A stretch of 64,000 nucleotides of DNA from Nostoc sp. ATCC 43529 (GTDB lineage: Bacteria > Cyanobacteriota > Cyanobacteriia > Cyanobacteriales > Nostocaceae). The DNA lies in contig LWTK01000042.1 in assembly GCA_003326205.1 (NCBI GenBank), positions 1 to 64,000 of the forward strand, read 5' to 3'. Below are positions 1 through 64,000 of this stretch, in pieces. How positions within the stretch are numbered: the stretch's first letter is position 1; each line of letters begins with the position of its first letter. The notes under the pieces were generated by a model, which did not search any database, was not told the DNA's origin, and saw nothing but the letters and a program-made list of their open reading frames with translations. The translations under genes were made by a program, and so were the position numbers.

Positions 1-155
1 GCGATTTTCGGACTGACGTGTTCCAGAATTTGGTCACGAACAGCTGTTTCTATACCTTCAAAAGTTTCAATTTTTGACGATGGCGTGTTTTTATACAAAA
101 TCTTAGCAATTTCTTTTACGTGAGTATCTAAAAGTTTTTTGTCTTCTGGTGTCAT
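1..155 (-). CDS. N-terminal part of a transposase, ISKra4-like (runs off left edge)
   Basis: The reading frame starts at an ATG at 155 and stays open to the left edge of the window. The visible 51 residues begin MTPEDKKLLDTHVKEIAKIL and continue with a short charged helix and an EHVSPKI segment. From memory this resembles the N-terminus of cyanobacterial ISKra4-family transposases. An in-frame stop lies about 30 bases upstream, and no other start codon lies between it and the ATG, which fixes the start. The product would bind and move the insertion sequence whose end lies to its right. The family call rests on a short stretch and is moderate; a different transposase family is possible. Confidence 0.45.
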   Translation of the reverse strand, partial: MTPEDKKLLDTHVKEIAKILYKNTPSSKIETFEGIETAVRDQILEHVSPKI

Positions 156-290
156 TGGCTTCGGCTTCTTGAAGATTTCTTTCCATCCTTAATTCTCTCG
201 AATTAGGCTGTGGAAGTATAGCCCCCCTTTATTCGCGAGTATTCATCGCGAATATATTTTCACTCTCACTCTCTTCTTGCAAAATTGGGA
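1..290 (-). mobile_element. End of an insertion sequence (rest outside window)
   Basis: The 5' flank of the transposase fragment has a 6-bp hairpin at 190-205 and an inverted pair TTCGCGA/TCGCGAA at 232-252. The neighbouring helicase reading frame stops matching its family at about position 290, which marks the probable insertion boundary. The exact terminal repeat and any target duplication cannot be confirmed because the other end is outside the window. Confidence 0.45.
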
Positions 291-688
291 TGCTCCCCTT
301 TTTTGTAAGCTTCCCATGCCTCGACTTGATGAGAGTATAGTTGCGTAATTCCTGACTGACTCAGGGCATATTTAACTAGAGGGTGAATATCATCTGGTAT
401 CGGACAAAGTTTAGCTTCTTGAGCCGGAATTATATCACAACTTTGTAGTTTTCCTGAGCCATCAAGAATAGCGGCTATCTCTTGGTAAAGAATACTTTTA
501 CCTGTTGGTGCTTGATTAAGAGGTAATAAATTACCGCTATTTACCTCATGCTCCCAGTCAAAAATAATTTGATTTACACTTCCCTTTTTGAAGTAAAGAT
601 TTTTCTCGATGATGGCGGCGATATGGATAACACCATGTTCTTTAGAATAAACCTGTTTATTTGCTTGTAACCATTCAAGCTGGGTCAT
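266..688 (-). pseudogene. DEAD/DEAH helicase N-terminal fragment (YprA/MrfA-like)
   Basis: The 140-residue frame reads like the N-terminus of a large cyanobacterial DEAD/DEAH helicase. It has a conserved segment before the Q-motif (IHPLVKYALSQSGITQLYSH) and then HQVEAWEAYKKGEH. In the family this point is followed at once by the Walker A region (VVVVTPTASGKT-like). Here the frame instead continues with seven unrelated residues and stops. All ATPase motifs are missing, so the product cannot be an active helicase. The break coincides with the insertion-sequence end to the left, so the gene was most likely cut by that transposon. It could still be translated as a short peptide. Confidence 0.7.
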
Positions 689-722
689 AAAAAGTTACCT
701 ACTTGCTGTTTTAGCAGGTAGG
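689..722 (-). terminator. Candidate Rho-independent terminator after the LysR gene
   Basis: On the minus strand a 9-10 bp imperfect stem (698-722, loop of about 4 bases) is followed by a T-rich run ending in five T. It sits 45 bases downstream of the LysR stop and directly upstream of the helicase fragment, so it could end LysR transcripts. Confidence 0.4.
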
Positions 723-767
723 CGTTAGTCAAAAGTAGTGGTTTTTGTTATTGCCATAACTGACTAA

Positions 768-1652
768 TTAACCACAGATACTTCTCACAATTTGTAGAAA
801 CTCCTGTAAAACAGGTGTCATATCCTCTTGTCGCCACACTACAGCCGTTTCTACTAATGGTGTTTTTTCTTCTAAAGTGCGATAAACTACACTAGCCCTT
901 TGAAGATTTTGCAAAGAAGACGGTACGATCGCAATCCCCATTCCTGCTGACACTAGCCCGATAATTGTCTGCATTTGGATTGCTTCTTGAGTCACTTTTG
1001 GGCTGAAATTTCCTTGCTGACAAAGACTCAGGATTTGATCGTAAAGTCCGGGGCCCAAATGGCGAGGGAACATAATAAAATTTTCGTCTCTTAGCTCGCG
1101 CACTGAAATATTTTCTTGTCTAGCTAAGAAATGAGTTACGAGCATTGCTACAACTAGTCCTTCTTGCTGAATACATTCTTGATTGAAAGTGTTGTCTTCT
1201 AAAGGTGGATGGGCAAAACCTACATGGATGCGGCGATTGAATAGCGCTTGTTCTTGCTGAGTTGTGGTTAATTCTTGCAACACTAACTCCACCTCTAGAA
1301 ACTGTTCTCGAAACCGCCGCAAAATCACAGGCAGCAAATCGTAAGTTACCAAGCTGGTGAAACCTACTCGTAGTTGTCCTTTCTCACCCCTACCTGTCCG
1401 TTGAGTCAGATCAATTGCCTTGGACAGTTGAGCGAACAATTGATAAGCTTCTTGCAAAAATACTTGTCCGGCTTCCGTTAGCTGCACCTGTCGTTTGGTT
1501 TTGCGCTGAAAAAGTTCTACCCCTAGTTCTGTTTCTAGCTGCTGAATTTGCTGGCTTAAGGGCGGTTGAGCGATGTGAAGTCGCTCTGCGGCTTTACTAA
1601 AGTGTAGTTCTTCAGCTACAGCAATGAAGTAGCGCAGGTGTCGCAGTTCCAT
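768..1652 (-). CDS. LysR-type transcriptional regulator
   Basis: 294 residues, the usual LysR length. Residues 1-60 form the winged HTH, with the family pattern MELRHLRYFIAVAEELHFSK, then AAERLHIAQPPLSQQIQQLE. Residues 90-290 form the periplasmic-binding-protein-like effector domain, with the conserved stretch GLVSAGMGIAIVPSS at about 230-245. The N-terminal domain resembles the BenM/CatM/AlsR type. LysR proteins bind intergenic DNA and respond to a small metabolite. It is divergent from ilvD with about 105 bp between the two start codons, so regulation of ilvD and of itself is a reasonable inference. No specific T-N11-A operator was assigned. Confidence 0.93.
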   Translation of the reverse strand: MELRHLRYFIAVAEELHFSKAAERLHIAQPPLSQQIQQLETELGVELFQRKTKRQVQLTEAGQVFLQEAYQLFAQLSKAIDLTQRTGRGEKGQLRVGFTSLVTYDLLPVILRRFREQFLEVELVLQELTTTQQEQALFNRRIHVGFAHPPLEDNTFNQECIQQEGLVVAMLVTHFLARQENISVRELRDENFIMFPRHLGPGLYDQILSLCQQGNFSPKVTQEAIQMQTIIGLVSAGMGIAIVPSSLQNLQRASVVYRTLEEKTPLVETAVVWRQEDMTPVLQEFLQIVRSICG

Positions 1653-1757
1653 AGTTTTGATATTTTATAAGTCTCAATTATTCATAAATATATATTGGAC
1701 ATATCAAAAATTGCTACTTATCATACTCATACACGCAAGTCAGAGGATGATGTAATT

Positions 1758-3449
1758 ATGTCGGAGAATTTGAGAAGCCAAGTTGTGACGCAAGGAGTAC
1801 AGCGATCGCCTAATCGAGCTATGCTGCGGGCAGTTGGTTTTAAAGATGAAGATTTCAATAAAGCCATTGTCGGTATAGCCAACGGTTACAGCACCATCAC
1901 TCCCTGCAATATGGGAATCAATCAACTGGCACTCAGAGCAGAAGTTGGGATTAAATCTGCCGGGGCGATGCCGCAAGTATTCGGCACGATTACCATTAGC
2001 GATGGGATTTCAATGGGAACCGAAGGGATGAAATATTCCCTCGTGTCGCGGGAAGTCATCGCCGATTCCATTGAAACCGCCTGTACTGGGCAAAGTATGG
2101 ATGGTGTACTAGCCATTGGTGGCTGTGATAAAAATATGCCAGGGGCAATGCTAGCGATCGCGCGGATGAATATTCCTGCTATTTTCGTTTATGGTGGTAC
2201 AATTAAACCCGGTCACTACAACGGACGTGATTTAACTGTTGTCAGTTCTTTTGAAGCTGTTGGTCAATACAGTGCTGGAAAAATTGACGAAAAAGAATTA
2301 TTAGAAGTTGAAAGTCGTGCTTGTCCTGGTGCTGGTTCCTGTGGGGGAATGTTCACAGCTAACACCATGTCTTCAGCATTTGAAGCAATGGGAATGAGTT
2401 TGCCTTATTCTTCGACAATGGCAGCCGAAGATGCTGAAAAAGCCGACAGCACTGAAAAATCAGCATTTGTGTTAGTCGAAGCCATTCGTAAACAAATCTT
2501 GCCTCGTCAAATAATTACCCGCAAATCAATAGAAAATGCCATCTCTGTGATTATGGCGGTGGGTGGTTCGACCAATGCAGTATTACATTTTTTAGCGATC
2601 GCTCGCGCTGCTAATGTAGAGTTAACCCTGGATGACTTTGAAACAATCCGCGCCCGTGTTCCTGTTTTGTGTGATTTAAAACCAAGCGGTAAATATGTAG
2701 CTACAGACTTGCACAAAGCTGGCGGCATTCCGCAAGTAATGAAGATGTTACTCGCACATGGCTTATTGCATGGTGATAGCCTCACCATTAGCGGACAAAC
2801 CATTGCAGAGATATTAGCAGACATCCCCGAAGAACCATCTGCCAATCAAGATGTGATTCGGACTTGGAATAACCCGATGTATGCTCAAGGACATTTAGCC
2901 ATCCTCAGAGGTAATTTGGCAACGGAAGGGGCTGTTGCCAAAATTACCGGGGTGAAAAAACCAGTCATTACTGGGCCTGCACGAGTATTTGAATCGGAAG
3001 AAGCCTCTTTAGATGCAATTTTGGCGGGTAAAATTCAAGCTGGTGATATTTTGGTTATCCGCTACGAAGGCCCCAAGGGTGGCCCTGGAATGCGAGAAAT
3101 GTTGGCTCCCACTTCGGCAATTATCGGCGCTGGTTTGGGTGATGCGGTGGGATTAATTACCGATGGGCGCTTTTCTGGTGGTACTTATGGCATGGTAGTT
3201 GGTCATGTGGCTCCAGAAGCAGCAGTTGGTGGTGCGATCGCTCTTGTAGAAGAAGGCGATAGTATTACTATTGATGCACCCGCTCGTTTATTGCAGTTGA
3301 ATATATCTGAAGACGAATTAGCCCATCGTCGTGCCAACTGGCAACCCCCCGCCCCGCGTTACACTAAAGGCGTGTTGGCGAAATATGCCAAATTGGTATC
3401 TTCTAGCAGTCTTGGGGCTGTGACAGATTTGGACTTGTTCAATAACTAG
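1758..3449 (+). CDS. ilvD: Dihydroxy-acid dehydratase
   Basis: Catalyses dehydration of 2,3-dihydroxy-isovalerate and 2,3-dihydroxy-3-methylvalerate to the 2-keto acids in valine, leucine and isoleucine synthesis; a cytoplasmic Fe-S enzyme. The 563-residue protein carries the IlvD/Edd signatures [13 protein letters not shown] (about residues 115-127) and [16 protein letters not shown] (about 190-205) with the cluster cysteines, and the C-terminal [12 protein letters not shown]. The frame extends upstream to 1695, but the ATG at 1758 is preferred. It has AGAGGA 11 bases upstream and gives the usual cyanobacterial N-terminus [20 protein letters not shown]. The gene is intact and ordinary, a chromosome-type housekeeping gene next to mobile DNA. 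It is divergent from the LysR gene. Confidence 0.97.
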
Positions 3450-3491
3450 TTAAGCCAATAGCCATTTAAGTTTCACTTTTAAAGTTTTGAG

Positions 3492-3526
3492 GAGTCAGGA
3501 GCCAGAATAAAGATGCCTCCTGACTC
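3492..3526 (+). terminator. Hairpin after ilvD made from a GGAGTCAGGAG-type repeat
   Basis: A 10-bp perfect stem, GAGTCAGGAG (3492-3501) with CTCCTGACTC (3517-3526), lies 43 bases after the ilvD stop. It belongs to the TCAGGAGTCAGAATTC repeat family also seen at 23719-23752 and 30809-30831. There is no strong T tract, so terminator function is only likely. Confidence 0.45.
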
Positions 3527-3571
3527 TCTACTTCAGGGTAGATTCAGCCCTGTTGACAAGCTTCTTTAAAT

Positions 3572-4408
3572 CTAAAGAAGGGCAAATGCTTTTGGCGTTA
3601 ATGAGATTTTTCCTTTAGTAATATAAGTGTTTACAAGCTGCTCTAAGGGTTCAACAGAATTGTCCTGAAGGATGAAATAGTTTGCTTGGTTACTGACAAT
3701 CAGCGATAGCTCAGTTGCCCATTGCTCATAGTTGGAACTACCAATAATACCAATAGAAGACTGAATATAGTTAACAAGAATGCTGTTATTGAGACCAAAG
3801 CCACCTTCACCCCAGATGCAAGCACATTGCAGCAAATACTCGTAGTCCGCGAATACTTGAAACTGGGGGTTCCATCTAGGAGCATTGCTTCGGTAGTGGA
3901 CGAAACCATTGCTGTCGAATATCTCTTGTTGCCATAGAAGCTGCTGTAAGGAGCAGCAATTGCTAGGCGAAACAAACGATTTACCTTGGCGAACAACACT
4001 ACCATTGCGGATGACATCGCGGCGGCGCTGCTGTCTTGCCATGCTGTATCGGATATTGGGATATTGTTCAAAATACTGCCGCATTGAGGCAACAAATTCA
4101 GGAGCTATGCTGTTGTCATCGTCCAGGTATGAAACAATGTCACCACCAGCTGCATCTAGTCCCAGGTTACGAGCGTAGCACAAGCCAAAGCCACTGCTCG
4201 GTTCAGGGTGTTCCATTTCAATGTAACTGATGGGGAAATCAGATATTGCCTTAATGCTGTTGATGATATCTTTGGTATCAGGATTAGCGCCATCATTGAT
4301 GACAATCCACTCGAAATTGCGGTCAGTTTGACTTTGAATGCTTGGCAGTGCAGTAGATGCAAGCTGCATAGGTCTATTGTAGGTTGCAGTGATAATTGAT
4401 AGTTTCAA
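3572..4408 (-). CDS. Family 2 (GT-A) glycosyltransferase
   Basis: 278 residues from a TTG start. The N-terminus LKLSIITATYNRPMQLAST is the GT2 nucleotide-binding strand, an Asp lies at about residue 39 (WIVINDG), and the DXD-type motif SYLDDDN is at 94-99. Donor and acceptor cannot be told; no membrane segment is seen. Upstream codons to 4504 are open but lie inside the transposon, so they are not native. When the transposon and one CTA copy are removed in thought, the TTG overlaps the TGA stop of the FolD-like gene (TTGA), a typical coupled start. The insertion therefore separates this gene from its partner and promoter. Expression may now depend on transposon sequence. Confidence 0.85.
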   Translation of the reverse strand: MKLSIITATYNRPMQLASTALPSIQSQTDRNFEWIVINDGANPDTKDIINSIKAISDFPISYIEMEHPEPSSGFGLCYARNLGLDAAGGDIVSYLDDDNSIAPEFVASMRQYFEQYPNIRYSMARQQRRRDVIRNGSVVRQGKSFVSPSNCCSLQQLLWQQEIFDSNGFVHYRSNAPRWNPQFQVFADYEYLLQCACIWGEGGFGLNNSILVNYIQSSIGIIGSSNYEQWATELSLIVSNQANYFILQDNSVEPLEQLVNTYITKGKISLTPKAFALL

Positions 4409-4465
4409 AGCTCTAGGGACTTCCAGAAAATAAACTATTCCATCACCAATAATGATAATCATTTT

Positions 4466-4512
4466 AAAGGGGAATGAAGGGGCTGCCGACGGCAGCCCCT
4501 TCATTCCCCTTT
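4466..4512. repeat. Left subterminal hairpin of the insertion sequence
   Basis: A perfect 22-bp stem with a GAC loop; the arms start AAAGGGG and end GGCTGCC. It lies just inside the left terminal repeat. It may block read-through transcription into the transposase or serve as a recognition structure. Confidence 0.85.
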
Positions 4513-4557
4513 TATAGTAATTTAAATAATGACCCTTGTTTTTGAGTGTGGTAACTG

Positions 4558-5076
4558 ATGGCCATAGTATTAACTGATTCTCTCAAAAAGTTGTTGATTG
4601 AAACTGCATTTGAATTAAAAGGTGCAGCAAAACGCAAATTTATGGCACAGACAGTTCGGGGCTTAGGTTTAGGAGGGCAAAGGGTTGCACAATCAGAATT
4701 AGGATGGAATCGAGATACTATTAGGAAAGGAATGAGAGAATTAGAAAGTGGTATTACTTGCATTGATAACATGAGTGGCAAAGGGCGTTATAAAGCAGAA
4801 GAACACCTGCCAAATCTTTTAGAAGATATAAAAAATATAGTAGATTCACAAAGTCAAACTGATCCTAGTTTTAAAAGTCAAAGACTATATAGCAGACTCA
4901 GTGCAGCCGAAGTTAGAAAGCAATTAATTGAAAAATATGGTTATAGTGATGAAAATTTACATACATCAGAAACAATTCGAGTCAAATTAAATAATTTAGG
5001 TTACAAGCTCAGAAGGGTAAAAAAAGTTCAACCTCAAAAAAAATACCGCAAACTGATGCCATCTTTGAGCAATTAA
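4558..5076 (+). CDS. ISAzo13-family transposase, N-terminal frame
   Basis: 172 residues: an N-terminal HTH-like part (RVAQSELGWNRDTIRKGMREL at about 43-63, a DNA-binding helix pair), a middle domain, and a tail LGYKLRRVKKVQPQKKYRK. The family normally has one long protein. Here the frame ends shortly after a run of eight A (5036-5043). Reading one base back on that run continues without a stop into the catalytic half (next gene). The two parts are therefore probably joined by -1 slippage. The start ATG at 4558 matches the family N-terminus. Confidence 0.85.
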   Translation: MAIVLTDSLKKLLIETAFELKGAAKRKFMAQTVRGLGLGGQRVAQSELGWNRDTIRKGMRELESGITCIDNMSGKGRYKAEEHLPNLLEDIKNIVDSQSQTDPSFKSQRLYSRLSAAEVRKQLIEKYGYSDENLHTSETIRVKLNNLGYKLRRVKKVQPQKKYRKLMPSLSN

Positions 5077-5126
5077 ACTTAGTTAATATTGATGCTTCGG
5101 AAGATAAAAGTATTTTACGTCTAAGC

Positions 5127-5795
5127 ATGGACGCAAAAGCTCGTGTTAAGATTGGCTCATTTGATCGAGGGGGTAAAAGCAGGGATGGAGCGAAAGCTGA
5201 TGACCATGATTATAATCCAAAAACAACTGTAACTCCTTATGGTATATTTCTTCCAGAGCTTGATGAGCTATTTTTGTACTTTACAGAATCAAAAGTTACC
5301 AGTGATTTTATTGTTGATGTTTTAGAAGATTTCTGGTCTTGTGAAAAGCATCGTTTTTCGCAAATTAAAACATTACTTTTCAATCAAGATAATGGGCCGC
5401 AGAATAGTTCACGGCGTACCCAATTTATGAAACGTATAGTAGAGTTTGCTCACAAGTATCAACTAAATATACGTTTAGCTTACTACCCTCCATATCATAG
5501 TAAATATAATCCAATAGAAAGGACATGGGCAATACTAGAGAATCATTGGAATGGCAGCATTCTAGATGAAGTGGAGACAGCTTTAAACTTTGCTAGTACT
5601 ATGAAATGGAAAGGTTCTCATCCAGTAGTTAAGCTAGTACACGAAACTTATGAGAATGGGGTAAAGCTTACAAAAAAAGCTATGGCTCAAATTGAAAAAC
5701 AGATTGAGCGGCTAACCGATTCTAATCATGAAGTTTTCCCAAATTTAGGTAATTGGTTTATTGATATTTGTTGTAGTAAGACAAAAGTTATTTGA
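5127..5795 (+). CDS. ISAzo13-family transposase, catalytic frame
   Basis: 222 residues from its first ATG, though the frame is open back to the A8 run at about 5040 and encodes the family linker there. DDE-type catalytic features are visible: MDAKARVKIGSFDRGGKSRD with the first Asp, then NQDNGPQNSSRRTQF, then LAYYPPYHSKYNPIERTW with the final Glu. The C-terminus has TMKWKG and NWFIDI, as in the family. As a separate protein it would lack the DNA-binding half, so the fused -1 frameshift product is the likely active transposase. All catalytic motifs look intact and the element may be active. Confidence 0.88.
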   Translation: MDAKARVKIGSFDRGGKSRDGAKADDHDYNPKTTVTPYGIFLPELDELFLYFTESKVTSDFIVDVLEDFWSCEKHRFSQIKTLLFNQDNGPQNSSRRTQFMKRIVEFAHKYQLNIRLAYYPPYHSKYNPIERTWAILENHWNGSILDEVETALNFASTMKWKGSHPVVKLVHETYENGVKLTKKAMAQIEKQIERLTDSNHEVFPNLGNWFIDICCSKTKVI

Positions 5796-5811
5796 TTTTA
5801 ATAAACAGCAT

Positions 5812-7194
5812 TTATTTAGCTACAAAACATACTATTTTTACACTGTTTAACTTCAAAGCAGACGACAAGTGTATAGATTCTTCATGCATAGATGAGGGGG
5901 AGAAAAGGGGTTGCCCTCGGCAACCCCTTTTCTCCCCCCTTAAAATGATTATCATTCTTGAGAAAACCTGTCTCTTGTTTTTCTTGGAATAATTTATTCT
6001 TTGGAAGTCCCCTATACCTCTATCAGTTGATTGCGTTATTGTTGAATCGATCGCAGTTTGAATTTGCTGCCATCTTGCTATATCCTCGTTTGTTATACCC
6101 CTGGCGGTTTCAATTTGATTACTTGCAAGAGTTAGTCGAATTAGCGTTAGCTTTTCATTGGTTCTGGCAACAGTTAAACTTTGCGTGGTGCTATTGAAGC
6201 TGATCTGGTAGTTACTACCTTCCAAGACAAATAGGTTTTCTTTTTCTGTGCGAATGGATTGAGGATACGCAGTTGCTTGCTGTGCGAAGAACACTCTAGC
6301 TATGGGGGCAATTATAGTAGCGCGTTGCATCTGTTCTTGCTGTAATTGCTGATAGTCCCATTTCCCAAGTTCTATGCCCAAATCCATTTTTACCAAACGT
6401 TCTGCTAAAATTGCCATTTCTATTGGGCCAACACCTCCAGGGACGGGCGTAATGTTCTGGGGGATTCTGTAAGCACTGCGGTCTACATCGCCAGCAGCAC
6501 CAGAAGCAGTAGGTATAAAGCCACCATCGACAACCAAGCGATGAGAGGGGAGTACATAGTCCGTGAAAATTCCTCGTCTTCCGGTGACTGATACTACAAT
6601 GTCAGCTTCTTGAGTTCTAGTCAGGTCATCGCCGTCTTCCAAACAGAAACAGCTGATTCTACTTGCTTCTAAATATTTGATGACACCATTGCCCACAAAG
6701 CCACCTCCGCCGACAACTGCAACATTGGAATCTCTTTGTGCGTAGGATTCAACAATTCTGGCGATTCCTTCAGCAGTAGCACAACTTTCAAAGAAATTGT
6801 TGCTTTGTCTGCGGACGATATCTATATCTTTTTGTGGCTCTAATAGCCCAATTGAGCTTGTAAACTTAGCTGGAATTGGATATTGAACAATAGCAGCAGT
6901 GACTTGGGTGTTTTCGTTAATGGATTGAACAATGCCATCAAATTGCTCTACTGCGATATTGGGTGATAGCACAATATAATTGGGAGTAATGCCAATAGCG
7001 TTGAAAATAGCTACTTTTTGTTCTGCTGAGATTCTGGCTGCTTCATATCTAGCTCTTAATTCATTGCTGGCATTTTCTGAAGACTCAAATCTGATGATTG
7101 CTACTTCTTTTTGAGATGCTTGAAATATGGATTTGTATTTTTGACATTCTTGCTTTACGTGTTCTCGTATTAACTGTCCGTCTATGAGCGTCAT
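5812..7194 (-). CDS. FolD-like methylenetetrahydrofolate dehydrogenase/cyclohydrolase, 3' end altered by the insertion
   Basis: FolD interconverts 5,10-methylene-, methenyl- and 10-formyl-tetrahydrofolate in the cytoplasm. Visible motifs: catalytic Lys at residue 60 (SAEQKVAIFNAIGI), VQYPIP with Gln104, KDID at 122-125, a Rossmann VVGGGGFVGNGV at about 180, and PVPGGVGP at about 265. The Tyr usually four residues before the Lys is Ser here. About 110 extra residues follow the normal FolD end, so this may be a specialised paralogue. The last 67 residues or so come from the transposon. Without it the protein would end RGIEL and its TGA would overlap the glycosyltransferase TTG start. Confidence 0.85.
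   Translation of the reverse strand: MTLIDGQLIREHVKQECQKYKSIFQASQKEVAIIRFESSENASNELRARYEAARISAEQKVAIFNAIGITPNYIVLSPNIAVEQFDGIVQSINENTQVTAAIVQYPIPAKFTSSIGLLEPQKDIDIVRRQSNNFFESCATAEGIARIVESYAQRDSNVAVVGGGGFVGNGVIKYLEASRISCFCLEDGDDLTRTQEADIVVSVTGRRGIFTDYVLPSHRLVVDGGFIPTASGAAGDVDRSAYRIPQNITPVPGGVGPIEMAILAERLVKMDLGIELGKWDYQQLQQEQMQRATIIAPIARVFFAQQATAYPQSIRTEKENLFVLEGSNYQISFNSTTQSLTVARTNEKLTLIRLTLASNQIETARGITNEDIARWQQIQTAIDSTITQSTDRGIGDFQRINYSKKNKRQVFSRMIIILRGEKRGCRGQPLFSPSSMHEESIHLSSALKLNSVKIVCFVAK
5896..5938. repeat. Right subterminal hairpin of the insertion sequence
   Basis: A perfect 20-bp stem with a CTC loop; arms GGGGGAGAAAAGGGG then TTGCC. It is the counterpart of the left hairpin, with similar design but different sequence. 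Confidence 0.85.
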
Positions 7195-7272
7195 TTAATA
7201 TGGCGTTAAATTTGATGAAGAAAATTGTCTGGTACAAACAATTTTCTGAATTTCTAATAGGATTTGTTGGAA

Positions 7273-7503
7273 TTAGGTAGGGCGTTTGGTGATTTCACCA
7301 ACTTCTTGACCGTTGCACGAAACCCAGTTAGTGACATAGCGTTCAGTGTCATGGAAGCCACTAAATTCAATACTGTTATCAGAACACTTCTCTTGGAACC
7401 ATTGTTGTGCTTCTTGTTCTGTATTGAATGTTCTAGCGGCGACTTCTTCTACTGGAATCTTCCAGTTTGTATTGCCATACAAATCGCAAACATAATGTGT
7501 CAT
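7273..7503 (-). CDS. Hypothetical protein, 76 residues
   Basis: I do not recognise it. The 76-residue soluble protein MTHYVCDLYGNTNWKIPVEE... contains an EEVAARTFNTEQEAQQWFQE helix and no membrane segment. A good ribosome site (AAAGGAGTAACAG) lies upstream of the ATG at 7503, so it is preferred over the 88-residue frame on the opposite strand. It is 78 bp upstream of the FolD-like gene in the same direction, and divergent from the next gene with only 35 bp between starts. Confidence 0.65.
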   Translation of the reverse strand: MTHYVCDLYGNTNWKIPVEEVAARTFNTEQEAQQWFQEKCSDNSIEFSGFHDTERYVTNWVSCNGQEVGEITKRPT

Positions 7504-7538
7504 ATCTGTTACTCCTTTAACAATATCTAAAAACTACT

Positions 7539-7952
7539 ATGACAATTTTAAATCAACAACAGCAGGCTGAATTAATTATCCAACAAGCTTGCAAGGAAAA
7601 TTTTACTGATAGCGAGAAAGCTATTTACGATGACTTTATTCTGGAAGCGGGGGTAAAAAACCCAGCCAAGATGACTGAGGCTACTGCTGATGCTTTAATT
7701 AGATACCTTAATGGCTGTGAAGCATCTAACGAGTTTGTTGCTAATGTAGTAAATCGCCTCGCGCAAGTTGCCCCTGCTCATATCATGACTAAGGTTCTCA
7801 AGAGTGATAATGACGGCGATGGTGTGCCTTTATACGAGGAATTAAAACTTGGAACAAAGGCTACCGAATTTGATACCTCTTTTGAAATAGCGGCTGCAAA
7901 ACAAAAACAATATCAATTTTCTCCAACTCGGAATTGCGATATGGAGTTATAA
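7539..7952 (+). CDS. Hypothetical protein with a calcium-loop-like motif
   Basis: 137 residues, soluble, no signal peptide. Mostly helical, with KSDNDGDGVPLYEELKLGTK at about residues 88-107. The D-N-D-G-D-G pattern followed by Glu is like an EF-hand or thrombospondin-3-type calcium loop. There is only one such loop. No function is known to me. Its start lies 35 bp from the divergent 76-residue gene, so the two may share a control region. Confidence 0.6.
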   Translation: MTILNQQQQAELIIQQACKENFTDSEKAIYDDFILEAGVKNPAKMTEATADALIRYLNGCEASNEFVANVVNRLAQVAPAHIMTKVLKSDNDGDGVPLYEELKLGTKATEFDTSFEIAAAKQKQYQFSPTRNCDMEL

Positions 7953-8243
7953 GTATAATTCATCACTAAATAATAATCTGTAGTGGATATGAGATCGTTA
8001 TTCTCTAAAATGACTGAAAATAGAGATTAACCAGTTGCTACACAGGGGTAGACACTTACTCTTAGCTCGAAGTAAGTGTCTTAGAGGCTTTTCTCAAATA
8101 TCGCCATCTTTCCCATACTCAAAATTAACCTTCGATATACTGGGTGTAAAAAATGCGCTTACGATTAACAGTAGCGCATTCCCGATCATGTACAGCGATC
8201 GCAATACTCCCAGCCCAAATAATCAGGCGATTCCCCTGTAAGT
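7953..8243. other. Intergenic region without a convincing gene
   Basis: Holds a HIP1 octamer GCGATCGC near 8196-8203 and short open frames (e.g. 8035-8241) without recognisable protein character. No strong hairpin was seen. Confidence 0.5.
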
Positions 8244-9074
8244 TTAACTTTGGAAAATTACGCCAGTATCCTGATCTTCATCCCAAAACCACCAACCTTG
8301 GGATAGTTCAGAAAGAACGCGCATTAGTGCTAACTGTTGCTGTGTGATTTCCCCACCGCCGTAGCTGACGTTGCTAGTGCCATCCCATGATTTAAGAATT
8401 AATTCTAAATTGTATCCATTGCCCATAATCCAACTGGCGTAGAAACAGTCTTTGGATATTTCTTCCATGATGGCTAGCAGTTCGAGTGCGGCATCAGGAT
8501 TGGGTGATTTTAGGGCTTCGAGTGCAAGGCGGAGGTTTTCTTCCCTGTCTGCAAGAAACTCCGAAAAAGCTGCTCTATTTGATGGTAAATTCTCCTTTTC
8601 AAGTGTAATTAATTTTCCATTTACAATCTTGACTGGAGTTATATTTGAGTAATCAGTTCGGTCATCTTCACTTGCCTTTGCTTTTATAGCTAAAGGATGC
8701 CAATGGATGCGTTCAATTTTATTGGTCTGAGGATTTGTCCATGTCCAGAATAGTTTGTGAGATGCAGCACCCTTAACTGTCAGATAAGTTCTTTTATGTC
8801 GAATGGGATAGTCTACACCTTCTTCTTTTTTGGCTTGCAAAAAGGCTTCTATTGATAGACATTCTTCATTGAGGTATGCCATTTTACGTGGTGCTGTCGC
8901 AGATGTATAACCCGATAGGCTGCTGCTATCACCATCTTTCAAGACTACCAAATTCCATTTGTCGTTTATTGGATTCTGTATCCAAAACTCAACTGATATT
9001 GTTTGTACAAACTGATCTAAAATTTGGACTACACAAGGATAGTAAAGTGTGAGTTGTTGCTTGCTATTAGTCAT
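8244..9074 (-). CDS. Hypothetical protein, 276 residues
   Basis: I do not recognise it. It looks like a real soluble protein: an N-terminal beta-rich part (TLYYPCVVQILDQFVQTISV), WTWTNPQTNKIERIHWHPLA at about 115-135, a helical middle, and a Trp-rich C-terminus (SQGWWFWDEDQDTG). The start is placed at ATG 9074, which follows GGAATAGTA and lies just after the stop of the upstream gene (9077). An ATG 15 bases further upstream is possible. The two genes form a tight pair and are probably co-translated. Confidence 0.6.
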   Translation of the reverse strand: MTNSKQQLTLYYPCVVQILDQFVQTISVEFWIQNPINDKWNLVVLKDGDSSSLSGYTSATAPRKMAYLNEECLSIEAFLQAKKEEGVDYPIRHKRTYLTVKGAASHKLFWTWTNPQTNKIERIHWHPLAIKAKASEDDRTDYSNITPVKIVNGKLITLEKENLPSNRAAFSEFLADREENLRLALEALKSPNPDAALELLAIMEEISKDCFYASWIMGNGYNLELILKSWDGTSNVSYGGGEITQQQLALMRVLSELSQGWWFWDEDQDTGVIFQS

Positions 9075-9076
9075 TA

Positions 9077-9538
9077 CTATTCCATCCATTCGATTGGGGA
9101 TATGGTTTCCTTTTTGGCGGGAAGTATTTTTACTTCGTAGCCATAAAGAATTAATTCATACAGAGTTTCTAATAGTTGCTTGGGTGATATACTGTCCCAT
9201 TGCTTGCACTCTAAGATATGTTTCAATACTTGCTCTGGAGCATTAATTACCCAAAGGCTGTGAACTTTTCTGTTTCTAAATCCCGCACATAATTGAACAA
9301 TTGGTTGTAGCTCAACTATTGTTTTTGGTATGTGAATAATTGCTGAACTTACAGGGATTGTTGGTTTTACTTCTAGATTTTTGGGTGATAAAAAATTGGG
9401 GTCACTGTACCACTGTCCGTCGATTTGGTATGCAATCATTAGGTATGGCAATGCTTTAATCGCACTTATAGTTCCCCATCTTGCAGTTTGTCCTGCGTGA
9501 AACCAGATGTAAGAGCCGTTGTGTATTATCATGTACAA
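9077..9538 (-). CDS. Hypothetical protein, 153 residues
   Basis: No family recognised. The first 50 residues are beta-strand-like (MIIHNGSYIWFHAGQTARWG, then TISAIKALPYLMIAYQIDG). The C-terminal half is helical. No signal peptide. It directly precedes the 276-residue hypothetical gene with no gap, so the pair is probably one transcript. Confidence 0.55.
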   Translation of the reverse strand: MYMIIHNGSYIWFHAGQTARWGTISAIKALPYLMIAYQIDGQWYSDPNFLSPKNLEVKPTIPVSSAIIHIPKTIVELQPIVQLCAGFRNRKVHSLWVINAPEQVLKHILECKQWDSISPKQLLETLYELILYGYEVKILPAKKETISPIEWME

Positions 9539-9891
9539 TTTTTATGATTTTGACTTGAGGTTTTGCTTGCCTAGCTAGTTGATAATTTCGTCTGTGGTAG
9601 AAAATCTAGCTACTTTTTCTACCTAAAGAATGATTCGTATTTGTATGAACACTTAGTTAAAAATCGCCATTATTTAGCCATGTGCAGTCAACTTCATGCT
9701 CAGATAAAATCCAAAGTATTTTATTGATTGCTGAATTACTCCTAATAACTACCTTTACAAGGTGTGTAATAACTGTGGTGATTAATTTATGAACAGATTA
9801 ATTTTTATTTAAAATATTCAATGAGCTATTGAAAATAAAAAGTGCGCCATTATAATTGATGATGCACTTTTATTAAAAATAAATTTATTAT
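9539..9891. other. Intergenic region between two minus-strand units
   Basis: A/T-rich, without an open frame of protein character. It contains the terminator of the HNH gene (9837-9872), and the upstream region of the 153-residue gene. Confidence 0.5.
9837..9872 (-). terminator. Rho-independent terminator of the HNH-type gene
   Basis: On the minus strand, arms AAAAGTGC and GCACTTTT are separated by about 18 bases and followed by TTATTTT. It sits 20-55 bases past the stop of the gene at 9892. Confidence 0.6.
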
Positions 9892-10734
9892 TTAAGCGTG
9901 GTGAAGGATAATATTTATTGCGTCTTGAGTGCTAATTTGATATTGTGTAGCAAGTTTATTCATATTGGCTTCACCATTTGCATGAGCTTTGACAATTGCG
10001 CGAATAATATTTGGTGAAACATTTATCTCACAATTTGTAACAACTGGTTTGGGTAAAGTTTGAGAAATGAACAATTCTTTTCTTCTTAAGAAATGTATTT
10101 GACGGTAATGCTCTTTTCTGGGTATCCATTGACAATTTCCGGGAGCAAAGTCACTCTCTAGGTCAATACGTGCTATGACTGTTCCTTCGGGTGCTACTCC
10201 CATATCTTTTAAGAACTGGGTAAAGTTATCGCGCCAGGATGCATCGACTTCAATTCCGCACCCGCCATGATACTTGTACTGATGGTGGTTCTTGTTATAG
10301 CAGATGCGCTTGATGTGTAACCAGGAGTTATACTCGTGGCTTTTGCAGTGTCCGTGGACAGTTTTATCGCTCTTGAGGGTTTCGCGCTGCAAGCATCCGC
10401 AGCTTTGTGTAAGCCCTCTTTTTAAGCTATTTTTACTGATATACTTTTGGGTTCCGCAGCTGCATAGGGTAAGGAGTAGTAATTCACCCCTTTTCCCCTT
10501 AACTTCTACATCGGATATAACTTTTAGTCTCCCAAAGTTTGCCCCAACTGGGATGGATTCTTTTCTTTTTTTACAACCGCAATTAGTTGACCGACCATTG
10601 GTAAGGGTGTGACTGTAGACAAGTTTTTGGGTTCCACAATCACACTGGCATAATACTTGCTTTCCTTGTTTATTTAGTACAATCCAGCTGCCGAATTTTT
10701 CACTTATATTAATTACTCGTTTTGTAGTCTCCAT
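9892..10734 (-). CDS. Phage-type HNH-like protein with two N-terminal zinc-ribbon repeats
   Basis: 280 residues. Two tandem Cys-rich units come first: FGSWIVLNKQ...CQCDCGTQK...NCGC (about 14-54) and FGRLKVISDV...LCSCGTQK...SCGC (about 68-115). A central region, HEYNSWLHIKRICYNKN then YHGGCGIEVDASWR then RIDLESDFAPGNCQWIPRKE (about 130-215), matches the HNH-like homing or phage proteins known from many prophages. The C-terminal 50 residues look like a HTH (MNKLATQYQISTQDAINIIL). Such proteins are often free-standing homing-type nucleases; whether this one cuts DNA is inferred. It follows the transglycosylase gene by 28 bp, in the same direction. Confidence 0.7.
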   Translation of the reverse strand: METTKRVINISEKFGSWIVLNKQGKQVLCQCDCGTQKLVYSHTLTNGRSTNCGCKKRKESIPVGANFGRLKVISDVEVKGKRGELLLLTLCSCGTQKYISKNSLKRGLTQSCGCLQRETLKSDKTVHGHCKSHEYNSWLHIKRICYNKNHHQYKYHGGCGIEVDASWRDNFTQFLKDMGVAPEGTVIARIDLESDFAPGNCQWIPRKEHYRQIHFLRRKELFISQTLPKPVVTNCEINVSPNIIRAIVKAHANGEANMNKLATQYQISTQDAINIILHHA

Positions 10735-10762
10735 AAATTATTTTGGTGCTATTACTGCTGGG

Positions 10763-12157
10763 TTATATATCTAAAACAAGCTGTTTTTCTTGCTCCAGTT
10801 CCTTCTTTATCCAGGCAAGTTGCTGTCCAATGGCTAGGTGCTGCATTGGTACTTTTGTCTCATATCCCTTTGCTTTTAAAATGGGCGTTACCTCCTGTCT
10901 GTAAAGCTTGCCCGTCAAGAATACAAACTCTATTTCCGGGGACGCAACTTGTATGAGGTTTTCTGCTACTTGTTGCGCCCATAGTATACGTTCCTGATGT
11001 GATAAGGAATAGGGGGATTTGTCGTAGGGTTTGATGATTGCTTCTGGGTTAATAACTTGATGTAAAGGTGAGAGGATATACCATCTTGACTCTTGTTCTT
11101 CTACGTAGCGACGGCACGCTTGAAAGTGCTGGGAATAATATAAGTCTTTGGCGGCAGCAGGGTAGGTAAGCTGCTTGCCACATCCAGCAACCAGGTAGAC
11201 TTTTTCCTTGGGAGTGAACTTTCTGTAGGTGCTGATCACCAGATTGAGGTTGTGGGCGATTCTTCCCATAGTATGCGTCCGTCCTTTGTTTGTCAGCCGA
11301 GGGTCAATCCTATGTCGGTTGAGAACCCTGCAAACATGACAGTTGCACTTTGGCGCATAGTGGGTTGGTATCCGAATTAATTTTTCCTCGTGGCTGACGA
11401 ACATCCCACCGCCTAGTCCTTCCCGGATAAAAGTTGAACCATCAAAGGATAGTCCCATCTGAATAAAAGCTTTGGCATACTGGGGCGAGCATAATCCAAA
11501 AACGTGCAGGTGAGCATTTGGCTCGTGCAATGGTGCGATGGCTACGCCCGCCGCAGGCATCGCACCCGCTTTCGGCAATACTCGTTCCGAGTTAATTAGC
11601 GATCTCACAACTTGAGTGATTGTTTTGATAATGTGTAAGTTAATCGAATACTCTCTCGCCTGGGAAACAAGCCCACCGATGCCGAGATGACGGTATCCCA
11701 GTCCCAAAAGATATTTTGCTACTTCAAGGCGTTCACTGAGAGACTGCCCGTGGATGACTGCTAGGGGTATTCTGTTGGGAAGATAACTTTTAGCAAGTTG
11801 GATAAATGTTTCTGCTTGTTTAAGGTTGTATTCTTGCCGTTCCCTGATATTTTCTCCAACAAGTAAATGGTCGGGACAAACAATAATATCGCCGACCTTT
11901 GAGCGTTCTCGATATCTATGAATAGACCAGTGGGCATCAACATATTTACCGTTTAGAGTGGGGATATCTTGCTCACGGTAGTTAAATGATCCACAGTCAT
12001 GAATAATGGGACTATCTGGAACAATTTCTGCCTTGATTGCGAGTGAGTATAGCCACCCCACAGGCTGATACTCAAGCAACTGCCAGATTGGAATTTTTTC
12101 ACCCTTGCTTCTAACAAAATCGCTCTTACCCAATACTGGATAGAAACCTAATTTCAT
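10763..12157 (-). CDS. DpdA-like tRNA/DNA-guanine transglycosylase fused to a DUF6884-like domain
   Basis: 464 residues. The N-terminal 310 residues form a TGT barrel. Asp54 lies in IIHDCGSFNY (the DSGGFQ position), the nucleophile Asp239 in LSFDGSTFIREG, and the zinc ligands are C271, C273, C276 (CNCHVC) and H302. TGTs exchange guanine for a 7-deazaguanine base in RNA, or in DNA for DpdA. Residues 320-460 (VYLVAGCGKQL, AAKDLYYSQHF, WYILSPLHQVINPE, PYDKSPYSL) match DUF6884/YaaA-like domains that accompany DpdA proteins. A DNA target is inferred from this fusion and the mobile context; no preQ0 synthesis genes are in the window. Residues 198-209 come from an in-frame palindromic repeat. Confidence 0.8.
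   Translation of the reverse strand: MKLGFYPVLGKSDFVRSKGEKIPIWQLLEYQPVGWLYSLAIKAEIVPDSPIIHDCGSFNYREQDIPTLNGKYVDAHWSIHRYRERSKVGDIIVCPDHLLVGENIRERQEYNLKQAETFIQLAKSYLPNRIPLAVIHGQSLSERLEVAKYLLGLGYRHLGIGGLVSQAREYSINLHIIKTITQVVRSLINSERVLPKAGAMPAAGVAIAPLHEPNAHLHVFGLCSPQYAKAFIQMGLSFDGSTFIREGLGGGMFVSHEEKLIRIPTHYAPKCNCHVCRVLNRHRIDPRLTNKGRTHTMGRIAHNLNLVISTYRKFTPKEKVYLVAGCGKQLTYPAAAKDLYYSQHFQACRRYVEEQESRWYILSPLHQVINPEAIIKPYDKSPYSLSHQERILWAQQVAENLIQVASPEIEFVFLTGKLYRQEVTPILKAKGYETKVPMQHLAIGQQLAWIKKELEQEKQLVLDI
11535..11563. repeat. Cyanobacterial palindromic repeat inside a coding gene
   Basis: A 29-bp palindrome starting GCGATGGCTACGCC and ending GCAGGCATCGC, of the repeat type common in Nostocales. It lies in the transglycosylase gene and encodes GAMPAAGVAIA, just before the conserved LHVFGL strand. 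Related copies occur near 49831, 54800, 55070, 57365 and 57612. Confidence 0.75.
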
Positions 12158-12252
12158 AGTATTTAAACGAGCAGAAGTTGATTTACATTCGTTAAGTTAA
12201 CCCTCTGCTTGGAAAGGGCTAACTAGTAGATATCTGTATTTATTTGCAATAT

Positions 12253-12426
12253 TCAGAAGATACTGCCGCCAACGGTTAGATACTCTTGTAGCAAGAGTGC
12301 TAATATCACTTGCTGGAATTTCTTCTGCTTCAGTTTCAAAAGCATATCAAAGTGAATCTTGGCGTGATACTTCATACCATCGAAGTGGATATTGAAACTA
12401 GGATTGAGTTGAAAGTCTTGAATCAT
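12253..12426 (-). CDS. Small hypothetical protein, 57 residues
   Basis: Frame starts at ATG 12426 and reads MIQDFQLNPSFNIHFDGMKY, then HAKIHFDMLLKLKQKKFQQV, then ILALLLQEYLTVGGSIF. AAGGA sits 8 bases before the start, and the gene begins 10 bases after the stop of the upstream 294-residue gene, as in an operon. Not recognised. The composition (amphipathic helix, no low complexity) and the ribosome site support it. Confidence 0.6.
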   Translation of the reverse strand: MIQDFQLNPSFNIHFDGMKYHAKIHFDMLLKLKQKKFQQVILALLLQEYLTVGGSIF

Positions 12427-12436
12427 ATTTTTATCC

Positions 12437-13321
12437 TTACTGGGGAAGATATAAACACTTATTTTGTTCTGCTAACCTATTTGTGTGATAGTTATCAAGA
12501 ATCATTTTCTTAAATTCTTCTCTTGTTGCTTGCAAGTCGCGGAATATTTTGTCAGTAGGATAGAAGAATACCGACTGTTGGCGGCTGTAAAACCAGACCA
12601 GTTGATTGATAGTATAGGTATCATTGCTATCAAGCAGGACGTAACTAATTTGTTGGTAAAAATTCTCTAGAGAGAAAGGACGCTTTTTGGCAGTTGTTCG
12701 TACATCGATGAGAGTATTTCCAGCAATTATCTGGCAATCAGCACCTCCAAGATATTCACTTAAAGGATATGAAGCATTGCAGGTAATATTTCCACTTACT
12801 TGATTAGCTACTGTTTGCCAGGTACGGGGTACAATACCGATGATTTGAGATGTATCTTGGATACTAGGAAGCCATTTTTTGAAGTATTCTGCTTCAAGCT
12901 GAAGAGATTTTTCTCCTTGTAGAAAAGGTTGAATAATCTCATGAATATTACGGCTACGAGCATAATTTTCTAATGCACCCAGTAGCATACACTTTAGAGC
13001 TTCTTCTTCAAGTGAATTTGAATTTGTAATGGAATAATCGAAGGCATATTCTATTTTGAGAGCTTTTGCTCCAACCTGAGCAAGACAATTAGTAAACCAT
13101 GTTTGGTCTTCATAGATGTTTCCTAAGTACTTGGCAAGTGCTTTGGCGATCGCATTTCCTACTAAGGGAAAATCTACCCCATTAATCGGTCTGATAATTT
13201 CTTGATTTTCTAATAGCTGGTTATGGTTAGTAATCATCTTGATGACTGTCTTGTTGAGTCTAGAGTCAAACCATCTCCTGATAGGTGAGTTTCTATTTTT
13301 TAATTCGGATGTTAAGCTCAC
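12437..13321 (-). CDS. Hypothetical protein, possible PD-(D/E)XK nuclease fold
   Basis: 294 residues, soluble. Residues 185-205 read GGADCQIIAGNTLIDVRTTAK. The pattern Asp, hydrophobic stretch, LIDV-X is like the active-site hairpin of PD-(D/E)XK nuclease-like proteins (GADaDLI...LIDIKTT). Here the usual Lys is Arg (IDVRTT), which might weaken or abolish cleavage; a Lys lies three residues on. The rest is helical. The gene heads a short unit with the 57-residue gene. No close family was recognised, and the nuclease assignment is an inference from one motif. Confidence 0.5.
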   Translation of the reverse strand: MSLTSELKNRNSPIRRWFDSRLNKTVIKMITNHNQLLENQEIIRPINGVDFPLVGNAIAKALAKYLGNIYEDQTWFTNCLAQVGAKALKIEYAFDYSITNSNSLEEEALKCMLLGALENYARSRNIHEIIQPFLQGEKSLQLEAEYFKKWLPSIQDTSQIIGIVPRTWQTVANQVSGNITCNASYPLSEYLGGADCQIIAGNTLIDVRTTAKKRPFSLENFYQQISYVLLDSNDTYTINQLVWFYSRQQSVFFYPTDKIFRDLQATREEFKKMILDNYHTNRLAEQNKCLYLPQ

Positions 13322-13533
13322 TTTTTAGTTTTTTATTTGAGATACTACATTGAGTATCTGCGTGAGCTTTACGTAGTAATTTTTGTTTTAATCGCGTTAC
13401 TAGTTTAAGTAAAGAGACTAATCATTCAAAATCAGTTAAAAGCTTATAAGGTAAGCTTTTTAAATTTCGTAACTCGTACAAATTTGGATAAATTCTCAAC
13501 CAAAGTTTTTATATTGTCAATGCGACTTTGTAA

Positions 13534-13650
13534 ACTTGGTGCTAGACAATTTGGTAATAGCTAGTTTACAACTCAACCTCTCTAGACTTGGTATTAGACA
13601 ACTTGGTGATAGTTAGTTTACAATTCAACTTCTCTCGACTTGGTTTTAGA
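13534..13650. repeat. 52-bp tandem repeat duplicating a gene's 3' end
   Basis: Units start with ACTTGG at 13534, 13586 and 13638 (period 52, about 2.2 copies). The rightmost copy covers the last codons and stop of the 751-residue gene (ending KTKSREVEL). The middle copy repeats the same codons plus a stop, and the left copy is partly degenerate. It therefore arose by duplication of the gene terminus. Confidence 0.8.
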
Positions 13651-15873
13651 TGCAGCCGCAACAGTTTGCCGTTGAAGGGAGGGTATGTGTTCAGTTGGGG
13701 TATATTGCTGCCGAATTTCTTCTCCTCGCCATTGTTGTAAGTCGCTCATAATGTCTTTGAGGGGAACAAAATCGACGACTGTTTCTCCTTTCTTTTCAGC
13801 TTCATTTGTCTTATGGTTTAAAATCTTGAAGTACATCTCCCTCTGGTCGGCAATTGGTAACTTGCCGTCATTCTCATTTATCCGTTGAAGAATCTCTTCA
13901 TTACCCTGGTTCATTGCCTTTCCCCAGTCAGGGCTACCATGCTTGACCATGTTCGCCCATTCCTCAGCGATATAGGGGTGAACTTTCACAGGCATATCAC
14001 CAGCTGCTTGTATGACTCGTTCTTTGGGTGCGGCTGCGGGGGTAGATTGTTCATTACCGAAGATTTGTTCCAAGTTGAGTTTGCTGGCGTTCTGGGCAAT
14101 AAACTTGACTTGGTTGATGTCGTAGTCAGAGATATTTATCTTACTGACCTCTTTAGTAATCCCAGCTTCGGTTTTAGTCAAGTCAAACCGGACAAGTTCT
14201 TGAGTACCTTTCTCTTCAGTAGTTTTAAATAATTGCAGGCTGGCTCGATTATTTTCGGGTTCACGAGTACGCTTGATGGTAAATTCACCTACTGTAAGTT
14301 CTTCCTTATCAGCCTGGATGAGGACATTATTGAGGGTATGCAACATCTCGTTTTGTTTAAAGACTTCCAGGGTTTTAATCGTGCCAGCGGGTGCAAGACT
14401 TCCCAAGCTATTTGCTACATCACGGATATCGGCATTGTTGAGGTCAGGGAGCTTGTCATTGTCGCCCAAGTACTCTGCCACTATCAGAAACTCCTGACGC
14501 TCAACAGGTAACATCTCAGTAGGTTTTTTCGTTATTTTGGTTTCCTCTTTTTTATTGAGTTTAAAATCCATCAAGGAGTTTTCCCACCCAAAGAGTTCAT
14601 CACTGCGGCGGTGAATGCTAACAGTGTCTCCCTCTTGGCGAATCACAAATGTATCGCTACGGTAAATACGCGACCCATCTTGTTCAAGGATGCCGTATTT
14701 TTTTAACATTGCCGTCGCGGTTTCAGCAATGTCTTTATTTTCCCCGTTGTAGCGTTCCTCCCGCGCTTGTTTATTATTAATTTGATAGATAGGTACTTCA
14801 ACTTGACGCGCCCACTGCTGCGCTGCTGACTCTACACCTTGGGAGTTAGCTACTTCTTGATAGCTAAATTCAGGTGCATATTTGTTTCGATTATTAGTTT
14901 CTAGCTCCTCTGGCTCTTGTGCAAAAAACTGATTGGGAGTTGCATTTTCGTTTACCTCTCCTTCAGTTTTATCTTGAGGTTGGTAGTTACTAACAACTAT
15001 CTCTCTGATTTGAAGAGTTTCTTTGGACTGTGCGATTTCTTCTTGAAGATTATTGACCACATCATCTCCAAAATTTTCATCTGCTTCTATTTCAACAGAT
15101 GAGTTTATTTCTTGAGTTATGAGCGAACTATTTTCGCTGTTTTCATCTTGTAGTAACTTATTTATAGTCAGATGACTATCATCTAACAGTGGATTTACTT
15201 CTATAGCAGTGAAATTTTCATTATCAGATAATAACTCTTTTGTATCTTCAGAATTTTCAATAATTTCAGCAGATGGAGGTAGTAGCTTAATCAGTGGTTC
15301 ACTTGCTACATCTATTATTTCATCTGGGGTAAGTATTTCAGTGACGAGATTAATTGTACATTTACCTTCGCTATCTTGTTCATAGATAACGATTTGTTTT
15401 TCTGAACCCTCTGACTCCAGATAAGCTGTAATTTTCAGAGCGATCTCACCTGTTTGCTGATAATCACTATTTAAATTGGGTATATCTTCTAATAATCTGG
15501 CAGCAATTCTTTGTGCTTGATAGTCTGTAAAAGGTTCAGTTTCTATTGTGTATTGACCTTCTATTAATAGATCGGGCATGAACACAATATTAGTTTCTTG
15601 ATTGTTTTTTATACTTTGGCTGGTTAAATCTACTTTTTCCCATTTATATGCACCAGGGGTAGATTCATCAGATACAAGATTGTAAATATCTTTGCCAACT
15701 TCAACTGCAATTTTACTTGCTTCTTGAGCTTCTTTGAGTTTTTCGAGAATTACTTTAGTTATCTTAGTAAGTGCATTGATGAGGGTTTTACTTAATTCCC
15801 GACTTGTTTTAATTGCAGTATCAGCTGTATTTAAATATGATTCATTAATTTGAGTTTGTCTGGGGTCAAACAT
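13618..15873 (-). CDS. Large plasmid-type hypothetical protein, 751 residues
   Basis: I do not recognise a catalytic domain. The first 60 residues are helical (TADTAIKTSRELSKTLINAL). Residues 180-350 are acidic and probably disordered. Residues 355-600 form a folded part with two similar-looking modules: KYGILEQDGSRIYRSDTFVI, then LTVGEFTIKRTREPENNR. The C-terminal 100 residues are helical and charged (HPYIAEEWANMVKHGSPDWG). No relaxase His triad, Walker motif or membrane segment was seen. It follows the coupling-ATPase genes in the same direction, so a role in conjugation or plasmid DNA handling is likely but unproven. Confidence 0.65.
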   Translation of the reverse strand: MFDPRQTQINESYLNTADTAIKTSRELSKTLINALTKITKVILEKLKEAQEASKIAVEVGKDIYNLVSDESTPGAYKWEKVDLTSQSIKNNQETNIVFMPDLLIEGQYTIETEPFTDYQAQRIAARLLEDIPNLNSDYQQTGEIALKITAYLESEGSEKQIVIYEQDSEGKCTINLVTEILTPDEIIDVASEPLIKLLPPSAEIIENSEDTKELLSDNENFTAIEVNPLLDDSHLTINKLLQDENSENSSLITQEINSSVEIEADENFGDDVVNNLQEEIAQSKETLQIREIVVSNYQPQDKTEGEVNENATPNQFFAQEPEELETNNRNKYAPEFSYQEVANSQGVESAAQQWARQVEVPIYQINNKQAREERYNGENKDIAETATAMLKKYGILEQDGSRIYRSDTFVIRQEGDTVSIHRRSDELFGWENSLMDFKLNKKEETKITKKPTEMLPVERQEFLIVAEYLGDNDKLPDLNNADIRDVANSLGSLAPAGTIKTLEVFKQNEMLHTLNNVLIQADKEELTVGEFTIKRTREPENNRASLQLFKTTEEKGTQELVRFDLTKTEAGITKEVSKINISDYDINQVKFIAQNASKLNLEQIFGNEQSTPAAAPKERVIQAAGDMPVKVHPYIAEEWANMVKHGSPDWGKAMNQGNEEILQRINENDGKLPIADQREMYFKILNHKTNEAEKKGETVVDFVPLKDIMSDLQQWRGEEIRQQYTPTEHIPSLQRQTVAAASKTKSREVEL

Positions 15874-15931
15874 ATCTTACTTTAAAATGGGTAATTTTTT
15901 ATGGAATCGAACTGAAGCTGAGGTAGTTTTA

Positions 15932-16357
15932 TTAAATAAAAAATTTAACCTCTTCAAGTGATAGAGAGGTTGAATTTACATTTTGATGTTTGTTTTGACT
16001 TAGTTCTATTTGGCTATTTTTGAAATTTTGATTTATTTCGCTTAGTTGTTCGCTTTGGTTAGCAATAATTTTTAACATTGCTTCTAGCTTGTCATCTAGT
16101 CTGGATATTTTAACTTCCATTAATGTTAGTTTTTCTTTTGCTATAAATATTTCTTGATTGATTTGTTGGTGCTGTACATTAATATCCTCACAAGTTTTAT
16201 GCCATTTTTCTAAGAATTTGGTTAATTCTATTAATAGCGTTGTCGAGTTGTAGGTCGTAGTTTGTGACTTTTTCAGAATATTCAATAAGTCGTCTAACTT
16301 TCCGTTCAATATCTCTTCTATACTCAAGTTGTTGTTTTTCTGCTCTGTAATATTCAT
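15932..16357 (-). CDS. Coiled-coil hypothetical protein, 141 residues
   Basis: From the ATG at 16357 it reads MNITEQKNNNLSIEEILNGK. Residues 60-120 are strongly coiled-coil (INQEIFIAKEKLTLMEVKIS, then RLDDKLEAMLKIIANQSEQL). The N-terminal 54 codons overlap the 3' end of the preceding gene in another frame by 161 bp, an unusually long overlap. An upstream start at 16432 is open but less likely. It could be expressed by coupling, or the true start could be later. Function unknown; it lies between the coupling-protein genes and the 751-residue gene. Confidence 0.5.
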   Translation of the reverse strand: MNITEQKNNNLSIEEILNGKLDDLLNILKKSQTTTYNSTTLLIELTKFLEKWHKTCEDINVQHQQINQEIFIAKEKLTLMEVKISRLDDKLEAMLKIIANQSEQLSEINQNFKNSQIELSQNKHQNVNSTSLSLEEVKFFI

Positions 16358-16805
16358 TGATAATTGCCTCGTAAGAGAGTTTAACTTTATATTCTGAATT
16401 CCACATACTATATTGAGGGAAACTAATGTCAATTAAGTTTCCTTGGCTTCCTGTGGCACGGTTGAAAATAATATGTATGTTTACTCTTGGATAAGGAAGT
16501 AGATATGCAACATATTGTTGTTGTTCAAAACCAATTAAATTTACATGATGTTTGATTAATTCACCATAGTTGTTAGCATTTATTTCAATTTCAATTTTAT
16601 CGATTACGATCTGTCTATGTAGCCCATGAAGTTTCACTCTTGGTCGGAGGATAAACTGTTCCTCAAAAGAGCTAATAATTGAATGTGCATTCTTGCTATT
16701 TACTTGATGTGAACTAATTAATTGACCTTTTTGGTGATAATTATTTATTAACTTAATTATTTTTGTCTGAGTGATATTTTCGTCTTTGACGCTACATTGT
16801 ATCAT
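16197..16805 (-). CDS. Hypothetical protein, 202 residues
   Basis: Not recognised. Residues 40-150 look like a compact beta-rich domain (RPRVKLHGLHRQIVIDKIEI and LLPYPRVNIHIIFNRATG). The C-terminal 60 residues form a helix with Arg/Glu pairs (AEKQQLEYRRDIERKVRRLI). The start ATG lies 2 bases after the stop of the VirD4-like gene, so the two are probably translationally coupled. It may be an accessory protein of the coupling ATPase. Confidence 0.6.
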   Translation of the reverse strand: MIQCSVKDENITQTKIIKLINNYHQKGQLISSHQVNSKNAHSIISSFEEQFILRPRVKLHGLHRQIVIDKIEIEINANNYGELIKHHVNLIGFEQQQYVAYLLPYPRVNIHIIFNRATGSQGNLIDISFPQYSMWNSEYKVKLSYEAIINEYYRAEKQQLEYRRDIERKVRRLIEYSEKVTNYDLQLDNAINRINQILRKMA

Positions 16806-16807
16806 TT

Positions 16808-18574
16808 TTAGAAAAAGCTCTTGTATGCATCAACAGGTAACGGTGCATTGCCTGCTTGTATGGGTGCTTGTGGGATAGGAAACTTCCGATCTACTTCCTT
16901 GACTCGCAAATCTAAATCTTCTTGTGTGGGTTTTTTCTGGGTACTTTTCCTAGCAAGCTCCTTAATGACTTTATCCCACTTAGTATCGTTTTCTTGTTCG
17001 AGTCCGATAATATATTTCGGAATTTTGATATTTTTTAATATTGGTACTGAACCCTCATTTTTATTACTGTAAGCAGGGTTAATAAGTAGACATTTACCAG
17101 GTGGTAATTTGAGGAATTGGGCAGGCTCGAACAGCTTCCGAGTCCGTTCTTGCTCACTGATAGACGTGCTAGCCCTACCCCCTCCAGTTGAGCGAGATTT
17201 TTGTTTATATTTAATTTCCTCTTCACCTAAATATGCAGAAAATAGTCGTGCTGATTCTTCTTCACCAGGATTAAAAACAAATTTTGTGCCGCACGCACCG
17301 AGGATGGCTTTAGAGATTTCCCTACCATAAATCTTTTCAAGCTGACCCATGTTTTGCCAACCCAGGATACCGCAGAATCCTTCGGAACGAGATTCGTTAA
17401 GCCATTTAAATAAATCTGGAAGGAAGATACTTGGCAACTCGTCAAGACATACTACTAATGGGCCATCTTCCTTGCGTTTTTTGGCGATACTGCGGGAAAC
17501 TACCATGTGGAGAATGCTGGTCATCAGGGGGCTGACAGCATCGCGGCGTTCGCGGTCTAACCCGAAGATAATCATCTGTTTGCGTTTTACCTCCAGGGGG
17601 AGGGTTGTTTTACCGACAAAGCATCCCAATGTACCCCTTGCCATGAACCGGGTGAACATCAATGAAGCGCTACCAGCGATACCCGCCACGGTTTTTTCGG
17701 AGCCAGCTGAGCTAAATAATTGACCAAAAGCTATCTTAATCCAGGGGTTTAGTGCTGCTGCCATCAAGCGTTCGACCATCTTCTCGCTGGAAAGTATTGC
17801 CGCAGCCGTCATAATATCAGCGCGTTCGCCAAACTCTTTAGTTAGCATTAAAATAGCCTGCGTCAACTGGTCGCCCGCAGGGCCAAAGAATGCGTCCTCA
17901 GACGCATTACCCAACAGGCGGAAGTTCTTGTTAATAACCGTAGCTAACTGCCGTGCAGTCTCAGCATCAGAGGAATCGCGCAAGAAATCGATGGGATTAC
18001 ATACCTCCGATTCGGGAAATCCCGGTGCGAAGATGTGTACGTCATACCCCTTTGATTTGGCATAACTGGCGATTTTGGCAAGACTTGCATACTTGAAGTC
18101 GTATAGTACTATACCAAAGCCTTGGTCAATTGCTGAGTAAATCATCGGGTTGATAGCCGAGAATGATTTACCGCTACCAGGTGCGCCAATTACAGCAGTT
18201 CCGCGTTGGACATCGGGTACATAAACTGGAACTCCCCCACTCCCCTTGGGTGATTTTTGACCCTTGTATTTGTGTACTCCAATATATAAACTGGCACTAT
18301 CACATTTAGGAGCGACGATTTGCTTCAAGGCTTTTTTCTTAGCTTGGGCGGTTTCCTTTGCTCCACCCCAATAGCTAGTAGCAAGCTTGCCTTTTTTACC
18401 ATTACTAAAAAGCTGTAAAAGCAACAATAAGCCAATTCCACCCGCAAGTGCCAAACCTTGAGGTGACATGAGCTTATCTGTATATTTACTAAAGTCAGGA
18501 TTGCTATTTTTATGAGTAGCTTTTACTTCTTTAACTGTCTTAGTTTTAGCAGTTACAAACAGATAATTATTCAT
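16808..18574 (-). CDS. VirD4/TraG-like type IV coupling ATPase
   Basis: 588 residues from ATG 18574 (an ATG at 18637 is also possible, with GAAGAA before it). One membrane segment (ALAGGIGLLLLLQLF, about residues 40-55) anchors it. Walker A is GAPGSGKSFSAINPM at about 130, Walker B PLVVCLDELPSIFLPDLF at about 345, and the family segment GILGWQNMGQLEKIYG follows. Coupling proteins bring the relaxase-DNA complex to the secretion channel and drive transfer. The C-terminal 100 residues are variable. It ends the row of conjugation genes and overlaps closely with the next gene, which fits a co-transcribed unit. Confidence 0.9.
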   Translation of the reverse strand: MNNYLFVTAKTKTVKEVKATHKNSNPDFSKYTDKLMSPQGLALAGGIGLLLLLQLFSNGKKGKLATSYWGGAKETAQAKKKALKQIVAPKCDSASLYIGVHKYKGQKSPKGSGGVPVYVPDVQRGTAVIGAPGSGKSFSAINPMIYSAIDQGFGIVLYDFKYASLAKIASYAKSKGYDVHIFAPGFPESEVCNPIDFLRDSSDAETARQLATVINKNFRLLGNASEDAFFGPAGDQLTQAILMLTKEFGERADIMTAAAILSSEKMVERLMAAALNPWIKIAFGQLFSSAGSEKTVAGIAGSASLMFTRFMARGTLGCFVGKTTLPLEVKRKQMIIFGLDRERRDAVSPLMTSILHMVVSRSIAKKRKEDGPLVVCLDELPSIFLPDLFKWLNESRSEGFCGILGWQNMGQLEKIYGREISKAILGACGTKFVFNPGEEESARLFSAYLGEEEIKYKQKSRSTGGGRASTSISEQERTRKLFEPAQFLKLPPGKCLLINPAYSNKNEGSVPILKNIKIPKYIIGLEQENDTKWDKVIKELARKSTQKKPTQEDLDLRVKEVDRKFPIPQAPIQAGNAPLPVDAYKSFF

Positions 18575-18713
18575 ATTAATCTGTGCTAATTTTGCAATGA
18601 GGAAATCGAAGAAATATGCGATGAAGTGAAGTTGCATATTTCTTCATTAGTTATCTGGTATGTCCTCTCCAAGTCAAAAATTAAAGAGGATAAATTCTTC
18701 TATGATTGCCTTT

Positions 18714-20129
18714 TTACTTTTTAGGAACTGTGAGAGGTGTACCAAGAATAATTGGGTCTATTTCGCGGTAGGTGAAGAAGGGAACAGGACCAATGAAGTA
18801 GGGCGAGCAGCCCAAGTCAACCCATCCCCGCTTGCAAATACGGAAGAACATCGCGGTGGTGATACTGCCGTCAGCTTCGTTAATATCCCAGATGACTTGT
18901 TTAAATGATTTTCCAAAGGGATGACGACCTGTGGGTTCTTTCCCACCGTTGAGGCTGCCCAAGATGCCGAATCCGCCTTTAACGTTTTGGTCTTTACCAG
19001 ACATCCATTGTGCGCCAACGATAGTCTCACTACCCGAAACTTCGATGTGACCGCACTTTTTCTCACACGGGACATTAAATCCAGCTTGATAGCTACCGCT
19101 TATTGACTTCCAGCGTCCGCTTTCAAGCGAACCGAGGGGTAAGTCTACTTTGCCGATAAAGCTAACATCGGGGATGGGAACACTGGGGAACTGATCAAAC
19201 GGTACATCAGCTAATCCCGGAACCTTACTAATTGTTGTGTTTTGCCAGTTAGTGAAGTCCTTTAGCTGTGCATCCTGAATACCGGGGATGCTGGTTAGTT
19301 TATACTTATCAAGTTTGACATACTTGCCAAGTTCCACTTCTCCCAGTTCGGGATAATTGTCTAGCACTTCACCAACAGTTTGGTAGCTTGCGGTGCTGCC
19401 TGTAACTTTGGTCACTAGTTCTTGAATTGGTGGGATGGCTCCAACTTCTGAATCTTCAAGCTTGGGAATTGCTTCGGCGAGGTCTTCGAGTGTTTGCCAC
19501 TCTAGTGTCTCAAAATCTGACAGGTTGAGATTTTTGAGGTTAATTCCTGTGATGCTGGCGATATCTTCAAGCGTAAAATCTTCAATATTGAACTCAGTTG
19601 CTTCAAAATCGCCCAGTTCCATGACTTCGGCAAGGCTTTGTCTAGTACTCCAGGTGCGTGTCTCTTTCATACCAGGGTTTTTAATATTAGGGAATTCGAC
19701 GCTGCCAGCACCGCCGAATTTCATATTTTTGAACGTGATACTGCTCCAGTCAGGAGTAGGCGCACCGTTGACGTATTTAGTTGCGACGGGCTGTGGCTGT
19801 TTGGTTTGTTTTGTTTTATTTATCGAAGTGTTCAAATTTGAATACTTCGATGGAACTGTTTGAGCTACTGCTTTCTCACCGAATAGGAGACTGCCGATAT
19901 TGTAGCTACCTCCAAACCGGATTAACCCGTGTAGGGCAAGTCCTGCAATAAGTCCTGCTACCATCAGGTAGCGTAAGTTATTAAATTTTTCCATCCGATA
20001 CTCAAGCGCTCGGTTGGTTTTTTTGTGAGTGGTTTCCTGACTTGCAGCTCTCACTGGTACAATCGCAGTTACCTCGGTTGTGATATCTAAAATTTGGTTG
20101 TTGGAGGTCAAATTTTCGTTATACATCAC
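18714..20129 (-). CDS. Unknown membrane-anchored protein of the conjugation cluster, 471 residues
   Basis: One membrane or signal-like segment at about residues 56-76 (LMVAGLIAGLALHGLIRFGG) follows a cytoplasmic tail. Residues 165-340 consist of short repeats rich in L, F, E and P (LEDIASITGINLKNLNLSDF; SIPGIQDAQLKDFTNWQNTT; VPGLADVPFDQFPSVPIPDV), suggesting a solenoid-like outer part. The C-terminal 120 residues form a Cys-containing domain (CEKKCGHIEVSG, CKRGWVDLGCSPYFIG) with five Cys that could form disulfides outside the membrane. No family is known to me. It sits between the VirB9- and VirD4-like genes, so a surface or channel role in conjugation is inferred. Confidence 0.6.
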   Translation of the reverse strand: MMYNENLTSNNQILDITTEVTAIVPVRAASQETTHKKTNRALEYRMEKFNNLRYLMVAGLIAGLALHGLIRFGGSYNIGSLLFGEKAVAQTVPSKYSNLNTSINKTKQTKQPQPVATKYVNGAPTPDWSSITFKNMKFGGAGSVEFPNIKNPGMKETRTWSTRQSLAEVMELGDFEATEFNIEDFTLEDIASITGINLKNLNLSDFETLEWQTLEDLAEAIPKLEDSEVGAIPPIQELVTKVTGSTASYQTVGEVLDNYPELGEVELGKYVKLDKYKLTSIPGIQDAQLKDFTNWQNTTISKVPGLADVPFDQFPSVPIPDVSFIGKVDLPLGSLESGRWKSISGSYQAGFNVPCEKKCGHIEVSGSETIVGAQWMSGKDQNVKGGFGILGSLNGGKEPTGRHPFGKSFKQVIWDINEADGSITTAMFFRICKRGWVDLGCSPYFIGPVPFFTYREIDPIILGTPLTVPKK

Positions 20130-20143
20130 TGGTTATTTAAAAA

Positions 20144-20977
20144 TTATTGATTCAAGAGAAAGTTTGTTTTACCTGTATTTGGTGTTATGGGAGTGTTATT
20201 GGGCTGTGGCGGTATTTCTAAGAAGCGCTTTCCACCTAGCACCATGAGTTTTTCAACCAACTGCATTGATACTCCGGTAGTGCTGGCGGCGACAACAAGT
20301 TCCTCTCCTTGCGATCGCAACTCCACAAGTTGGTTCAGACGCTTCCAAAGCTTGCTATCTGTAGTAACCCACTGATTTTTAAGGGCAACTTGCATTCCTT
20401 TAGCGATATGTCTGCTATCAGATAATGCGGTGTAACTAACCTTTGGTTTTACTTCTTCAGGTTTGCTGGGAGTATCGCTAATAATTTCAATTTGGCTGTA
20501 CTCTGGTGTGCCACTGCCCGCTACAATCCGAAAGTGATAGCTTTTCCTTGTTGACCCAGATTCGGTAATTACTGTCATGTGCCCCCCGTAAGAAGCTTGT
20601 GGTAAACCGGGGATTTTGACTGTCTCTATGCGGCGAATGTGAATTAGTCCTGCGCCCGTACTGTTGCTAGAACACTTACCCAAGCCTTCAAGACATCCGT
20701 CTACATCAAAAACAAACCTAGATGGGTCATCCAGCCAGATTTTCTTGATGACTTCTCGGGTGTTGTAGAACGATATTGATACCCCATGTCCGGGCCAGAC
20801 CTTAACTGTCTGCAATTGGGCATTTTCCCCTGACACCTGGGACGCTGCAACTTGACGGATAGTATTTGCTAGTACAAGTTGGTTTGGTGCAAACACGGAG
20901 GCAATGGTGAGGCATCCGCCAAAGGCGATCGCGCAGGGCATCATTAAACTAAAGTCGGCTATATATCTGAGTTTCAC
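20144..20977 (-). CDS. VirB9/TraK-like outer-layer channel protein
   Basis: 277 residues. An N-terminal hydrophobic segment (MMPCAIAFGGCLTIASVFAP, about residues 12-31) is probably a signal sequence, with NQLVLANTIRQ near the cleavage. The following domain, VKVWPGHGVSISFYNTREVI and KIWLDDPSRFVFDVDGC, has the beta-rich layout of VirB9/TraK proteins, which form the outer ring of the channel with VirB10. Similarity is by pattern and context, not clear homology. Its start ATG overlaps the stop of the VirB10-like gene by four bases, the usual VirB9-VirB10 neighbourhood but in reverse order. Confidence 0.65.
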   Translation of the reverse strand: MKLRYIADFSLMMPCAIAFGGCLTIASVFAPNQLVLANTIRQVAASQVSGENAQLQTVKVWPGHGVSISFYNTREVIKKIWLDDPSRFVFDVDGCLEGLGKCSSNSTGAGLIHIRRIETVKIPGLPQASYGGHMTVITESGSTRKSYHFRIVAGSGTPEYSQIEIISDTPSKPEEVKPKVSYTALSDSRHIAKGMQVALKNQWVTTDSKLWKRLNQLVELRSQGEELVVAASTTGVSMQLVEKLMVLGGKRFLEIPPQPNNTPITPNTGKTNFLLNQ

Positions 20978-22818
20978 AGCTTGATTGACCTATCGACTTT
21001 GATTGTAATTTTGGTGTCTTTAGGCACATACCAGACATTGGGACGGCGGTTGATTTCGTCGGTGGCACGTTCTGTCCGCTTGCTGACTGTTTCGCCAAGT
21101 TTGCCAAAGGCACCTTCAAGGAAAGCAGCTCCCAGGTTGCGGTTGTTATTGCGGCTGCGGGTTCTTGTCCCACCTAAAGGCAAATCTTCTGTGACTTCTT
21201 CATCCGGCTGGTTGATAATTTCCCCTACCTTGGCAAGACCAGCTATTGTCCCCAAAGTGGCATCATACTTAGCAATTTCAGATCCCTTGTCGTCGTAGGG
21301 TCTGGCGGCTAGGGGGGAACCTGCCTCTCCCAGGACTGATATCGTTCCGGGTGATATGGAGTATTCAGTTCCATCTTTAAGAATAGCCGTGACTTCGGCA
21401 CGCACGCCTGATGTGCTATCAACCGAAATCATGGCGATAGTTACCTGTGTTCCTGCTGGAATGGCTATTTCGCCAGTATTGCTGTAAAGCGGCTCGTTCA
21501 ACTGGGCGACAAACCGTAACGTATTTGTCTGCTCCTGGGAACGACCGTTATTGCTGATTTGGGGCATAACGAGCGGAGTTACGAGAGTTGCACTTGCAAA
21601 CGAACCGACAACTAGATACTGTGGTTGTGTTTCTTGAAGTATCTGTGCTTCTTCTGGCAAGTAGTTATTTGCAAGTCGTTCGACTTGCTGAGTGGGGTTG
21701 TTTTCTTTATTACCAGCAAAACTGGATTCTAAGGTTTTTTCTTTGCCAAGTTCTGAGCTAGTTTGTGGTTCTTTTACCAAGAAGCTATAAATAACTGGTA
21801 CGGCTTGATTGTCCTCTTTGTCACCAGTATTGCTATACTCTGGAGTACTGTCGTTTGTGGTTACAGGTTCCCAGCGCGGGCGCAGTTCTTCAATTTGACT
21901 GGGAGTGTTAGTAACTGTTTCGGTATTCTCGCTGCGGCGGTTACGGCGGCGACGGGAACGACTGGTATTTTGTTCTGCTGGGCGTAATGTTTCTTCAGTT
22001 TTAGCTGTAACTTCTTCTGCTGTTGTGCTTGTAGGTTCACTTACAGTGGTACTGGCTAACATATAATCAACCCGACCAACCGAACCCAGGCTACGCAGGC
22101 GTTCGAGTTCGGCTATTGGGTCTTTGGCGACACTCTGGTTGCTGGCAACTATTTGTTTGGCAAATTTTGGCAGAGGAGCGCTAGGACGCAGGGGTGCTAT
22201 TGGCTGTGAGGCGACTTCTCTACGTCTTGGTCTAACAGTTTCGGGTGCTTCTTCTCGGTATACACGTCTTCTAGAAGTAGGAGGAGTTCCTTGAGCGACT
22301 ACCCTTCGTTGTGGAATAGAGCGTGTTTTCTCTTTGTTTTTAGATTGTTCTTCTTCAGTACTTTCCTTTTTCTCTTCTTTATCTTCCGTCTTGCCTTTAC
22401 CATTTAGTGCATCAAGTTCTTCCTGTTGCTTGGCAAGGGCAAGCTTGGCATAAACATCCCCATCTTTTTTCTCAGATGCGGCAACCGTGGGAGTGGGGGT
22501 AGGGGTTACTTCTGGTTTTTTGGCATTTTTACCACCCCCATTCATCATGCCGTTGAGGACAACAAATATAACTAGGAACCCAGCACCGAATGCACCACCA
22601 ATAATTCCTAATCTTGACCAGGGGGATGTGACAAAATCGTGTTTAGTTTGTATTAATGCGGGGTCTTCTACTTCCAGTTCATCTTCTTCAGCTACCTCAT
22701 ATTGTGAACCCTCCAGTTCATTTTCTACAGGTTTTATATCTTTACTCTCAATTGGTAAAAGACTATCTACGGAAGATAATTCATGCTTATTTGAAGCCTC
22801 ATCTTGTAGCTGTAACAT
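20974..22818 (-). CDS. VirB10/TrbI/TraB-like channel scaffold protein
   Basis: 614 residues in VirB10 layout: a cytoplasmic acidic tail (1-65), one membrane span (LGIIGGAFGAGFLVIFVVLN, about 69-90), a long linker rich in P, T, K, E and R (about 100-330), and a C-terminal beta domain with NEPLYSNTGEIAIPAGTQVT (about 445-465), typical of TrbI/VirB10. VirB10 spans the cell envelope and links the inner-membrane ATPases to the outer ring. It overlaps the VirB9-like gene by 4 bp. Confidence 0.85.
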   Translation of the reverse strand: MLQLQDEASNKHELSSVDSLLPIESKDIKPVENELEGSQYEVAEEDELEVEDPALIQTKHDFVTSPWSRLGIIGGAFGAGFLVIFVVLNGMMNGGGKNAKKPEVTPTPTPTVAASEKKDGDVYAKLALAKQQEELDALNGKGKTEDKEEKKESTEEEQSKNKEKTRSIPQRRVVAQGTPPTSRRRVYREEAPETVRPRRREVASQPIAPLRPSAPLPKFAKQIVASNQSVAKDPIAELERLRSLGSVGRVDYMLASTTVSEPTSTTAEEVTAKTEETLRPAEQNTSRSRRRRNRRSENTETVTNTPSQIEELRPRWEPVTTNDSTPEYSNTGDKEDNQAVPVIYSFLVKEPQTSSELGKEKTLESSFAGNKENNPTQQVERLANNYLPEEAQILQETQPQYLVVGSFASATLVTPLVMPQISNNGRSQEQTNTLRFVAQLNEPLYSNTGEIAIPAGTQVTIAMISVDSTSGVRAEVTAILKDGTEYSISPGTISVLGEAGSPLAARPYDDKGSEIAKYDATLGTIAGLAKVGEIINQPDEEVTEDLPLGGTRTRSRNNNRNLGAAFLEGAFGKLGETVSKRTERATDEINRRPNVWYVPKDTKITIKVDRSIKL

Positions 22819-22835
22819 ATTTTGGGATCTAATTA

Positions 22836-23621
22836 CTAATTATTTTCTTTTTTGCCGAGATTATAATCAACAATTTGAGTAATTTCTAAACCTGGCTCTC
22901 GTACTAAATAAATTTTTTTATCAAGTTCAGTTGGCTTGGCTGGTAACTTGGGAGTATCGATAGCTTCGACAGTAATTGTTTTGTTAAAGGCGATTCCTTT
23001 ACCTTGATTTTCATTTCTATCAAAGCTTACAAGCGTGCCGATATAATCAACCTCCCACTTTCCATCCTTGATTTTTCTGGGTTCAGAGATATGGCGGGTG
23101 ACGAGTGAGACTTGAACTTCACCGTTAAATACACCATTTGGGACAATTTCTGCTAATTTTTTGAGGAAGTTTGCCCGAAAATCTTGATTTTCAGATAGTG
23201 CAAATGCAGCTTCCCAAGCTCTAGTCGGAATTCTTTTTCTACTATTTTTTGTTGTTTGAACATCTATTCCTTTATCGGGTTTGGTAACGTTTTCGCCATT
23301 CTCTGTTGCTTCGATTATTCCGTTCCAACCAAACATTTTAATCATGCTATCTGAGATAAAGCGTTTGATAGTTTCGTCTTCGCGTTCGTTGGGAGCAGCA
23401 AATTTACCAGGTGAAATAGAGCCATCTTGGAGTTGAACAACCGTCATGCCTTTGACATGACGATTTGTACTAGAACTCATACCAATATTTACAATTTGCA
23501 ATAGGATAGATAAGATAGTTCCTCCTGCTGTTATGGTGATTGCCATTGCAATAGGTGTAGAGGTAGATTGACCGTAACTGAGAAGGCGGGCTGGTTGAGA
23601 TTTAGACTTAGGTTTAAGCAT
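22836..23621 (-). CDS. VirB8/TraE-like inner-membrane protein
   Basis: 261 residues: a short cytoplasmic start, one membrane segment (IAMAITITAGGTILSILLQI, about 24-43), and a periplasmic domain with VQVSLVTRHISEPRKIKDGK and WEVDYIGTLVSFDRNE, consistent with the NTF2-like fold of VirB8 proteins, which nucleate assembly of the channel. The match is structural and by gene position, immediately before the VirB10-like gene. The Tyr- and Asn-rich end is variable. No enzyme activity is expected. Confidence 0.7.
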   Translation of the reverse strand: MLKPKSKSQPARLLSYGQSTSTPIAMAITITAGGTILSILLQIVNIGMSSSTNRHVKGMTVVQLQDGSISPGKFAAPNEREDETIKRFISDSMIKMFGWNGIIEATENGENVTKPDKGIDVQTTKNSRKRIPTRAWEAAFALSENQDFRANFLKKLAEIVPNGVFNGEVQVSLVTRHISEPRKIKDGKWEVDYIGTLVSFDRNENQGKGIAFNKTITVEAIDTPKLPAKPTELDKKIYLVREPGLEITQIVDYNLGKKENN

Positions 23622-23718
23622 ATATTTCCGATTTAGGGAACTTACTGATAAATTGATATACTAATAAAACAAACTGATGTGCTTTTTGCCAAACTATCAA
23701 ATCTTGAAATGTCTTAGC

Positions 23719-23752
23719 TGACTCCTGAATTCTGACTCCTGAATTCTGACTA
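23719..23752. repeat. Short tandem repeat of the GACTCCTGAATTCT type
   Basis: About 2.4 copies of a 15-bp unit (CTGACTCCTGAATT) between the VirB8- and VirB6-like genes. It is the same repeat family as at 3492-3526 and 30809-30831, typical of Nostoc intergenic DNA. Confidence 0.75.
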
Positions 23753-23753
23753 A

Positions 23754-24905
23754 TTACTTTTTAACTTTAATTTTGGAACTAAAAAATTTGGTGGCATTGA
23801 CAGCAACCGTAGCAGTTGTACTTGCTCCACCAGTAGCGATTCCTGCTGCAATTTCAGATCCAAATGCTACTGTTTTACCTAATCCTGTCCAAACAGCTAT
23901 TCCACCACCTGCGGCTAATGCAGATGAAAGGATAGGAGAAACCAATCCGACAAAAAGGAGAAATATCATCGGTTGGTTTTGTTCGGAATTAGCAATAAGT
24001 TGTCCGCACAAACCAATAATCATGTTGAAGCAAAGTTTTGCCATTCCAACGGTGAAATAACCAGTTAGCCAAGCGAAAATAGGTTTTGCGCCAAAGGGGA
24101 GTAGTGAACCGCCTATTGCCAATGGCCCAAGCAGGGCAGTTAACAGCATCGTGAATTCGATACCCCACTGGTAAGCGTTATTTAGGGCGAGGAGGATGAC
24201 TGCAACAAATCCGGTGATCATTGAGCCGATTGTACTGGTGATAGAATTACCAATCTTTTCGGCAATTTGACCGGGGGAGAGGTCGTCGAGCGCATCTTTG
24301 GCATCAGATAAAGCCTGAAGTGGGTTAAACTCCCAACTACCGCTATCGGGGGCTTCTCCTTTGAATAGATCGGGCGCAGAGGTTTTGAGTTCTGCTTCTG
24401 CTTGTTGCAAGCAGGTGATTGAATCTTGCGTGTTACCAGGGATTGAGCGGCATCTTTCCATTGCTGCCCCTACTTGCTGCTGGAGGGCAATATTGCCGAC
24501 TGCGCGGTTGAATGCTACTTCTAGGTTGGCTCCGGCAGCAGTAAATTCAAGAATGTCACTATTGACAGTATTAATGTATCCTCGTATGGCGAGTGTTCCA
24601 CTTCTGAGCAAAGTGCCATTGTTAGCTAGTAGCCCGATAACCAGGATGGGCCATATCCAACTGGAGAGAGCTTTCATATCTTCTTGATTTATCCAGTTTT
24701 TGCCTAACTCAACCATAAAAAGGGTAAGTGTGGCGATCGCAAAAAACTGACCAACTTTGCACATTGAGCCATACAAGCTACCGTTGAGGGTTTCTTGCCA
24801 AAGTTCATTGAAACCTTCAGCTACTAATTGCGCTCCAGCGGCGGCATTTTCTAAGATGTCTTGTCCAAAAAATGGGTCGGTTGCAATTATGAGGTGTTCT
24901 AACAT
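23754..24905 (-). CDS. VirB6/TrbL-like polytopic membrane protein
   Basis: 383 residues with about six membrane segments, the clearest being VGQFFAIATLTLFMVELG, LSSWIWPILVIGLLAN, IGSMITGFVAVILLALNNAY, FTMLLTALLGPLAIGGSLL, and a C-terminal glycine/alanine-rich one (LSSALAAGGGIAVWTGLG). A large periplasmic loop lies between the second and third. This is the layout of VirB6/TrbL proteins, which form the inner-membrane part of the channel. Its position between VirB5- and VirB8-like genes agrees. Function inferred. Confidence 0.75.
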   Translation of the reverse strand: MLEHLIIATDPFFGQDILENAAAGAQLVAEGFNELWQETLNGSLYGSMCKVGQFFAIATLTLFMVELGKNWINQEDMKALSSWIWPILVIGLLANNGTLLRSGTLAIRGYINTVNSDILEFTAAGANLEVAFNRAVGNIALQQQVGAAMERCRSIPGNTQDSITCLQQAEAELKTSAPDLFKGEAPDSGSWEFNPLQALSDAKDALDDLSPGQIAEKIGNSITSTIGSMITGFVAVILLALNNAYQWGIEFTMLLTALLGPLAIGGSLLPFGAKPIFAWLTGYFTVGMAKLCFNMIIGLCGQLIANSEQNQPMIFLLFVGLVSPILSSALAAGGGIAVWTGLGKTVAFGSEIAAGIATGGASTTATVAVNATKFFSSKIKVKK

Positions 24906-24974
24906 AGCACTTGGTTAACAGGCGTGAAGGTTTGGCCATCTCAATTGCAGAGATGACCAACTAATTAGGGTGAA

Positions 24975-25706
24975 TTATTGCCCAGCAGTAGTTTTGAGAC
25001 TGCTAAATCCGCTGATTTCGATGTACTGGGCGCTGATACCGTCCATCATCAGGTTTTGACGACGGCGATCGCTTGCCACCTGTTCGGCAAGTTGACTTAG
25101 CATCAGGTTAGTTTGCTGGACATCGTGCCGTGCTTGCAGTCCGTCGGTGCGAGATTGCCCCAACATTGAGACAATTTGCGAGTTTTGGGCAGCAATTACC
25201 TTGAGAATGTTTTGTGAAGCATCCATTGATTGTGCAGATTCCGCGAGTTCTTTGGCCTCGGCTACAGTTTGTTCAGTTGCTTCTATTTCATTTTTGGTAC
25301 GTTCCTGACCAAGTTCCCCTAAGACGCTTTCGATTGTGGCGCGGGTGGTTTCTCTCTCCAGTTCGTTAGCTGCACCTACAGCACCTTCAACTGTGTTACT
25401 TTCATTCCAGTTACCCTTTTCCTTGAGTTGCTCTTTGAGCTTTTCGGCTGAATTTACTGGGTCTGGCATATCCATACTGCCAGTCTGAATAGCAGTTTTA
25501 GCTTCGCCTTTCATCCCACCCCATTCATTAGCTGCTGCGGTGAGTTCGTTTTTGGTTTCCTCAAAATAGTTATTGAATTTGCCTAAAACCTTGAAAAAAT
25601 CGTCAATTGAAAAGGCATAACTGGGTGCTGTACCGAGTAAAGTAACCAGACCAATGATTGACCCGATTATTACCCCTTTCTTAGTAAACTTGAACTTTTG
25701 CTTCAT
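24975..25706 (-). CDS. VirB5-like periplasmic protein
   Basis: From ATG 25706, 243 residues. The N-terminus MKQKFKFTKKGVIIGSIIGL followed by VTLLGTAPSYA is a classical signal peptide cut before FSIDDFF. The mature part is almost all alpha-helix and coiled coil (ELERETTRATIESVLGELGQ and EATEQTVAEAKELAESAQSM), as in VirB5/TrbJ pilus-tip proteins. No Cys is visible in the mature part. An ATG 24 bases upstream is open but lacks a signal-like start. It lies just downstream of the VirB4 gene, as expected for VirB5. Match is by layout and order. Confidence 0.7.
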   Translation of the reverse strand: MKQKFKFTKKGVIIGSIIGLVTLLGTAPSYAFSIDDFFKVLGKFNNYFEETKNELTAAANEWGGMKGEAKTAIQTGSMDMPDPVNSAEKLKEQLKEKGNWNESNTVEGAVGAANELERETTRATIESVLGELGQERTKNEIEATEQTVAEAKELAESAQSMDASQNILKVIAAQNSQIVSMLGQSRTDGLQARHDVQQTNLMLSQLAEQVASDRRRQNLMMDGISAQYIEISGFSSLKTTAGQ

Positions 25707-25819
25707 ACTTTTTGTGGATAAAATAACCAATGTGGCAATTAAAGTTAAGCCACTTTTTTATGATTTATTTATTCTTCTTTTTCCCAGTCCAGATTATTTG
25801 TTAGTTTGTCTTATATAAT

Positions 25820-28648
25820 TTATGCTGACTTTAATTGCTTATTGTTATTGTTATCCAGTAATTGTTGTGCTTCTTGGCTTAACTCATCTCCCCGAAGCAT
25901 TTGTATGTATGCCTCAGAAAATCTCACCATACCCAGCATTGGGTTATCGGCATATTTATTGAGAAATAGAGTGCGTAATTCTTGCTCATTCGGGTTATTT
26001 GCTACAGCTGCAAGTAAGCAATAAGCAGGATAATACCTACAGAAAGTAAGTTTGCCATTATCGTCAAGTAACCACTGTGAATAAATATTTTCGCGTTTTG
26101 GAAAGAATGCTTCGGTACTATTACGCGAAATAATTTCATAAGGATATTTAAACCTGTTAACAAATGGGTCAACAGCTGATGTTTGAATACGCCCGATAAG
26201 GCGGGTTGTGATGTTAGCAAATATTTTGGAGGCAGACTTACTTTGGAAAATACTTTCTGGTTCTTGGGCAGATAAAATTACACGTATACCTGCTTTTGCT
26301 CCGTTGGCACAGAGTCTACCAATTAACTCGGCTATGCTGTCAAAACTGAATAAAATCGGCGCTTCGTCTAAGAAAAATATTGATACTTTGGATGATAAAG
26401 CTCTACGTAATGCTGCGGAATAGGCGCTAAGGGCAAGGACTGCTGCATCAGCTTCACTCCCAAGCGATCGCAGTGCGAATACCAGTAGTCGCGCATCAGT
26501 TTTAAAGCTAGATGGATTGGCGATTGATTGTCCAACTCGTGAGTTCAGCCAAAACTTTAATCGCAATCTGATTTGGTCAAGAGCATCAAGAATTTCTTTA
26601 CTATTATTGGTGATGGAATCAAGTTTGATAAACCCAGGCGAACAATAATTATAGAAATCTTTAAGTGTTGGAATATCTGCCCATTCAGGTGTTCCTAATC
26701 CATTTTCTAGTGCAAGTTTATATCGAAGTTTGATATCTTCATCGTTGTAGAAAGTTTCAATTGTGATTGTAATGATACTTTCGATATTTGATATCATTGT
26801 CGGACTTACCCCGACAGGATTTGTCCCAAGTACCATTATCATTAATGTGGATTTCAAGAATTCCTTGAAATCAGTCATCCTTTCCTTAATAAGTTCCGGC
26901 TCATACCCCCTTAAATCAGGTAATTCAAATAGATTATTGGATTCTTTACTAATATCAAAATATGCCCCTTCTTCTCCCATAAATTTGGTATAGTCGGTAA
27001 ACGTACTAGTACCATCGGGTTTGGGATAATCAAGTGCAATTACGGGAATGTCTTGAGCCAAGGCAGGTGTTAATAGACCTGCTACTAAGACAGATTTACC
27101 TGCACGGGTAGTACCGAAAATGGCGAGATTTTTGTGCTGCTTGTACAAGTCGAGATGTACTGGAGTTCCTCCCTCTTCAGCGATTAGCTCAAACCCAGAT
27201 TTATCTCCCGTAGCCGTTCTAACTATCGGCATGAGTCCGGGAACTTCTGATGAGAAATAGGGGAGGCGACGGTTAAAGGGTCTTGTAAGTAGGTTTTCCC
27301 AGACAATAGGTACACATTGTAACCATGTTTTCCAGGCATACTCGATTTCTCTATCAACTACGGCAGGTCGTAAGAAACAGCTAGAAAGGTATTGGCAAGC
27401 CTCATCAAGTTTTTGACGACTGTGACGATGAACACAAAAAACAACGGCAGTATGGATCGGGAGACTGCCTCTGAGGATAGTTTCTTGTGCCTTAACTGCC
27501 TCCTCGATGTTCATATTGGCTTTTACGTCAATTGATCCCTTCTCAGAAGACATCGCGCTGGAGGTAATTGACTGTTTGGTAATTCGTTGAAGGGCAGTTT
27601 TGGCAAGTCCCTGGTTAGCTTTAGATAGCTGGCAGATAATCTCAGTGTCAGAGATTTTTTCTTTGGATATTACCTCCCAGAGGTATCGAAGCTGGGCGTA
27701 TTCGTCTACCCAGCCTTGGGGCTTTTCGCTAAACTGGAGAACGCCGATATACTTGTCTTGCAGTCTTACCCAACTGCGATCGAGAAAAGGGACAGATTTC
27801 TCATTCTCCAGCATCAGGTGGCGAATATGGAAATCGCTGGTTTGAACTTCTCGAAGCCCCTCTTCATCTAATATGAGGGGATTGGGAACTTTGGGTGCAT
27901 CGCTACGGTTAAACTGACTCCAAAGAATTGACCATACTTCCTCACTTGTGACTGCTCGTACTGAAAGCCCCATTGAGTTAGTAAAAAGTTGTTCCCACCG
28001 TTGAAACCCAGAAGTAAAACTATCCCGTAAAATTGTTTCGATTCGTTCTTGCCGAACACCGTGGATTTGTCCAGTAAATTGGAACCAGGCGTTCTGCAAC
28101 TGTTTGATAGTTTTTTCAATCGCATCATTTGAGCGACTGTCTTCAGAAGCTAGGACACTATAGGTACACCAGAAGCGTAAGAACTTGTTTTTACGGGTTC
28201 CTGCTTCAGTGAGTTCTCTTGCTCGTAGACGTTCCGATCGCACTAATAAAGTTAATTGCTCTAGATCGCATTTATCCTCTATCTTTTTTAGTTCCTGCTG
28301 CCGGAGAAAGTCATCAGTGAACGAACCAAGATGAATTGTCAAGGTTTCTCGTTCGGGAAGTTCTTTGAGTCCGCCCTCAATATTTTCAAAAATGGGGATA
28401 ATCTGTTCTTCGGGTAAAGACGGGTGAATTCCCTGTACGTCGAAGCAAAACTTGATTTGAATGTCTTCTTTTTTCTGGAGGATGAGTGCGCCGATATCTC
28501 TACGACCAGCAAGCGAGATACTTGCAATCCCGGCTAAATGGGTAATATCTTCAAAGGGTGTCAGGTTTTTGACAACACCTAATTGTTCGGTATCGAGAGA
28601 TTTTTTACCAATTTTGTGCTTTATTTTCGTTGAGGTGGTCGAACTCAT
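25820..28648 (-). CDS. VirB4/TraC-like conjugation ATPase
   Basis: 942 residues, the usual size for the family. The N-terminal 480 residues are the VirB4 N domain. Walker A is IFGTTRAGKSVLVAGLLTPA at about 509, Walker B VSIFFLDEAPILFS at about 761, followed by the RecA-like segment AGIRVILSAQEPESIF. VirB4 energises pilus assembly and substrate transfer at the inner membrane. The Walker A Lys and Ser and the Walker B Asp and Glu are present. It lies between VirB3- and VirB5-like genes in standard order. Confidence 0.92.
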   Translation of the reverse strand: MSSTTSTKIKHKIGKKSLDTEQLGVVKNLTPFEDITHLAGIASISLAGRRDIGALILQKKEDIQIKFCFDVQGIHPSLPEEQIIPIFENIEGGLKELPERETLTIHLGSFTDDFLRQQELKKIEDKCDLEQLTLLVRSERLRARELTEAGTRKNKFLRFWCTYSVLASEDSRSNDAIEKTIKQLQNAWFQFTGQIHGVRQERIETILRDSFTSGFQRWEQLFTNSMGLSVRAVTSEEVWSILWSQFNRSDAPKVPNPLILDEEGLREVQTSDFHIRHLMLENEKSVPFLDRSWVRLQDKYIGVLQFSEKPQGWVDEYAQLRYLWEVISKEKISDTEIICQLSKANQGLAKTALQRITKQSITSSAMSSEKGSIDVKANMNIEEAVKAQETILRGSLPIHTAVVFCVHRHSRQKLDEACQYLSSCFLRPAVVDREIEYAWKTWLQCVPIVWENLLTRPFNRRLPYFSSEVPGLMPIVRTATGDKSGFELIAEEGGTPVHLDLYKQHKNLAIFGTTRAGKSVLVAGLLTPALAQDIPVIALDYPKPDGTSTFTDYTKFMGEEGAYFDISKESNNLFELPDLRGYEPELIKERMTDFKEFLKSTLMIMVLGTNPVGVSPTMISNIESIITITIETFYNDEDIKLRYKLALENGLGTPEWADIPTLKDFYNYCSPGFIKLDSITNNSKEILDALDQIRLRLKFWLNSRVGQSIANPSSFKTDARLLVFALRSLGSEADAAVLALSAYSAALRRALSSKVSIFFLDEAPILFSFDSIAELIGRLCANGAKAGIRVILSAQEPESIFQSKSASKIFANITTRLIGRIQTSAVDPFVNRFKYPYEIISRNSTEAFFPKRENIYSQWLLDDNGKLTFCRYYPAYCLLAAVANNPNEQELRTLFLNKYADNPMLGMVRFSEAYIQMLRGDELSQEAQQLLDNNNNKQLKSA

Positions 28649-28686
28649 AGCCTGTAGTTTTGTTCGCTGGTATTAATTCAGAAGCT

Positions 28687-29022
28687 TTATCTGCGTTTTT
28701 TCAGCTTGCGCTTTTTCTTGGGTTGAGGTTGTAGAGGATTAACGAGGGAGACAAAAGGTTTGTAACCACGGGTGATGCGGGGCGTGCCGACAAACTTACC
28801 GAAAAAGGCTTTGTTGGAACTTACTGTCCACCAGGTTGCCCATCCCCAGGCGGTTACAATTCCGGTTGCAAGCCAAGAAGCTTGCATAAAACCCTTGACT
28901 ACCATGTAGGAGATGAGAGCGATCGCACTCCAGGGAACAATTTGGTCGGCGGGGAATGGCCCGAGACGTGGTTGGTCTCCTAATACACGGTTGACTGTAC
29001 GAAATTCCCGAACTCTTGTCAT
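28687..29022 (-). CDS. VirB3-like small membrane protein
   Basis: 111 residues from ATG 29022. The N-terminus MTRVREFRTVNRVLGDQPRL is followed by GPFPADQIVPWSAIALISYM and a second hydrophobic stretch (ASWLATGIVTAWGWATWWTV), two membrane spans as in VirB3/TraL proteins. The Lys/Arg-rich tail is cytoplasmic. It precedes the VirB4 gene, the usual VirB3-VirB4 order. An ATG 15 bases upstream is also open. Confidence 0.7.
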   Translation of the reverse strand: MTRVREFRTVNRVLGDQPRLGPFPADQIVPWSAIALISYMVVKGFMQASWLATGIVTAWGWATWWTVSSNKAFFGKFVGTPRITRGYKPFVSLVNPLQPQPKKKRKLKKRR

Positions 29023-29114
29023 TATTACGAAAGGCAAAAGTCAGCTTTTGAAATCTTGATGAGTGGCACAATTCCACAAGTGCCACTCGTGGTGGCTTTT
29101 TTGAAGACTTGGTA

Positions 29115-29711
29115 TCAGCCTGTTACCAGTCCTGCAAGCAAGTCTCCGACTACAACTGTGAGGGCAACGATAATTGGTGTACGGGCGATTGTTTGCCAAT
29201 CCTCGTCGTTTCTGGCTGATTGAACGACCCGGATTAGACCAATACCAAGGTAAATTAAGAACAAACCGCGCAGTACTGCGAATACGTATTTGATGATGTC
29301 TGCGTCAACACCTGTAAAATACTCTGTGAAAAAGTCCTCTGCGTTTTGCATGAACTGCGCGTTTGCGGGTGCAGCGGCCATATCCAACATAAATATTACA
29401 CCTACTAAGCAGAACAAGACGGTATAGATATTGATGCCATACTTGCGCTGCCATTTCTCGAAGTTGGAAAGTAGCAAGTTTGCTTCCTTGGGTAGTAACG
29501 CTACAATACCAGTTCCAAAAGCCAGCGATGCCATTACCATGTGATGAATGGAGATATCTGCAATCATCAAGCCAGTACCAACTGCCATTAGTCCGGCGAT
29601 GCTGGCGTTTTCTTTCCAATTGCGACGGCGACGGGTGGGAGCGGGGTATCCGTATTCTTCGTAGGAAGGAATGCGGTCATTGCTAAAATTAGATTCGTAG
29701 TCTGTTCTCAT
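29115..29711 (-). CDS. VirB2-like pilin precursor candidate
   Basis: 198 residues. A basic N-terminal tail is followed by two hydrophobic stretches (45-90), then VLFCLVGVIFMLDMAAAPAN before AQF, a possible leader-peptidase site near residue 118. The remaining 80 residues contain two membrane spans (IIKYVFAVLRGLFLIYLGIG and ARTPIIVALTVVVGDLLAGL), the size and shape of a mature VirB2 pilin. The long leader is unusual for VirB2. Gene order (before VirB3-like and VirB4) supports the call; sequence alone does not prove it. Confidence 0.6.
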   Translation of the reverse strand: MRTDYESNFSNDRIPSYEEYGYPAPTRRRRNWKENASIAGLMAVGTGLMIADISIHHMVMASLAFGTGIVALLPKEANLLLSNFEKWQRKYGINIYTVLFCLVGVIFMLDMAAAPANAQFMQNAEDFFTEYFTGVDADIIKYVFAVLRGLFLIYLGIGLIRVVQSARNDEDWQTIARTPIIVALTVVVGDLLAGLVTG

Positions 29712-30110
29712 AAAAAAAGTAGATGATTTCGTAAATTACTGGATGAAACTTTGTAGGGGTAATTACGACTGAATTACTGCTTTATTCCGTTGGCGGAGTC
29801 TGCTCCTAGTACATAGTTTGGATTGGAGCAAATCTCTGCTCCAACTTCTCGCTTGTAAACCTATTTTATGAGACTAATATCCGTAAAAGCATCTAAGAAT
29901 TTTCCATTTTTAAACACTATGATTTTCAGTAAATCATTAGTAAAAAATTAGAAAAATTGCATTGACAACTTTCAACATTTAAATCAGTGGTTTATTTCAT
30001 AATGTTTGACCCCCGATATAGTCTATATCGGGGGTCAGTAATTGATATATGAGGTAGTGTAATTACGGTGTTTACCGTTAATTTACCGAGTGAAATAAAT
30101 TGTCCGTCAA
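29712..30110. other. Intergenic region with a strong palindrome
   Basis: No protein-like frame. It holds the palindrome at 30007-30037 and the upstream region of the pilin-like gene. Confidence 0.5.
30007..30037. terminator. Perfect 14-bp hairpin, probable bidirectional terminator or transcript end
   Basis: Arms TGACCCCCGATATA and TATATCGGGGGTCA with a GTC loop. It lies between the DUF192 gene and the VirB2-like gene. The flanks are A/T-rich without a clear T tract, so attenuation, processing or a protein site are alternatives. Confidence 0.5.
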
Positions 30111-30668
30111 CTAATTCTGCGTTTGATTTGGGTTGAAGTCGAGATGGATCTTTTTACCCACTTTGAGGTTGAGGGTTTTGGTACTGTTAGCAGGTAGTTC
30201 GATAACTTGGTTAACAGGATAGATGGAATCGTACTTAGGACAGGTTTTTGTTTTGCAGGGAGGAGCCGCCTCTACGATTGATTTTATAACTCCGTCTTGG
30301 AGAAATATCATATCTAAAGGAATATACGTATCCTGCATCCAAAGTTTAACTTTTTCAGGTTTTTTGAGGACAAATAGCATTCCGTGATTTTCGGGAATCG
30401 AGTCACGGAATTTGAGTCCGTGGGCATATTCTTTTCTATCGTCTGCTAGTTCAAGTTGAACTGTCTGATTATTACTGGTAAAGGTTGCACCAATAGGTAG
30501 ATACTGGGGCTGGCGAGTCCAAAAGTATAGTGGTAGGGGTGAGAGAGCAGCAGTAAAACCAGCAATTGGCCCAACGATATTGAGAATTTTGAAAAACAGG
30601 CTTTTTTCTGGATTTTGTGCTTGTTTAGTTTGAATGTTGGTTTGAGCGGTTTGTCTTGTGACTTCCAT
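30111..30668 (-). CDS. DUF192 family protein, membrane-anchored
   Basis: 185 residues. An N-terminal cytoplasmic tail and one membrane span (VGPIAGFTAALSPLPLYFW, about 33-51) are followed by a DUF192 domain: LELADDRKEYAHGLKFRDSI, MLFVLKKPEKVKLWMQDTYI, PLDMIFLQDGVIKSIVEAAP. DUF192 proteins are small exported or periplasmic proteins of unknown role. Its place at the head of the conjugation genes is unusual. Two Cys in PPCKTKTCPKYDS may be oxidised in the periplasm. Confidence 0.85.
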   Translation of the reverse strand: MEVTRQTAQTNIQTKQAQNPEKSLFFKILNIVGPIAGFTAALSPLPLYFWTRQPQYLPIGATFTSNNQTVQLELADDRKEYAHGLKFRDSIPENHGMLFVLKKPEKVKLWMQDTYIPLDMIFLQDGVIKSIVEAAPPCKTKTCPKYDSIYPVNQVIELPANSTKTLNLKVGKKIHLDFNPNQTQN

Positions 30669-30981
30669 AATCTTAGATAAATAAAGTAGTAGAGTGGTTA
30701 GAAATGGCAGGCATTATGAACTTTTGAAATGTTTTGGCTACATTTGCTTTCGTTCAAACATGGTGAAACTTTGAATTTATTTATGATGTTTTCAAAGAAG
30801 TAGTCGTAACTCAGGAGTCAGAATTCAGGAGAAAGCTTGCGTAAGGCTTGAGGACTTTGTACGAATGACTCTTAACTGTTGGTTTAAAGCCTCATCAGAG
30901 TTGTTAAGCAAAACAAAAAAGTTTTTAACCACCAGCGCGAAACTCCTTCCTTTATGGCTGGAGTTCTTCTGACTCCTTTCA
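30669..30981. other. Intergenic region with a Nostoc-type short repeat
   Basis: Contains the repeat ACTCAGGAGTCAGAATTCAG near 30809-30831. A minus-strand frame at 30825-31103 overlaps the AAA gene and has no support. Confidence 0.5.
30809..30831. repeat. GGAGTCAGAATTCAGGAG-type intergenic repeat
   Basis: About 1.5 copies of the 15-bp unit also found at 3492-3526 and 23719-23752. Confidence 0.7.
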
Positions 30982-32616
30982 TTAGCTAAAAATCTCAATG
31001 TTACCAACAGCAAACTTGCTTTCATCGAGGGGACTACTAGGTAAAGCTTGTTGGTCAGCTTTGTTACGCATCGACTCGACTTTATCGGCTTCGCGGATGG
31101 CAAGCGGGTTAATCTGGCGGCGTTCTTCTAGTAATGCCTCGATTGTTAGTTCGAGTGCGGGGAGTTTGCTTGATGCGTAGGTATCTTCTATTACTGTTTC
31201 GCAGAATATGGTACTAGCGGCGCGTTCTACAATTGTCTGGATTTCTGCACCTACACACCGATTGGTGGCTTTAAGAATTCTGCGCCACTGTTCCTCGCTC
31301 CAGGGGTCGCCGCCATTGCGAAAACGTTCGTCAAATCGGGCAGCGTGCAGTTTGAAGATACTATATCTTTCCCCATTATTGGGCAGGTCTACCTTAAATA
31401 AATAGTCAAACCGTCCGGCACGGGTGAGTTCGGGTGGCAGCCATTCCATGCGGTTGACTGAGGCGATGACCAGTACATCTGACGTGCGCTCTTGCATCCA
31501 TGTCAACAGCTGACCAGCAAGCCGTTTGGCGAGGTCATCATCCCCGGCGAAGCCTTTATCGAAGTCGTCGAAGTACAAAATTACTTGATTGAGCCTATCT
31601 GCCAGTTGCAACAAGCGTTTAAGTTTCATTTCTGCTTGGTTGCCAAAACTTCTAAAGTTGCCCCAATCGACCATGATCAGGGGAATACCCATATTCTGGG
31701 AACAGGCTTTTGCTGAGTGTGATTTTCCTGTCCCCGGTGGCCCCACAAGCATAATCCCTTTGGGTACACGCAGATTATATTGTTTAGCACGCGGGGTAAG
31801 CAATCGCTTGAACTTTTTGAATGACTGCTGCATGAGTTCCAACCCACCAAGCTGGACTTTTGGCGGAGGTAAGAATTCAATGTCATACAAGCGGTTGAGC
31901 AGTTGAATTTTTTTTGATAGCAGAAGCTTGGCTATCTCACTGGAATTTCCTAAATCATGATTTTTACTAATATCGTTTAGGCAATACATAATATCAGAAA
32001 TATACAAACCAGCACTAGCGTTAGCAATTTCTAAATAGTCTTGTTCCGTATATGTGAAAGAAAATTTTTTGCTTTTAATTAAACTGTCAATAATTTCTTG
32101 TGCATCTGGTAGTTCTTGACTCCATAGGGGAATTTCTGCCGCTATTTCGCTTGCTATCTCAGCGTTGGCTCCTAGTAAGATAGTAGTTTTACCACTATCT
32201 TTGGTATGAAATTTGAGATTGATTAACGACGATTTAATCCATTCTGATATAATAAAATCGGTTTCTTTATGTGTATTTTCTTTTATCAAAGGGAAGATAT
32301 TCTCAACGATTAATACTCCAGTGCCAGAATAAACCTTCCAGAAATTGAGTACTTGAAAATAGTCTTCTTTATTTTGTTTTATCGAAGGTTTATAGTCGTC
32401 AAACTCTCGAAGAACGAGATTTTCTTCGGCGCTGACGGCTAGTTCTTTAATACTATCCTCGCTGAGATTCCAGATGTAGGCTTTTTTGCCTGCTTGCTGA
32501 CAGTAAGTAATGATCTGGGTGAGGAAGCGGTGACGTTCTTGGAGGGGAGATTCGCAGGCGATGATTGGATAGTTGTCCGCAAGAAGGTCTTCTAGATAGT
32601 CAAAGCTAGACTTCAT
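30982..32616 (-). CDS. Ycf46-like AAA+ ATPase
   Basis: 544 residues from ATG 32616, which gives the Ycf46-type start MKSSFDYLEDLLADNYPIIA; the frame is open to 32703. Walker A is VGPPGTGKSHSAKA at about 290, Walker B QVILYFDDFDKGFAG at about 347, then the second region of homology ELTRAGRFDYLFKVDLPN with the arginine finger. Ycf46 proteins are soluble AAA ATPases of cyanobacteria and plastids of poorly known role, probably remodelling proteins or complexes. It lies 313 bp upstream of the DUF192 gene at the head of the conjugation genes, so it may assist conjugation, which is inferred only from position. Confidence 0.88.
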   Translation of the reverse strand: MKSSFDYLEDLLADNYPIIACESPLQERHRFLTQIITYCQQAGKKAYIWNLSEDSIKELAVSAEENLVLREFDDYKPSIKQNKEDYFQVLNFWKVYSGTGVLIVENIFPLIKENTHKETDFIISEWIKSSLINLKFHTKDSGKTTILLGANAEIASEIAAEIPLWSQELPDAQEIIDSLIKSKKFSFTYTEQDYLEIANASAGLYISDIMYCLNDISKNHDLGNSSEIAKLLLSKKIQLLNRLYDIEFLPPPKVQLGGLELMQQSFKKFKRLLTPRAKQYNLRVPKGIMLVGPPGTGKSHSAKACSQNMGIPLIMVDWGNFRSFGNQAEMKLKRLLQLADRLNQVILYFDDFDKGFAGDDDLAKRLAGQLLTWMQERTSDVLVIASVNRMEWLPPELTRAGRFDYLFKVDLPNNGERYSIFKLHAARFDERFRNGGDPWSEEQWRRILKATNRCVGAEIQTIVERAASTIFCETVIEDTYASSKLPALELTIEALLEERRQINPLAIREADKVESMRNKADQQALPSSPLDESKFAVGNIEIFS

Positions 32617-32798
32617 CTCAGTTGCTTGTAGCGTACTCAGAAGTAATCTTATCCAGAAGAGATACTGTACGAGAACTGATAATTTTCTAATTCTTGCGTC
32701 CATAAATTAGAAAAAAGTTGATTTACTTTCAGTATTTTGTTGATTGTGTAATCGCGTTGTGAATTTAGATAATTGCAGTATGAAGAGTTAGTGCAAGT

Positions 32799-33377
32799 AT
32801 GGCAAAGACACCAGAATATCCAATTGTTGTTATCCCAGAGTTAGTTAAAGAAAAAAAACAGTTTACCCCTTTAGTTTTTCCTTCTGGACAGGGAGATGCA
32901 GCAATCGGGGCAAGTGAGGGGCTGTTTGAAAATGTTCTCAAACACTATTTTGGTGAAATTGTTTCTCCCCAGCAGGTGATGCTTCCTCCAGGGCATCGAC
33001 TACCATTTACGGCTGATTTTCTTATTATTGAACCAAATACTGGCTTACACATAGATTTGGAGGTTGATGAGCCAATTTCGTTTGCAACTCTTAAGCCTAC
33101 CCACTGTATCGGCGAGGATGATTACCGAAACAAGTGTTTTGTCGATGCCAACTGGCTAGTCATCCGGTTTGCAGAAGAACAAGTCTCGTCTCAGCCAGAA
33201 CGCTGCGCTCGATTTATTGCTGGTGCGATCGCTCAACTAACGGGCAATGATACTTATCGCCAGAAGCTACTTCATGTAGAAAAAGTTACTCCTATGCGTC
33301 AGTGGTCTGCACGTCAAGCTTCCAAATTAAAGAAGAGTGATTACCGCCAAGGCTATCTTGTCCAAAGGAAGAACTAA
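32799..33377 (+). CDS. DUF559-like predicted endonuclease fold protein
   Basis: 192 residues, soluble. The central part, PFTADFLIIEPNTGLHIDLE with VDEP, and then YRNKCFVDANWLVIRFAEEQ, has the strand order and the Asp/Glu pattern of PD-(D/E)XK nucleases of the DUF559/Vsr-like kind. The catalytic Lys position is not certain. Such proteins are common on mobile DNA, and many are of unknown use. It is divergent from the AAA gene and alone in its unit. Confidence 0.6.
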   Translation: MAKTPEYPIVVIPELVKEKKQFTPLVFPSGQGDAAIGASEGLFENVLKHYFGEIVSPQQVMLPPGHRLPFTADFLIIEPNTGLHIDLEVDEPISFATLKPTHCIGEDDYRNKCFVDANWLVIRFAEEQVSSQPERCARFIAGAIAQLTGNDTYRQKLLHVEKVTPMRQWSARQASKLKKSDYRQGYLVQRKN

Positions 33378-33656
33378 GGATGTGATATTCGATACAACAA
33401 TACTAGTGAGAGCGATTAGAACTTAATAGTATTTTTTATACATAATTTTTACCAGAAATACTGTTTGTAGTTGTAACATCTAAAATTAGATTGAAATTTT
33501 GCGTAAAATCTTGCTTATTCTAGAGAAAAATAGATAAATGCATTCGTTTCACATCTACATTTAGAGGTAGTTGAGACAATGACTGAGCTTGAGTCGCGTT
33601 CTGGGTATGAACTGCTCAGAGAGATATAGAGCATCCTAAAAAGGGTAAAAGATAAG
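33378..33656. promoter_or_regulatory. Upstream region of the sigma-like gene
   Basis: A/T-rich 279-bp region without a gene. It holds one of the five TTTGCGTAA-N18-GAAA sites (33498-33528), 129 bases before the start codon. Confidence 0.5.
33498..33528 (+). promoter_or_regulatory. TTTGCGTAA-N18-GAAA site D, upstream of the sigma-like gene
   Basis: TTTGCGTAA at 33498-33506 and GAAA at 33525-33528, the same spacing as the other four sites. It would allow the sigma-like protein to control its own gene and the operon behind it. Confidence 0.55.
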
Positions 33657-34631
33657 ATGAATACACAAGAGTTAGTTGATTTACTCAAGGAGTATCAAAA
33701 TACTTCACCTGAAAGAGAGGAAAAAAAACATATAAAAATTCAAATTATTGCACATTTATCTTCATGCTATTGGTGGCATTCTCAATATATTATCAATCTT
33801 TTTTCTGAAGAGATTAAGCAAATAAAAGAAAATTTACAACAAGAACTAGGAGATACATTTCAACTTCATATAAACAAAAAAAATAACTCTAAAGAATTAG
33901 CAGATTTTTTGCTAAAAGAAGCTTTAATTATCCAAAAAAAATATCAAAGAAAGTTAATTACAGATAAATTTATCAATACTTTAGCAATAGAAATTAAAAA
34001 AACTCAAGCGAATAGCTTTCAAAGAAAACAAGCCGTGCAATGCCTGATTAAGGCTATGGAAATAAAAAATACATATAAGAAACAAGGACTTGGGTCAACT
34101 TTACAATTATCTCCACAAGATTATGAAGATGCTTTTCTAGAAGCTAAAGGAGAGTCTATTCGCTATGTTTTAGATAAAATTGACCGATATGATGAAACAA
34201 TTGGAGATTTTATGGCTCTGATAAATCACTGGATTTCTATAAAATTTTCAGATGCAGCTGGCAGAATATTAGGATTCAAAAAAAGTCAATCTAAGAAACA
34301 AGAAGAAGACAAAATCAGCATTTCTCCCGTAGACATCAATTTAATGAGAGAATATCTTTTTGAGAATGCTGAACAAGAATTTGCTTACTATCAACAATCC
34401 GAAGAAATTAAAAATCTCATCCATGAAGATCCTAACAATAAACTTGGCAAACCAATTAGAAAGGACAGAACAGATATTACATTTAAAGATGTATTAATTG
34501 CTATCAATTGGGAAGGAGAAACATTTAAAAATCTCTCAAATAAATGGAACATACCATACACTACTATCAAAAGCTTTTACGAACGAGAATTTGAAAAAGT
34601 AAAAGCTGATTTAGCAGAATATTTACAATAA
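33657..34631 (+). CDS. Sigma-factor-like protein of the CHAT cluster
   Basis: 324 residues, basic and helical. The C-terminal 50 residues, ITFKDVLIAINWEGETFKNL then SNKWNIPYTTIKSFYEREFE, form a HTH like sigma region 4. The N-terminus HIKIQIIAHLSSCYWWHSQY and the middle (about 155-200) are compatible with sigma-70 region 2, but the motif is weak. In cyanobacteria proteins of this kind are encoded directly before DUF1822 and CHAT genes, as here, and are annotated as sigma-70-family. If it is an alternative sigma factor, the five repeated upstream sites are its natural candidates. DNA binding is likely; the sigma role is inferred. Confidence 0.65.
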   Translation: MNTQELVDLLKEYQNTSPEREEKKHIKIQIIAHLSSCYWWHSQYIINLFSEEIKQIKENLQQELGDTFQLHINKKNNSKELADFLLKEALIIQKKYQRKLITDKFINTLAIEIKKTQANSFQRKQAVQCLIKAMEIKNTYKKQGLGSTLQLSPQDYEDAFLEAKGESIRYVLDKIDRYDETIGDFMALINHWISIKFSDAAGRILGFKKSQSKKQEEDKISISPVDINLMREYLFENAEQEFAYYQQSEEIKNLIHEDPNNKLGKPIRKDRTDITFKDVLIAINWEGETFKNLSNKWNIPYTTIKSFYEREFEKVKADLAEYLQ

Positions 34632-34651
34632 ATAATTAGGGATTATAAGTC

Positions 34652-35632
34652 ATGAATACTTGGGAACTAACTGAAACTTTTATCTTCACGGTTAATCTAA
34701 AATCGGTTCACAGAGAAATAGCCAAACAGTTGAGCCGAAAAAAATTAACTACAGTTAAAGCAAAAGAGTTCTATTATAATGTTTTGGCTTTATGTACTGT
34801 GAAGGATTATTTAGAATCTCTGGGATATGAAACTGATTGGAATAACAGCGACTTTAACAATCCTGTAATGTCCACCTTTGCTGATGTAGCAGATTTAGAA
34901 GTTAAAAATTACGGTAAGTTAGAATGTCGTGCAGTTTATGGTGATGGCGATATTCATGTTCCAGAAGATGCTTGGTCAAGTCGTATTGGTTATATATTTG
35001 TACATATAGATGAATCGTTACAAGAAGCAAATCTTCTTGGTTTTGTATCCTCAGTAGAAGAAACAGAAGGAGTTGTAGCTTTTAATCAATTACGTTCTTT
35101 GGAATATTTGCCTGAATATCTTAGCCAAAAAGAACAGTCCGAAATAACTGTTAAACAAACTCTTGGTGAATCAATCAAAGAAAAAGTCGTAATACTCAGA
35201 CATTGGTTTAAAGAAACTAAAGAAAATATTGGACGAGAATGGCAAAATGCGGAAGAGTTGTTAATGAGACAACCACAAAATCTCAGTTATATGACTAGAA
35301 ATAGTTCTGAAGCTATTAATAAAGCTAAATTAATTGACTTAAAAATGAATTTAGCTAGTCAAGCAGTAATGTTGCTGATGACTGTGACACCGCAAGCAGA
35401 ACAAAAGCTAAAAATTCGCGCTCGCTTATGTCCAGTTTCTGGAGAAAAATATTTACCATTAGGGTTGAAATTAGAGGTACTTTCTCAATTAGAAGAAACT
35501 CTCAAAGAAGTCAAATCTGAATTTAGAGATTATTTTATTCAGTTACCAGAGTTTACTAGTGAATCAGGAGATAAGTTTAAGCTGAGAATAAGTCTTGGTG
35601 ATGCTAACATAACTGAAGAATTTATCGTTTAG
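34652..35632 (+). CDS. DUF1822 family protein
   Basis: 326 residues, soluble. Family features: HREIAKQLSRKKLTTVKAKE, then YNVLALCTVKDYLESLGYET, then VMSTFADVADLEVKNYGKLE, and SRIGYIFVHIDESLQEANLL. DUF1822 proteins are restricted mainly to cyanobacteria and lie next to a sigma-like gene and a CHAT gene; an anti-sigma or sensor role has been assumed but not shown, to my knowledge. It starts 20 bp after the sigma-like gene and 23 bp before the CHAT-CHASE2 gene, so it is co-transcribed. Confidence 0.85.
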   Translation: MNTWELTETFIFTVNLKSVHREIAKQLSRKKLTTVKAKEFYYNVLALCTVKDYLESLGYETDWNNSDFNNPVMSTFADVADLEVKNYGKLECRAVYGDGDIHVPEDAWSSRIGYIFVHIDESLQEANLLGFVSSVEETEGVVAFNQLRSLEYLPEYLSQKEQSEITVKQTLGESIKEKVVILRHWFKETKENIGREWQNAEELLMRQPQNLSYMTRNSSEAINKAKLIDLKMNLASQAVMLLMTVTPQAEQKLKIRARLCPVSGEKYLPLGLKLEVLSQLEETLKEVKSEFRDYFIQLPEFTSESGDKFKLRISLGDANITEEFIV

Positions 35633-35655
35633 TTTTTAGAGCGTGACGAACAATA

Positions 35656-38055
35656 ATGAAGAAAATTATTTCTTTGCGATTGGGAGAGGGAAATTTTAAA
35701 ATCGGGTTTTCTCAGATTTTATTGAAGCTGTATGCAGGAGAACAATTACTTGAAGAAATAGATACTGGGAGCCTACCACCTAACCAAGAAATTGAAGAAA
35801 ATTATCAAAAATGGCAGTGTCTATATGAGGCTTTCATTAGTACTGGAGGTAGTTTTTTATATGGAGATTTTGACAGTCAAAGTATTGGTTTTAAACCGAG
35901 AGTATTAGAATTTGCTGAAGATAATATAGAGCGAGGAAGTCAAGAAAGTGCAACAGAAGTAACTGCTTATATGATTAAGATAATTAATCAATGGCTGAAC
36001 TCGCCAGAATTTCAATTAATAGACCAAGCTTTACGCACTAACATAAATACGAAAGATGAAGTTGTTTTAGTAATTCAAACTAATAACGATATATTAAGAA
36101 AATTACCGTGGCATGAATGGAATTTCTTCAAGAAGTACACAAAAGCAGAAGTGGCTTTAAGTGCGCCTAAATTTTCTTTAAAACTAAAACAAAAGTCGTC
36201 AACTGTTGGAAAAGTACGCATATTAGCAATTATTGGAGATTCTACTAATATCGATCCAGAAGCAGATTTGAATACTCTCAGAAATAATCAGGAAGTAGAG
36301 TTAGAAATTATCTCTCAGCCTACTCGTAAGCAAATTTGCGATCGCCTTAGAGAAAAATCAGGCTGGGATATCTTATTTTATGCTGGACATAGTAAGTCTA
36401 ATGCACAGAAAGGATGGATCAGTATCAACGCGAAAACCAAGCTAGAAATATCCGAGTTAAATTCAGCATTAGAAGTAGCAATAGAAAATGGGTTACAACT
36501 AGCCATATTCAATTCCTGTCAAGGTTTAGGATTAGTACCTCAACTTGAAGAGTTAGGAATTCCTCAGATTATTGTGATGCGAGAGCAAGTTCAAAATCAA
36601 GTAGCTCAAGAATTTTTAGCGGAGTTTATTGCTAGCTTTTCTAGCGGTAAATCTTTCTATCTAGCTATACGAGAAGCTAGAGGTAGACTTAAAGATATAG
36701 AAGATAAATATTACTGTGCAAGTTGGCTACCTGTAGTCTGTCAACATTGGTCTGTTAAACCACCTACTTGGGAAGAATTACGTGACCCTGCATTACCATC
36801 TCCTCCAAACCTACTATTTCGTCAAGGAGGAGTAATTTTATCTGGTTTATTGGTAGCGATGATGGTAATAGGAGTGCGGTCTTTTGGTTTATTACAATCC
36901 TTAGAATTTCAAGCTTTCGACTGGTTGATGAGAATGCGTCCCCAGGAAGAGGTAGATTCTCGGTTGTTAATAGTTGAAGCTACAGAAAAGGATATCAATC
37001 GCTTGGGTTATCCTATATCTGATGGTAAACTAGCTGAAACTATCGAGCGCATAAAACACTATAAACCTAGCACAATCGGTTTATTAATATTCCGCGATCG
37101 CCCGATAGAACCAGGTCATCAAGAATTACTTAAGCTTTTACAAAATGATGATGATTTAATTGCTTTATGTAGTGTTAAATTGACTGATAATGACCATAAT
37201 CAACCTGGTATTTCATCACTGTCTAGAGTTACAGAAAACCGTTTAGGGTTTAGCAATGTAGAGCGAGACAAGTTTGATGGGATTCTGCGTCGTCATCTAC
37301 TGTTCATGAATCCCGATTTTAATAATCCCTGTCCTACCAGCTTTTCCTTTAGCTTTCAATTAGCATCGCAATACTTAAACTCAAAAGGAATCAAACCTGA
37401 AGAAATAGATAGCGATCGCATCAAAATTGGTGAGACGATAATTAACCGTTTAAGACCAGATAGTGGTGCATATCATCAACTAGATAATCGTGGTTTTCAA
37501 CTCTTACTTAATTATCGCACCTCCGATAAGATTGCTAATACAGTTTCTTTGACTGATGTATTAGAAAATAAGTTAGATCCCGAATTAATAAAGGGGCGTA
37601 TTGTCATTATTGGTGTAGTTGCTCCCATATCTAATCCTACAGATTACTTTTCTACTCCTTATAGTAAAGGTGTATTGCCTCAGATGTCTGGAGTTGATAT
37701 TCAGGCGCAAATGACAAGTCAAATCCTCAGTGCGGTTTTAGATAAACGACCTTTATTGTGGAGTTGGTCTGAAATAGGAGAAGGATTTTGGGTTGTAATC
37801 TGGTCTTTAACAGGAAGTGGAATTGCGATCACCTCCTTAAATCATCGTAATTCTTTTTTACTGATTATATATGCTGGAACATCTATATTTACTCTGTGTC
37901 TAATTTGCTTTGTCTTTTTACTACAAGGGGGATGGATACCATTGTTACCAGCTGCAATCTCTTTCGCTGTCAGTAGCTTTGCTGGACGGTTTTTACTAAA
38001 ACATTGGGATCGAATACCTAGTTTAAAGTTTTTGCAAAGTAGAAATAATACGTAA
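35656..38055 (+). CDS. CHAT peptidase-like / CHASE2 sensor membrane protein
   Basis: 799 residues. Residues 150-370 form a CHAT domain (caspase-HetF-associated), with the putative catalytic His at about 245 (ILFYAGHSKSNAQKGWISI) and Cys at about 287 (LAIFNSCQGLGLVPQLEE). After a membrane span (VILSGLLVAMMVIGVRSFGL, about 393-412), residues 415-690 form a CHASE2 extracellular sensor domain. Three membrane spans end the protein. CHASE2 domains sense outside signals, and CHAT domains are caspase-like proteases, so an envelope signal may activate a cytoplasmic protease. It follows DUF1822 closely in one operon. Confidence 0.88.
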   Translation: MKKIISLRLGEGNFKIGFSQILLKLYAGEQLLEEIDTGSLPPNQEIEENYQKWQCLYEAFISTGGSFLYGDFDSQSIGFKPRVLEFAEDNIERGSQESATEVTAYMIKIINQWLNSPEFQLIDQALRTNINTKDEVVLVIQTNNDILRKLPWHEWNFFKKYTKAEVALSAPKFSLKLKQKSSTVGKVRILAIIGDSTNIDPEADLNTLRNNQEVELEIISQPTRKQICDRLREKSGWDILFYAGHSKSNAQKGWISINAKTKLEISELNSALEVAIENGLQLAIFNSCQGLGLVPQLEELGIPQIIVMREQVQNQVAQEFLAEFIASFSSGKSFYLAIREARGRLKDIEDKYYCASWLPVVCQHWSVKPPTWEELRDPALPSPPNLLFRQGGVILSGLLVAMMVIGVRSFGLLQSLEFQAFDWLMRMRPQEEVDSRLLIVEATEKDINRLGYPISDGKLAETIERIKHYKPSTIGLLIFRDRPIEPGHQELLKLLQNDDDLIALCSVKLTDNDHNQPGISSLSRVTENRLGFSNVERDKFDGILRRHLLFMNPDFNNPCPTSFSFSFQLASQYLNSKGIKPEEIDSDRIKIGETIINRLRPDSGAYHQLDNRGFQLLLNYRTSDKIANTVSLTDVLENKLDPELIKGRIVIIGVVAPISNPTDYFSTPYSKGVLPQMSGVDIQAQMTSQILSAVLDKRPLLWSWSEIGEGFWVVIWSLTGSGIAITSLNHRNSFLLIIYAGTSIFTLCLICFVFLLQGGWIPLLPAAISFAVSSFAGRFLLKHWDRIPSLKFLQSRNNT

Positions 38056-38132
38056 GAATGGTGATAACGTTATATGTAGGTAATACGGAGAAAGCTTATT
38101 TACCTCTATATAATTAGTTACAAATATTATTA

Positions 38133-38891
38133 ATGAGCAAAATAATAGCTTATATTTCCCTTTTAACTTTAACTTTATTCTTAGGCGATCGCTATTTGAT
38201 TTACCCAGTAGCTGGTCAAAATCTTCCAACCAAAGAACCGCTTCAGTTTAAACCTCCTAACAATGGCGCACCAGGAGGGAATCGCTCTGGATCTTCTGGT
38301 AACACAGGAAGTCGTCCTATTTGTCCTACTGTAGAAAAAGATATCACTGCTTTAATACCGAAAACAAATTGGGCAAATACCCTTGCTGAACGTCCTACTT
38401 TTTGGTTTTACATTCCTTACGAACGGGGTCGTTTAAAGCTAATTCTTAAAGATGAAGGCAAAAGTACTATTGTAGCTCGCGTGAATTATGAAGTTAATAA
38501 AGGTGGAGGTATCATGGGTTTCCCAATACCTAAAACTTCACCTGCTTTAGAAGTAAATCGTGCTTATCGTTGGCAAGTTTCCTTTAGTTGCGAACCCAAT
38601 ATTGAACCTTCATTCACAGGAGTACAGGGAGTAGTGGAACGAGTAGCGAAAAACGAAGCTTTTAAAACTAAATTGACATCAACCACTACTATCCAAGGAC
38701 AAATTAATTTATATGCCAATCAAGGTTTATGGCATGAAACTATTTCTACATTAATTCAATTACGTCGATCTAAACCGACAGAGCAAGAATTAAAACAAGA
38801 TTGGTCAGATTTATTATCCAATACCCATGTAGAATTAGCAGGATTCATTTCCGAGCCTTTAGTTGAATGTTGTAATCCTATTCCTGAATAA
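38133..38891 (+). CDS. DUF928 family protein (exported)
   Basis: 252 residues. The N-terminus MSKIIAYISLLTLTLFLGDR followed by YLIYPVAGQ is a signal peptide. The mature part starts with a Gly/Ser-rich linker, then the DUF928 domain: ITALIPKTNWANTLAERPTF, WFYIPYERGRLKLILKDEGK, MGFPIPKTSPALEVNRAYRW. DUF928 is a cyanobacterial family of unknown function, often beside CHAT genes. The gene lies 77 bp after the CHAT-CHASE2 gene and 12 bp before the TPR-CHAT gene. Confidence 0.85.
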   Translation: MSKIIAYISLLTLTLFLGDRYLIYPVAGQNLPTKEPLQFKPPNNGAPGGNRSGSSGNTGSRPICPTVEKDITALIPKTNWANTLAERPTFWFYIPYERGRLKLILKDEGKSTIVARVNYEVNKGGGIMGFPIPKTSPALEVNRAYRWQVSFSCEPNIEPSFTGVQGVVERVAKNEAFKTKLTSTTTIQGQINLYANQGLWHETISTLIQLRRSKPTEQELKQDWSDLLSNTHVELAGFISEPLVECCNPIPE

Positions 38892-38903
38892 TTTACATAA
38901 AAT

Positions 38904-41723
38904 ATGAAAAAACAACATAAAAACATCAAAATATTCTTGACATTTTTGGCATTATTTAGTGTGATTTTCACCTCTAGCTTGAGTTTGTTATCTTTTCAAT
39001 TGCCTGTGGCGATCGCTCAAAATAATACTAAAGCAGAAGCCGATAGATTAAGGCAGCAGGGAGAAAAACAATTAGAAGCAGGACAATATGTAATAGGTAC
39101 AAATACTCTCGAACAGGCAATGAGGATTTATCAGCAAATTGGAGATAAAAAAATTGCTAATGAGGTTAGAGATAGACTTATTCGTATTTATGGGTTACGA
39201 GGAGTATACGATAAATATGAGCAGTTAACTGCTGAGAAAGCTGAAGAAAATCTTGAAGAAGGAGAACAAAAACCTAAATATGAATTTCAATTAAGTCCCC
39301 AAGTCGGAAAATTAATTTCTCAAGGCTTAAATCGGCAAAACCAACAAGATTCTGTTAGAGCAAAAGAATATTTTCAGCAAGCATTATCTCAAGCCAAAAC
39401 GATTGGGAGAGAACAAGACAAAGTTACAGCTTTCGCAACACTAGGAGCATTTTATCTCTACCAAGAAGATTACGTTAATGCTCTAGCTAATTTACAGCCA
39501 GCCGAGCGATTATCAGCAGCTATATATAGAGCTAGAAAACCAGGCGATTCTGATTATGAGCAAGAAATTTCAATAAATCGCATTCCTATTTTATTACTAA
39601 TAGCTGAAACCTATTTACAGAAACAACAACCTAATCAAGCATTACTGTATATTAAAGAAGTTGACGCAATAACACCCACACCAGACAATTGGAACGACAT
39701 CTCACTTCGCTATCTTTTCCATTTCATAGATTTTAGAGATCCTTCGCTTTACTTCAGTCGAGTACACTATAGTTTAGGAAATTACAATGAAGCCCTGACT
39801 TATGCTCGAAAAGCTATAGAAAGAGGTAAAATTTTTCAAAATTATTATGAGATACATGGCAATGGCAATGGCGACATACCCAGGATTGATCGTGAAGGTG
39901 ACTTAGGTAGTGGACACGGCCATGTTTTAGCTGGAATTGCTTTAGAAAAATTAGGACAGCTAGAACAGGCAGAGGAAGAATTACGAAAAGCTACTCAATT
40001 ATTTGAATATATTAGGACAAAATCTAGATTTCAAGGACATACTCGACACATTTTTAAACTATTTAACAATCAAGTTCGTGCTACTTCTTTTTTACAGCGA
40101 GTTCTCTTAGCTCAAAACAAACCAGAAGAAGCCTTAGCTGCTTCTGAATGGGGACGTGCGCGATTATCGTTAGAAGCGGCAACTGCACCTAGCAATCTGA
40201 CCTTAAAAGAAAAAGTGGATGCTTTAGTAGATATTGTTTACACTCCTGAAATTATTTGTAAGCAAATTTCTCAAGATATTCAATATTCTCTAGATTCATA
40301 TCGTAGAATCGGAGTTGACCGTATATATAATAGCGAAGGCAAAGCGTTCTTATTGTCAGATTTAGCAAAATTTGATTGCGATAAGGAAGCAGAAGCACAA
40401 ATCCGGCAAATAAAAGAAACCTGGTTAAAAAGTGCAACATCAAATCCAGCAAATCTTGATGAACTAGTAACTCTTGCCAATAAATCTCCATCAACTATTA
40501 AACCTCCAGCTATAGAACAACTAAAACAAATTGCACGGTTTAATCAGGCAACCCTTGTACAATATTCAATTATTTCTGAAACTACATTTTTCCATCCAGC
40601 CAATCTTCCTTATGATCATAATGATGCCCATTGGAACGCATTTGCTGGAGAAGAACAGAAATTAGTTATTTGGGTAATCAAACCCACAGGACAAATCAAA
40701 TCCCGTCAAATCGATTTGAAAAATCAAAAAATTACCCTCAGCAACTTAGTAACTAATACCCGTAAAACTATGGGATTAGATCGCAGTGTTGGAGTATTCC
40801 TTAAACCAGATGCAGAATTACCCGATGGTTCTACTCGCAATCCTTCTGAAGTTCAAGCCAAAGAAAAACTTAAACAACTCCATGAATTACTCATAGAACC
40901 CATTGCTGATTTACTACCAAGCAACCCAGAAGCCAAAGTAGTTTTTGTTCCTCATAAAGAACTATTTCTTGTTCCTTTTGCAGCTTTAATCGACTCGAAA
41001 GATAAGTATCTCATCGAAAAACACACCATTATCACTGCACCTTCAATTCAAGCCTTAGATGTTACCCGACAAAAACGGCAGAAACAAACTGGAAAGAGTA
41101 AACTTGCAGTAGTAGTAGGCAATCCCACAATGCCTACAATTAAGCGACCTAATAACCAATCTCCCACACAACTAAATAATTTACCTGGTGCAGAACGAGA
41201 AGGAAAAGAAGTTGCTCAACTGCTGAATGCTGAGTTTTTAACAGGAAATCAAGCAACTAAAGCCGAGGTGTTAAAACAGTTACCCAATGCACGCTATATT
41301 CATTTAGCAACTCATGGACTATTAGAAGATTTTGCGAGTTTTGGTATCCCAGGAGCAGTTGCTCTAGCACCTTCTAATCAAGATAATGGCTTTTTAACTT
41401 CTAGTGAAATTCAAGAGTTGAATTTACAAGCCGAATTAGCCGTTCTCAGTGCTTGTGACACAGGCGGAGGCGATATTACCGGAGATGGAGTTGTCGGTTT
41501 ATCTAGAGCCTTAATCGTTGCTGGAGTTCCTAGTATTGTGGTTTCTTTATGGTCTATTCCTGATGCAGAGACAGCCGAACTAATGGTGGAATTTTACCGT
41601 AATTTTCAAGAGCGTAAGTTAGACAAAGCTCAAGCGTTGCGTCAGGCGATGTTGGAGATCATGAAAACTCATCCTAACCTTGTTGATTGGGCTGGTTTTA
41701 CTTTAATTGGACAATCAAAATAG
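38904..41723 (+). CDS. TPR-CHAT caspase-like protein (exported)
   Basis: 939 residues. A signal-like segment (FLTFLALFSVIFTSSLSLLS) lies at 11-30. Residues 45-460 are TPR repeats (e.g. YEFQLSPQVGKLISQGLNRQ, SVRAKEYFQQALSQAKTIGR, GNYNEALTYARKAIERGKIF). Residues 620-939 are the CHAT domain, with His at about 804 (YIHLATHGLLEDFASFG) and Cys at about 850 (LAVLSACDTGGGDITGDGVV). The His-Cys pair is intact, so protease activity is plausible. TPRs probably bind partners. Last but one gene of the locus. Confidence 0.88.
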   Translation: MKKQHKNIKIFLTFLALFSVIFTSSLSLLSFQLPVAIAQNNTKAEADRLRQQGEKQLEAGQYVIGTNTLEQAMRIYQQIGDKKIANEVRDRLIRIYGLRGVYDKYEQLTAEKAEENLEEGEQKPKYEFQLSPQVGKLISQGLNRQNQQDSVRAKEYFQQALSQAKTIGREQDKVTAFATLGAFYLYQEDYVNALANLQPAERLSAAIYRARKPGDSDYEQEISINRIPILLLIAETYLQKQQPNQALLYIKEVDAITPTPDNWNDISLRYLFHFIDFRDPSLYFSRVHYSLGNYNEALTYARKAIERGKIFQNYYEIHGNGNGDIPRIDREGDLGSGHGHVLAGIALEKLGQLEQAEEELRKATQLFEYIRTKSRFQGHTRHIFKLFNNQVRATSFLQRVLLAQNKPEEALAASEWGRARLSLEAATAPSNLTLKEKVDALVDIVYTPEIICKQISQDIQYSLDSYRRIGVDRIYNSEGKAFLLSDLAKFDCDKEAEAQIRQIKETWLKSATSNPANLDELVTLANKSPSTIKPPAIEQLKQIARFNQATLVQYSIISETTFFHPANLPYDHNDAHWNAFAGEEQKLVIWVIKPTGQIKSRQIDLKNQKITLSNLVTNTRKTMGLDRSVGVFLKPDAELPDGSTRNPSEVQAKEKLKQLHELLIEPIADLLPSNPEAKVVFVPHKELFLVPFAALIDSKDKYLIEKHTIITAPSIQALDVTRQKRQKQTGKSKLAVVVGNPTMPTIKRPNNQSPTQLNNLPGAEREGKEVAQLLNAEFLTGNQATKAEVLKQLPNARYIHLATHGLLEDFASFGIPGAVALAPSNQDNGFLTSSEIQELNLQAELAVLSACDTGGGDITGDGVVGLSRALIVAGVPSIVVSLWSIPDAETAELMVEFYRNFQERKLDKAQALRQAMLEIMKTHPNLVDWAGFTLIGQSK

Positions 41724-41753
41724 ATTAGTAATTCGTCGCATTAATTTTGATGA

Positions 41754-41810
41754 GTTTGTAGTAAGCACTTCAGTGCTTAAAAATCCAGGACTAAAGTCCT
41801 TACTACAAAC
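41754..41810. repeat. Nostoc-type inverted repeat (GTTTGTAGTAAGCACTTC...)
   Basis: Outer arms GTTTGTAGTAAG and CTTACTACAAAC enclose the pairs GCACT/AGTGC and GGACT/AGTCC. It forms a cruciform-like structure between the CHAT and caspase genes, and is a common cyanobacterial interspersed repeat. Confidence 0.8.
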
Positions 41811-41952
41811 TTATTCACCCCTCGGAAGTAATGCGACAGTTCACTAAATTGACATTATTAGAAGAGATTTTAGCAATATTTAAAAATTCATTTTGAATGA
41901 TGAATACTGAATTATTTTTTGTTAAAGATTACGAATTAATTATTAGTTAACT

Positions 41953-44226
41953 ATGTCTCATTTCAAACGCCGCCAATTTCTGCAATTCGCTACTTCTGCT
42001 TTAACAACTTTGGGATTAAATCAGTTAGATATCAAAAATCCAAGCTTACGCTATGCTCAAGCTATTGCCTCTTCTAGTCCTCGGAAATTAGCGTTGTTAG
42101 TAGGAATCAACAATTATCAAAACGTTGATAACCTCAAAGGTGCAATTACTGATACTTATCTGCAAAGAGAACTATTAATTCATCGTTTTGGCTTTAATCC
42201 TCAAGATATATTAATAGTTAGCGATGAAAGTGAAATTAAGCCGACTCGCCAAGGAATTTTACAAGCCTTTGAAGAACATCTCATTAAACAGGCAAAACCA
42301 GGGGACATTGTAGTTTATCACTTTTCAGGACATGGTTCTCAAGTATTCGACCGAGAGAGTGCTTTGGAAGACAAACTTAATAGTACTTTTGTACCTAGCG
42401 ATCGCACTACTTCTCTAGCCGATAATCAAAAGCAAGTTTCTGACATTACGGGTAAGACTTTGTTCTTATTAATGTCACAAATAAAAACCGAAAATCTCAC
42501 TGTTGTTTTAGATAGTTGTTATTCAGGAGGAGGGAAACGGGGAAATCTAACTATTAGGTCAATTGAAGGCGGAAAAGGATACATTTCTAGCGACATCGAA
42601 CGAGAATATCAACAAAAATTGCTGTTTGATTTAGGTATATCTCCCGAAGAACTAGAACAACGCCGAAAACAGGGTATTGCTAAAGGAGTAGTAATTGCTT
42701 CAGCCAGAAAAAACCAAGTCGCTTCCGAAGCATACTTGGATAATTTTGTCACAGGAGCATTTACTTATTTGATGACTCAATACCTGTGGCAAGAAAATAG
42801 TAACACTCCACTTGAGAATGTCATTACTAATATCTCTCGCAGCATCAACAGTACTTTTACCTCTAATCAAATACCAGAACTTGAAGCCAAAAACAATAGT
42901 AATAATGAAACAAAACCAACATATTTTATTTCTAGACCAGTCCCCACTGCGGAAGCAGTAATTACTCAAGTTAGGGGGAATAATGTTAATCTTTGGTTAG
43001 GAGGAATAGCACCTCAAGCTCTTGCAGCTTTCAACCAAAATCCCATCTTTGAGCTAGTAGACAACCAAGGAGTTAAGCGAGGCAGAATACAATTACAATC
43101 TCGCAAGGGGTTGACGGGTGAAGGCAAAATTTTAGAACTGCAAAAACCAGAATTGTTAAAACCAGGAGCATTATTACAAGAAGGAGTTAGAGTGATTCCC
43201 TCTAATTATAAATTGCGGATTGGATTAGACGATTCTTTAGGTAAAGATATCGCTGTAGCCAGAAATGAAATCGCCGAAATTGAGCGACTCCAGCCAGTTG
43301 TCTTACAAACAGGGGAAGTTCATTATATTTTTGGTCGGATAACAGAAGTACAACAAACAGAATTAAGAAACAAACAAGCTACCTATATTCCTCCTCTCCA
43401 TAGTTTGGGTTTATATACAGAAGGACTCGATTTAATTCCTGGTTCTTTTGGTAATGCGAAAGAAACCATAAATGATGCCTTAACTCGACTCAAACCTAAA
43501 TTTCGTTCTCTTTTGGCAGCGAGAATCATCAAATTAACTTTAAATGCCAACTCATCGCGTCTCAACGTATTGGCTTCCTTAAATATTTTACGTCCAAAAG
43601 AATTAGATGTAACCGTTGCTGCTCAAACATTTACTTCTCGTTCACCAAGCAAAATCGATCAAAATTCATTCACACCCGCCACAAATACTAATATTAATTA
43701 TCAAAATGGCATTCCTCAAATTCCTTTAAAAACACAAATTCAATTTCAAGTTAAAAATCAGGAAAATAGCGACCTCTACATTACAGTATTAGCGATTAAC
43801 CCCGAAGGAAAGATTGATGTTATCTTTCCTAACACTTGGTCATCTGCCGAGGATGCCACCTTAGTTAAAGCGGGAGAAACTCTGGCAATACCCAAGGCAC
43901 AGGATACTTGGGTATTAGGAATTATTGAACCTCTAGGATTAACAGAAATATTAGTCGTTGCTAGCAAATCACCTTTAAGAAAGAGTTTGCAGAGTTTACA
44001 AACTATTGCTCAAAAACAAGGAAGAGGAGATGTACCTGTCACCTTAGCAGATAATCCCACCAATATTATCGACCTCTTATTAGAAGATATTGATAGTAGC
44101 ACTCTTCCAGAAAACCGTAGTAGAAATAATTCCAACTCTTCTGAGATTACTTCTAGACAAAAAGCTCTTTTGAGTGATACTACTCAATTAGCAGCCATGT
44201 CCATTACCTATCAAGCTGTGAAATAA
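41953..44226 (+). CDS. Caspase family protein (orthocaspase) with DUF4384
   Basis: 757 residues. The N-terminus KRRQFLQFATSALTTLGL looks like a twin-arginine signal with RR. The p20-like domain, residues 48-270, has RKLALLVGINNYQNVDNLKG, the catalytic His at about 126 (VVYHFSGHGSQVFD) and Cys at about 189 (VVLDSCYSGGGKRG). The C-terminal DUF4384 domain (about 600-680) is visible as QFQVKNQENSDLYITVLAIN. Orthocaspases cleave after Arg/Lys and are linked to stress and cell death. 229 bp after the TPR-CHAT gene; it may be co-transcribed or separate. Confidence 0.9.
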   Translation: MSHFKRRQFLQFATSALTTLGLNQLDIKNPSLRYAQAIASSSPRKLALLVGINNYQNVDNLKGAITDTYLQRELLIHRFGFNPQDILIVSDESEIKPTRQGILQAFEEHLIKQAKPGDIVVYHFSGHGSQVFDRESALEDKLNSTFVPSDRTTSLADNQKQVSDITGKTLFLLMSQIKTENLTVVLDSCYSGGGKRGNLTIRSIEGGKGYISSDIEREYQQKLLFDLGISPEELEQRRKQGIAKGVVIASARKNQVASEAYLDNFVTGAFTYLMTQYLWQENSNTPLENVITNISRSINSTFTSNQIPELEAKNNSNNETKPTYFISRPVPTAEAVITQVRGNNVNLWLGGIAPQALAAFNQNPIFELVDNQGVKRGRIQLQSRKGLTGEGKILELQKPELLKPGALLQEGVRVIPSNYKLRIGLDDSLGKDIAVARNEIAEIERLQPVVLQTGEVHYIFGRITEVQQTELRNKQATYIPPLHSLGLYTEGLDLIPGSFGNAKETINDALTRLKPKFRSLLAARIIKLTLNANSSRLNVLASLNILRPKELDVTVAAQTFTSRSPSKIDQNSFTPATNTNINYQNGIPQIPLKTQIQFQVKNQENSDLYITVLAINPEGKIDVIFPNTWSSAEDATLVKAGETLAIPKAQDTWVLGIIEPLGLTEILVVASKSPLRKSLQSLQTIAQKQGRGDVPVTLADNPTNIIDLLLEDIDSSTLPENRSRNNSNSSEITSRQKALLSDTTQLAAMSITYQAVK

Positions 44227-44265
44227 CCAGCAACCAGATAGTTATGCTTAAAAAAGTTTTGAGAG

Positions 44266-44296
44266 TTTGCGTATTTGTTGAAACTTTGATGCGAAA
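44266..44296 (+). promoter_or_regulatory. TTTGCGTA-N18-GAAA site A
   Basis: TTTGCGTAT at 44266-44274 and GAAA at 44293-44296, 71 bases before the 175-residue gene. Same layout as four other sites. Confidence 0.55.
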
Positions 44297-44367
44297 AATT
44301 TAGTGAATCGGCTTTTGATCTTTTTGCTTGATTAAAGCAATAAAACCTAATTTACAAATTACCACAC

Positions 44368-44895
44368 ATGCACCTTCTATCCAACATCATCCCCCAAAGT
44401 AACGCGCCTTTGAGATATTTAACTCAAAAACTGGCAATATTAGCTTTATCTACTGTATCTCCCCTATTCTTATCTGTCGAAAAGGCAGCAGCAAGTACTA
44501 GCTGGCAACCTGAGACTTTACGAGAAATATTGCAATTGCAAGTCCAGGTAGCAAAAAAATACTGCCCAGTTGGAATAAATGCGGAAAATTTAAAATTAGG
44601 TATCGAGACTTATCTCAGACGTAACGATATCCCTATTACTAAAACTAACACAGTTGGCAGCATCCCTTATATACACATTTCCATTGCATGTAAAACGCGC
44701 GAACCTTTGGCTTTCCTGATTTCTTTGGAAGTTATTCAATATGTAGAACTGAATGGAAGAAAGATAAAGGCTTCTACATACAGTATTCCCGAAACTTATG
44801 GAACAGGTAATATATCTGGATATTCTAATAGCGAGCAGCAGTTCATAGTGACTATGCTTAAGGAATTTATATCTGATTGGAAATCGGTTAGATAA
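44368..44895 (+). CDS. Hypothetical exported protein, 175 residues
   Basis: Not recognised. The hydrophobic stretch LAILALSTVSPLFLSVEKAA (about 24-43) is probably a signal sequence. The mature 130 residues contain two Cys (KKYCPVG and ISIACKTREPLAF) and a helix-strand pattern. It sits just behind the caspase gene with its own site A upstream. Its link to the caspase locus is inferred from position and the shared motif. Confidence 0.6.
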   Translation: MHLLSNIIPQSNAPLRYLTQKLAILALSTVSPLFLSVEKAAASTSWQPETLREILQLQVQVAKKYCPVGINAENLKLGIETYLRRNDIPITKTNTVGSIPYIHISIACKTREPLAFLISLEVIQYVELNGRKIKASTYSIPETYGTGNISGYSNSEQQFIVTMLKEFISDWKSVR

Positions 44896-45285
44896 TTAGA
44901 TAATAATTACTTTTTATCTTTTATCAACCAATACGCTTGGGTTAAGACTAACAACCCAACCTACAATTTTCCTTAACTGAACCGTATTGTTTTATAAACA
45001 ATAGACTTATTGCAAAAATCTGAATTATAAAAAAACCACAGATGTAACCGTTTAGAGATGGTTTCATAGAGACCATTGTCGATAAGTGAGCGTATTTGTG
45101 AACCCGCCCCTACTTCTGACTGTTTTTCACTATGGTGAAAAATAAACAATTAACCATTTATTCAAAAAATACAATAAATTTTGCTAGTTTGCGTAATTTT
45201 TTAGACTTAGATGCGAAATATTAATAAATCAGCCAACCAATATATTTTGATATTTTGCTGTATTTGCAGTTCAAGGAGCTAAACC
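44896..45285. other. Intergenic region with site B
   Basis: Contains a fragment of the ACCCAACCTAC-type repeat near 44956 and site B (45188-45218). No gene of protein character was seen. Confidence 0.5.
45188..45218 (+). promoter_or_regulatory. TTTGCGTAA-N18-GAAA site B
   Basis: TTTGCGTAA at 45188-45196 and GAAA at 45215-45218, 67 bases before the 95-residue gene. Confidence 0.6.
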
Positions 45286-45573
45286 ATGAAGCAAATGATA
45301 ACTGTTGCCGGAGGGGTATTCTTTTCTGTTGGAATTATGTTTCTACTTTTGGGAGGTTGGACTTTTTGGGAGAAAATTAAATTTGAAAATGAATTTAAAA
45401 GTCGAGGTCAGTTTAATACAACAATTAGTAAATTGTCGGGCTGGGAAGAGTTAAACAAACAAGAATTAGAACGGAAGCAAAATTTAGTATTTACCTTTCT
45501 TGTGATTGCTGGAATCTCTGGTTCTATGGGCGTTGGTCTTGCTATTGCCGGAAAAAATCAGCCTACACAATAA
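45286..45573 (+). CDS. Small two-span membrane protein, 95 residues
   Basis: Two membrane segments (GGVFFSVGIMFLLLGGWTF at 9-27, LVFTFLVIAGISGSMGVGLA at about 67-86) flank a charged 40-residue part. CAAGGAGC precedes the start. Unknown family. Site B lies upstream. Confidence 0.65.
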   Translation: MKQMITVAGGVFFSVGIMFLLLGGWTFWEKIKFENEFKSRGQFNTTISKLSGWEELNKQELERKQNLVFTFLVIAGISGSMGVGLAIAGKNQPTQ

Positions 45574-45775
45574 GAAGTGATACCGTTTTTTTCAACGCAA
45601 AGGTACGCAGAGGTTTTTACCGGAATAATTAGGCGCATCTTCATAGAAAATTGGTGCGAATTTAATTGCAGCATACTTTTTAACTGACTGCACAGCACAT
45701 CTTATGAAAACTTTTATTTCACCTTCAAGTCTTTCGCCAATTGATTATACCAGAATTGCAAGAGGAAATAACAAA

Positions 45776-46438
45776 ATGAAGAAATTACTTGCAGGAATCT
45801 CAGCATTAGGTTTATCGATTACTTCTCCAGGTATTGCCAATGCACAGGAGTTTACTAATTTTGAGCATCAAGATAATAAATATTACTATGAAACACTAAA
45901 TTCTCAAGGTCTTGCTTACTATAGATATAAAGTTCCTGCCTATACTTTTGGGATTTTTACACTCAAAAATCACAGTCGCAGTTCAAATGTCGATATTTAC
46001 GTGCATGACTATTCTGGAGACTGGAAGCTATTGGTTAAAGGAAACAACCAGGGGACGGAAACAGAGTTAGTTGTCACGCCAATGTTTTCGGAAGATAAAT
46101 ATGCGTATATCACGATAGTTAATGATGGTTCACAACCATCTGAATATCATTTGTATGCAAATTATGTCAGTCCTGCTAATAGGTTTGCTATTGCATTGGC
46201 TGAAACTTCTTTAATATGTAGTCTTGAAAAAGAAAATATTCCCAATGAAACATCTTCTAGAGTAGTTACAGGGCTTTCTTCAATACTTCAAGGCAATAAT
46301 TTGGCGGGTGTAACTCAAGACCTTTTAATTAATGAATTCACCAACGCAATGAGGAATCAATTTGGTTATGGATGTACGGGTGATTTTGTAGTCAATTGGG
46401 GAGTTTCGATGTTCAGAGGTGTTTACAGAAACTATTAG
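45776..46438 (+). CDS. Hypothetical secreted protein, 220 residues
   Basis: The ATG at 45776 follows AGAGGAAATAACAAA and gives a perfect signal peptide (MKKLLAGISALGLSITSPGI then ANAQEF). The mature part is beta-rich: YRYKVPAYTFGIFTLKNHSR, VDIYVHDYSGDWKLLVKGNN, similar in look to bacterial pre-peptidase C-terminal or PPC-like beta sandwiches. The C-terminal 60 residues have two Cys. Frame opens at 45704, but the inner start is better. It could be cotranscribed with the 95-residue gene 202 bp upstream. Confidence 0.65.
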   Translation: MKKLLAGISALGLSITSPGIANAQEFTNFEHQDNKYYYETLNSQGLAYYRYKVPAYTFGIFTLKNHSRSSNVDIYVHDYSGDWKLLVKGNNQGTETELVVTPMFSEDKYAYITIVNDGSQPSEYHLYANYVSPANRFAIALAETSLICSLEKENIPNETSSRVVTGLSSILQGNNLAGVTQDLLINEFTNAMRNQFGYGCTGDFVVNWGVSMFRGVYRNY

Positions 46439-46805
46439 TTATTTGCAGTCACTGAATCTTGTCTTCGCGCTAATGTGCAAAACTATCTACATCCAGTACC
46501 ACAAAGCGCGATCGCCACATACCAGATATAGTAATAAATTATTAAAGTAAGGTTGGTACTGTCCACCAACCTTACTACTACTCCTTAATAAGCTGTCCCA
46601 GTTTTAGAAATTCTCCGATGTTCCATAGATTCTATAATATCAAGTTCGGGTGATTACTTATAATAAAATCTATCAATGTAGGTTGGGTTGAACGGCAGTG
46701 AAACCCAACATGAATAAGGATAAAATGTTGGGTTTCGTTCCTCAACCCAACCTACAGATATTATAAGTGTTTAACCGAACCTGATATAATTTCCACCTAC
46801 AAGTA
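46439..46805. other. Intergenic region with repeats
   Basis: Between convergent genes. Holds a HIP1-like site and the GTAGGTTGGGTT inverted repeat (46677-46756). No gene seen. Confidence 0.5.
46677..46756. repeat. Nostoc-type 80-bp inverted repeat (TGTAGGTTGGGTTGA...)
   Basis: Arms TGTAGGTTGGGTTGA and its complement at the right end, with inner arms GAAACCCAACAT and ATGTTGGGTTTC. This MITE-like repeat is frequent in Nostocales intergenic DNA. Confidence 0.8.
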
Positions 46806-47498
46806 CTAGTATCCAGGCCGCACATTACAATTAGGATCGTAGTATGAATGGTTGAGACACCAGAAATTAGGCTCTTCGTCTTGTTTAGAGCCACCATTGC
46901 CACTGAAGAACGATCTTAAAAGTAACTCTCCCATAAACAAACCTGCTTCTACTTGCTTTTGTCTAAGTGCCTGTTGCTCTTTGATATAAGCTTGTTTTTC
47001 TTCTGGAGACAAACTCTCAAAATACTGTCTTCTTCTTTCAGCTTCCTGAATTTGCTTTTCTGTAGCTGCTTTACGAGCTGCATCGAGTTCTGCTTGTTGT
47101 CTTTTCCTTTCTTCCTCACGTGCTTGACGTTCTTGTATTGCTTGCTCCTGTTGTTTTCGTTGCAGTTCACGCTGCTCTATATTATGTCGTGTTTCATCTA
47201 TTTGCTCAACAGTCTTTCGGATCTCATCAAACAATCCGGCAACTATGGTGTTGTTTGGGTTTTGATGATAGTCTAATTTTTGAGTTGATAAATCTGCATT
47301 CGCTTCTTTGGATGCAGCCATGACAGGATTTATATTTGCTAGGACAATTACCACAAGTGCGATTTGGGAAAATTTTTTATTCATAGCTCTAAATGGAATG
47401 AATGAAGATTGTGATTGTTGAGAGGCTAATACAGGACTTGCAGTATTCAGTATGAGTCCGGATAAGGTCGCACTGAAAAATGGTCTTGCGTTTTTCAC
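46806..47498 (-). CDS. Hypothetical exported coiled-coil protein, 230 residues
   Basis: Two starts are possible. GTG at 47498 gives a signal-like MKNARPFFSATLSGLILNTA; ATG at 47384 gives MNKKFSQIALVVIVLANINP then VMAASKE, a classical signal peptide and 192 residues. The mature part has a 70-residue, Glu/Arg/Gln-rich coiled coil (IEQRELQRKQQEQAIQERQA) and a C-terminal Cys pair (FWCLNHSYYDPNCNVRPG). Not recognised. Site E lies about 50 bases upstream of the GTG start, in the same strand, which fits the earlier start or a leader. Confidence 0.6.
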   Translation of the reverse strand: MKNARPFFSATLSGLILNTASPVLASQQSQSSFIPFRAMNKKFSQIALVVIVLANINPVMAASKEANADLSTQKLDYHQNPNNTIVAGLFDEIRKTVEQIDETRHNIEQRELQRKQQEQAIQERQAREEERKRQQAELDAARKAATEKQIQEAERRRQYFESLSPEEKQAYIKEQQALRQKQVEAGLFMGELLLRSFFSGNGGSKQDEEPNFWCLNHSYYDPNCNVRPGY

Positions 47499-47551
47499 GG
47501 TAATTAACGACTACGGTAATTAACGACTGTAGTTTGTCAATCTATAAATAG

Positions 47552-47582
47552 TTTCTACTGAAAAGTCGTGAATTTACGCAAA
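47552..47582 (-). promoter_or_regulatory. TTTGCGTAA-N18-GAAA site E (minus strand)
   Basis: Reading the minus strand, TTTGCGTAA (47582-47574) then 18 bases, then GAAA (47555-47552), 53 bases before the GTG start of the coiled-coil protein. Same spacing as sites A to D, in the opposite direction. Confidence 0.55.
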
Positions 47583-47647
47583 TTATTCAAAAAGTTTTAG
47601 TGTGCGATTCTTGACGTAATACCTTGCTTGGAGAAAAAATTCGGTAG

Positions 47648-47678
47648 TTTGCGTAATTTATTAGATTTGACTGCGAAA
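47648..47678 (+). promoter_or_regulatory. TTTGCGTAA-N18-GAAA site C
   Basis: TTTGCGTAA at 47648-47656 and GAAA at 47675-47678, 52 bases before the RTX-type gene. Almost identical to site B over the whole 31 bases. Confidence 0.6.
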
Positions 47679-47730
47679 TACCTACTAGAGTTATCACGTT
47701 TACCGATATTAAAGACACACACTGAAAATC

Positions 47731-49782
47731 ATGGAAATTATTACAGGTAGCGGCAACGACACTGTTATCAGACCAGTTTTTGTCAACGGCACAGTATTTC
47801 GTAGCAACGACACCATCATAACTGGTGCAGGCAACGACACCATTAACCCAGGACTGGGTAAGTATGAGTATGTTGATGGTGGTGAAGGCTTTGACCACCT
47901 GATTTTGGATTACTCCGTTGGTGATACAGGCGGGGGTATGGATTTTTATAGCAACTACGCCAGTTCAGGCACAGGCTCTGCTTATCGATCTAGCGGTGTT
48001 CCAAACACCCTAGATTTAGATGATCTCCAATTCCAAAATATTGAGAAGTTCACCATCACAGGTACTAGCAAAAATGACACCATCACAACTTACTTTGGAA
48101 ACAACGTGATTAACGCAGGTGCTGGTAATGACAGTGTTACTGCTGTTGCTGGCACTTTAGATGGTGGTTCAGGCTTAGACTACCTTACTCTTGATCTCTC
48201 CACACAAACATCTAACCTAAATCTTTCTAATCTCGCAAATATCAATGTTTCTGGTGTTGTCACTGCGATCAATTTTGAGGGATTTTCGATTACTACTGGC
48301 AGTGGTAACGACATTGTTACTCATACTGGAATTGTTAACGGTGCTGTTCTGCGGACTAATGACTTAATCATCACTGGTGCTGGCAACGACACCATTAACG
48401 CAGGACTGGGTGGTGGAAGTATCAATGATGGTGATACCGTCTATGGTGGTGATGGTATTGACCGTCTGATTGTGGACTATTCCGTTGGTGATACGGGCAC
48501 TGGTATGCGTTTTGTTGGTAGTAGCACTTACGGCTTTGCCATACGAGAAGTCAGCAGCACCAACAGCACTCGCTTGGATTTGATTGGTTTCCAAGACATT
48601 GAGGAGTTCACTGTCATAGGTACTAGCAAAGATGACACCATCAATACTGTTGCTGGAAACGACATTATCAATACTGGTGCTGGAAACGACACTATCAATA
48701 CTGCCGCAGGAAATGACATTATCAATGGCGGTGCGGGAAACGACACCATTGATGGGGGTGCTGGCAATGATCGGATGACTGGCGGCACTGGCAACGACAC
48801 CTACATTGTTGACAGTACCGGAGATATCGTCACCGAAACATCAACACTCAGCACCGAAATTGACACGGTTCAAGCCTCCATTACTTACACCCTGGGAGCA
48901 AACCTAGAAAACTTGATTCTTACAGGTTTTGGAGCAATTAATGGGACTGGGAATAGCCTGAACAATAACCTGACTGGCAACCGGGGTGACAATATTTTGA
49001 ACGGGGGTATAGGTAATGACACCCTTGATGGCGACACAGGTAATGACACCCTTGATGGCGGCGCAGGTAATGACACCCTGATTGCCAGTTCAGGCAATGA
49101 TGTGATGAGGGGTGGCAGTGGTAACGACACTTACATTGTCAGTGGTTTAAATGATGACATTATTATCGAGAATGCAGGCGAAGGAATTGATACCGTTCAA
49201 GCCCCCTATACTTCTGCCCAGGGATACACTTTGGGTGCTAACATAGAAAACCTGATTTTGATAACAGGAGGAACTAATGGGACTGGCAACTCCCTCGACA
49301 ACATTCTGACGGGTAACACAAGCAATAATATTCTCAGTGGAGAAGGTGGCAAGGATACCCTGATTGGGGGAAGTGGTAATGATACTCTGATTGGGGGGGC
49401 TGGTGATGACATCCTAACCGGTGGTAGTGGCAGCGATTTCTTCCTTTACAACACCAATGCTGCCTTTAACAGTACAGCGATCGCCATTGATCGGATTACA
49501 GATTTCCAAAAAGCGAGTGATAAAATCATCCTAGATAAAACCACATTTACAGCCTTACAAAGCTCGGCTGGTAATGGATTTAGCCTGAATAATGAATTTG
49601 CGATCGTTACTAGTGACGCTGCTGCGGCAATCAGTGGAGCCAAAATTGTTTACAACCAAAGCAGAGGGGCACTCTTCTACAATCAAAATGGACTTGTGGC
49701 TGGCTTCGGAACTGGAGCAGAGTTTGCCAATCTCACCAGCAACCTGTCCTTGACTGCATCAGACTTTGTAATCCAAACTTGA
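47731..49782 (+). CDS. RTX-type calcium-binding repeat protein
   Basis: 683 residues, nearly all RTX nonapeptide repeats (GGAGNDTIDG-type), each binding calcium in the beta-roll after export. Examples: NDIINGGAGNDTIDGGAGND, DTLDGGAGNDTLIASSGNDV. The C-terminal 140 residues (FFLYNTNAAFNSTAIAIDRI, TDFQKASDKIILDKTTF) are the usual type I secretion end. The protein starts in repeats (MEIITGSGNDTV) without an N-terminal domain; an in-frame stop 7 codons upstream rules out a longer start. It may be a complete small form or N-terminally shortened. Site C upstream suggests regulation with the caspase locus. Confidence 0.85.
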   Translation: MEIITGSGNDTVIRPVFVNGTVFRSNDTIITGAGNDTINPGLGKYEYVDGGEGFDHLILDYSVGDTGGGMDFYSNYASSGTGSAYRSSGVPNTLDLDDLQFQNIEKFTITGTSKNDTITTYFGNNVINAGAGNDSVTAVAGTLDGGSGLDYLTLDLSTQTSNLNLSNLANINVSGVVTAINFEGFSITTGSGNDIVTHTGIVNGAVLRTNDLIITGAGNDTINAGLGGGSINDGDTVYGGDGIDRLIVDYSVGDTGTGMRFVGSSTYGFAIREVSSTNSTRLDLIGFQDIEEFTVIGTSKDDTINTVAGNDIINTGAGNDTINTAAGNDIINGGAGNDTIDGGAGNDRMTGGTGNDTYIVDSTGDIVTETSTLSTEIDTVQASITYTLGANLENLILTGFGAINGTGNSLNNNLTGNRGDNILNGGIGNDTLDGDTGNDTLDGGAGNDTLIASSGNDVMRGGSGNDTYIVSGLNDDIIIENAGEGIDTVQAPYTSAQGYTLGANIENLILITGGTNGTGNSLDNILTGNTSNNILSGEGGKDTLIGGSGNDTLIGGAGDDILTGGSGSDFFLYNTNAAFNSTAIAIDRITDFQKASDKIILDKTTFTALQSSAGNGFSLNNEFAIVTSDAAAAISGAKIVYNQSRGALFYNQNGLVAGFGTGAEFANLTSNLSLTASDFVIQT

Positions 49783-49830
49783 TGAGGATTTAGAAAGTCT
49801 TTCTAGCAAACTGCTAACTTTCTCTACCAG

Positions 49831-49866
49831 ACGCAAGCGTAGGCGCAGCCCGCCGTAGGCATCGCA
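49831..49866. repeat. Palindromic REP-like repeat
   Basis: ACGCAAGCGTAGGCGCAGCC then CGCCGTAGGCATCGC, of the same family as the repeat inside the transglycosylase gene. Confidence 0.7.
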
Positions 49867-50077
49867 GATGTCGTGCCATGTTAACCATCCTCGTCATCGT
49901 ACCTGGATGCTAACTTGAGTATGACAGCGATCACCTAACTTCTTGTCAATAAACATAACTTTATGTGACTTTTTTGTGCTTTATTGACAATTTGGGTATG
50001 AAACAGCAGTCAATAAGACTGCTGATTGATTTACTAATTTCCCAACTTTTGATAAGTGTTTGTAACCCAGTTTTACA

Positions 50078-50111
50078 TAAACTGATAGTAGAATAAATTA
50101 CTATCAGTTTA
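50078..50111 (-). terminator. Rho-independent terminator of the 124-residue gene
   Basis: 12-13 bp stem, TAAACTGATAGTA with TACTATCAGTTTA, and a short A/T loop. It lies 8-41 bases past the stop of the minus-strand gene; the flanks are T/A-rich. Confidence 0.6.
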
Positions 50112-50118
50112 TATTTTA

Positions 50119-50493
50119 TTATGCTGACTGTTTAATCTGGGTTAAGGCTATTAACATTTCTTCTCGGTTGAGATGTCGTTTCTTACCTGTTTTGGATTCT
50201 TGGATAGCGTAACTCCATTTTATTCCAGCTTGTGAGCATCTTTTTCTTAAGTGTTGAACAGTCATGTGTTTGGTTGTAGATACTTGATTTTTGTTTTTGT
50301 TAGATATCTGAGTTTTGGATTTTTCGGTTAAGCTCTCGGTTTGAATTACACTGTGTTTTGTAGATGTAGTGCAGTTACAGTGTTTTTCAAAAGCGATAGA
50401 TATATCTAGCAAGAATTGGAAAATAAAGAGAGTAGAAAATCCGTAAATAATAACGTAGAGAAGTCCTGTTAGGATATACTGTGCTAATTCCAT
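50119..50493 (-). CDS. Hypothetical membrane-anchored protein, 124 residues
   Basis: One N-terminal membrane span (YILTGLLYVIIYGFSTLFIF, about 6-25) and a basic C-terminal domain (KHMTVQHLRKRCSQAGIKWS, KTGKKRHLNREEMLIALTQI) that may bind DNA or RNA. A middle Ser/Thr/Lys linker joins them. Not recognised. Followed by a terminator. Confidence 0.6.
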   Translation of the reverse strand: MELAQYILTGLLYVIIYGFSTLFIFQFLLDISIAFEKHCNCTTSTKHSVIQTESLTEKSKTQISNKNKNQVSTTKHMTVQHLRKRCSQAGIKWSYAIQESKTGKKRHLNREEMLIALTQIKQSA

Positions 50494-50885
50494 TATTTTA
50501 ACTCCTGTTGATATAACTAGTAACTGGCTATTTTATGAAGTGATTTGCCAGATTTCTATTTATATCAAGGCGTTAGCCTGTGTGATTTCAACTTTGAGTT
50601 TACCGCAACGGCAAGGTTATGGTTGAAAAGGTGGTAAAGTGAAAGTTGAAATAATATACTACTCTATTGGCTTTGATGTTATCTCAAGACCAGAAATCTT
50701 GAATATTGGTCAGTGAATTTGAAGTATTTAAGTGGTCTGTAGTAGATTGTCTGGAGTCTTGATAACTTTCCCGTTAACCAAAGGTTCAGCATCAAGCTAA
50801 GTTTTGATACTTTGTGTATCAAACTGATGCAGGAATAATGATAGGATAACTTTTGAGTTTGGTTTGGTTAGATGAACAGGTTCAT
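50494..50885. other. Intergenic region with a long stem-loop
   Basis: Holds the 68-base stem-loop at 50585-50652; no gene seen. Confidence 0.5.
50585..50652. repeat. Long stem-loop (11 bp + 6 bp stems)
   Basis: Outer arms ATTTCAACTTT (50585-50595) and AAAGTTGAAAT (50642-50652), a 3 x 3 internal loop, then TTTACC (50599-50604) with GGTAAA (50633-50638) around a 28-base apex. It is not a known repeat to me. It may act as RNA or as a plasmid DNA site. Confidence 0.55.
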
Positions 50886-51335
50886 CTATATGTGCTTAAT
50901 AACTGTTCTGATATTATCTACTAACTGTAATATCATACCCAAAATAGCTTTCCAGCCAAGTATTATCCCCCAAAAACCGCTACCAAATAGACCAAATACT
51001 GACTTGAGGAAGATAACTCCCCTGTAATTTATCTCGATATTTGATTCAGCTTTGGCATAGATAAAACCATCCCCAATTTTATTTTCCAACTTCCTCATTT
51101 TTCGTTCTTCTTCTCTATCTCTTCTTTCTTCTTGTACCTTCCAACCCCAAGGGGCAAATCCCAAAATAATCGAAATTGGAAGATAGAATGGCCAACTATA
51201 TATATAGCCAAGGGAAGCATAGATGATAAAAAAGGTTAGCCCCAAACCAGTGCGCCAAACTAAACACCAGAGGATAAACAAACTGTTGATAATAGCGTTA
51301 CGGATAACTATACTTCGGTTTTTGTTATATGACAT
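50886..51335 (-). CDS. Hypothetical membrane protein, 149 residues
   Basis: About three or four membrane segments (AIINSLFILWCLVWRTGLGL, YIYSWPFYLPISIILGFAPW, SVFGLFGSGFWGIILGWKAI) and a charged loop in the middle (QEERRDREEERKMRKLENKI). Unknown family. The loop is probably cytoplasmic. Alone in its transcription unit. Confidence 0.6.
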   Translation of the reverse strand: MSYNKNRSIVIRNAIINSLFILWCLVWRTGLGLTFFIIYASLGYIYSWPFYLPISIILGFAPWGWKVQEERRDREEERKMRKLENKIGDGFIYAKAESNIEINYRGVIFLKSVFGLFGSGFWGIILGWKAILGMILQLVDNIRTVIKHI

Positions 51336-51768
51336 TTTAAGGCTGCTCCCGATGCCTAATATTTAAGTTTTTATTTAGGGTGATTGCATCCCTTCAGATT
51401 AAACTTAAACTTAGCAGTAGTTTGAATTATCATATTGATAGTTGAAAATAGAAACTACCTAATCAATTGCAATTACCTATTTAGCCACACTAAATAAGGT
51501 TAAATATACCAACCTATTGTAACGATGTTTGTACCTAGCCCGACATAGTTACTGTTGCTTTCATTGATATCTACAATTTCATCGATTATATCTTCACGGA
51601 GTTTAAATTCAGGCAAAGTTTTGATGATTTTTTGAAGAAGTTTAAAATTGAGCTATAGTTTTAAAAAAAATAAAAATGATTAAGATTTGACCCTTAACCA
51701 TTTGATGATATTTTTGTAAAATGATGGGATATACCTGTGTTTGATTCACATGCTTGGGGCGTATGCCA
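51336..51768. other. Intergenic region without recognisable features
   Basis: A/T-rich 433-bp stretch between two minus-strand genes. I see no gene, no strong palindrome and no repeat. Confidence 0.5.
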
Positions 51769-52371
51769 TTAGTTGTGGTTTTTCTTGTTGCGAGACTTAC
51801 TACCTGATTGCACCTTAAACCGCACCTGCTTCCCGATAGTTACCTCGGCAACATTGCTAATATCTTTACCAGATTTATAGGCTTCAATAATTGCCTTGTT
51901 ATTAGCTTGGTACTTAATAACTCTAAATTCATCAGGAAAATCTTCATCATCTAATTCTACTAGTAAGTTAGCGACTTTTGGTGGGTTATCCCTGATTTCA
52001 ATTACCCTTTCCTTACCGATGTTTTTGTCATTGATTAATCCAATCTCGTGTAGGTGGATGAGGGTGCGCTTGATTTGTTCAAGTTGAGTTTTGCGACGTG
52101 AAATTACCCGATCGTGGAGTTCAGCTACTCGCGCTTTTCTTTCCTCCCAGGTTTCAAGGTCAAGATTTAACTGGTCTACTACCCAGGCGATCGCATCGAT
52201 TTTGGTTTCGATACCATCCTGAATAGTCATAAGTTCTTGTACGAGTTGTTCTACCTTACCCTCTTCTTTTAACTCGCTTGCTTCTTCTATCTGTGACCAA
52301 AGTTTAGCAGCATCTAGGCTTAATTCTTTGAGAGTGAGTTGGTTGATTTCGCGTTCAATTGCTTGAGTCAT
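51769..52371 (-). CDS. Siphovirus Gp157-like protein
   Basis: 200 residues, soluble. An N-terminal coiled coil (LTLKELSLDAAKLWSQIEEA and VEQLVQELMTIQDGIETKID), then ARVAELHDRVISRRKTQLEQ and IRDNPPKVANLLVELDDEDF, and a final VIKYQANNKAIIEAYKSGKD. This matches the layout of the Gp157 family of siphoviruses (linked to phage resistance in streptococci). The family is often carried on phages and plasmids beside recombination genes. Here it stands in a row of plasmid-type genes. Confidence 0.75.
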   Translation of the reverse strand: MTQAIEREINQLTLKELSLDAAKLWSQIEEASELKEEGKVEQLVQELMTIQDGIETKIDAIAWVVDQLNLDLETWEERKARVAELHDRVISRRKTQLEQIKRTLIHLHEIGLINDKNIGKERVIEIRDNPPKVANLLVELDDEDFPDEFRVIKYQANNKAIIEAYKSGKDISNVAEVTIGKQVRFKVQSGSKSRNKKNHN

Positions 52372-52458
52372 AATTTACTTCTTATATGAAAAACGAGTAG
52401 CAAGTAACTGCTACTCGTTGTTGACTAAAAAGAGTTGATGCTTGAAGGGAGATTGAAT

Positions 52459-52626
52459 TTAGTATCCGTACCGCAAGTGATAGTAGTCTGATTTCTCTTG
52501 TGCTAATTCTGCTTCATAGTTGTAGTAATCTGCCTCGCTTATGAAGGTGCTTGTTTGTTGAATTTGCTGTGCAGATTTTACTAATTGTTTGTTAGCTTTT
52601 GGGTTATAACTCGTAGTAGTTTTCAT
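52459..52626 (-). CDS. Small hypothetical protein, 55 residues
   Basis: ATG at 52626; reads MKTTTSYNPKANKQLVKSAQ, QIQQTSTFISEADYYNYEAE, LAQEKSDYYHLRYGY. Amphipathic and rich in Tyr, with a normal composition. It directly follows a 9-bp hairpin (52633-52659) and lies in the gap between the Gp157-like and 179-residue genes, in the same direction. No family recognised. Confidence 0.5.
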   Translation of the reverse strand: MKTTTSYNPKANKQLVKSAQQIQQTSTFISEADYYNYEAELAQEKSDYYHLRYGY

Positions 52627-52632
52627 GTCTAT

Positions 52633-52659
52633 ACAACTTCAATTTTTCAATGAAGTTGT
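52633..52659. promoter_or_regulatory. Hairpin upstream of the 55-residue gene
   Basis: Arms ACAACTTCA and TGAAGTTGT with a 9-base A/T loop. In an RNA of the minus strand it would end 6 bases before the start codon and could cover the ribosome site; no good ribosome site is seen otherwise. Confidence 0.4.
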
Positions 52660-52860
52660 TGCGTCAGCAAATGTTGTGATGTTGACTTATAAAGAGAATA
52701 TTTCTCTTTTACCTTATTAATATACTTAATGAGAGTTATCATACCAGATAGATTTAGTTCTCATGGATGTGGCTAAGAGCGATGTAGAGTAACCTCTGCT
52801 CCTGCGTTCGCCCCTTTGATGAATTTGCTTGAATTTGACGCGATATTATTGTGATTATAT

Positions 52861-53400
52861 TTACGCAGAAAGTTTTCCGGAAAAATTCGCCTGTGACATA
52901 ACTTGTGTGCGTATTGAATTAGCAGCCTTCTCTGCAATTTCTTCTCTATCAGCATCAGTAAGAACTACTGCAAGTAGCGATTTGAGAGCTTCGCGGTTAG
53001 ATATAAACTCTTCACCGTATAAATCATCTTGCAACAAAGTAGCTTCCAAGTGAGGTATTAACTCAGGCGTAGGAGATAGCAACCGCTCTTTAATGCGTGT
53101 CCTTGCAGTCTCTGTTGCAGAAGTTGTACCTATACCTAAATCCCATGTTTCAATTATTAGCCTGACTTCGCGGTTGAGAGATACACGCAGCGTTGATAGG
53201 CGACCAAATAAAGGAAGGTTGAGCATTAAAGGTGGTAATGCATTACCCCAATCCAAACCAGCGCCAATAGTGCAATTTGCTTCATCTTCGATGCAAACAG
53301 CCTCTTCGAGCCATCCTTCACCAAAAAGTAAATCTATAGCTTCTTGGGTTGTTATTGACTCGTTTGCCTCAGAATTATCCTTTTGCTGTTGATGATTCAT
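52861..53400 (-). CDS. Hypothetical protein, 179 residues
   Basis: Not recognised. An acidic N-terminal part (TTQEAIDLLFGEGWLEEAVC), a central IGAGLDWGNALPPLMLNLPL, and a helical C-terminus (EALKSLLAVVLTDADREEIA). No signal, no membrane segment. 21 bp downstream of the GNAT gene in the same direction. Confidence 0.55.
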   Translation of the reverse strand: MNHQQQKDNSEANESITTQEAIDLLFGEGWLEEAVCIEDEANCTIGAGLDWGNALPPLMLNLPLFGRLSTLRVSLNREVRLIIETWDLGIGTTSATETARTRIKERLLSPTPELIPHLEATLLQDDLYGEEFISNREALKSLLAVVLTDADREEIAEKAANSIRTQVMSQANFSGKLSA

Positions 53401-53421
53401 AAATTTTTACCCGCTCGAACT

Positions 53422-53970
53422 TTATCTTCGTCTCAATACACCATACTCAAAATAGACTAAATTATCATATTCTTCTTCCGAACCGCAGTTCAACATGTTT
53501 TGTTTTTCGTAAAATCCTTCAGACCTTGGTAAGGAATGCAACCCAATTCTACCTTCATACCCTAACTCAACACTTCTAATTCTTGCGAAATTTAATAGTG
53601 CTTGACCAACACCTTTGAATTGAGGCGGACGCTGAATTTCCATTCGGTTAGTAGGGGCAGTGGCAATACCATCAACATAAACTAGCCTCTTACCAACATT
53701 TAACCGAGAACCGTGCATTTGTGTTTCTATTATCATTAATCCTTGAGTTTTGTTTTCGCACTCAATTGCGTAACCTTCAAGATTTTCTTGATTGTCAATA
53801 TATCTTAATTTGAAGATCCAATCCCAGTATTTATCTTCTTGACTAAATAACCTTAAGCTTTCTACCCAATAATTGACATAATCATCAACATGTCTTTGGA
53901 CTAAATCTACCAAATAGGCTTCAACAGATGTATTGTCAACACCTCTTTTTAACTCGATTTTTCGCTGCAC
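53422..53970 (-). CDS. GNAT-family acetyltransferase-like protein
   Basis: 182 residues. The central part has the GNAT acetyl-CoA loop with PQFKGVGQALLNFARIRSVE (R/Q-x-x-G-x-G/A pattern) and the following strand-helix GYEGRIGLHSLPRSEGFYEK. An N-terminal 70-residue helical extension is not typical. Substrate unknown. 27 bp downstream of the 168-residue gene; a toxin-antitoxin role is possible but not shown. Confidence 0.75.
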   Translation of the reverse strand: MQRKIELKRGVDNTSVEAYLVDLVQRHVDDYVNYWVESLRLFSQEDKYWDWIFKLRYIDNQENLEGYAIECENKTQGLMIIETQMHGSRLNVGKRLVYVDGIATAPTNRMEIQRPPQFKGVGQALLNFARIRSVELGYEGRIGLHSLPRSEGFYEKQNMLNCGSEEEYDNLVYFEYGVLRRR

Positions 53971-53997
53971 CTAAAGCTCCTAATTGTTAACTGATTA

Positions 53998-54504
53998 TTA
54001 AAGCTTGTGACTGCTATTTGACTGGTAGATAAAAGAGTAAAGTCTAATGCGTATATCAATAGCTTTATGCCAACCAGCAAGCACAGCATCATCTGAAATG
54101 TCTCCAAGAACTACCAAACCATCTTCTTTATCCATATAGTAAGGTAAAGGTTCAGCGCTCAACCAACCATAAACAATGGCTTCTTTGTCTCGCTCAAAAA
54201 TTAAAACTTCTAAACTTTGCTCATATGTTGAATAGTAGTAAGGTAAATAGCAGGCTGGATACTCTCTTAGAGATTCACGATTAACTGTGTATGATTGCCA
54301 ACGCAGTTGCTCTCCCTTGATTTCTTTATGATTAGCTTCTAGCCAATCATAGAGCTTTTTAGCTTGCCGCAATGCGTGGTCTTTTCCTTTAAAAACAATG
54401 CTGGGAAGAAAAATATCGCCGTCAAAATGCACTGCAACTTCAAATAAATCTTCATCTTCTGCTTCTGTTACCTCAATGATTCCAGCCTTATATAGTTCGG
54501 TCAT
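53998..54504 (-). CDS. Hypothetical protein, 168 residues
   Basis: Not recognised. Acidic, soluble (MTELYKAGIIEVTEAEDEDL, HFDGDIFLPSIVFKGKDHAL). It precedes the GNAT gene and may be transcribed with it and the 179-residue gene. Confidence 0.5.
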   Translation of the reverse strand: MTELYKAGIIEVTEAEDEDLFEVAVHFDGDIFLPSIVFKGKDHALRQAKKLYDWLEANHKEIKGEQLRWQSYTVNRESLREYPACYLPYYYSTYEQSLEVLIFERDKEAIVYGWLSAEPLPYYMDKEDGLVVLGDISDDAVLAGWHKAIDIRIRLYSFIYQSNSSHKL

Positions 54505-54850
54505 TTCCCTACATTGCTAGCTCTACCCCTACATGGTTAAAATTTTAGCTTTCAGTTACAGAATAATCAGAACACTCTGTTGGTTCTAGCCCACCTATGA
54601 AACTAATCAACGCAAAGGGACACTAGAATTTCAACCAAATTATGAGGTGATGTCTTAAGTTCACTTCTTAAACTGGGACAATCTCTTTCGGATAGTGCGC
54701 TTATGTATCGGCACTAGGGAGTAATGAGTATATGGACAGCGAGGGGAAGTGCGTCAACGCTACCTTTGAAGGTCAACACGCCAGGTCTAAATAGCAAGTG
54801 CTATGGCGTAACCGCCCGCTGGAAGCGATCGCCTCGCAGATGTAAGCATA

Positions 54851-55227
54851 TAAAAAAGTTCAACAATTCTAGTCTCTCAAAGCATTGATTTAGAGTGGTT
54901 GGGTGCAAGCCCCGTAAAAATAAGTTGAACAATTTGGGGCTGGAAAAGGGATTACTACACAACTTTTTCAACACAGAGACACCAAGCTCAAATAAAAAAG
55001 TTGAACAATTAGGAGAGTGATGTTAAGAGAATGTGGGTGCGATCAGCTACGCCCCGCCTTAAGAGCAATGGCGTAACCGCCATGAGCCGATGGCGATCGC
55101 TCTAGTAACAACGTAGCGCGGGCGCGATGTACAGGCAAGCGAGCGATTTATGGACGGATGCTTGGAGCGGGGTAAAGCACCTAACAGAAATTGTTGGACT
55201 TTATTATTTATTGTTGAACTTTTTTAT
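54851..55227. repeat. Iteron-like repeats AAAAAAGTTSAACAATT
   Basis: Three copies in one direction (54851-54868, 54916-54935, 54991-55010) and two in the other (55189-55206, the most diverged, and 55208-55227). The core is GTTGAAC or GTTCAAC, a short palindrome around one base. Spaced repeats of this size resemble binding sites of replication or partition proteins. A further partial site (ACAACTTTTTCAACA) is near 54959. Confidence 0.65.
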
Positions 55228-55333
55228 TCCTCTACAGCAGATTGTGTCTAAATGTAACAATCTTTAAAATCTGGACACAATTAATACTCAGTAAATTATA
55301 GCTTTGCGCCAAACCTTTTACAATCAATATGTC

Positions 55334-55351
55334 GATATCAAAAATGATATC
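55334..55351. promoter_or_regulatory. 18-bp palindrome GATATCAAAAATGATATC at a gene start
   Basis: Ends two bases before the ATG of the 184-residue gene and replaces any ribosome site. A second copy differing at one base is inside the gene (55498-55515). Confidence 0.55.
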
Positions 55352-55353
55352 AA

Positions 55354-55908
55354 ATGCCTGACCAAAAGTCCCCACCAAGCGAGATGATTCGTGTGCCCGT
55401 TCCACTAATTAAGGTGGTTCGGCGACTATCAAAACTACACAGGCAGGGTCATACAATTGCCTTGCTGCAAGCCTTAGAGGAATTACTAATAAAATTTGAT
55501 ATCAATAATGATATCGATGTAACGGCAGGCAGTAAATCAGTCAAACAGCTAGAGAAAAAGCTGGAGAAACTGGAATCCCATCTTGCCGTTCAAGGCTCCT
55601 CGGTGGAAACAAAACTTGAAGCTATCACCAAAAAGCTGGAGCTAATCGAACGGGCAATCGCCTCTGGGAGATTGGGCAACAACAAACCGCGAAGACAAGT
55701 GCACCCGTACCAACAAACACAAGTTGAATTACAACCCAGGACAAATGAAAGTCTTGCCCCAAGACTCGGTGTTAACCCCCAAAGCCTGATTGCTGAAAGA
55801 GAAAAACTCAGCGCCAAAGAATTTTTGAGTTGGTCACGTAACCGCGATCCAATGAGCGTGGGTTGGGAATGGAATGCTCTTGACGAACTGTATCATCCGC
55901 TCAGGTGA
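55354..55908 (+). CDS. Small plasmid-type coiled-coil protein, possible DNA-binding
   Basis: 184 residues. The N-terminus (SEMIRVPVPLIKVVRRLSKL) fits a ribbon or helix DNA-binding start. A coiled coil follows (KQLEKKLEKLESHLAVQGSS and EAITKKLELIERAIASGRLG), then a basic linker and a conserved-looking C-terminus (LSAKEFLSWSRNRDPMSVGW). Its position beside iterons, and two copies of the 18-bp palindrome (one just before the ATG, one in codons 49-54), suggest an autoregulated plasmid maintenance protein. No ParA or Rep gene is nearby. No ribosome site is seen. Confidence 0.6.
   Translation: MPDQKSPPSEMIRVPVPLIKVVRRLSKLHRQGHTIALLQALEELLIKFDINNDIDVTAGSKSVKQLEKKLEKLESHLAVQGSSVETKLEAITKKLELIERAIASGRLGNNKPRRQVHPYQQTQVELQPRTNESLAPRLGVNPQSLIAEREKLSAKEFLSWSRNRDPMSVGWEWNALDELYHPLR
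55498..55515. promoter_or_regulatory. Second copy of the 18-bp palindrome inside the gene
   Basis: GATATCAATAATGATATC, encoding DINNDI, differs from the upstream copy at one position. A transcribed operator-like site is possible. Confidence 0.5.
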
Positions 55909-55996
55909 CGCAAGCATTCACATTTCTGGGGTAGTGGCTCAATGGGCTACGTGGCGATCGCCGCTAATTTCTAATCGGGGCATATCTCACAAAGCC

Positions 55997-57067
55997 TCAG
56001 CGATATCGTTTGAGGTTAAGAGAGCTAGCTTCATCTTCACCCACGTGTAAATAGTTGTCTATCGTGATTTTCCCTGACGAGTGGCCCAGCGTTTTAGTGA
56101 TGATGTGAATAGGCGTGTTTTTAGCAGCATGGGTAGCGTGGCTGTGCCGTAACCAGTGTGGGGAGGGGATGCGACTTAACCCTGCTACTTCGGCAATGGA
56201 TTTGATGATGCGGCGGATGTGGCGATCGCAAATGGGTTCACCCGTTTTTTGGCTTGTGAAAAGCGGCTCGGTTTTGTCTTTAGTATGTTGTCGATTAGCC
56301 AAAAGGTATTGGTAAAGTTCTATCGGTATGGGAACATCGCGCTCCTTGTCTCCTTTGCCTACCACTTTAATGTAAGGTAGCCCGGACTGATTTGAATGCA
56401 TGGTAGCCCAGGTTAAACCACTCTCACCTACCCGAATAGCACCGTAGTAAAAAAGCTCCAGAATTAGTTGGTTGCGTTGCGCTTGTATCTTTTTGTGAGG
56501 AGTGGGGGCTTGTTCTACAACTTGTGCAGCTGCATCGAATAGGATTTCAATCTCAGTCTCAGTCAGGGTGCGCTCCTTAATCTTTTTGCGCTCCGGAGGT
56601 ACTTTCAACAACATTGCAGGGTTGGCCCGCAAGTAGCCTACATCGCAAGCGTAGCGCAGAAAGCTTTTAAGGGAAGCAAGGCGACGGCGGACGGAAGCAC
56701 GAGCAATTTCCCCTGTTTTCTCTTTTTTAAGTAGGTGGGCTTTGTAATTGTCCACATCTTCTTTGGTGGTGGTGTGCAGGTTTAAATTATCTAAGTCTGG
56801 ATAGTCAATGCCTAGTCGCCACTGAACAAAGTGCATCACGTCATTTCGGTATGCTCGCACAGTTTGCTCTGACTCCCTACTGGTGAGCCAACTAGAAAAC
56901 AGTTCGCTGGTAGTTTCCGCCCCAGTGATTTTGGGTGTGCCAGTTGCCTGTACCACCGCTTCGACTGTTGCTTTGATCACCGCTAGTTGTTCCGGTGATA
57001 ACTGAGCGATCGCCACCCCTAATTCTTCTGTATCTACACCTGCGTCTGTACGTGATAACGTCATCAC
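55997..57067 (-). CDS. Tyrosine recombinase (phage integrase/Xer-type)
   Basis: 356 residues. A SAM-like N-terminal domain (about 40-160), with SRESEQTVRAYRNDVMHFVQ, and a catalytic C-domain (about 170-356). The catalytic residues are present: Arg at about 211 (YYGAIRVGES), Lys in VVGKGDKERDVP, HxxR in SPHWLRHSHATHA (about 303-310), the last His in LGHSSGKITI and nucleophile Tyr in DNYLHV. It cuts and joins DNA for integration, or for dimer resolution as Xer does. Location in a plasmid-type block near iterons suggests either. No attachment-site repeat was identified. Confidence 0.9.
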   Translation of the reverse strand: MMTLSRTDAGVDTEELGVAIAQLSPEQLAVIKATVEAVVQATGTPKITGAETTSELFSSWLTSRESEQTVRAYRNDVMHFVQWRLGIDYPDLDNLNLHTTTKEDVDNYKAHLLKKEKTGEIARASVRRRLASLKSFLRYACDVGYLRANPAMLLKVPPERKKIKERTLTETEIEILFDAAAQVVEQAPTPHKKIQAQRNQLILELFYYGAIRVGESGLTWATMHSNQSGLPYIKVVGKGDKERDVPIPIELYQYLLANRQHTKDKTEPLFTSQKTGEPICDRHIRRIIKSIAEVAGLSRIPSPHWLRHSHATHAAKNTPIHIITKTLGHSSGKITIDNYLHVGEDEASSLNLKRYR

Positions 57068-57732
57068 ACAGCCTCAAAATAATACGCGGGATAAAGCGGG
57101 TTTATCCGCCCGAAAAAAATGTCCGATAACGTTTGTTCCCAGACATTTTTAGTCTCATTCTACTCCCCCTTGCTACTCTACTCACTACTAACAAAAAGGG
57201 TTTTGCCAAATTAATTGAAATGTTAACTTGTGTGAACGCACGAGTCGGTTTTCTGATACTCCTTTGCAAGGGCCTTCATCAGGCTTAGTATCCAAAACTA
57301 CTCAAGTCATAGACATCCTGAAATTAATTCACCGCCCGTGTTTGTTCCGGAAGCTGATGCTGTCGATGGCGTAACCGCCCGCCGTAGGCGATGACCTCCG
57401 GTCGGTCGGAGACCATCGCACCAATAAAGTGCAGATAATTCTCGTGAAAGCGCAATTTACCTACCTTGGTACGCCGTAAAATCCATCGTGTCAAGTCTAA
57501 TTTGTTATTGAAATTCGGAAATCCTTTTCTAGTAAAGGCTACAGGTTTTAGGGGTAGACGGTAATTGCCAACCCACCCACAGAACCTGTATTTTGAAAAT
57601 CCCTTGCGCTGCGATGGCACAAAGCGCCTACGGTGGGCGATCGCAGCACAATTAGGCTTTGCCTAGAGACTGGCATTCCAGAAAATGCCTATAATGTCTT
57701 CCTAGATGACAATTAATTGTTAAGTGGACATT
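57068..57732. other. 665-bp region with REP-like repeats, no clear gene
   Basis: Contains a REP-like palindrome near 57365-57410 (GGCGTAACCGCCCGCCGTAG) and one near 57612-57645. A 98-residue minus-strand frame (57324-57620) reads partly through repeats and is not counted as a gene. Confidence 0.5.
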
Positions 57733-58956
57733 TTAGCTTGGTGTCAGCGTTAATTCTTCATGCTTGCTGGAGTTGACAATTTTCACCAAGTGCTGATTGA
57801 GATAACTTTGGGCCGAAATGTACAGACTTTCCCAAATCTCTTGATTGCGACAAATTTTAGTCCCCACTGTATTTCCTGCTGTTTTCTCCGATATCAAGTA
57901 TTTACGGTAATAGTTAACCCACAGGTGTTGGAGAAAGTTTTCGGCGAATTCATCAAAAGGAATAATCCAGTTATAGTCTTGGTCTAGGAATACCCGATAG
58001 GATGCAATTATGGGTAGTGCGAGGTCAGTTGGCGCACCAAACCCAAACGAGTACTTGCTATCGGGGAGAAGGGTAGTTTTGCGTGTATCAATTGATGCTA
58101 AATCGTTGACACCCTTTCTTCTGGGGTTGCTGATATGTTCTTGGATGATTTCGTACAGTCTTTGCTCTATCCACAGAGCTTTGGGAAGTAGAGGCAGTAG
58201 AAGAGTTAATCTTTCCCTCTCAGTGTCTGTGATTTGGCTTGGGGTGTTCGTACCTGTAGGGTGCTTGCTTCGTTTATTGCCGTCGGGATTGTATCTATTT
58301 CTGTCGAGGCAGTTGATCAGCTTGAACAAGTGGTTAACATTACACTGGGCATTTCTAGGAGCGCCGCTTTGGTTTTGGTAATAGGCTATTCTAAATTTTC
58401 TATCTTCTGCTCTTTCTAACTGGGCTAAATACTGCTTGATAAATTTGTAATCTCCCCTGGCGTTGACTTTGGAGCGAGAATCCACTGGCGATGTGGTATT
58501 GGATGCGAGAGCGATATCTTTAGCCTCCTCTTCCTGGAGTCCGATGTGGATGGTAACTTTGACTCTGGCAAGGCTGAGGTCATATTTGTAATTTTTAGCT
58601 TGCTCAAATGCTAAAACTGTGTGACCTCCATTGATAATGCCATCGCTACCCCCCTCGTTAGCTTCTAAAACTTCTAGTTCCAGTTCGGTTTTGTTTTTGC
58701 TAGGTTTAACTTTATTCGCTGACAGAACGATTCCACTGTGACGAGAGAAGAATTTTTCTGGTTGAGTCGTCACAGAGTCAAAGATTTGTCGGTATGTCGC
58801 ACTTTTGCGGTTAGGTTCTCGGATGTTGGGTTCTAGGGGTAGGTCTGTCGGGAAGCCGTCCACATGGGCGGTGGCGATGATGCAATTGGGGTTTGCATGG
58901 AAATAGTTGTCTACTTTAATAATCCAGTTTTTCGGCATGGGTGGTTTCTGCATCAA
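57733..58956 (-). CDS. AIPR-family protein (abortive phage infection type)
   Basis: 407 residues, soluble. The core is EANEGGSDGIINGGHTVLAF (about 90-110; the NGG-H/Q-T motif of AIPR proteins), then VKVTIHIGLQEEEAKDIALA and NTTSPVDSRSKVNARGDYKF (the N-T-S/Q-x-P-V motif). AIPR proteins are known from lactococcal abortive infection and relate to the DGQHR/DndB-like family. Full length for the family; the C-terminal half is helical. It sits 0.8 kb from the pPIWI-RE genes in the same strand, so it may be part of the same defence region, though not the same operon. Confidence 0.75.
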   Translation of the reverse strand: MMQKPPMPKNWIIKVDNYFHANPNCIIATAHVDGFPTDLPLEPNIREPNRKSATYRQIFDSVTTQPEKFFSRHSGIVLSANKVKPSKNKTELELEVLEANEGGSDGIINGGHTVLAFEQAKNYKYDLSLARVKVTIHIGLQEEEAKDIALASNTTSPVDSRSKVNARGDYKFIKQYLAQLERAEDRKFRIAYYQNQSGAPRNAQCNVNHLFKLINCLDRNRYNPDGNKRSKHPTGTNTPSQITDTERERLTLLLPLLPKALWIEQRLYEIIQEHISNPRRKGVNDLASIDTRKTTLLPDSKYSFGFGAPTDLALPIIASYRVFLDQDYNWIIPFDEFAENFLQHLWVNYYRKYLISEKTAGNTVGTKICRNQEIWESLYISAQSYLNQHLVKIVNSSKHEELTLTPS

Positions 58957-59413
58957 AGCGATACATTCTCAATTATTCTTCTGGTGGGAAGAAGCTCGCG
59001 CTTAAAGATTATATTTTGTAATTTATGTCTAAAATTGTTGCAATTGAGGTTACAGTGCCAAAACGGGTTGCATTGTACGCTAAGGGTGAAAAGCAGATTA
59101 GATAGGGCTTTGGGAGTTCAAATCTGATTTGAATTATGAGTAGCTTAGTATCAAACTACAATTAAGCTTATTTGTAAACCGTAGTTTTTATTGGCATCTA
59201 ACTAAATTTGACAATATTTTTCACTAATTTACCCAAATTTAAAAATACGGGTTATAATAGTTTCAGTAGATAGCCCATGCGAATTTGAGTGCAGATAACC
59301 GAAAGGTTAAGGACTCGCTTTTGCGTGGGCTATTTGCTGTTTACCTATACTGAAGTCTATTTTTACTCCTTGTTTAAGTTGGAGTTACTAACTAAACTAC
59401 AACGGACAAGAAT
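58957..59413. other. Non-coding region with an RNA element and promoter
   Basis: TATAAT at 59253-59258, then a structured element at 59270-59333. A 26-codon frame at 59025-59105 was not counted as a gene. Confidence 0.5.
59270..59333 (+). ncRNA. Predicted structured RNA or 5' leader, unassigned family
   Basis: Three stacked helices: a 14-bp outer stem (59270-59283 with 59320-59333, including two G-U pairs), an inner GAGT/ACTC pairing (59287-59290 with 59313-59316), and a 5-bp hairpin TAACC-GAAA-GGTTA (59296-59309) with a GNRA tetraloop. A TATAAT box sits 12 bases upstream. It lies 80 bases before the 46-residue gene, so it may be a cis-acting leader or small RNA. It matches no riboswitch consensus that I recall. 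Confidence 0.55.
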
Positions 59414-59554
59414 ATGATTACCCAACAATTCCGCCCAAGACGCACCAGCCAAAAAGCTGCTAGCAACGCTGGTAAAGTTCTACGTGACCCTAACTCTACT
59501 CCAGAGCAAAGGTCGGCGGCTGGATCTGCGCTAGTTCAACGGAGGTGGTCTTAA
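59414..59554 (+). CDS. Small conserved protein, 46 residues
   Basis: ATG at 59414, reading MITQQFRPRRTSQKAASNAG, KVLRDPNSTPEQRSAAGSAL, VQRRWS. The pattern (A-x-N-A-G-K-V-L-R-D-P...RSAAGSALVQR) recalls small proteins seen in plasmids and genomes of many bacteria, of unknown use. The distance to the RNA element is 80 bases; AACGGACAAG before the start is a weak ribosome site. Confidence 0.6.
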   Translation: MITQQFRPRRTSQKAASNAGKVLRDPNSTPEQRSAAGSALVQRRWS

Positions 59555-59792
59555 TTCCCTTTCCGCCTGACCGCACAATCTTTTAATCTTTTGTGTTATT
59601 TTTGACTTGAAGGGGTCTGTACACCAGTGGGTTTAGAGCCACATTGTACGCAACCAATAAAAATAGAAAATGCCCCAATCAAACGCTTGCGTCAACCTCT
59701 GGCTATTGCTTTACTAGCTTCAATTAATTACTAGTTTGAATTTTTTACATCCATATAGTCGATACAAGTAACTCTTAACCAGAATATCAAGT
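59555..59792. other. Short intergenic region before the pPIWI-RE gene end
   Basis: No gene; the 46-residue and pPIWI-RE genes converge here. No clear terminator was identified. Confidence 0.5.
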
Positions 59793-62582
59793 CTAAAATA
59801 AGCTCAATTGGATATATTCTGGGGCTTGCTCAGTTAAAGATTCATCTAACAAATCATCCTCAAAATCATCGAAGTCTTCCTCCACATTTGATCGTGATAT
59901 ATATTCAGAAATTTGATGACCTGAATGAACTGGTTGTGGCAATAAAGTTACTATCTCTGCATCGATAAATGGAGAGGCTTCTCGCAGTCTATGTATTATT
60001 AATGTCCATTCTTCTGGCTTATCTTCTGATTGGAGAGATAACCAAGAAATTTCTAGCGCAGATTGGTTCCATCCTGGTTTTGATACTCTATCACGTTGCC
60101 TTGAATTTGCGGGTCTTTTTGCAGATTGAGGGGAACGACCTATTGAGTAAAAGGCAGAGCTAAAATCCGGGTTATGATAAATGCCACTATACCTGTTAAA
60201 CCCAGATATAGGACAAACGTGAGCTACCAAACCATCACTGGAATATCGTAGTCTAGCTACACGCAGAAGTTGCGGATTTTGGCAAGAAAGAAGTTTGTTT
60301 TGATGCCAAAGATTATTTGGGTCTTTCGCCTCGTCTCCTGACACAAGTTTTAAAAGTGAAGGAAGGTCTTGGCGGAGATTTTGGTCATCTAATAATAGTA
60401 GAGTTGGATTTTTTATTTCTAAATCTGCAAAAGCTCGGCCCACAAAGTTTTTTATCTGCTCTGAGGTATAGTTTGAGTTATACTTCTGCTCAAACATGGC
60501 TACCGTGAATAAACTTTCATCATATGGCATCCAAGTCGGCCCATAATCCCCTGGTAAACACACCTGCATTTGAGATGAATTATTTTCTGAAGGGATTTTG
60601 ATAAGTATAGGGATAACTACCTTTGTTTCTCCTTTATTTCGAGCGTTGAGGCGAATTATTTTGATAGCAATTATATCTAAATTATGAGGCAGTGATGTTT
60701 GATAAAACCCCGTATAAAAGGGTATACCTAAAGGAAAATTTAACTGACGCATTAAATCTAAAATTGCATTTAAGCACCTTGCTTTGTAAGCTTTTTTTTG
60801 TGTATTTAACTTGTTTTTTTTACTTTCATAGTTTTTAACTTGTTTTTCGTCATTAGAATCTATAGGAGCAAAGTCTTCTGGATTGATATATTCCGTTTCT
60901 GGTTGTAAAAATTGACTTACCCAACTTGCATAAGCGTGTCCCCAACGAATTGCTGCTTTTGGGTCAGTTAACCTCCTTTGCTTGTCGAATTTCCGGTAAT
61001 CAACTAACTCGATAAGAATACCTCGTTTTTCGTTACTAGGTTTAGGCTGCGTTACCAGTTGGCGTTCGATTAGTCTAGCTCTGTTTTTGCTGGCGGCTGC
61101 TTTGGCTTGACCAGAATAAGAACCACCTAAAGATAAAGGAGAAAGCCATTCATTAGGCAAGGGAGTTTTGTCTACTTTCAATAAATAACTTTCTCCTAAA
61201 CAGTTGGTAAATTTGTAAGTTTCATTGTCTATTTCTTGAACAGTTCCTTGTACTTGTTTGCTTTCTAAAAATTCTCTAAACACCTCTAACAAAGTGTTTA
61301 CTGAATTAGACGAAATCCTAATGCGGTAGACTTGCTCACTGATGGTAAATGTTTCTTTAGGTTTAGAAAGTCGCCGTTTTCTGCAATGACTAAAGTCTAT
61401 TTTATTGATGATTGGCGCTGCCACTACTCCAGGCGGTAAAGCTGTTGTTAATCTTTCAAATAACTCAAATCTATCAGCTGGTTCTAGCCCAACTCCTACT
61501 GGGTGAGAACCTAGTCGCGTTCTGTGTGATAGTAAATATTGTGGTGCATATTTTGCGGGGTCGCTTAAAAACTGCATTGGTTCTGGAATATCGATATGAG
61601 GAGCTATCATCGTCAAAATTTTGTCAATTCTAGCTTTCCAAATAACCGAGTCATGTCGCATTAACTTGAGGTTGATTAGAGTAGTTTCTCGTTCTACACT
61701 TGGATCTGAATTTGGCTTGAGCCATCCTAAATTTTCCATTGCTACATAAACGCTGCTGTCTTCTCCTTTCGGCAGGAATATTTTTTGTCTGGCACCGGGA
61801 AGTGGTTGATTTCCCGGATTGTCCCAAGCAGTCATAGGTTTAGAAATATAGCGTCTAATACCTGCTTGAAATAGCAACAAGTAGGGAGTTTTGCCGTTAG
61901 GAGGAGCGATATAAAACTTTAAGTAATATGAATACCTAGCTACTTGTTCAGCATTATTGGAAGGTGAATAGTTGATAGGAGGCCAGGTAACTAGATAAGC
62001 CTCTTTGCCAGTAGATGGAGACACCACTAAAGGCCAATATTCTTCATGACCATTAGCATTCCTTAAACCTAACTGAAATCCCTTTCTAGTTAACCAGCGT
62101 GCTATGAGTTCAGGCAAGACCACTTCTAGAACATCAAAGGGAGCATTTTTTAAATTTATGAGTTCCCAATTTAATTTGGCACGGCCTGACTCTATCTCAG
62201 CTAGGACGGATTTGACTACTTTCAGGTCATAGTTGACTGACAACCAATTTTGTATAATTGCCCAAAATTGGTTTAAATCAATTAAACCACTATAAGCATG
62301 AACAATTATCCAATACTCTGGTCTAATTTCTGGAACGCGAGAAAAGGAGTTAGGAAAAATGTAGAGAATGTCAGAGGCACAACCTCTTAAAGCTGCATAG
62401 AGACTCAGTATGGGAGGAGTATGGTCTACATCTGCTAGACCTTTTATAATGTCTATCCAAGTTACCGGCAGTCTTAATCCATACACTTCTCCCATGACTA
62501 AAGGGTCAAAATTATTATTGAATAACCAAGCTAAAGTCTGTAGCCTGTCAATGGGAGGTAATTGTTCTTGTGCTTGAGTCAT
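59793..62582 (-). CDS. pPIWI-RE family protein (prokaryotic Argonaute-related)
   Basis: 929 residues. The N-terminal 400 residues are the pPIWI-RE specific module. A middle segment, DPKAAIRWGHAYASWVSQFL (about 553-572), is a family marker. The C-terminal PIWI-like domain includes QVCLPGDYGPTWMPYDESLF, NPTLLLLDDQNLRQDLPSLL, LRVARLRYSSDGLVAHVCPI (the conserved Arg) and the final PQPVHSGHQISEYIS, in the position of the Argonaute C-terminal helix. pPIWI-RE proteins have been proposed to act in defence against mobile DNA, with an R-loop-active helicase and a nuclease. It starts 5 bp after the helicase stop, in one operon. The usual nuclease partner was not found in the window. Confidence 0.85.
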   Translation of the reverse strand: MTQAQEQLPPIDRLQTLAWLFNNNFDPLVMGEVYGLRLPVTWIDIIKGLADVDHTPPILSLYAALRGCASDILYIFPNSFSRVPEIRPEYWIIVHAYSGLIDLNQFWAIIQNWLSVNYDLKVVKSVLAEIESGRAKLNWELINLKNAPFDVLEVVLPELIARWLTRKGFQLGLRNANGHEEYWPLVVSPSTGKEAYLVTWPPINYSPSNNAEQVARYSYYLKFYIAPPNGKTPYLLLFQAGIRRYISKPMTAWDNPGNQPLPGARQKIFLPKGEDSSVYVAMENLGWLKPNSDPSVERETTLINLKLMRHDSVIWKARIDKILTMIAPHIDIPEPMQFLSDPAKYAPQYLLSHRTRLGSHPVGVGLEPADRFELFERLTTALPPGVVAAPIINKIDFSHCRKRRLSKPKETFTISEQVYRIRISSNSVNTLLEVFREFLESKQVQGTVQEIDNETYKFTNCLGESYLLKVDKTPLPNEWLSPLSLGGSYSGQAKAAASKNRARLIERQLVTQPKPSNEKRGILIELVDYRKFDKQRRLTDPKAAIRWGHAYASWVSQFLQPETEYINPEDFAPIDSNDEKQVKNYESKKNKLNTQKKAYKARCLNAILDLMRQLNFPLGIPFYTGFYQTSLPHNLDIIAIKIIRLNARNKGETKVVIPILIKIPSENNSSQMQVCLPGDYGPTWMPYDESLFTVAMFEQKYNSNYTSEQIKNFVGRAFADLEIKNPTLLLLDDQNLRQDLPSLLKLVSGDEAKDPNNLWHQNKLLSCQNPQLLRVARLRYSSDGLVAHVCPISGFNRYSGIYHNPDFSSAFYSIGRSPQSAKRPANSRQRDRVSKPGWNQSALEISWLSLQSEDKPEEWTLIIHRLREASPFIDAEIVTLLPQPVHSGHQISEYISRSNVEEDFDDFEDDLLDESLTEQAPEYIQLSLF

Positions 62583-62587
62583 TTTAT

Positions 62588-64000
62588 TTACCGTCCGTTG
62601 CTATTATGTTCTAAATGTTCTACCAGAGCTTTTAGACGGTCATAAATTGACCCATATAAAATTCTGGCTAATTGTTGTTCTACCTGGGGTTTATTGCTAT
62701 TAGGAGAAAGGTACTCTCCAAAAATTTCTACCCATCCTTTCAGGAGACTACGTTCTGCACCTTGTGGATAAAATGCTGAGTCACAGAAGAAGACTCTTGT
62801 AGGAACATTTCCTCTGGTAGCTCTGCCCAAAGCTTGTACTATAGAAACAGCTTGATCCCAAAGAAGTTCATGCCAAAAATCAACATCAATGGAAGCCGAG
62901 CCATGATGTGAAGCTCTGAGTCGTCGATGCCAGTTTTTGTAAGACAGGCTTCGCAATTTAGCGATCGCTTCTGCTGCCGTTTCTCCTAAGCTAGACGGTA
63001 AAATATTACTTCCTTGTAAAATATCATCAAATACCAAACGGTTTATCGCTCTAATTTGCCTACCGAAATCTGTTGGCACTGGGTAAGGGCGTACTAAAAA
63101 AAATACACTGCCCAAGTAGGCTTTGTTGGTTATTGGTGACAAAATGTTATATCCGCGTTGTACGGCTCCCAAAGGTGCTACCAATAAATCACGCCCTCTT
63201 GTTGAAAATTGTTCAACTTGTCCTCTTCGTAGGAGCCATTCAGCAATTTTTTCGTCTCTGTCTGATTGAAGACAATCTACCCGATTTCTCCACCTGCTAG
63301 ATTCTTGCAATTCCTTAGCGACTAACTGTGCTTCTGGGTAACTGCCTGTAATTAGAATGACAGCTCTTGGTGTGCCAAGAGAATCCCAGTACTCTAACTC
63401 TTGTGTTATCCGGTCTTTACCACCACTGCCAAAAGCTAGATACTGAGTAAGTTGCAGTAGACTATCTTTTCGTCCTCTCCCAGAGCGTCCGCTAACTATT
63501 ATTGCTTCTCCTGTACGATCTGGAACTCGGATGAATTCAAAATGGCTGTTAGACAGCGCTTCCACTGCTTCAGGGGGTGGAGATAGAATTGCACGGGGTT
63601 TAATCCCAATATTGAATTGGGGACTTCCAGGCGACCAAGAGGTGGCACTAGTTATTAGTGTGTGAGGCCCATAGTCGCCAGTTAAATTTACATACAAGTA
63701 TGGAAACTTCAATAGCAAATAACGCCCCAAACCGAAGCAAGCTAAATATCTTAGTAAGCCCTTTGGAGTTTTCTCCTCTGTTTGGTCTACAAATTGATAT
63801 CCTAACAGATGACCGAGAGGTGATTCTACATTTAAATCTATGTACTCATCTGGAGGATTTTGGCTTAAAGAAAGTCCTTTGCCTAGTTCCGCTGTCGCTA
63901 AGAGCCAGTAACGAACCAGTTCGTTTACCTGTCGATCCATTGCTGTTAGCAACACACTAAATTCTAATCTTTCTAATATCTGTTGTGTTTGTACTGATTG
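62588..64000 (-). CDS. DinG/CSF4-like helicase of the pPIWI-RE system, C-terminal part (runs off right edge)
   Basis: The frame stays open to the right edge, so only the last 470 residues are seen. The C-terminal RecA-like domain shows HTLITSATSWSPGSPQFNIG (DinG-type motif with T-S-A-T), then TRGRDLLVAPLGAVQRGYNI (motif V region), SIVQALGRATRGNVPTRVFF (motif VI, Q-x-x-G-R-x-x-R-G). Such CSF4/DinG-like helicases are the standard partner of pPIWI-RE. Walker A and the Fe-S region lie outside the window. Spacing of 5 bp to the pPIWI-RE gene suggests coupled translation. Confidence 0.85.
   Translation of the reverse strand, partial: QSVQTQQILERLEFSVLLTAMDRQVNELVRYWLLATAELGKGLSLSQNPPDEYIDLNVESPLGHLLGYQFVDQTEEKTPKGLLRYLACFGLGRYLLLKFPYLYVNLTGDYGPHTLITSATSWSPGSPQFNIGIKPRAILSPPPEAVEALSNSHFEFIRVPDRTGEAIIVSGRSGRGRKDSLLQLTQYLAFGSGGKDRITQELEYWDSLGTPRAVILITGSYPEAQLVAKELQESSRWRNRVDCLQSDRDEKIAEWLLRRGQVEQFSTRGRDLLVAPLGAVQRGYNILSPITNKAYLGSVFFLVRPYPVPTDFGRQIRAINRLVFDDILQGSNILPSSLGETAAEAIAKLRSLSYKNWHRRLRASHHGSASIDVDFWHELLWDQAVSIVQALGRATRGNVPTRVFFCDSAFYPQGAERSLLKGWVEIFGEYLSPNSNKPQVEQQLARILYGSIYDRLKALVEHLEHNSNGR

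Follow-up and report, generated by a model that had tools for sequence, protein, structure and literature searches.

The regulon of Escherichia coli sigmaE is an autoregulated ECF sigma regulon, and in regulons of this type two short blocks at fixed spacing stand before the sigma gene and its targets. Neighbourhoods that join an ECF sigma factor, a DUF1822 protein and an EACC2-caspase were predicted in a 2021 eLife paper, which put forward autopeptidase activation as well as transcription driven by the ECF factor (PMC8195603); the section describing them names neither promoter nor target genes. In the CASP system (Csx29-Csx30-CASP-sigma) of type III-E CRISPR loci, the inhibitor Csx30 is cut by Csx29, a TPR-CHAT protease, and the same locus holds sites for the sigma factor (PMC10028731).

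The locus described here belongs to a window (the whole stretch of DNA analysed) of 64,000 nucleotides from Nostoc sp. ATCC 43529. Like sigmaE-type regulons, it has a pair of short, constantly spaced blocks ahead of a sigma gene and putative targets, but the block sequences are unlike those of sigmaE, and the protein scores below Pfam and NCBIfam thresholds. As in the EACC2-caspase neighbourhoods, the sigma gene is directly beside a DUF1822 gene; the window has CHAT and CHASE2 domains in one protein, whose N-terminus shares 43% identity, over 388 columns, with the N-terminus of an nSTAND1-WD40 protein beside another sigma-DUF1822 pair. It differs from those neighbourhoods in the N-terminal addition of its sigma factor, in its TPR-CHAT and C14 genes, and in site-bearing genes for secreted or surface proteins. 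As in CASP, a TPR-CHAT protein shares its locus with a sigma factor of ECF type and, here, with putative sites for it. The window departs from CASP in its DUF1822 and membrane CHASE2 proteins, and its TPR-CHAT protein reaches 22.5 bits against the NCBIfam Csx29 model, below the cut-off of 300.

This kind of gene set has been predicted earlier. The literature searched yielded neither its promoter pattern nor its output genes: no paper came up that names a promoter or target gene for sigma-DUF1822-caspase neighbourhoods, and both DUF1822 and CHAT are absent from the passages retrieved from a 2024 survey of sigma factors in cyanobacteria (PMC11119718). Such sites offer a concrete readout of whether the proteases control the sigma factor, of what is sensed and of what the output is. 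At E <= 1e-20, 181 of 291 genomes of the order encode relatives of this sigma factor (the DUF1822-linked group), so that many loci would become accessible through a single tested promoter.

The sigma-like gene and its neighbours

The genes at the core of the locus are as follows.

33657..34631, + strand: 324-aa ECF-like sigma factor, its N-terminus extended by about 100 residues
34652..35632, + strand: DUF1822 protein (PF08852, 1.6e-58), directly downstream of the sigma gene
35656..38055, + strand: protein with a CHAT protease-like domain and C-terminal CHASE2 (PF05226, 3.4e-64; PF12770, 5.3e-12)
38133..38891, + strand: DUF928 protein (PF06051, 7.3e-50), exported as judged by eye
38904..41723, + strand: TPR-CHAT protein (PF12770, 1.2e-72), with weak Csx29 resemblance
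41953..44226, + strand: caspase-like (C14) protein with DUF4384 (PF00656, 1.6e-22; PF14326, 5.6e-17; PADLOC caspase model, 6.4e-22)

The initial annotation had called the gene at 33657 sigma-like, and this identification is upheld by profile comparison and by the modelled fold of its relatives, with weaker support from the protein's own model. Profile comparison ties the 324-residue protein (E 9e-29) to a large group of cyanobacterial proteins that are modelled as ECF sigma factors, and the sigma2 and sigma4 domains that characterize ECF sigma factors were found. The Pfam and NCBIfam sigma models match neither the window protein nor 16 orthologues, and seven scanned relatives also stay under the cut-offs (best NF007228, 3.6e-12). 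With Foldseek by itself, neither the window model nor the relatives' model matches a sigma factor at E <= 0.001, the best hit of the latter being SigK at 1.2e-3, and a sequence search of the PDB returns no sigma factor up to E 10. Long relatives clearly contain a second copy of sigma2 (hhalign 99.3%, E 2e-20). For the window protein the signal is weak, at 32.6% (E 5e-4) against the N-terminus of these long relatives and 27% over 22 columns against the group's sigma2, so that a second, degenerate sigma2 domain in the window protein is a lead only. A search of 388 genomes of the order added no close orthologue, with only distant ones (G066, G193) besides those of G000 and G005, and a plasmid collection gave five records, each below 60% identity and none spanning 80% of the query.

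The order DUF1822, CHAT-CHASE2, DUF928, TPR-CHAT, C14 is kept, by sequence starts, in three related loci (L034, L035 and L037), and a fourth (L036) ends inside the TPR-CHAT gene. PADLOC assigns a generic caspase model to the 41953..44226 protein alone and no family to the five other proteins submitted. By eye, the three protease-like proteins carry what we take to be the usual CHAT/caspase histidine and cysteine (YAGHS/NSCQG, ATHG/SACDTG and FSGHG/LDSCYSG), and their genes may set the switch that controls the neighbouring sigma factor. The CHAT-CHASE2 protein is a candidate sensor, and the DUF1822 protein is, at a guess from its constant position, a candidate partner or inhibitor of the sigma factor.

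Five two-block sites and the genes behind them

The pattern TTTGCGTA(A/T)-N18-GAAA occurs five times in the window, against 0.01 expected, at the places given by the initial annotation and always with the 18-base gap. The sites and the genes that follow them are listed here.

33498..33528, + strand: site A, exact match, preceding the sigma gene's own operon
44266..44296, + strand: site B, exact match
44368..44895, + strand: target gene B, 175 aa, exported as judged by eye, 71 bases past site B; no Pfam match
45188..45218, + strand: site C, exact match
45286..45573, + strand: target gene C, 95 aa, small membrane protein as judged by eye, 67 bases past site C
45704..46438, + strand: protein exported as judged by eye, with 34 homologues, 130 bases past the 45286 gene on the same strand
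46806..47498, - strand: target gene D, 230 aa, exported as judged by eye, 53 bases past site D
47552..47582, - strand: site D, exact match
47648..47678, + strand: site E, exact match
47731..49782, + strand: target gene E, RTX repeat protein, 683 aa (PF00353, 1.7e-52), with site E upstream

The five-site observation is confirmed. Five exact matches were reached in none of 100 shuffles of the window. As a qualification, with up to two mismatches the window has 12 matches where 5.9 are expected. A genome scan, as the initial annotation had suggested, found seven exact copies in 8,458,523 bases, five of them inside 14.2 kb; the chance of at least five of seven falling in one named stretch of that size is 2.8e-13. 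The pattern read backwards has no match in the whole genome. Of the two exact copies outside the locus, one lies in an opposite-strand ORF and the other is intergenic and resembles the TTTGCGTAAGTCCT repeat. The 18-base spacing is kept at all five sites, as claimed, but across the genome it is not special by itself: among 58 matches to TTTGCGTAW-N(5-31)-GAAA, gap 18 and gap 14 account for seven each, with a mean of 2.0 for other gaps, and the gap-14 matches mostly stem from the dispersed TTTGCGTAAGTCCT repeat. The case is carried by the clustering and conservation of the sites, not by gap length.

The proposed distance of 50-130 bases to the next gene holds, with GAAA-to-start intervals of 128 bases for the sigma gene and 71, 67, 53 and 52 bases for the others, and every site faces its gene. 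The motif being equally common within genes had been named beforehand as an outcome that would speak against a regulon: by mechanically called ORFs of at least 90 codons, the match falls inside an ORF at 22 of 43 loci outside the sigma locus and between ORFs at 21, whereas the sites of the sigma locus are intergenic except for E. Site E is overlapped by a mechanical 103-codon reverse-strand ORF (47587-47898); the corresponding sites of two relatives are counted as intergenic. The likeness noted earlier between B and C extends to E, all three being alike between the blocks, so that the five sites amount to about three independent instances within one genome. A and D are unlike these three between the blocks, and GTCCT is absent from all five.

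The description of the targets as four exported proteins, the RTX protein among them, stands in part. The exported look is a judgement by eye, the 45286 product is small and membrane-like, and the RTX protein shows no N-terminal signal. The 45704 gene has no exact-pattern site of its own and is possibly co-transcribed with 45286.

Conservation and the upstream pattern of the wider group

The exact pattern was sought in 59 genomes, four of which have a close orthologue of the sigma factor. Copy totals in these four (G000, G002, G005 and G013) are 7, 7, 6 and 7, and the locus itself accounts for 5, 5, 4 and 4 of them, split between two contigs in G005; the carriers are mutually related, and G000 and G002 are near-identical. 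The remaining 55 genomes contain zero to four scattered copies each, and no two of those listed per genome are less than 15 kb apart on one contig. In two Calothrix genomes the exact pattern precedes the sigma gene as well. For the core GCGTAW-N16-GMGAAA, the share of copies at the locus is four of nine in G000, four of eight in G002, four of five in G005 and four of six in G013, and two of eight in Calothrix NIES-4105 and two of five in a Calothrix MAG; the reversed core has 1, 2, 1, 1, 6 and 3 copies in these genomes. With wrong spacing (N14 instead of N15 before TGCGAAA), none of the matches listed falls in the sigma locus.

Site A is kept in all five distinct orthologous sigma upstream sequences examined from Nostoc and Calothrix. 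The longest conserved stretch of their alignment is TTTTGCGTAA.ATCT.G.T.ATT...GAGAAAA, and a second one, AGCATCC, lies near the sigma start codon. Site C is kept in four distinct genomes, including Calothrix NIES-4105, and sites D and E in three distinct Nostoc sequences each; no counterpart of site B was seen in the L034, L035 and L037 loci. The blocks are retained at orthologous genes in Nostoc and Calothrix, and judged by this conservation the sites are probably functional.

The gene at 45286 offers a further comparison. Homologues occur in 15 of 217 Nostocaceae genomes, and the site stands 59-67 bases ahead of the gene in all five that carry the sigma factor (related genomes, two of them identical there, hence not five independent events), against none of the ten without it within 300 bases at up to two mismatches. 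The Calothrix copy of this site has two outer letters changed. The Calothrix MAG has the sigma factor, yet is not among the 15 genomes with a 45286 homologue. In Calothrix NIES-4105 the 45286 homologue is followed on one strand by an exported protein and then by an RTX protein; as an RTX gene follows the site-bearing operon there too, an RTX protein belongs to the set in both lineages, the separate site E being found in Nostoc only.

Before the sigma genes of the wider group, the upstream sequences point to a fixed pattern, new here, of an RpaB-box-like element, CGTAAAA and then CAGAGAAA..ATAGA. Among 37 non-redundant upstream regions (54 minus 17 near-identical ones), 23 match TTTTGTAAC-N-CGTAAAA at 13 or more of 16 positions, mostly with a gap of 15 or 16 bases, against 0.85 expected and at most four in 20 shuffle rounds; the words were picked after reading the same sequences, and the count is not independent of that choice. 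The pair occurs once, ahead of the sigma gene, in all nine loci of relatives surveyed (13-20 kb), which represent three orthologue groups and whose upstream regions are among the 54. A blind motif search placed CaGAGAaAtAaATAGA exactly 14 bases past CGTAAAA in 18 of 25 downstream stretches (29 minus four too short).

The consensus of the 23 regions is TGTAAAGTTTTGTAACAA, with both halves conserved, and TGTAAAGTTTTGTAAC before the relatives' sigma genes fits the RpaB-box consensus on the other strand. This consensus (HLR1) is (G/T)TTACA(T/A)(T/A)NN(G/T)TTACA(T/A)(T/A) (PMC11633204); TGTAAAGTTTTGTAACAA agrees with it and is a predicted RpaB site. The window sites retain the second and third elements (GCGTAA and GMGAAA), two bases closer together, and look like a shortened form of the group pattern. 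They differ in the TTTTGTAAC half, the sole half scored, which is not at the same distance before them: at gaps of 14-17 the best match reaches 2-6 of 9 positions in 17 sequences of the window type, where shuffles average 3.8. In the window, TTTTGTAAC-N15/16-CGTAAAA has five matches at 13 or more of 16 positions, all of them away from the sites and from the region ahead of the sigma gene.

Candidate promoters and competing readings

The best reading is an autoregulated sigma regulon, at a probability of roughly 45% in the form that takes the block assignment preferred below. The five sites would be promoters read by the sigma factor encoded at 33657, which would drive a few neighbouring genes for surface or secreted proteins, RTX included, as well as the operon that joins its own gene to DUF1822, CHAT-CHASE2 and, probably, the CHAT and caspase genes further on. 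DUF1822 or a partner would keep the sigma factor inactive until a signal reaching the CHASE2-CHAT protein led to proteolysis and freed it, and the freed factor would switch on its own gene in a positive feedback; control by the neighbouring proteases would follow the style of CASP-sigma. The regulon proposed in the initial annotation, with the sigma gene as a member, is partly supported and right in outline: the site tracks the sigma factor across genomes and precedes its gene in 5/5 distinct orthologous upstream sequences, and from this we infer direct recognition. Counted against a regulon are the possible duplication of B, C and E, the relatedness of the carriers, the tighter block spacing of the window and the negative Foldseek result for both models.

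A broader proposal, tentative and on balance doubtful, is that cyanobacteria widely share a CRISPR-free circuit akin to CASP. A CHAT protease joined to a sensor, which is CHASE2 in the window and nSTAND1-WD40 in other loci, would free an ECF sigma factor held by DUF1822, with sigma self-feedback through the fixed blocks, light-stress input by RpaB in many relatives, and surface and RTX proteins as the output here; the window sigma factor would count as derived, its second sigma2 being degenerate and its promoter shortened.

The blocks could instead be a two-part binding site of a regulator or a conserved transcript leader, with the promoters proper used by another sigma factor. Such a role would suit the three rather than two fixed-spacing elements of the relatives, one of which resembles an RpaB box, and the partial conservation of letters up to 41 past the TTTGCGTA start; it is improbable, given that the blocks form no inverted repeat, always face a gene and are found together with the sigma gene, and that an unsystematic look saw no regulator gene travelling with the locus. 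Chance proximity of dispersed-repeat copies to genes would draw on TTTGCGTAAGTCCT, a dispersed repeat that makes up many TTTGCGTAW matches, and on the related look of B, C and E. The differences of A and D from these three between the blocks, the lack of GTCCT at any site and the retention of the blocks at orthologous Calothrix genes leave this origin barely credible.

Within the regulon reading, the assignment of the initial annotation, preferred by about two to one, takes TTTGCGTAA as the -35 and GMGAAA as the -10 element, with transcription starting 5-10 bases past GAAA. In window-type sites a tract rich in A, with TTT after it, precedes TTTGCGTA by 10-16 bases, and with TTTGCGTA as -35 an UP element would sit at this tract. 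The RpaB-box centre of the relatives would then lie an estimated 55-60 bases ahead of the start, and on the promoter itself if CGTAAAA were the -10; activating RpaB sites are described about 50-100 bases ahead of the start and repressing ones close to it (PMC11633204).

Against TTTGCGTA as -35, CGTAAAA also fits an ECF -10. The same regulon could use CGTAAWW as the -10, with GMGAAA about 10 bases into the transcript and a -35 that is degenerate in the window sites. The relatives' TTTTGTAAC-N15/16-CGTAAAA has ECF -35/-10 geometry in the 23 of 37 regions given above, a solved sigmaE region 2 binds GTAAAA according to the title of structure 5or5, and the distance from CGTAAAA to the start codon is a short 30 bases in four relatives, which would leave almost no leader were CAGAGAAA the -10. 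This arrangement is nevertheless rather unlikely, as TTTTGTAAC at gaps 14-17 does no better than shuffles at window-type sites, where GMGAAA is kept, and extends in the relatives into the two-half RpaB-box-like element. The two assignments predict transcription starts about 20 bases apart, those with CGTAAWW as -10 lying upstream.

Replicon carrying the locus

The locus of the ECF-like sigma gene may reside on a conjugative plasmid in this Nostoc, because open reading frames judged by eye to resemble a conjugation-type (VirB/Tra) secretion set occur in the window and the contigs concerned are of 146.9 kb here and 222 kb for its near-twin in G002, a genome with a close sigma orthologue. Calothrix NIES-4105 differs, as it carries the locus on an 11-Mb contig. 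Coordinates of these open reading frames and, as a separate observation, of split frames in a relative are:

Window 16808-28648, minus strand: VirB/Tra-like open reading frames
Locus L034 (Nostoc calcicola FACHB-3891), 11997-14406 and 15379-18180: CHAT-CHASE2 and TPR-CHAT frames, both of which the contig as deposited shows as two fragments

Upstream elements and sigma architecture

An element that resembles the RpaB box (HLR1), TGTAAAGTTTTGTAAC, is located upstream of DUF1822-linked sigma genes (e.g., L022, L194, L211), and in many of these relatives it precedes the conserved CGTAAAA block at a fixed distance of 15-16 bases. This element could possibly provide a light-stress input to these genes. 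A separate sequence, TTTGCGTAAGTCCT(A/G), is dispersed in many copies and differing contexts (G000, G013, other Nostoc genomes).

Sigma relatives of 306-352 aa (L097 1435-2463, L128/L135, L019, L021) contain two sigma2-like copies in tandem, the N-terminal part matching the group's sigma2 (hhalign 99.3%, E 2e-20).

Target-gene homologues in sigma-less genomes

In genomes without the sigma (loci L174-L182), homologues of 45286, a small membrane protein gene by eye, are often close to other small exported-protein genes, including, by eye, a relative of target gene 46806 in L175, L177, L180 and L182.
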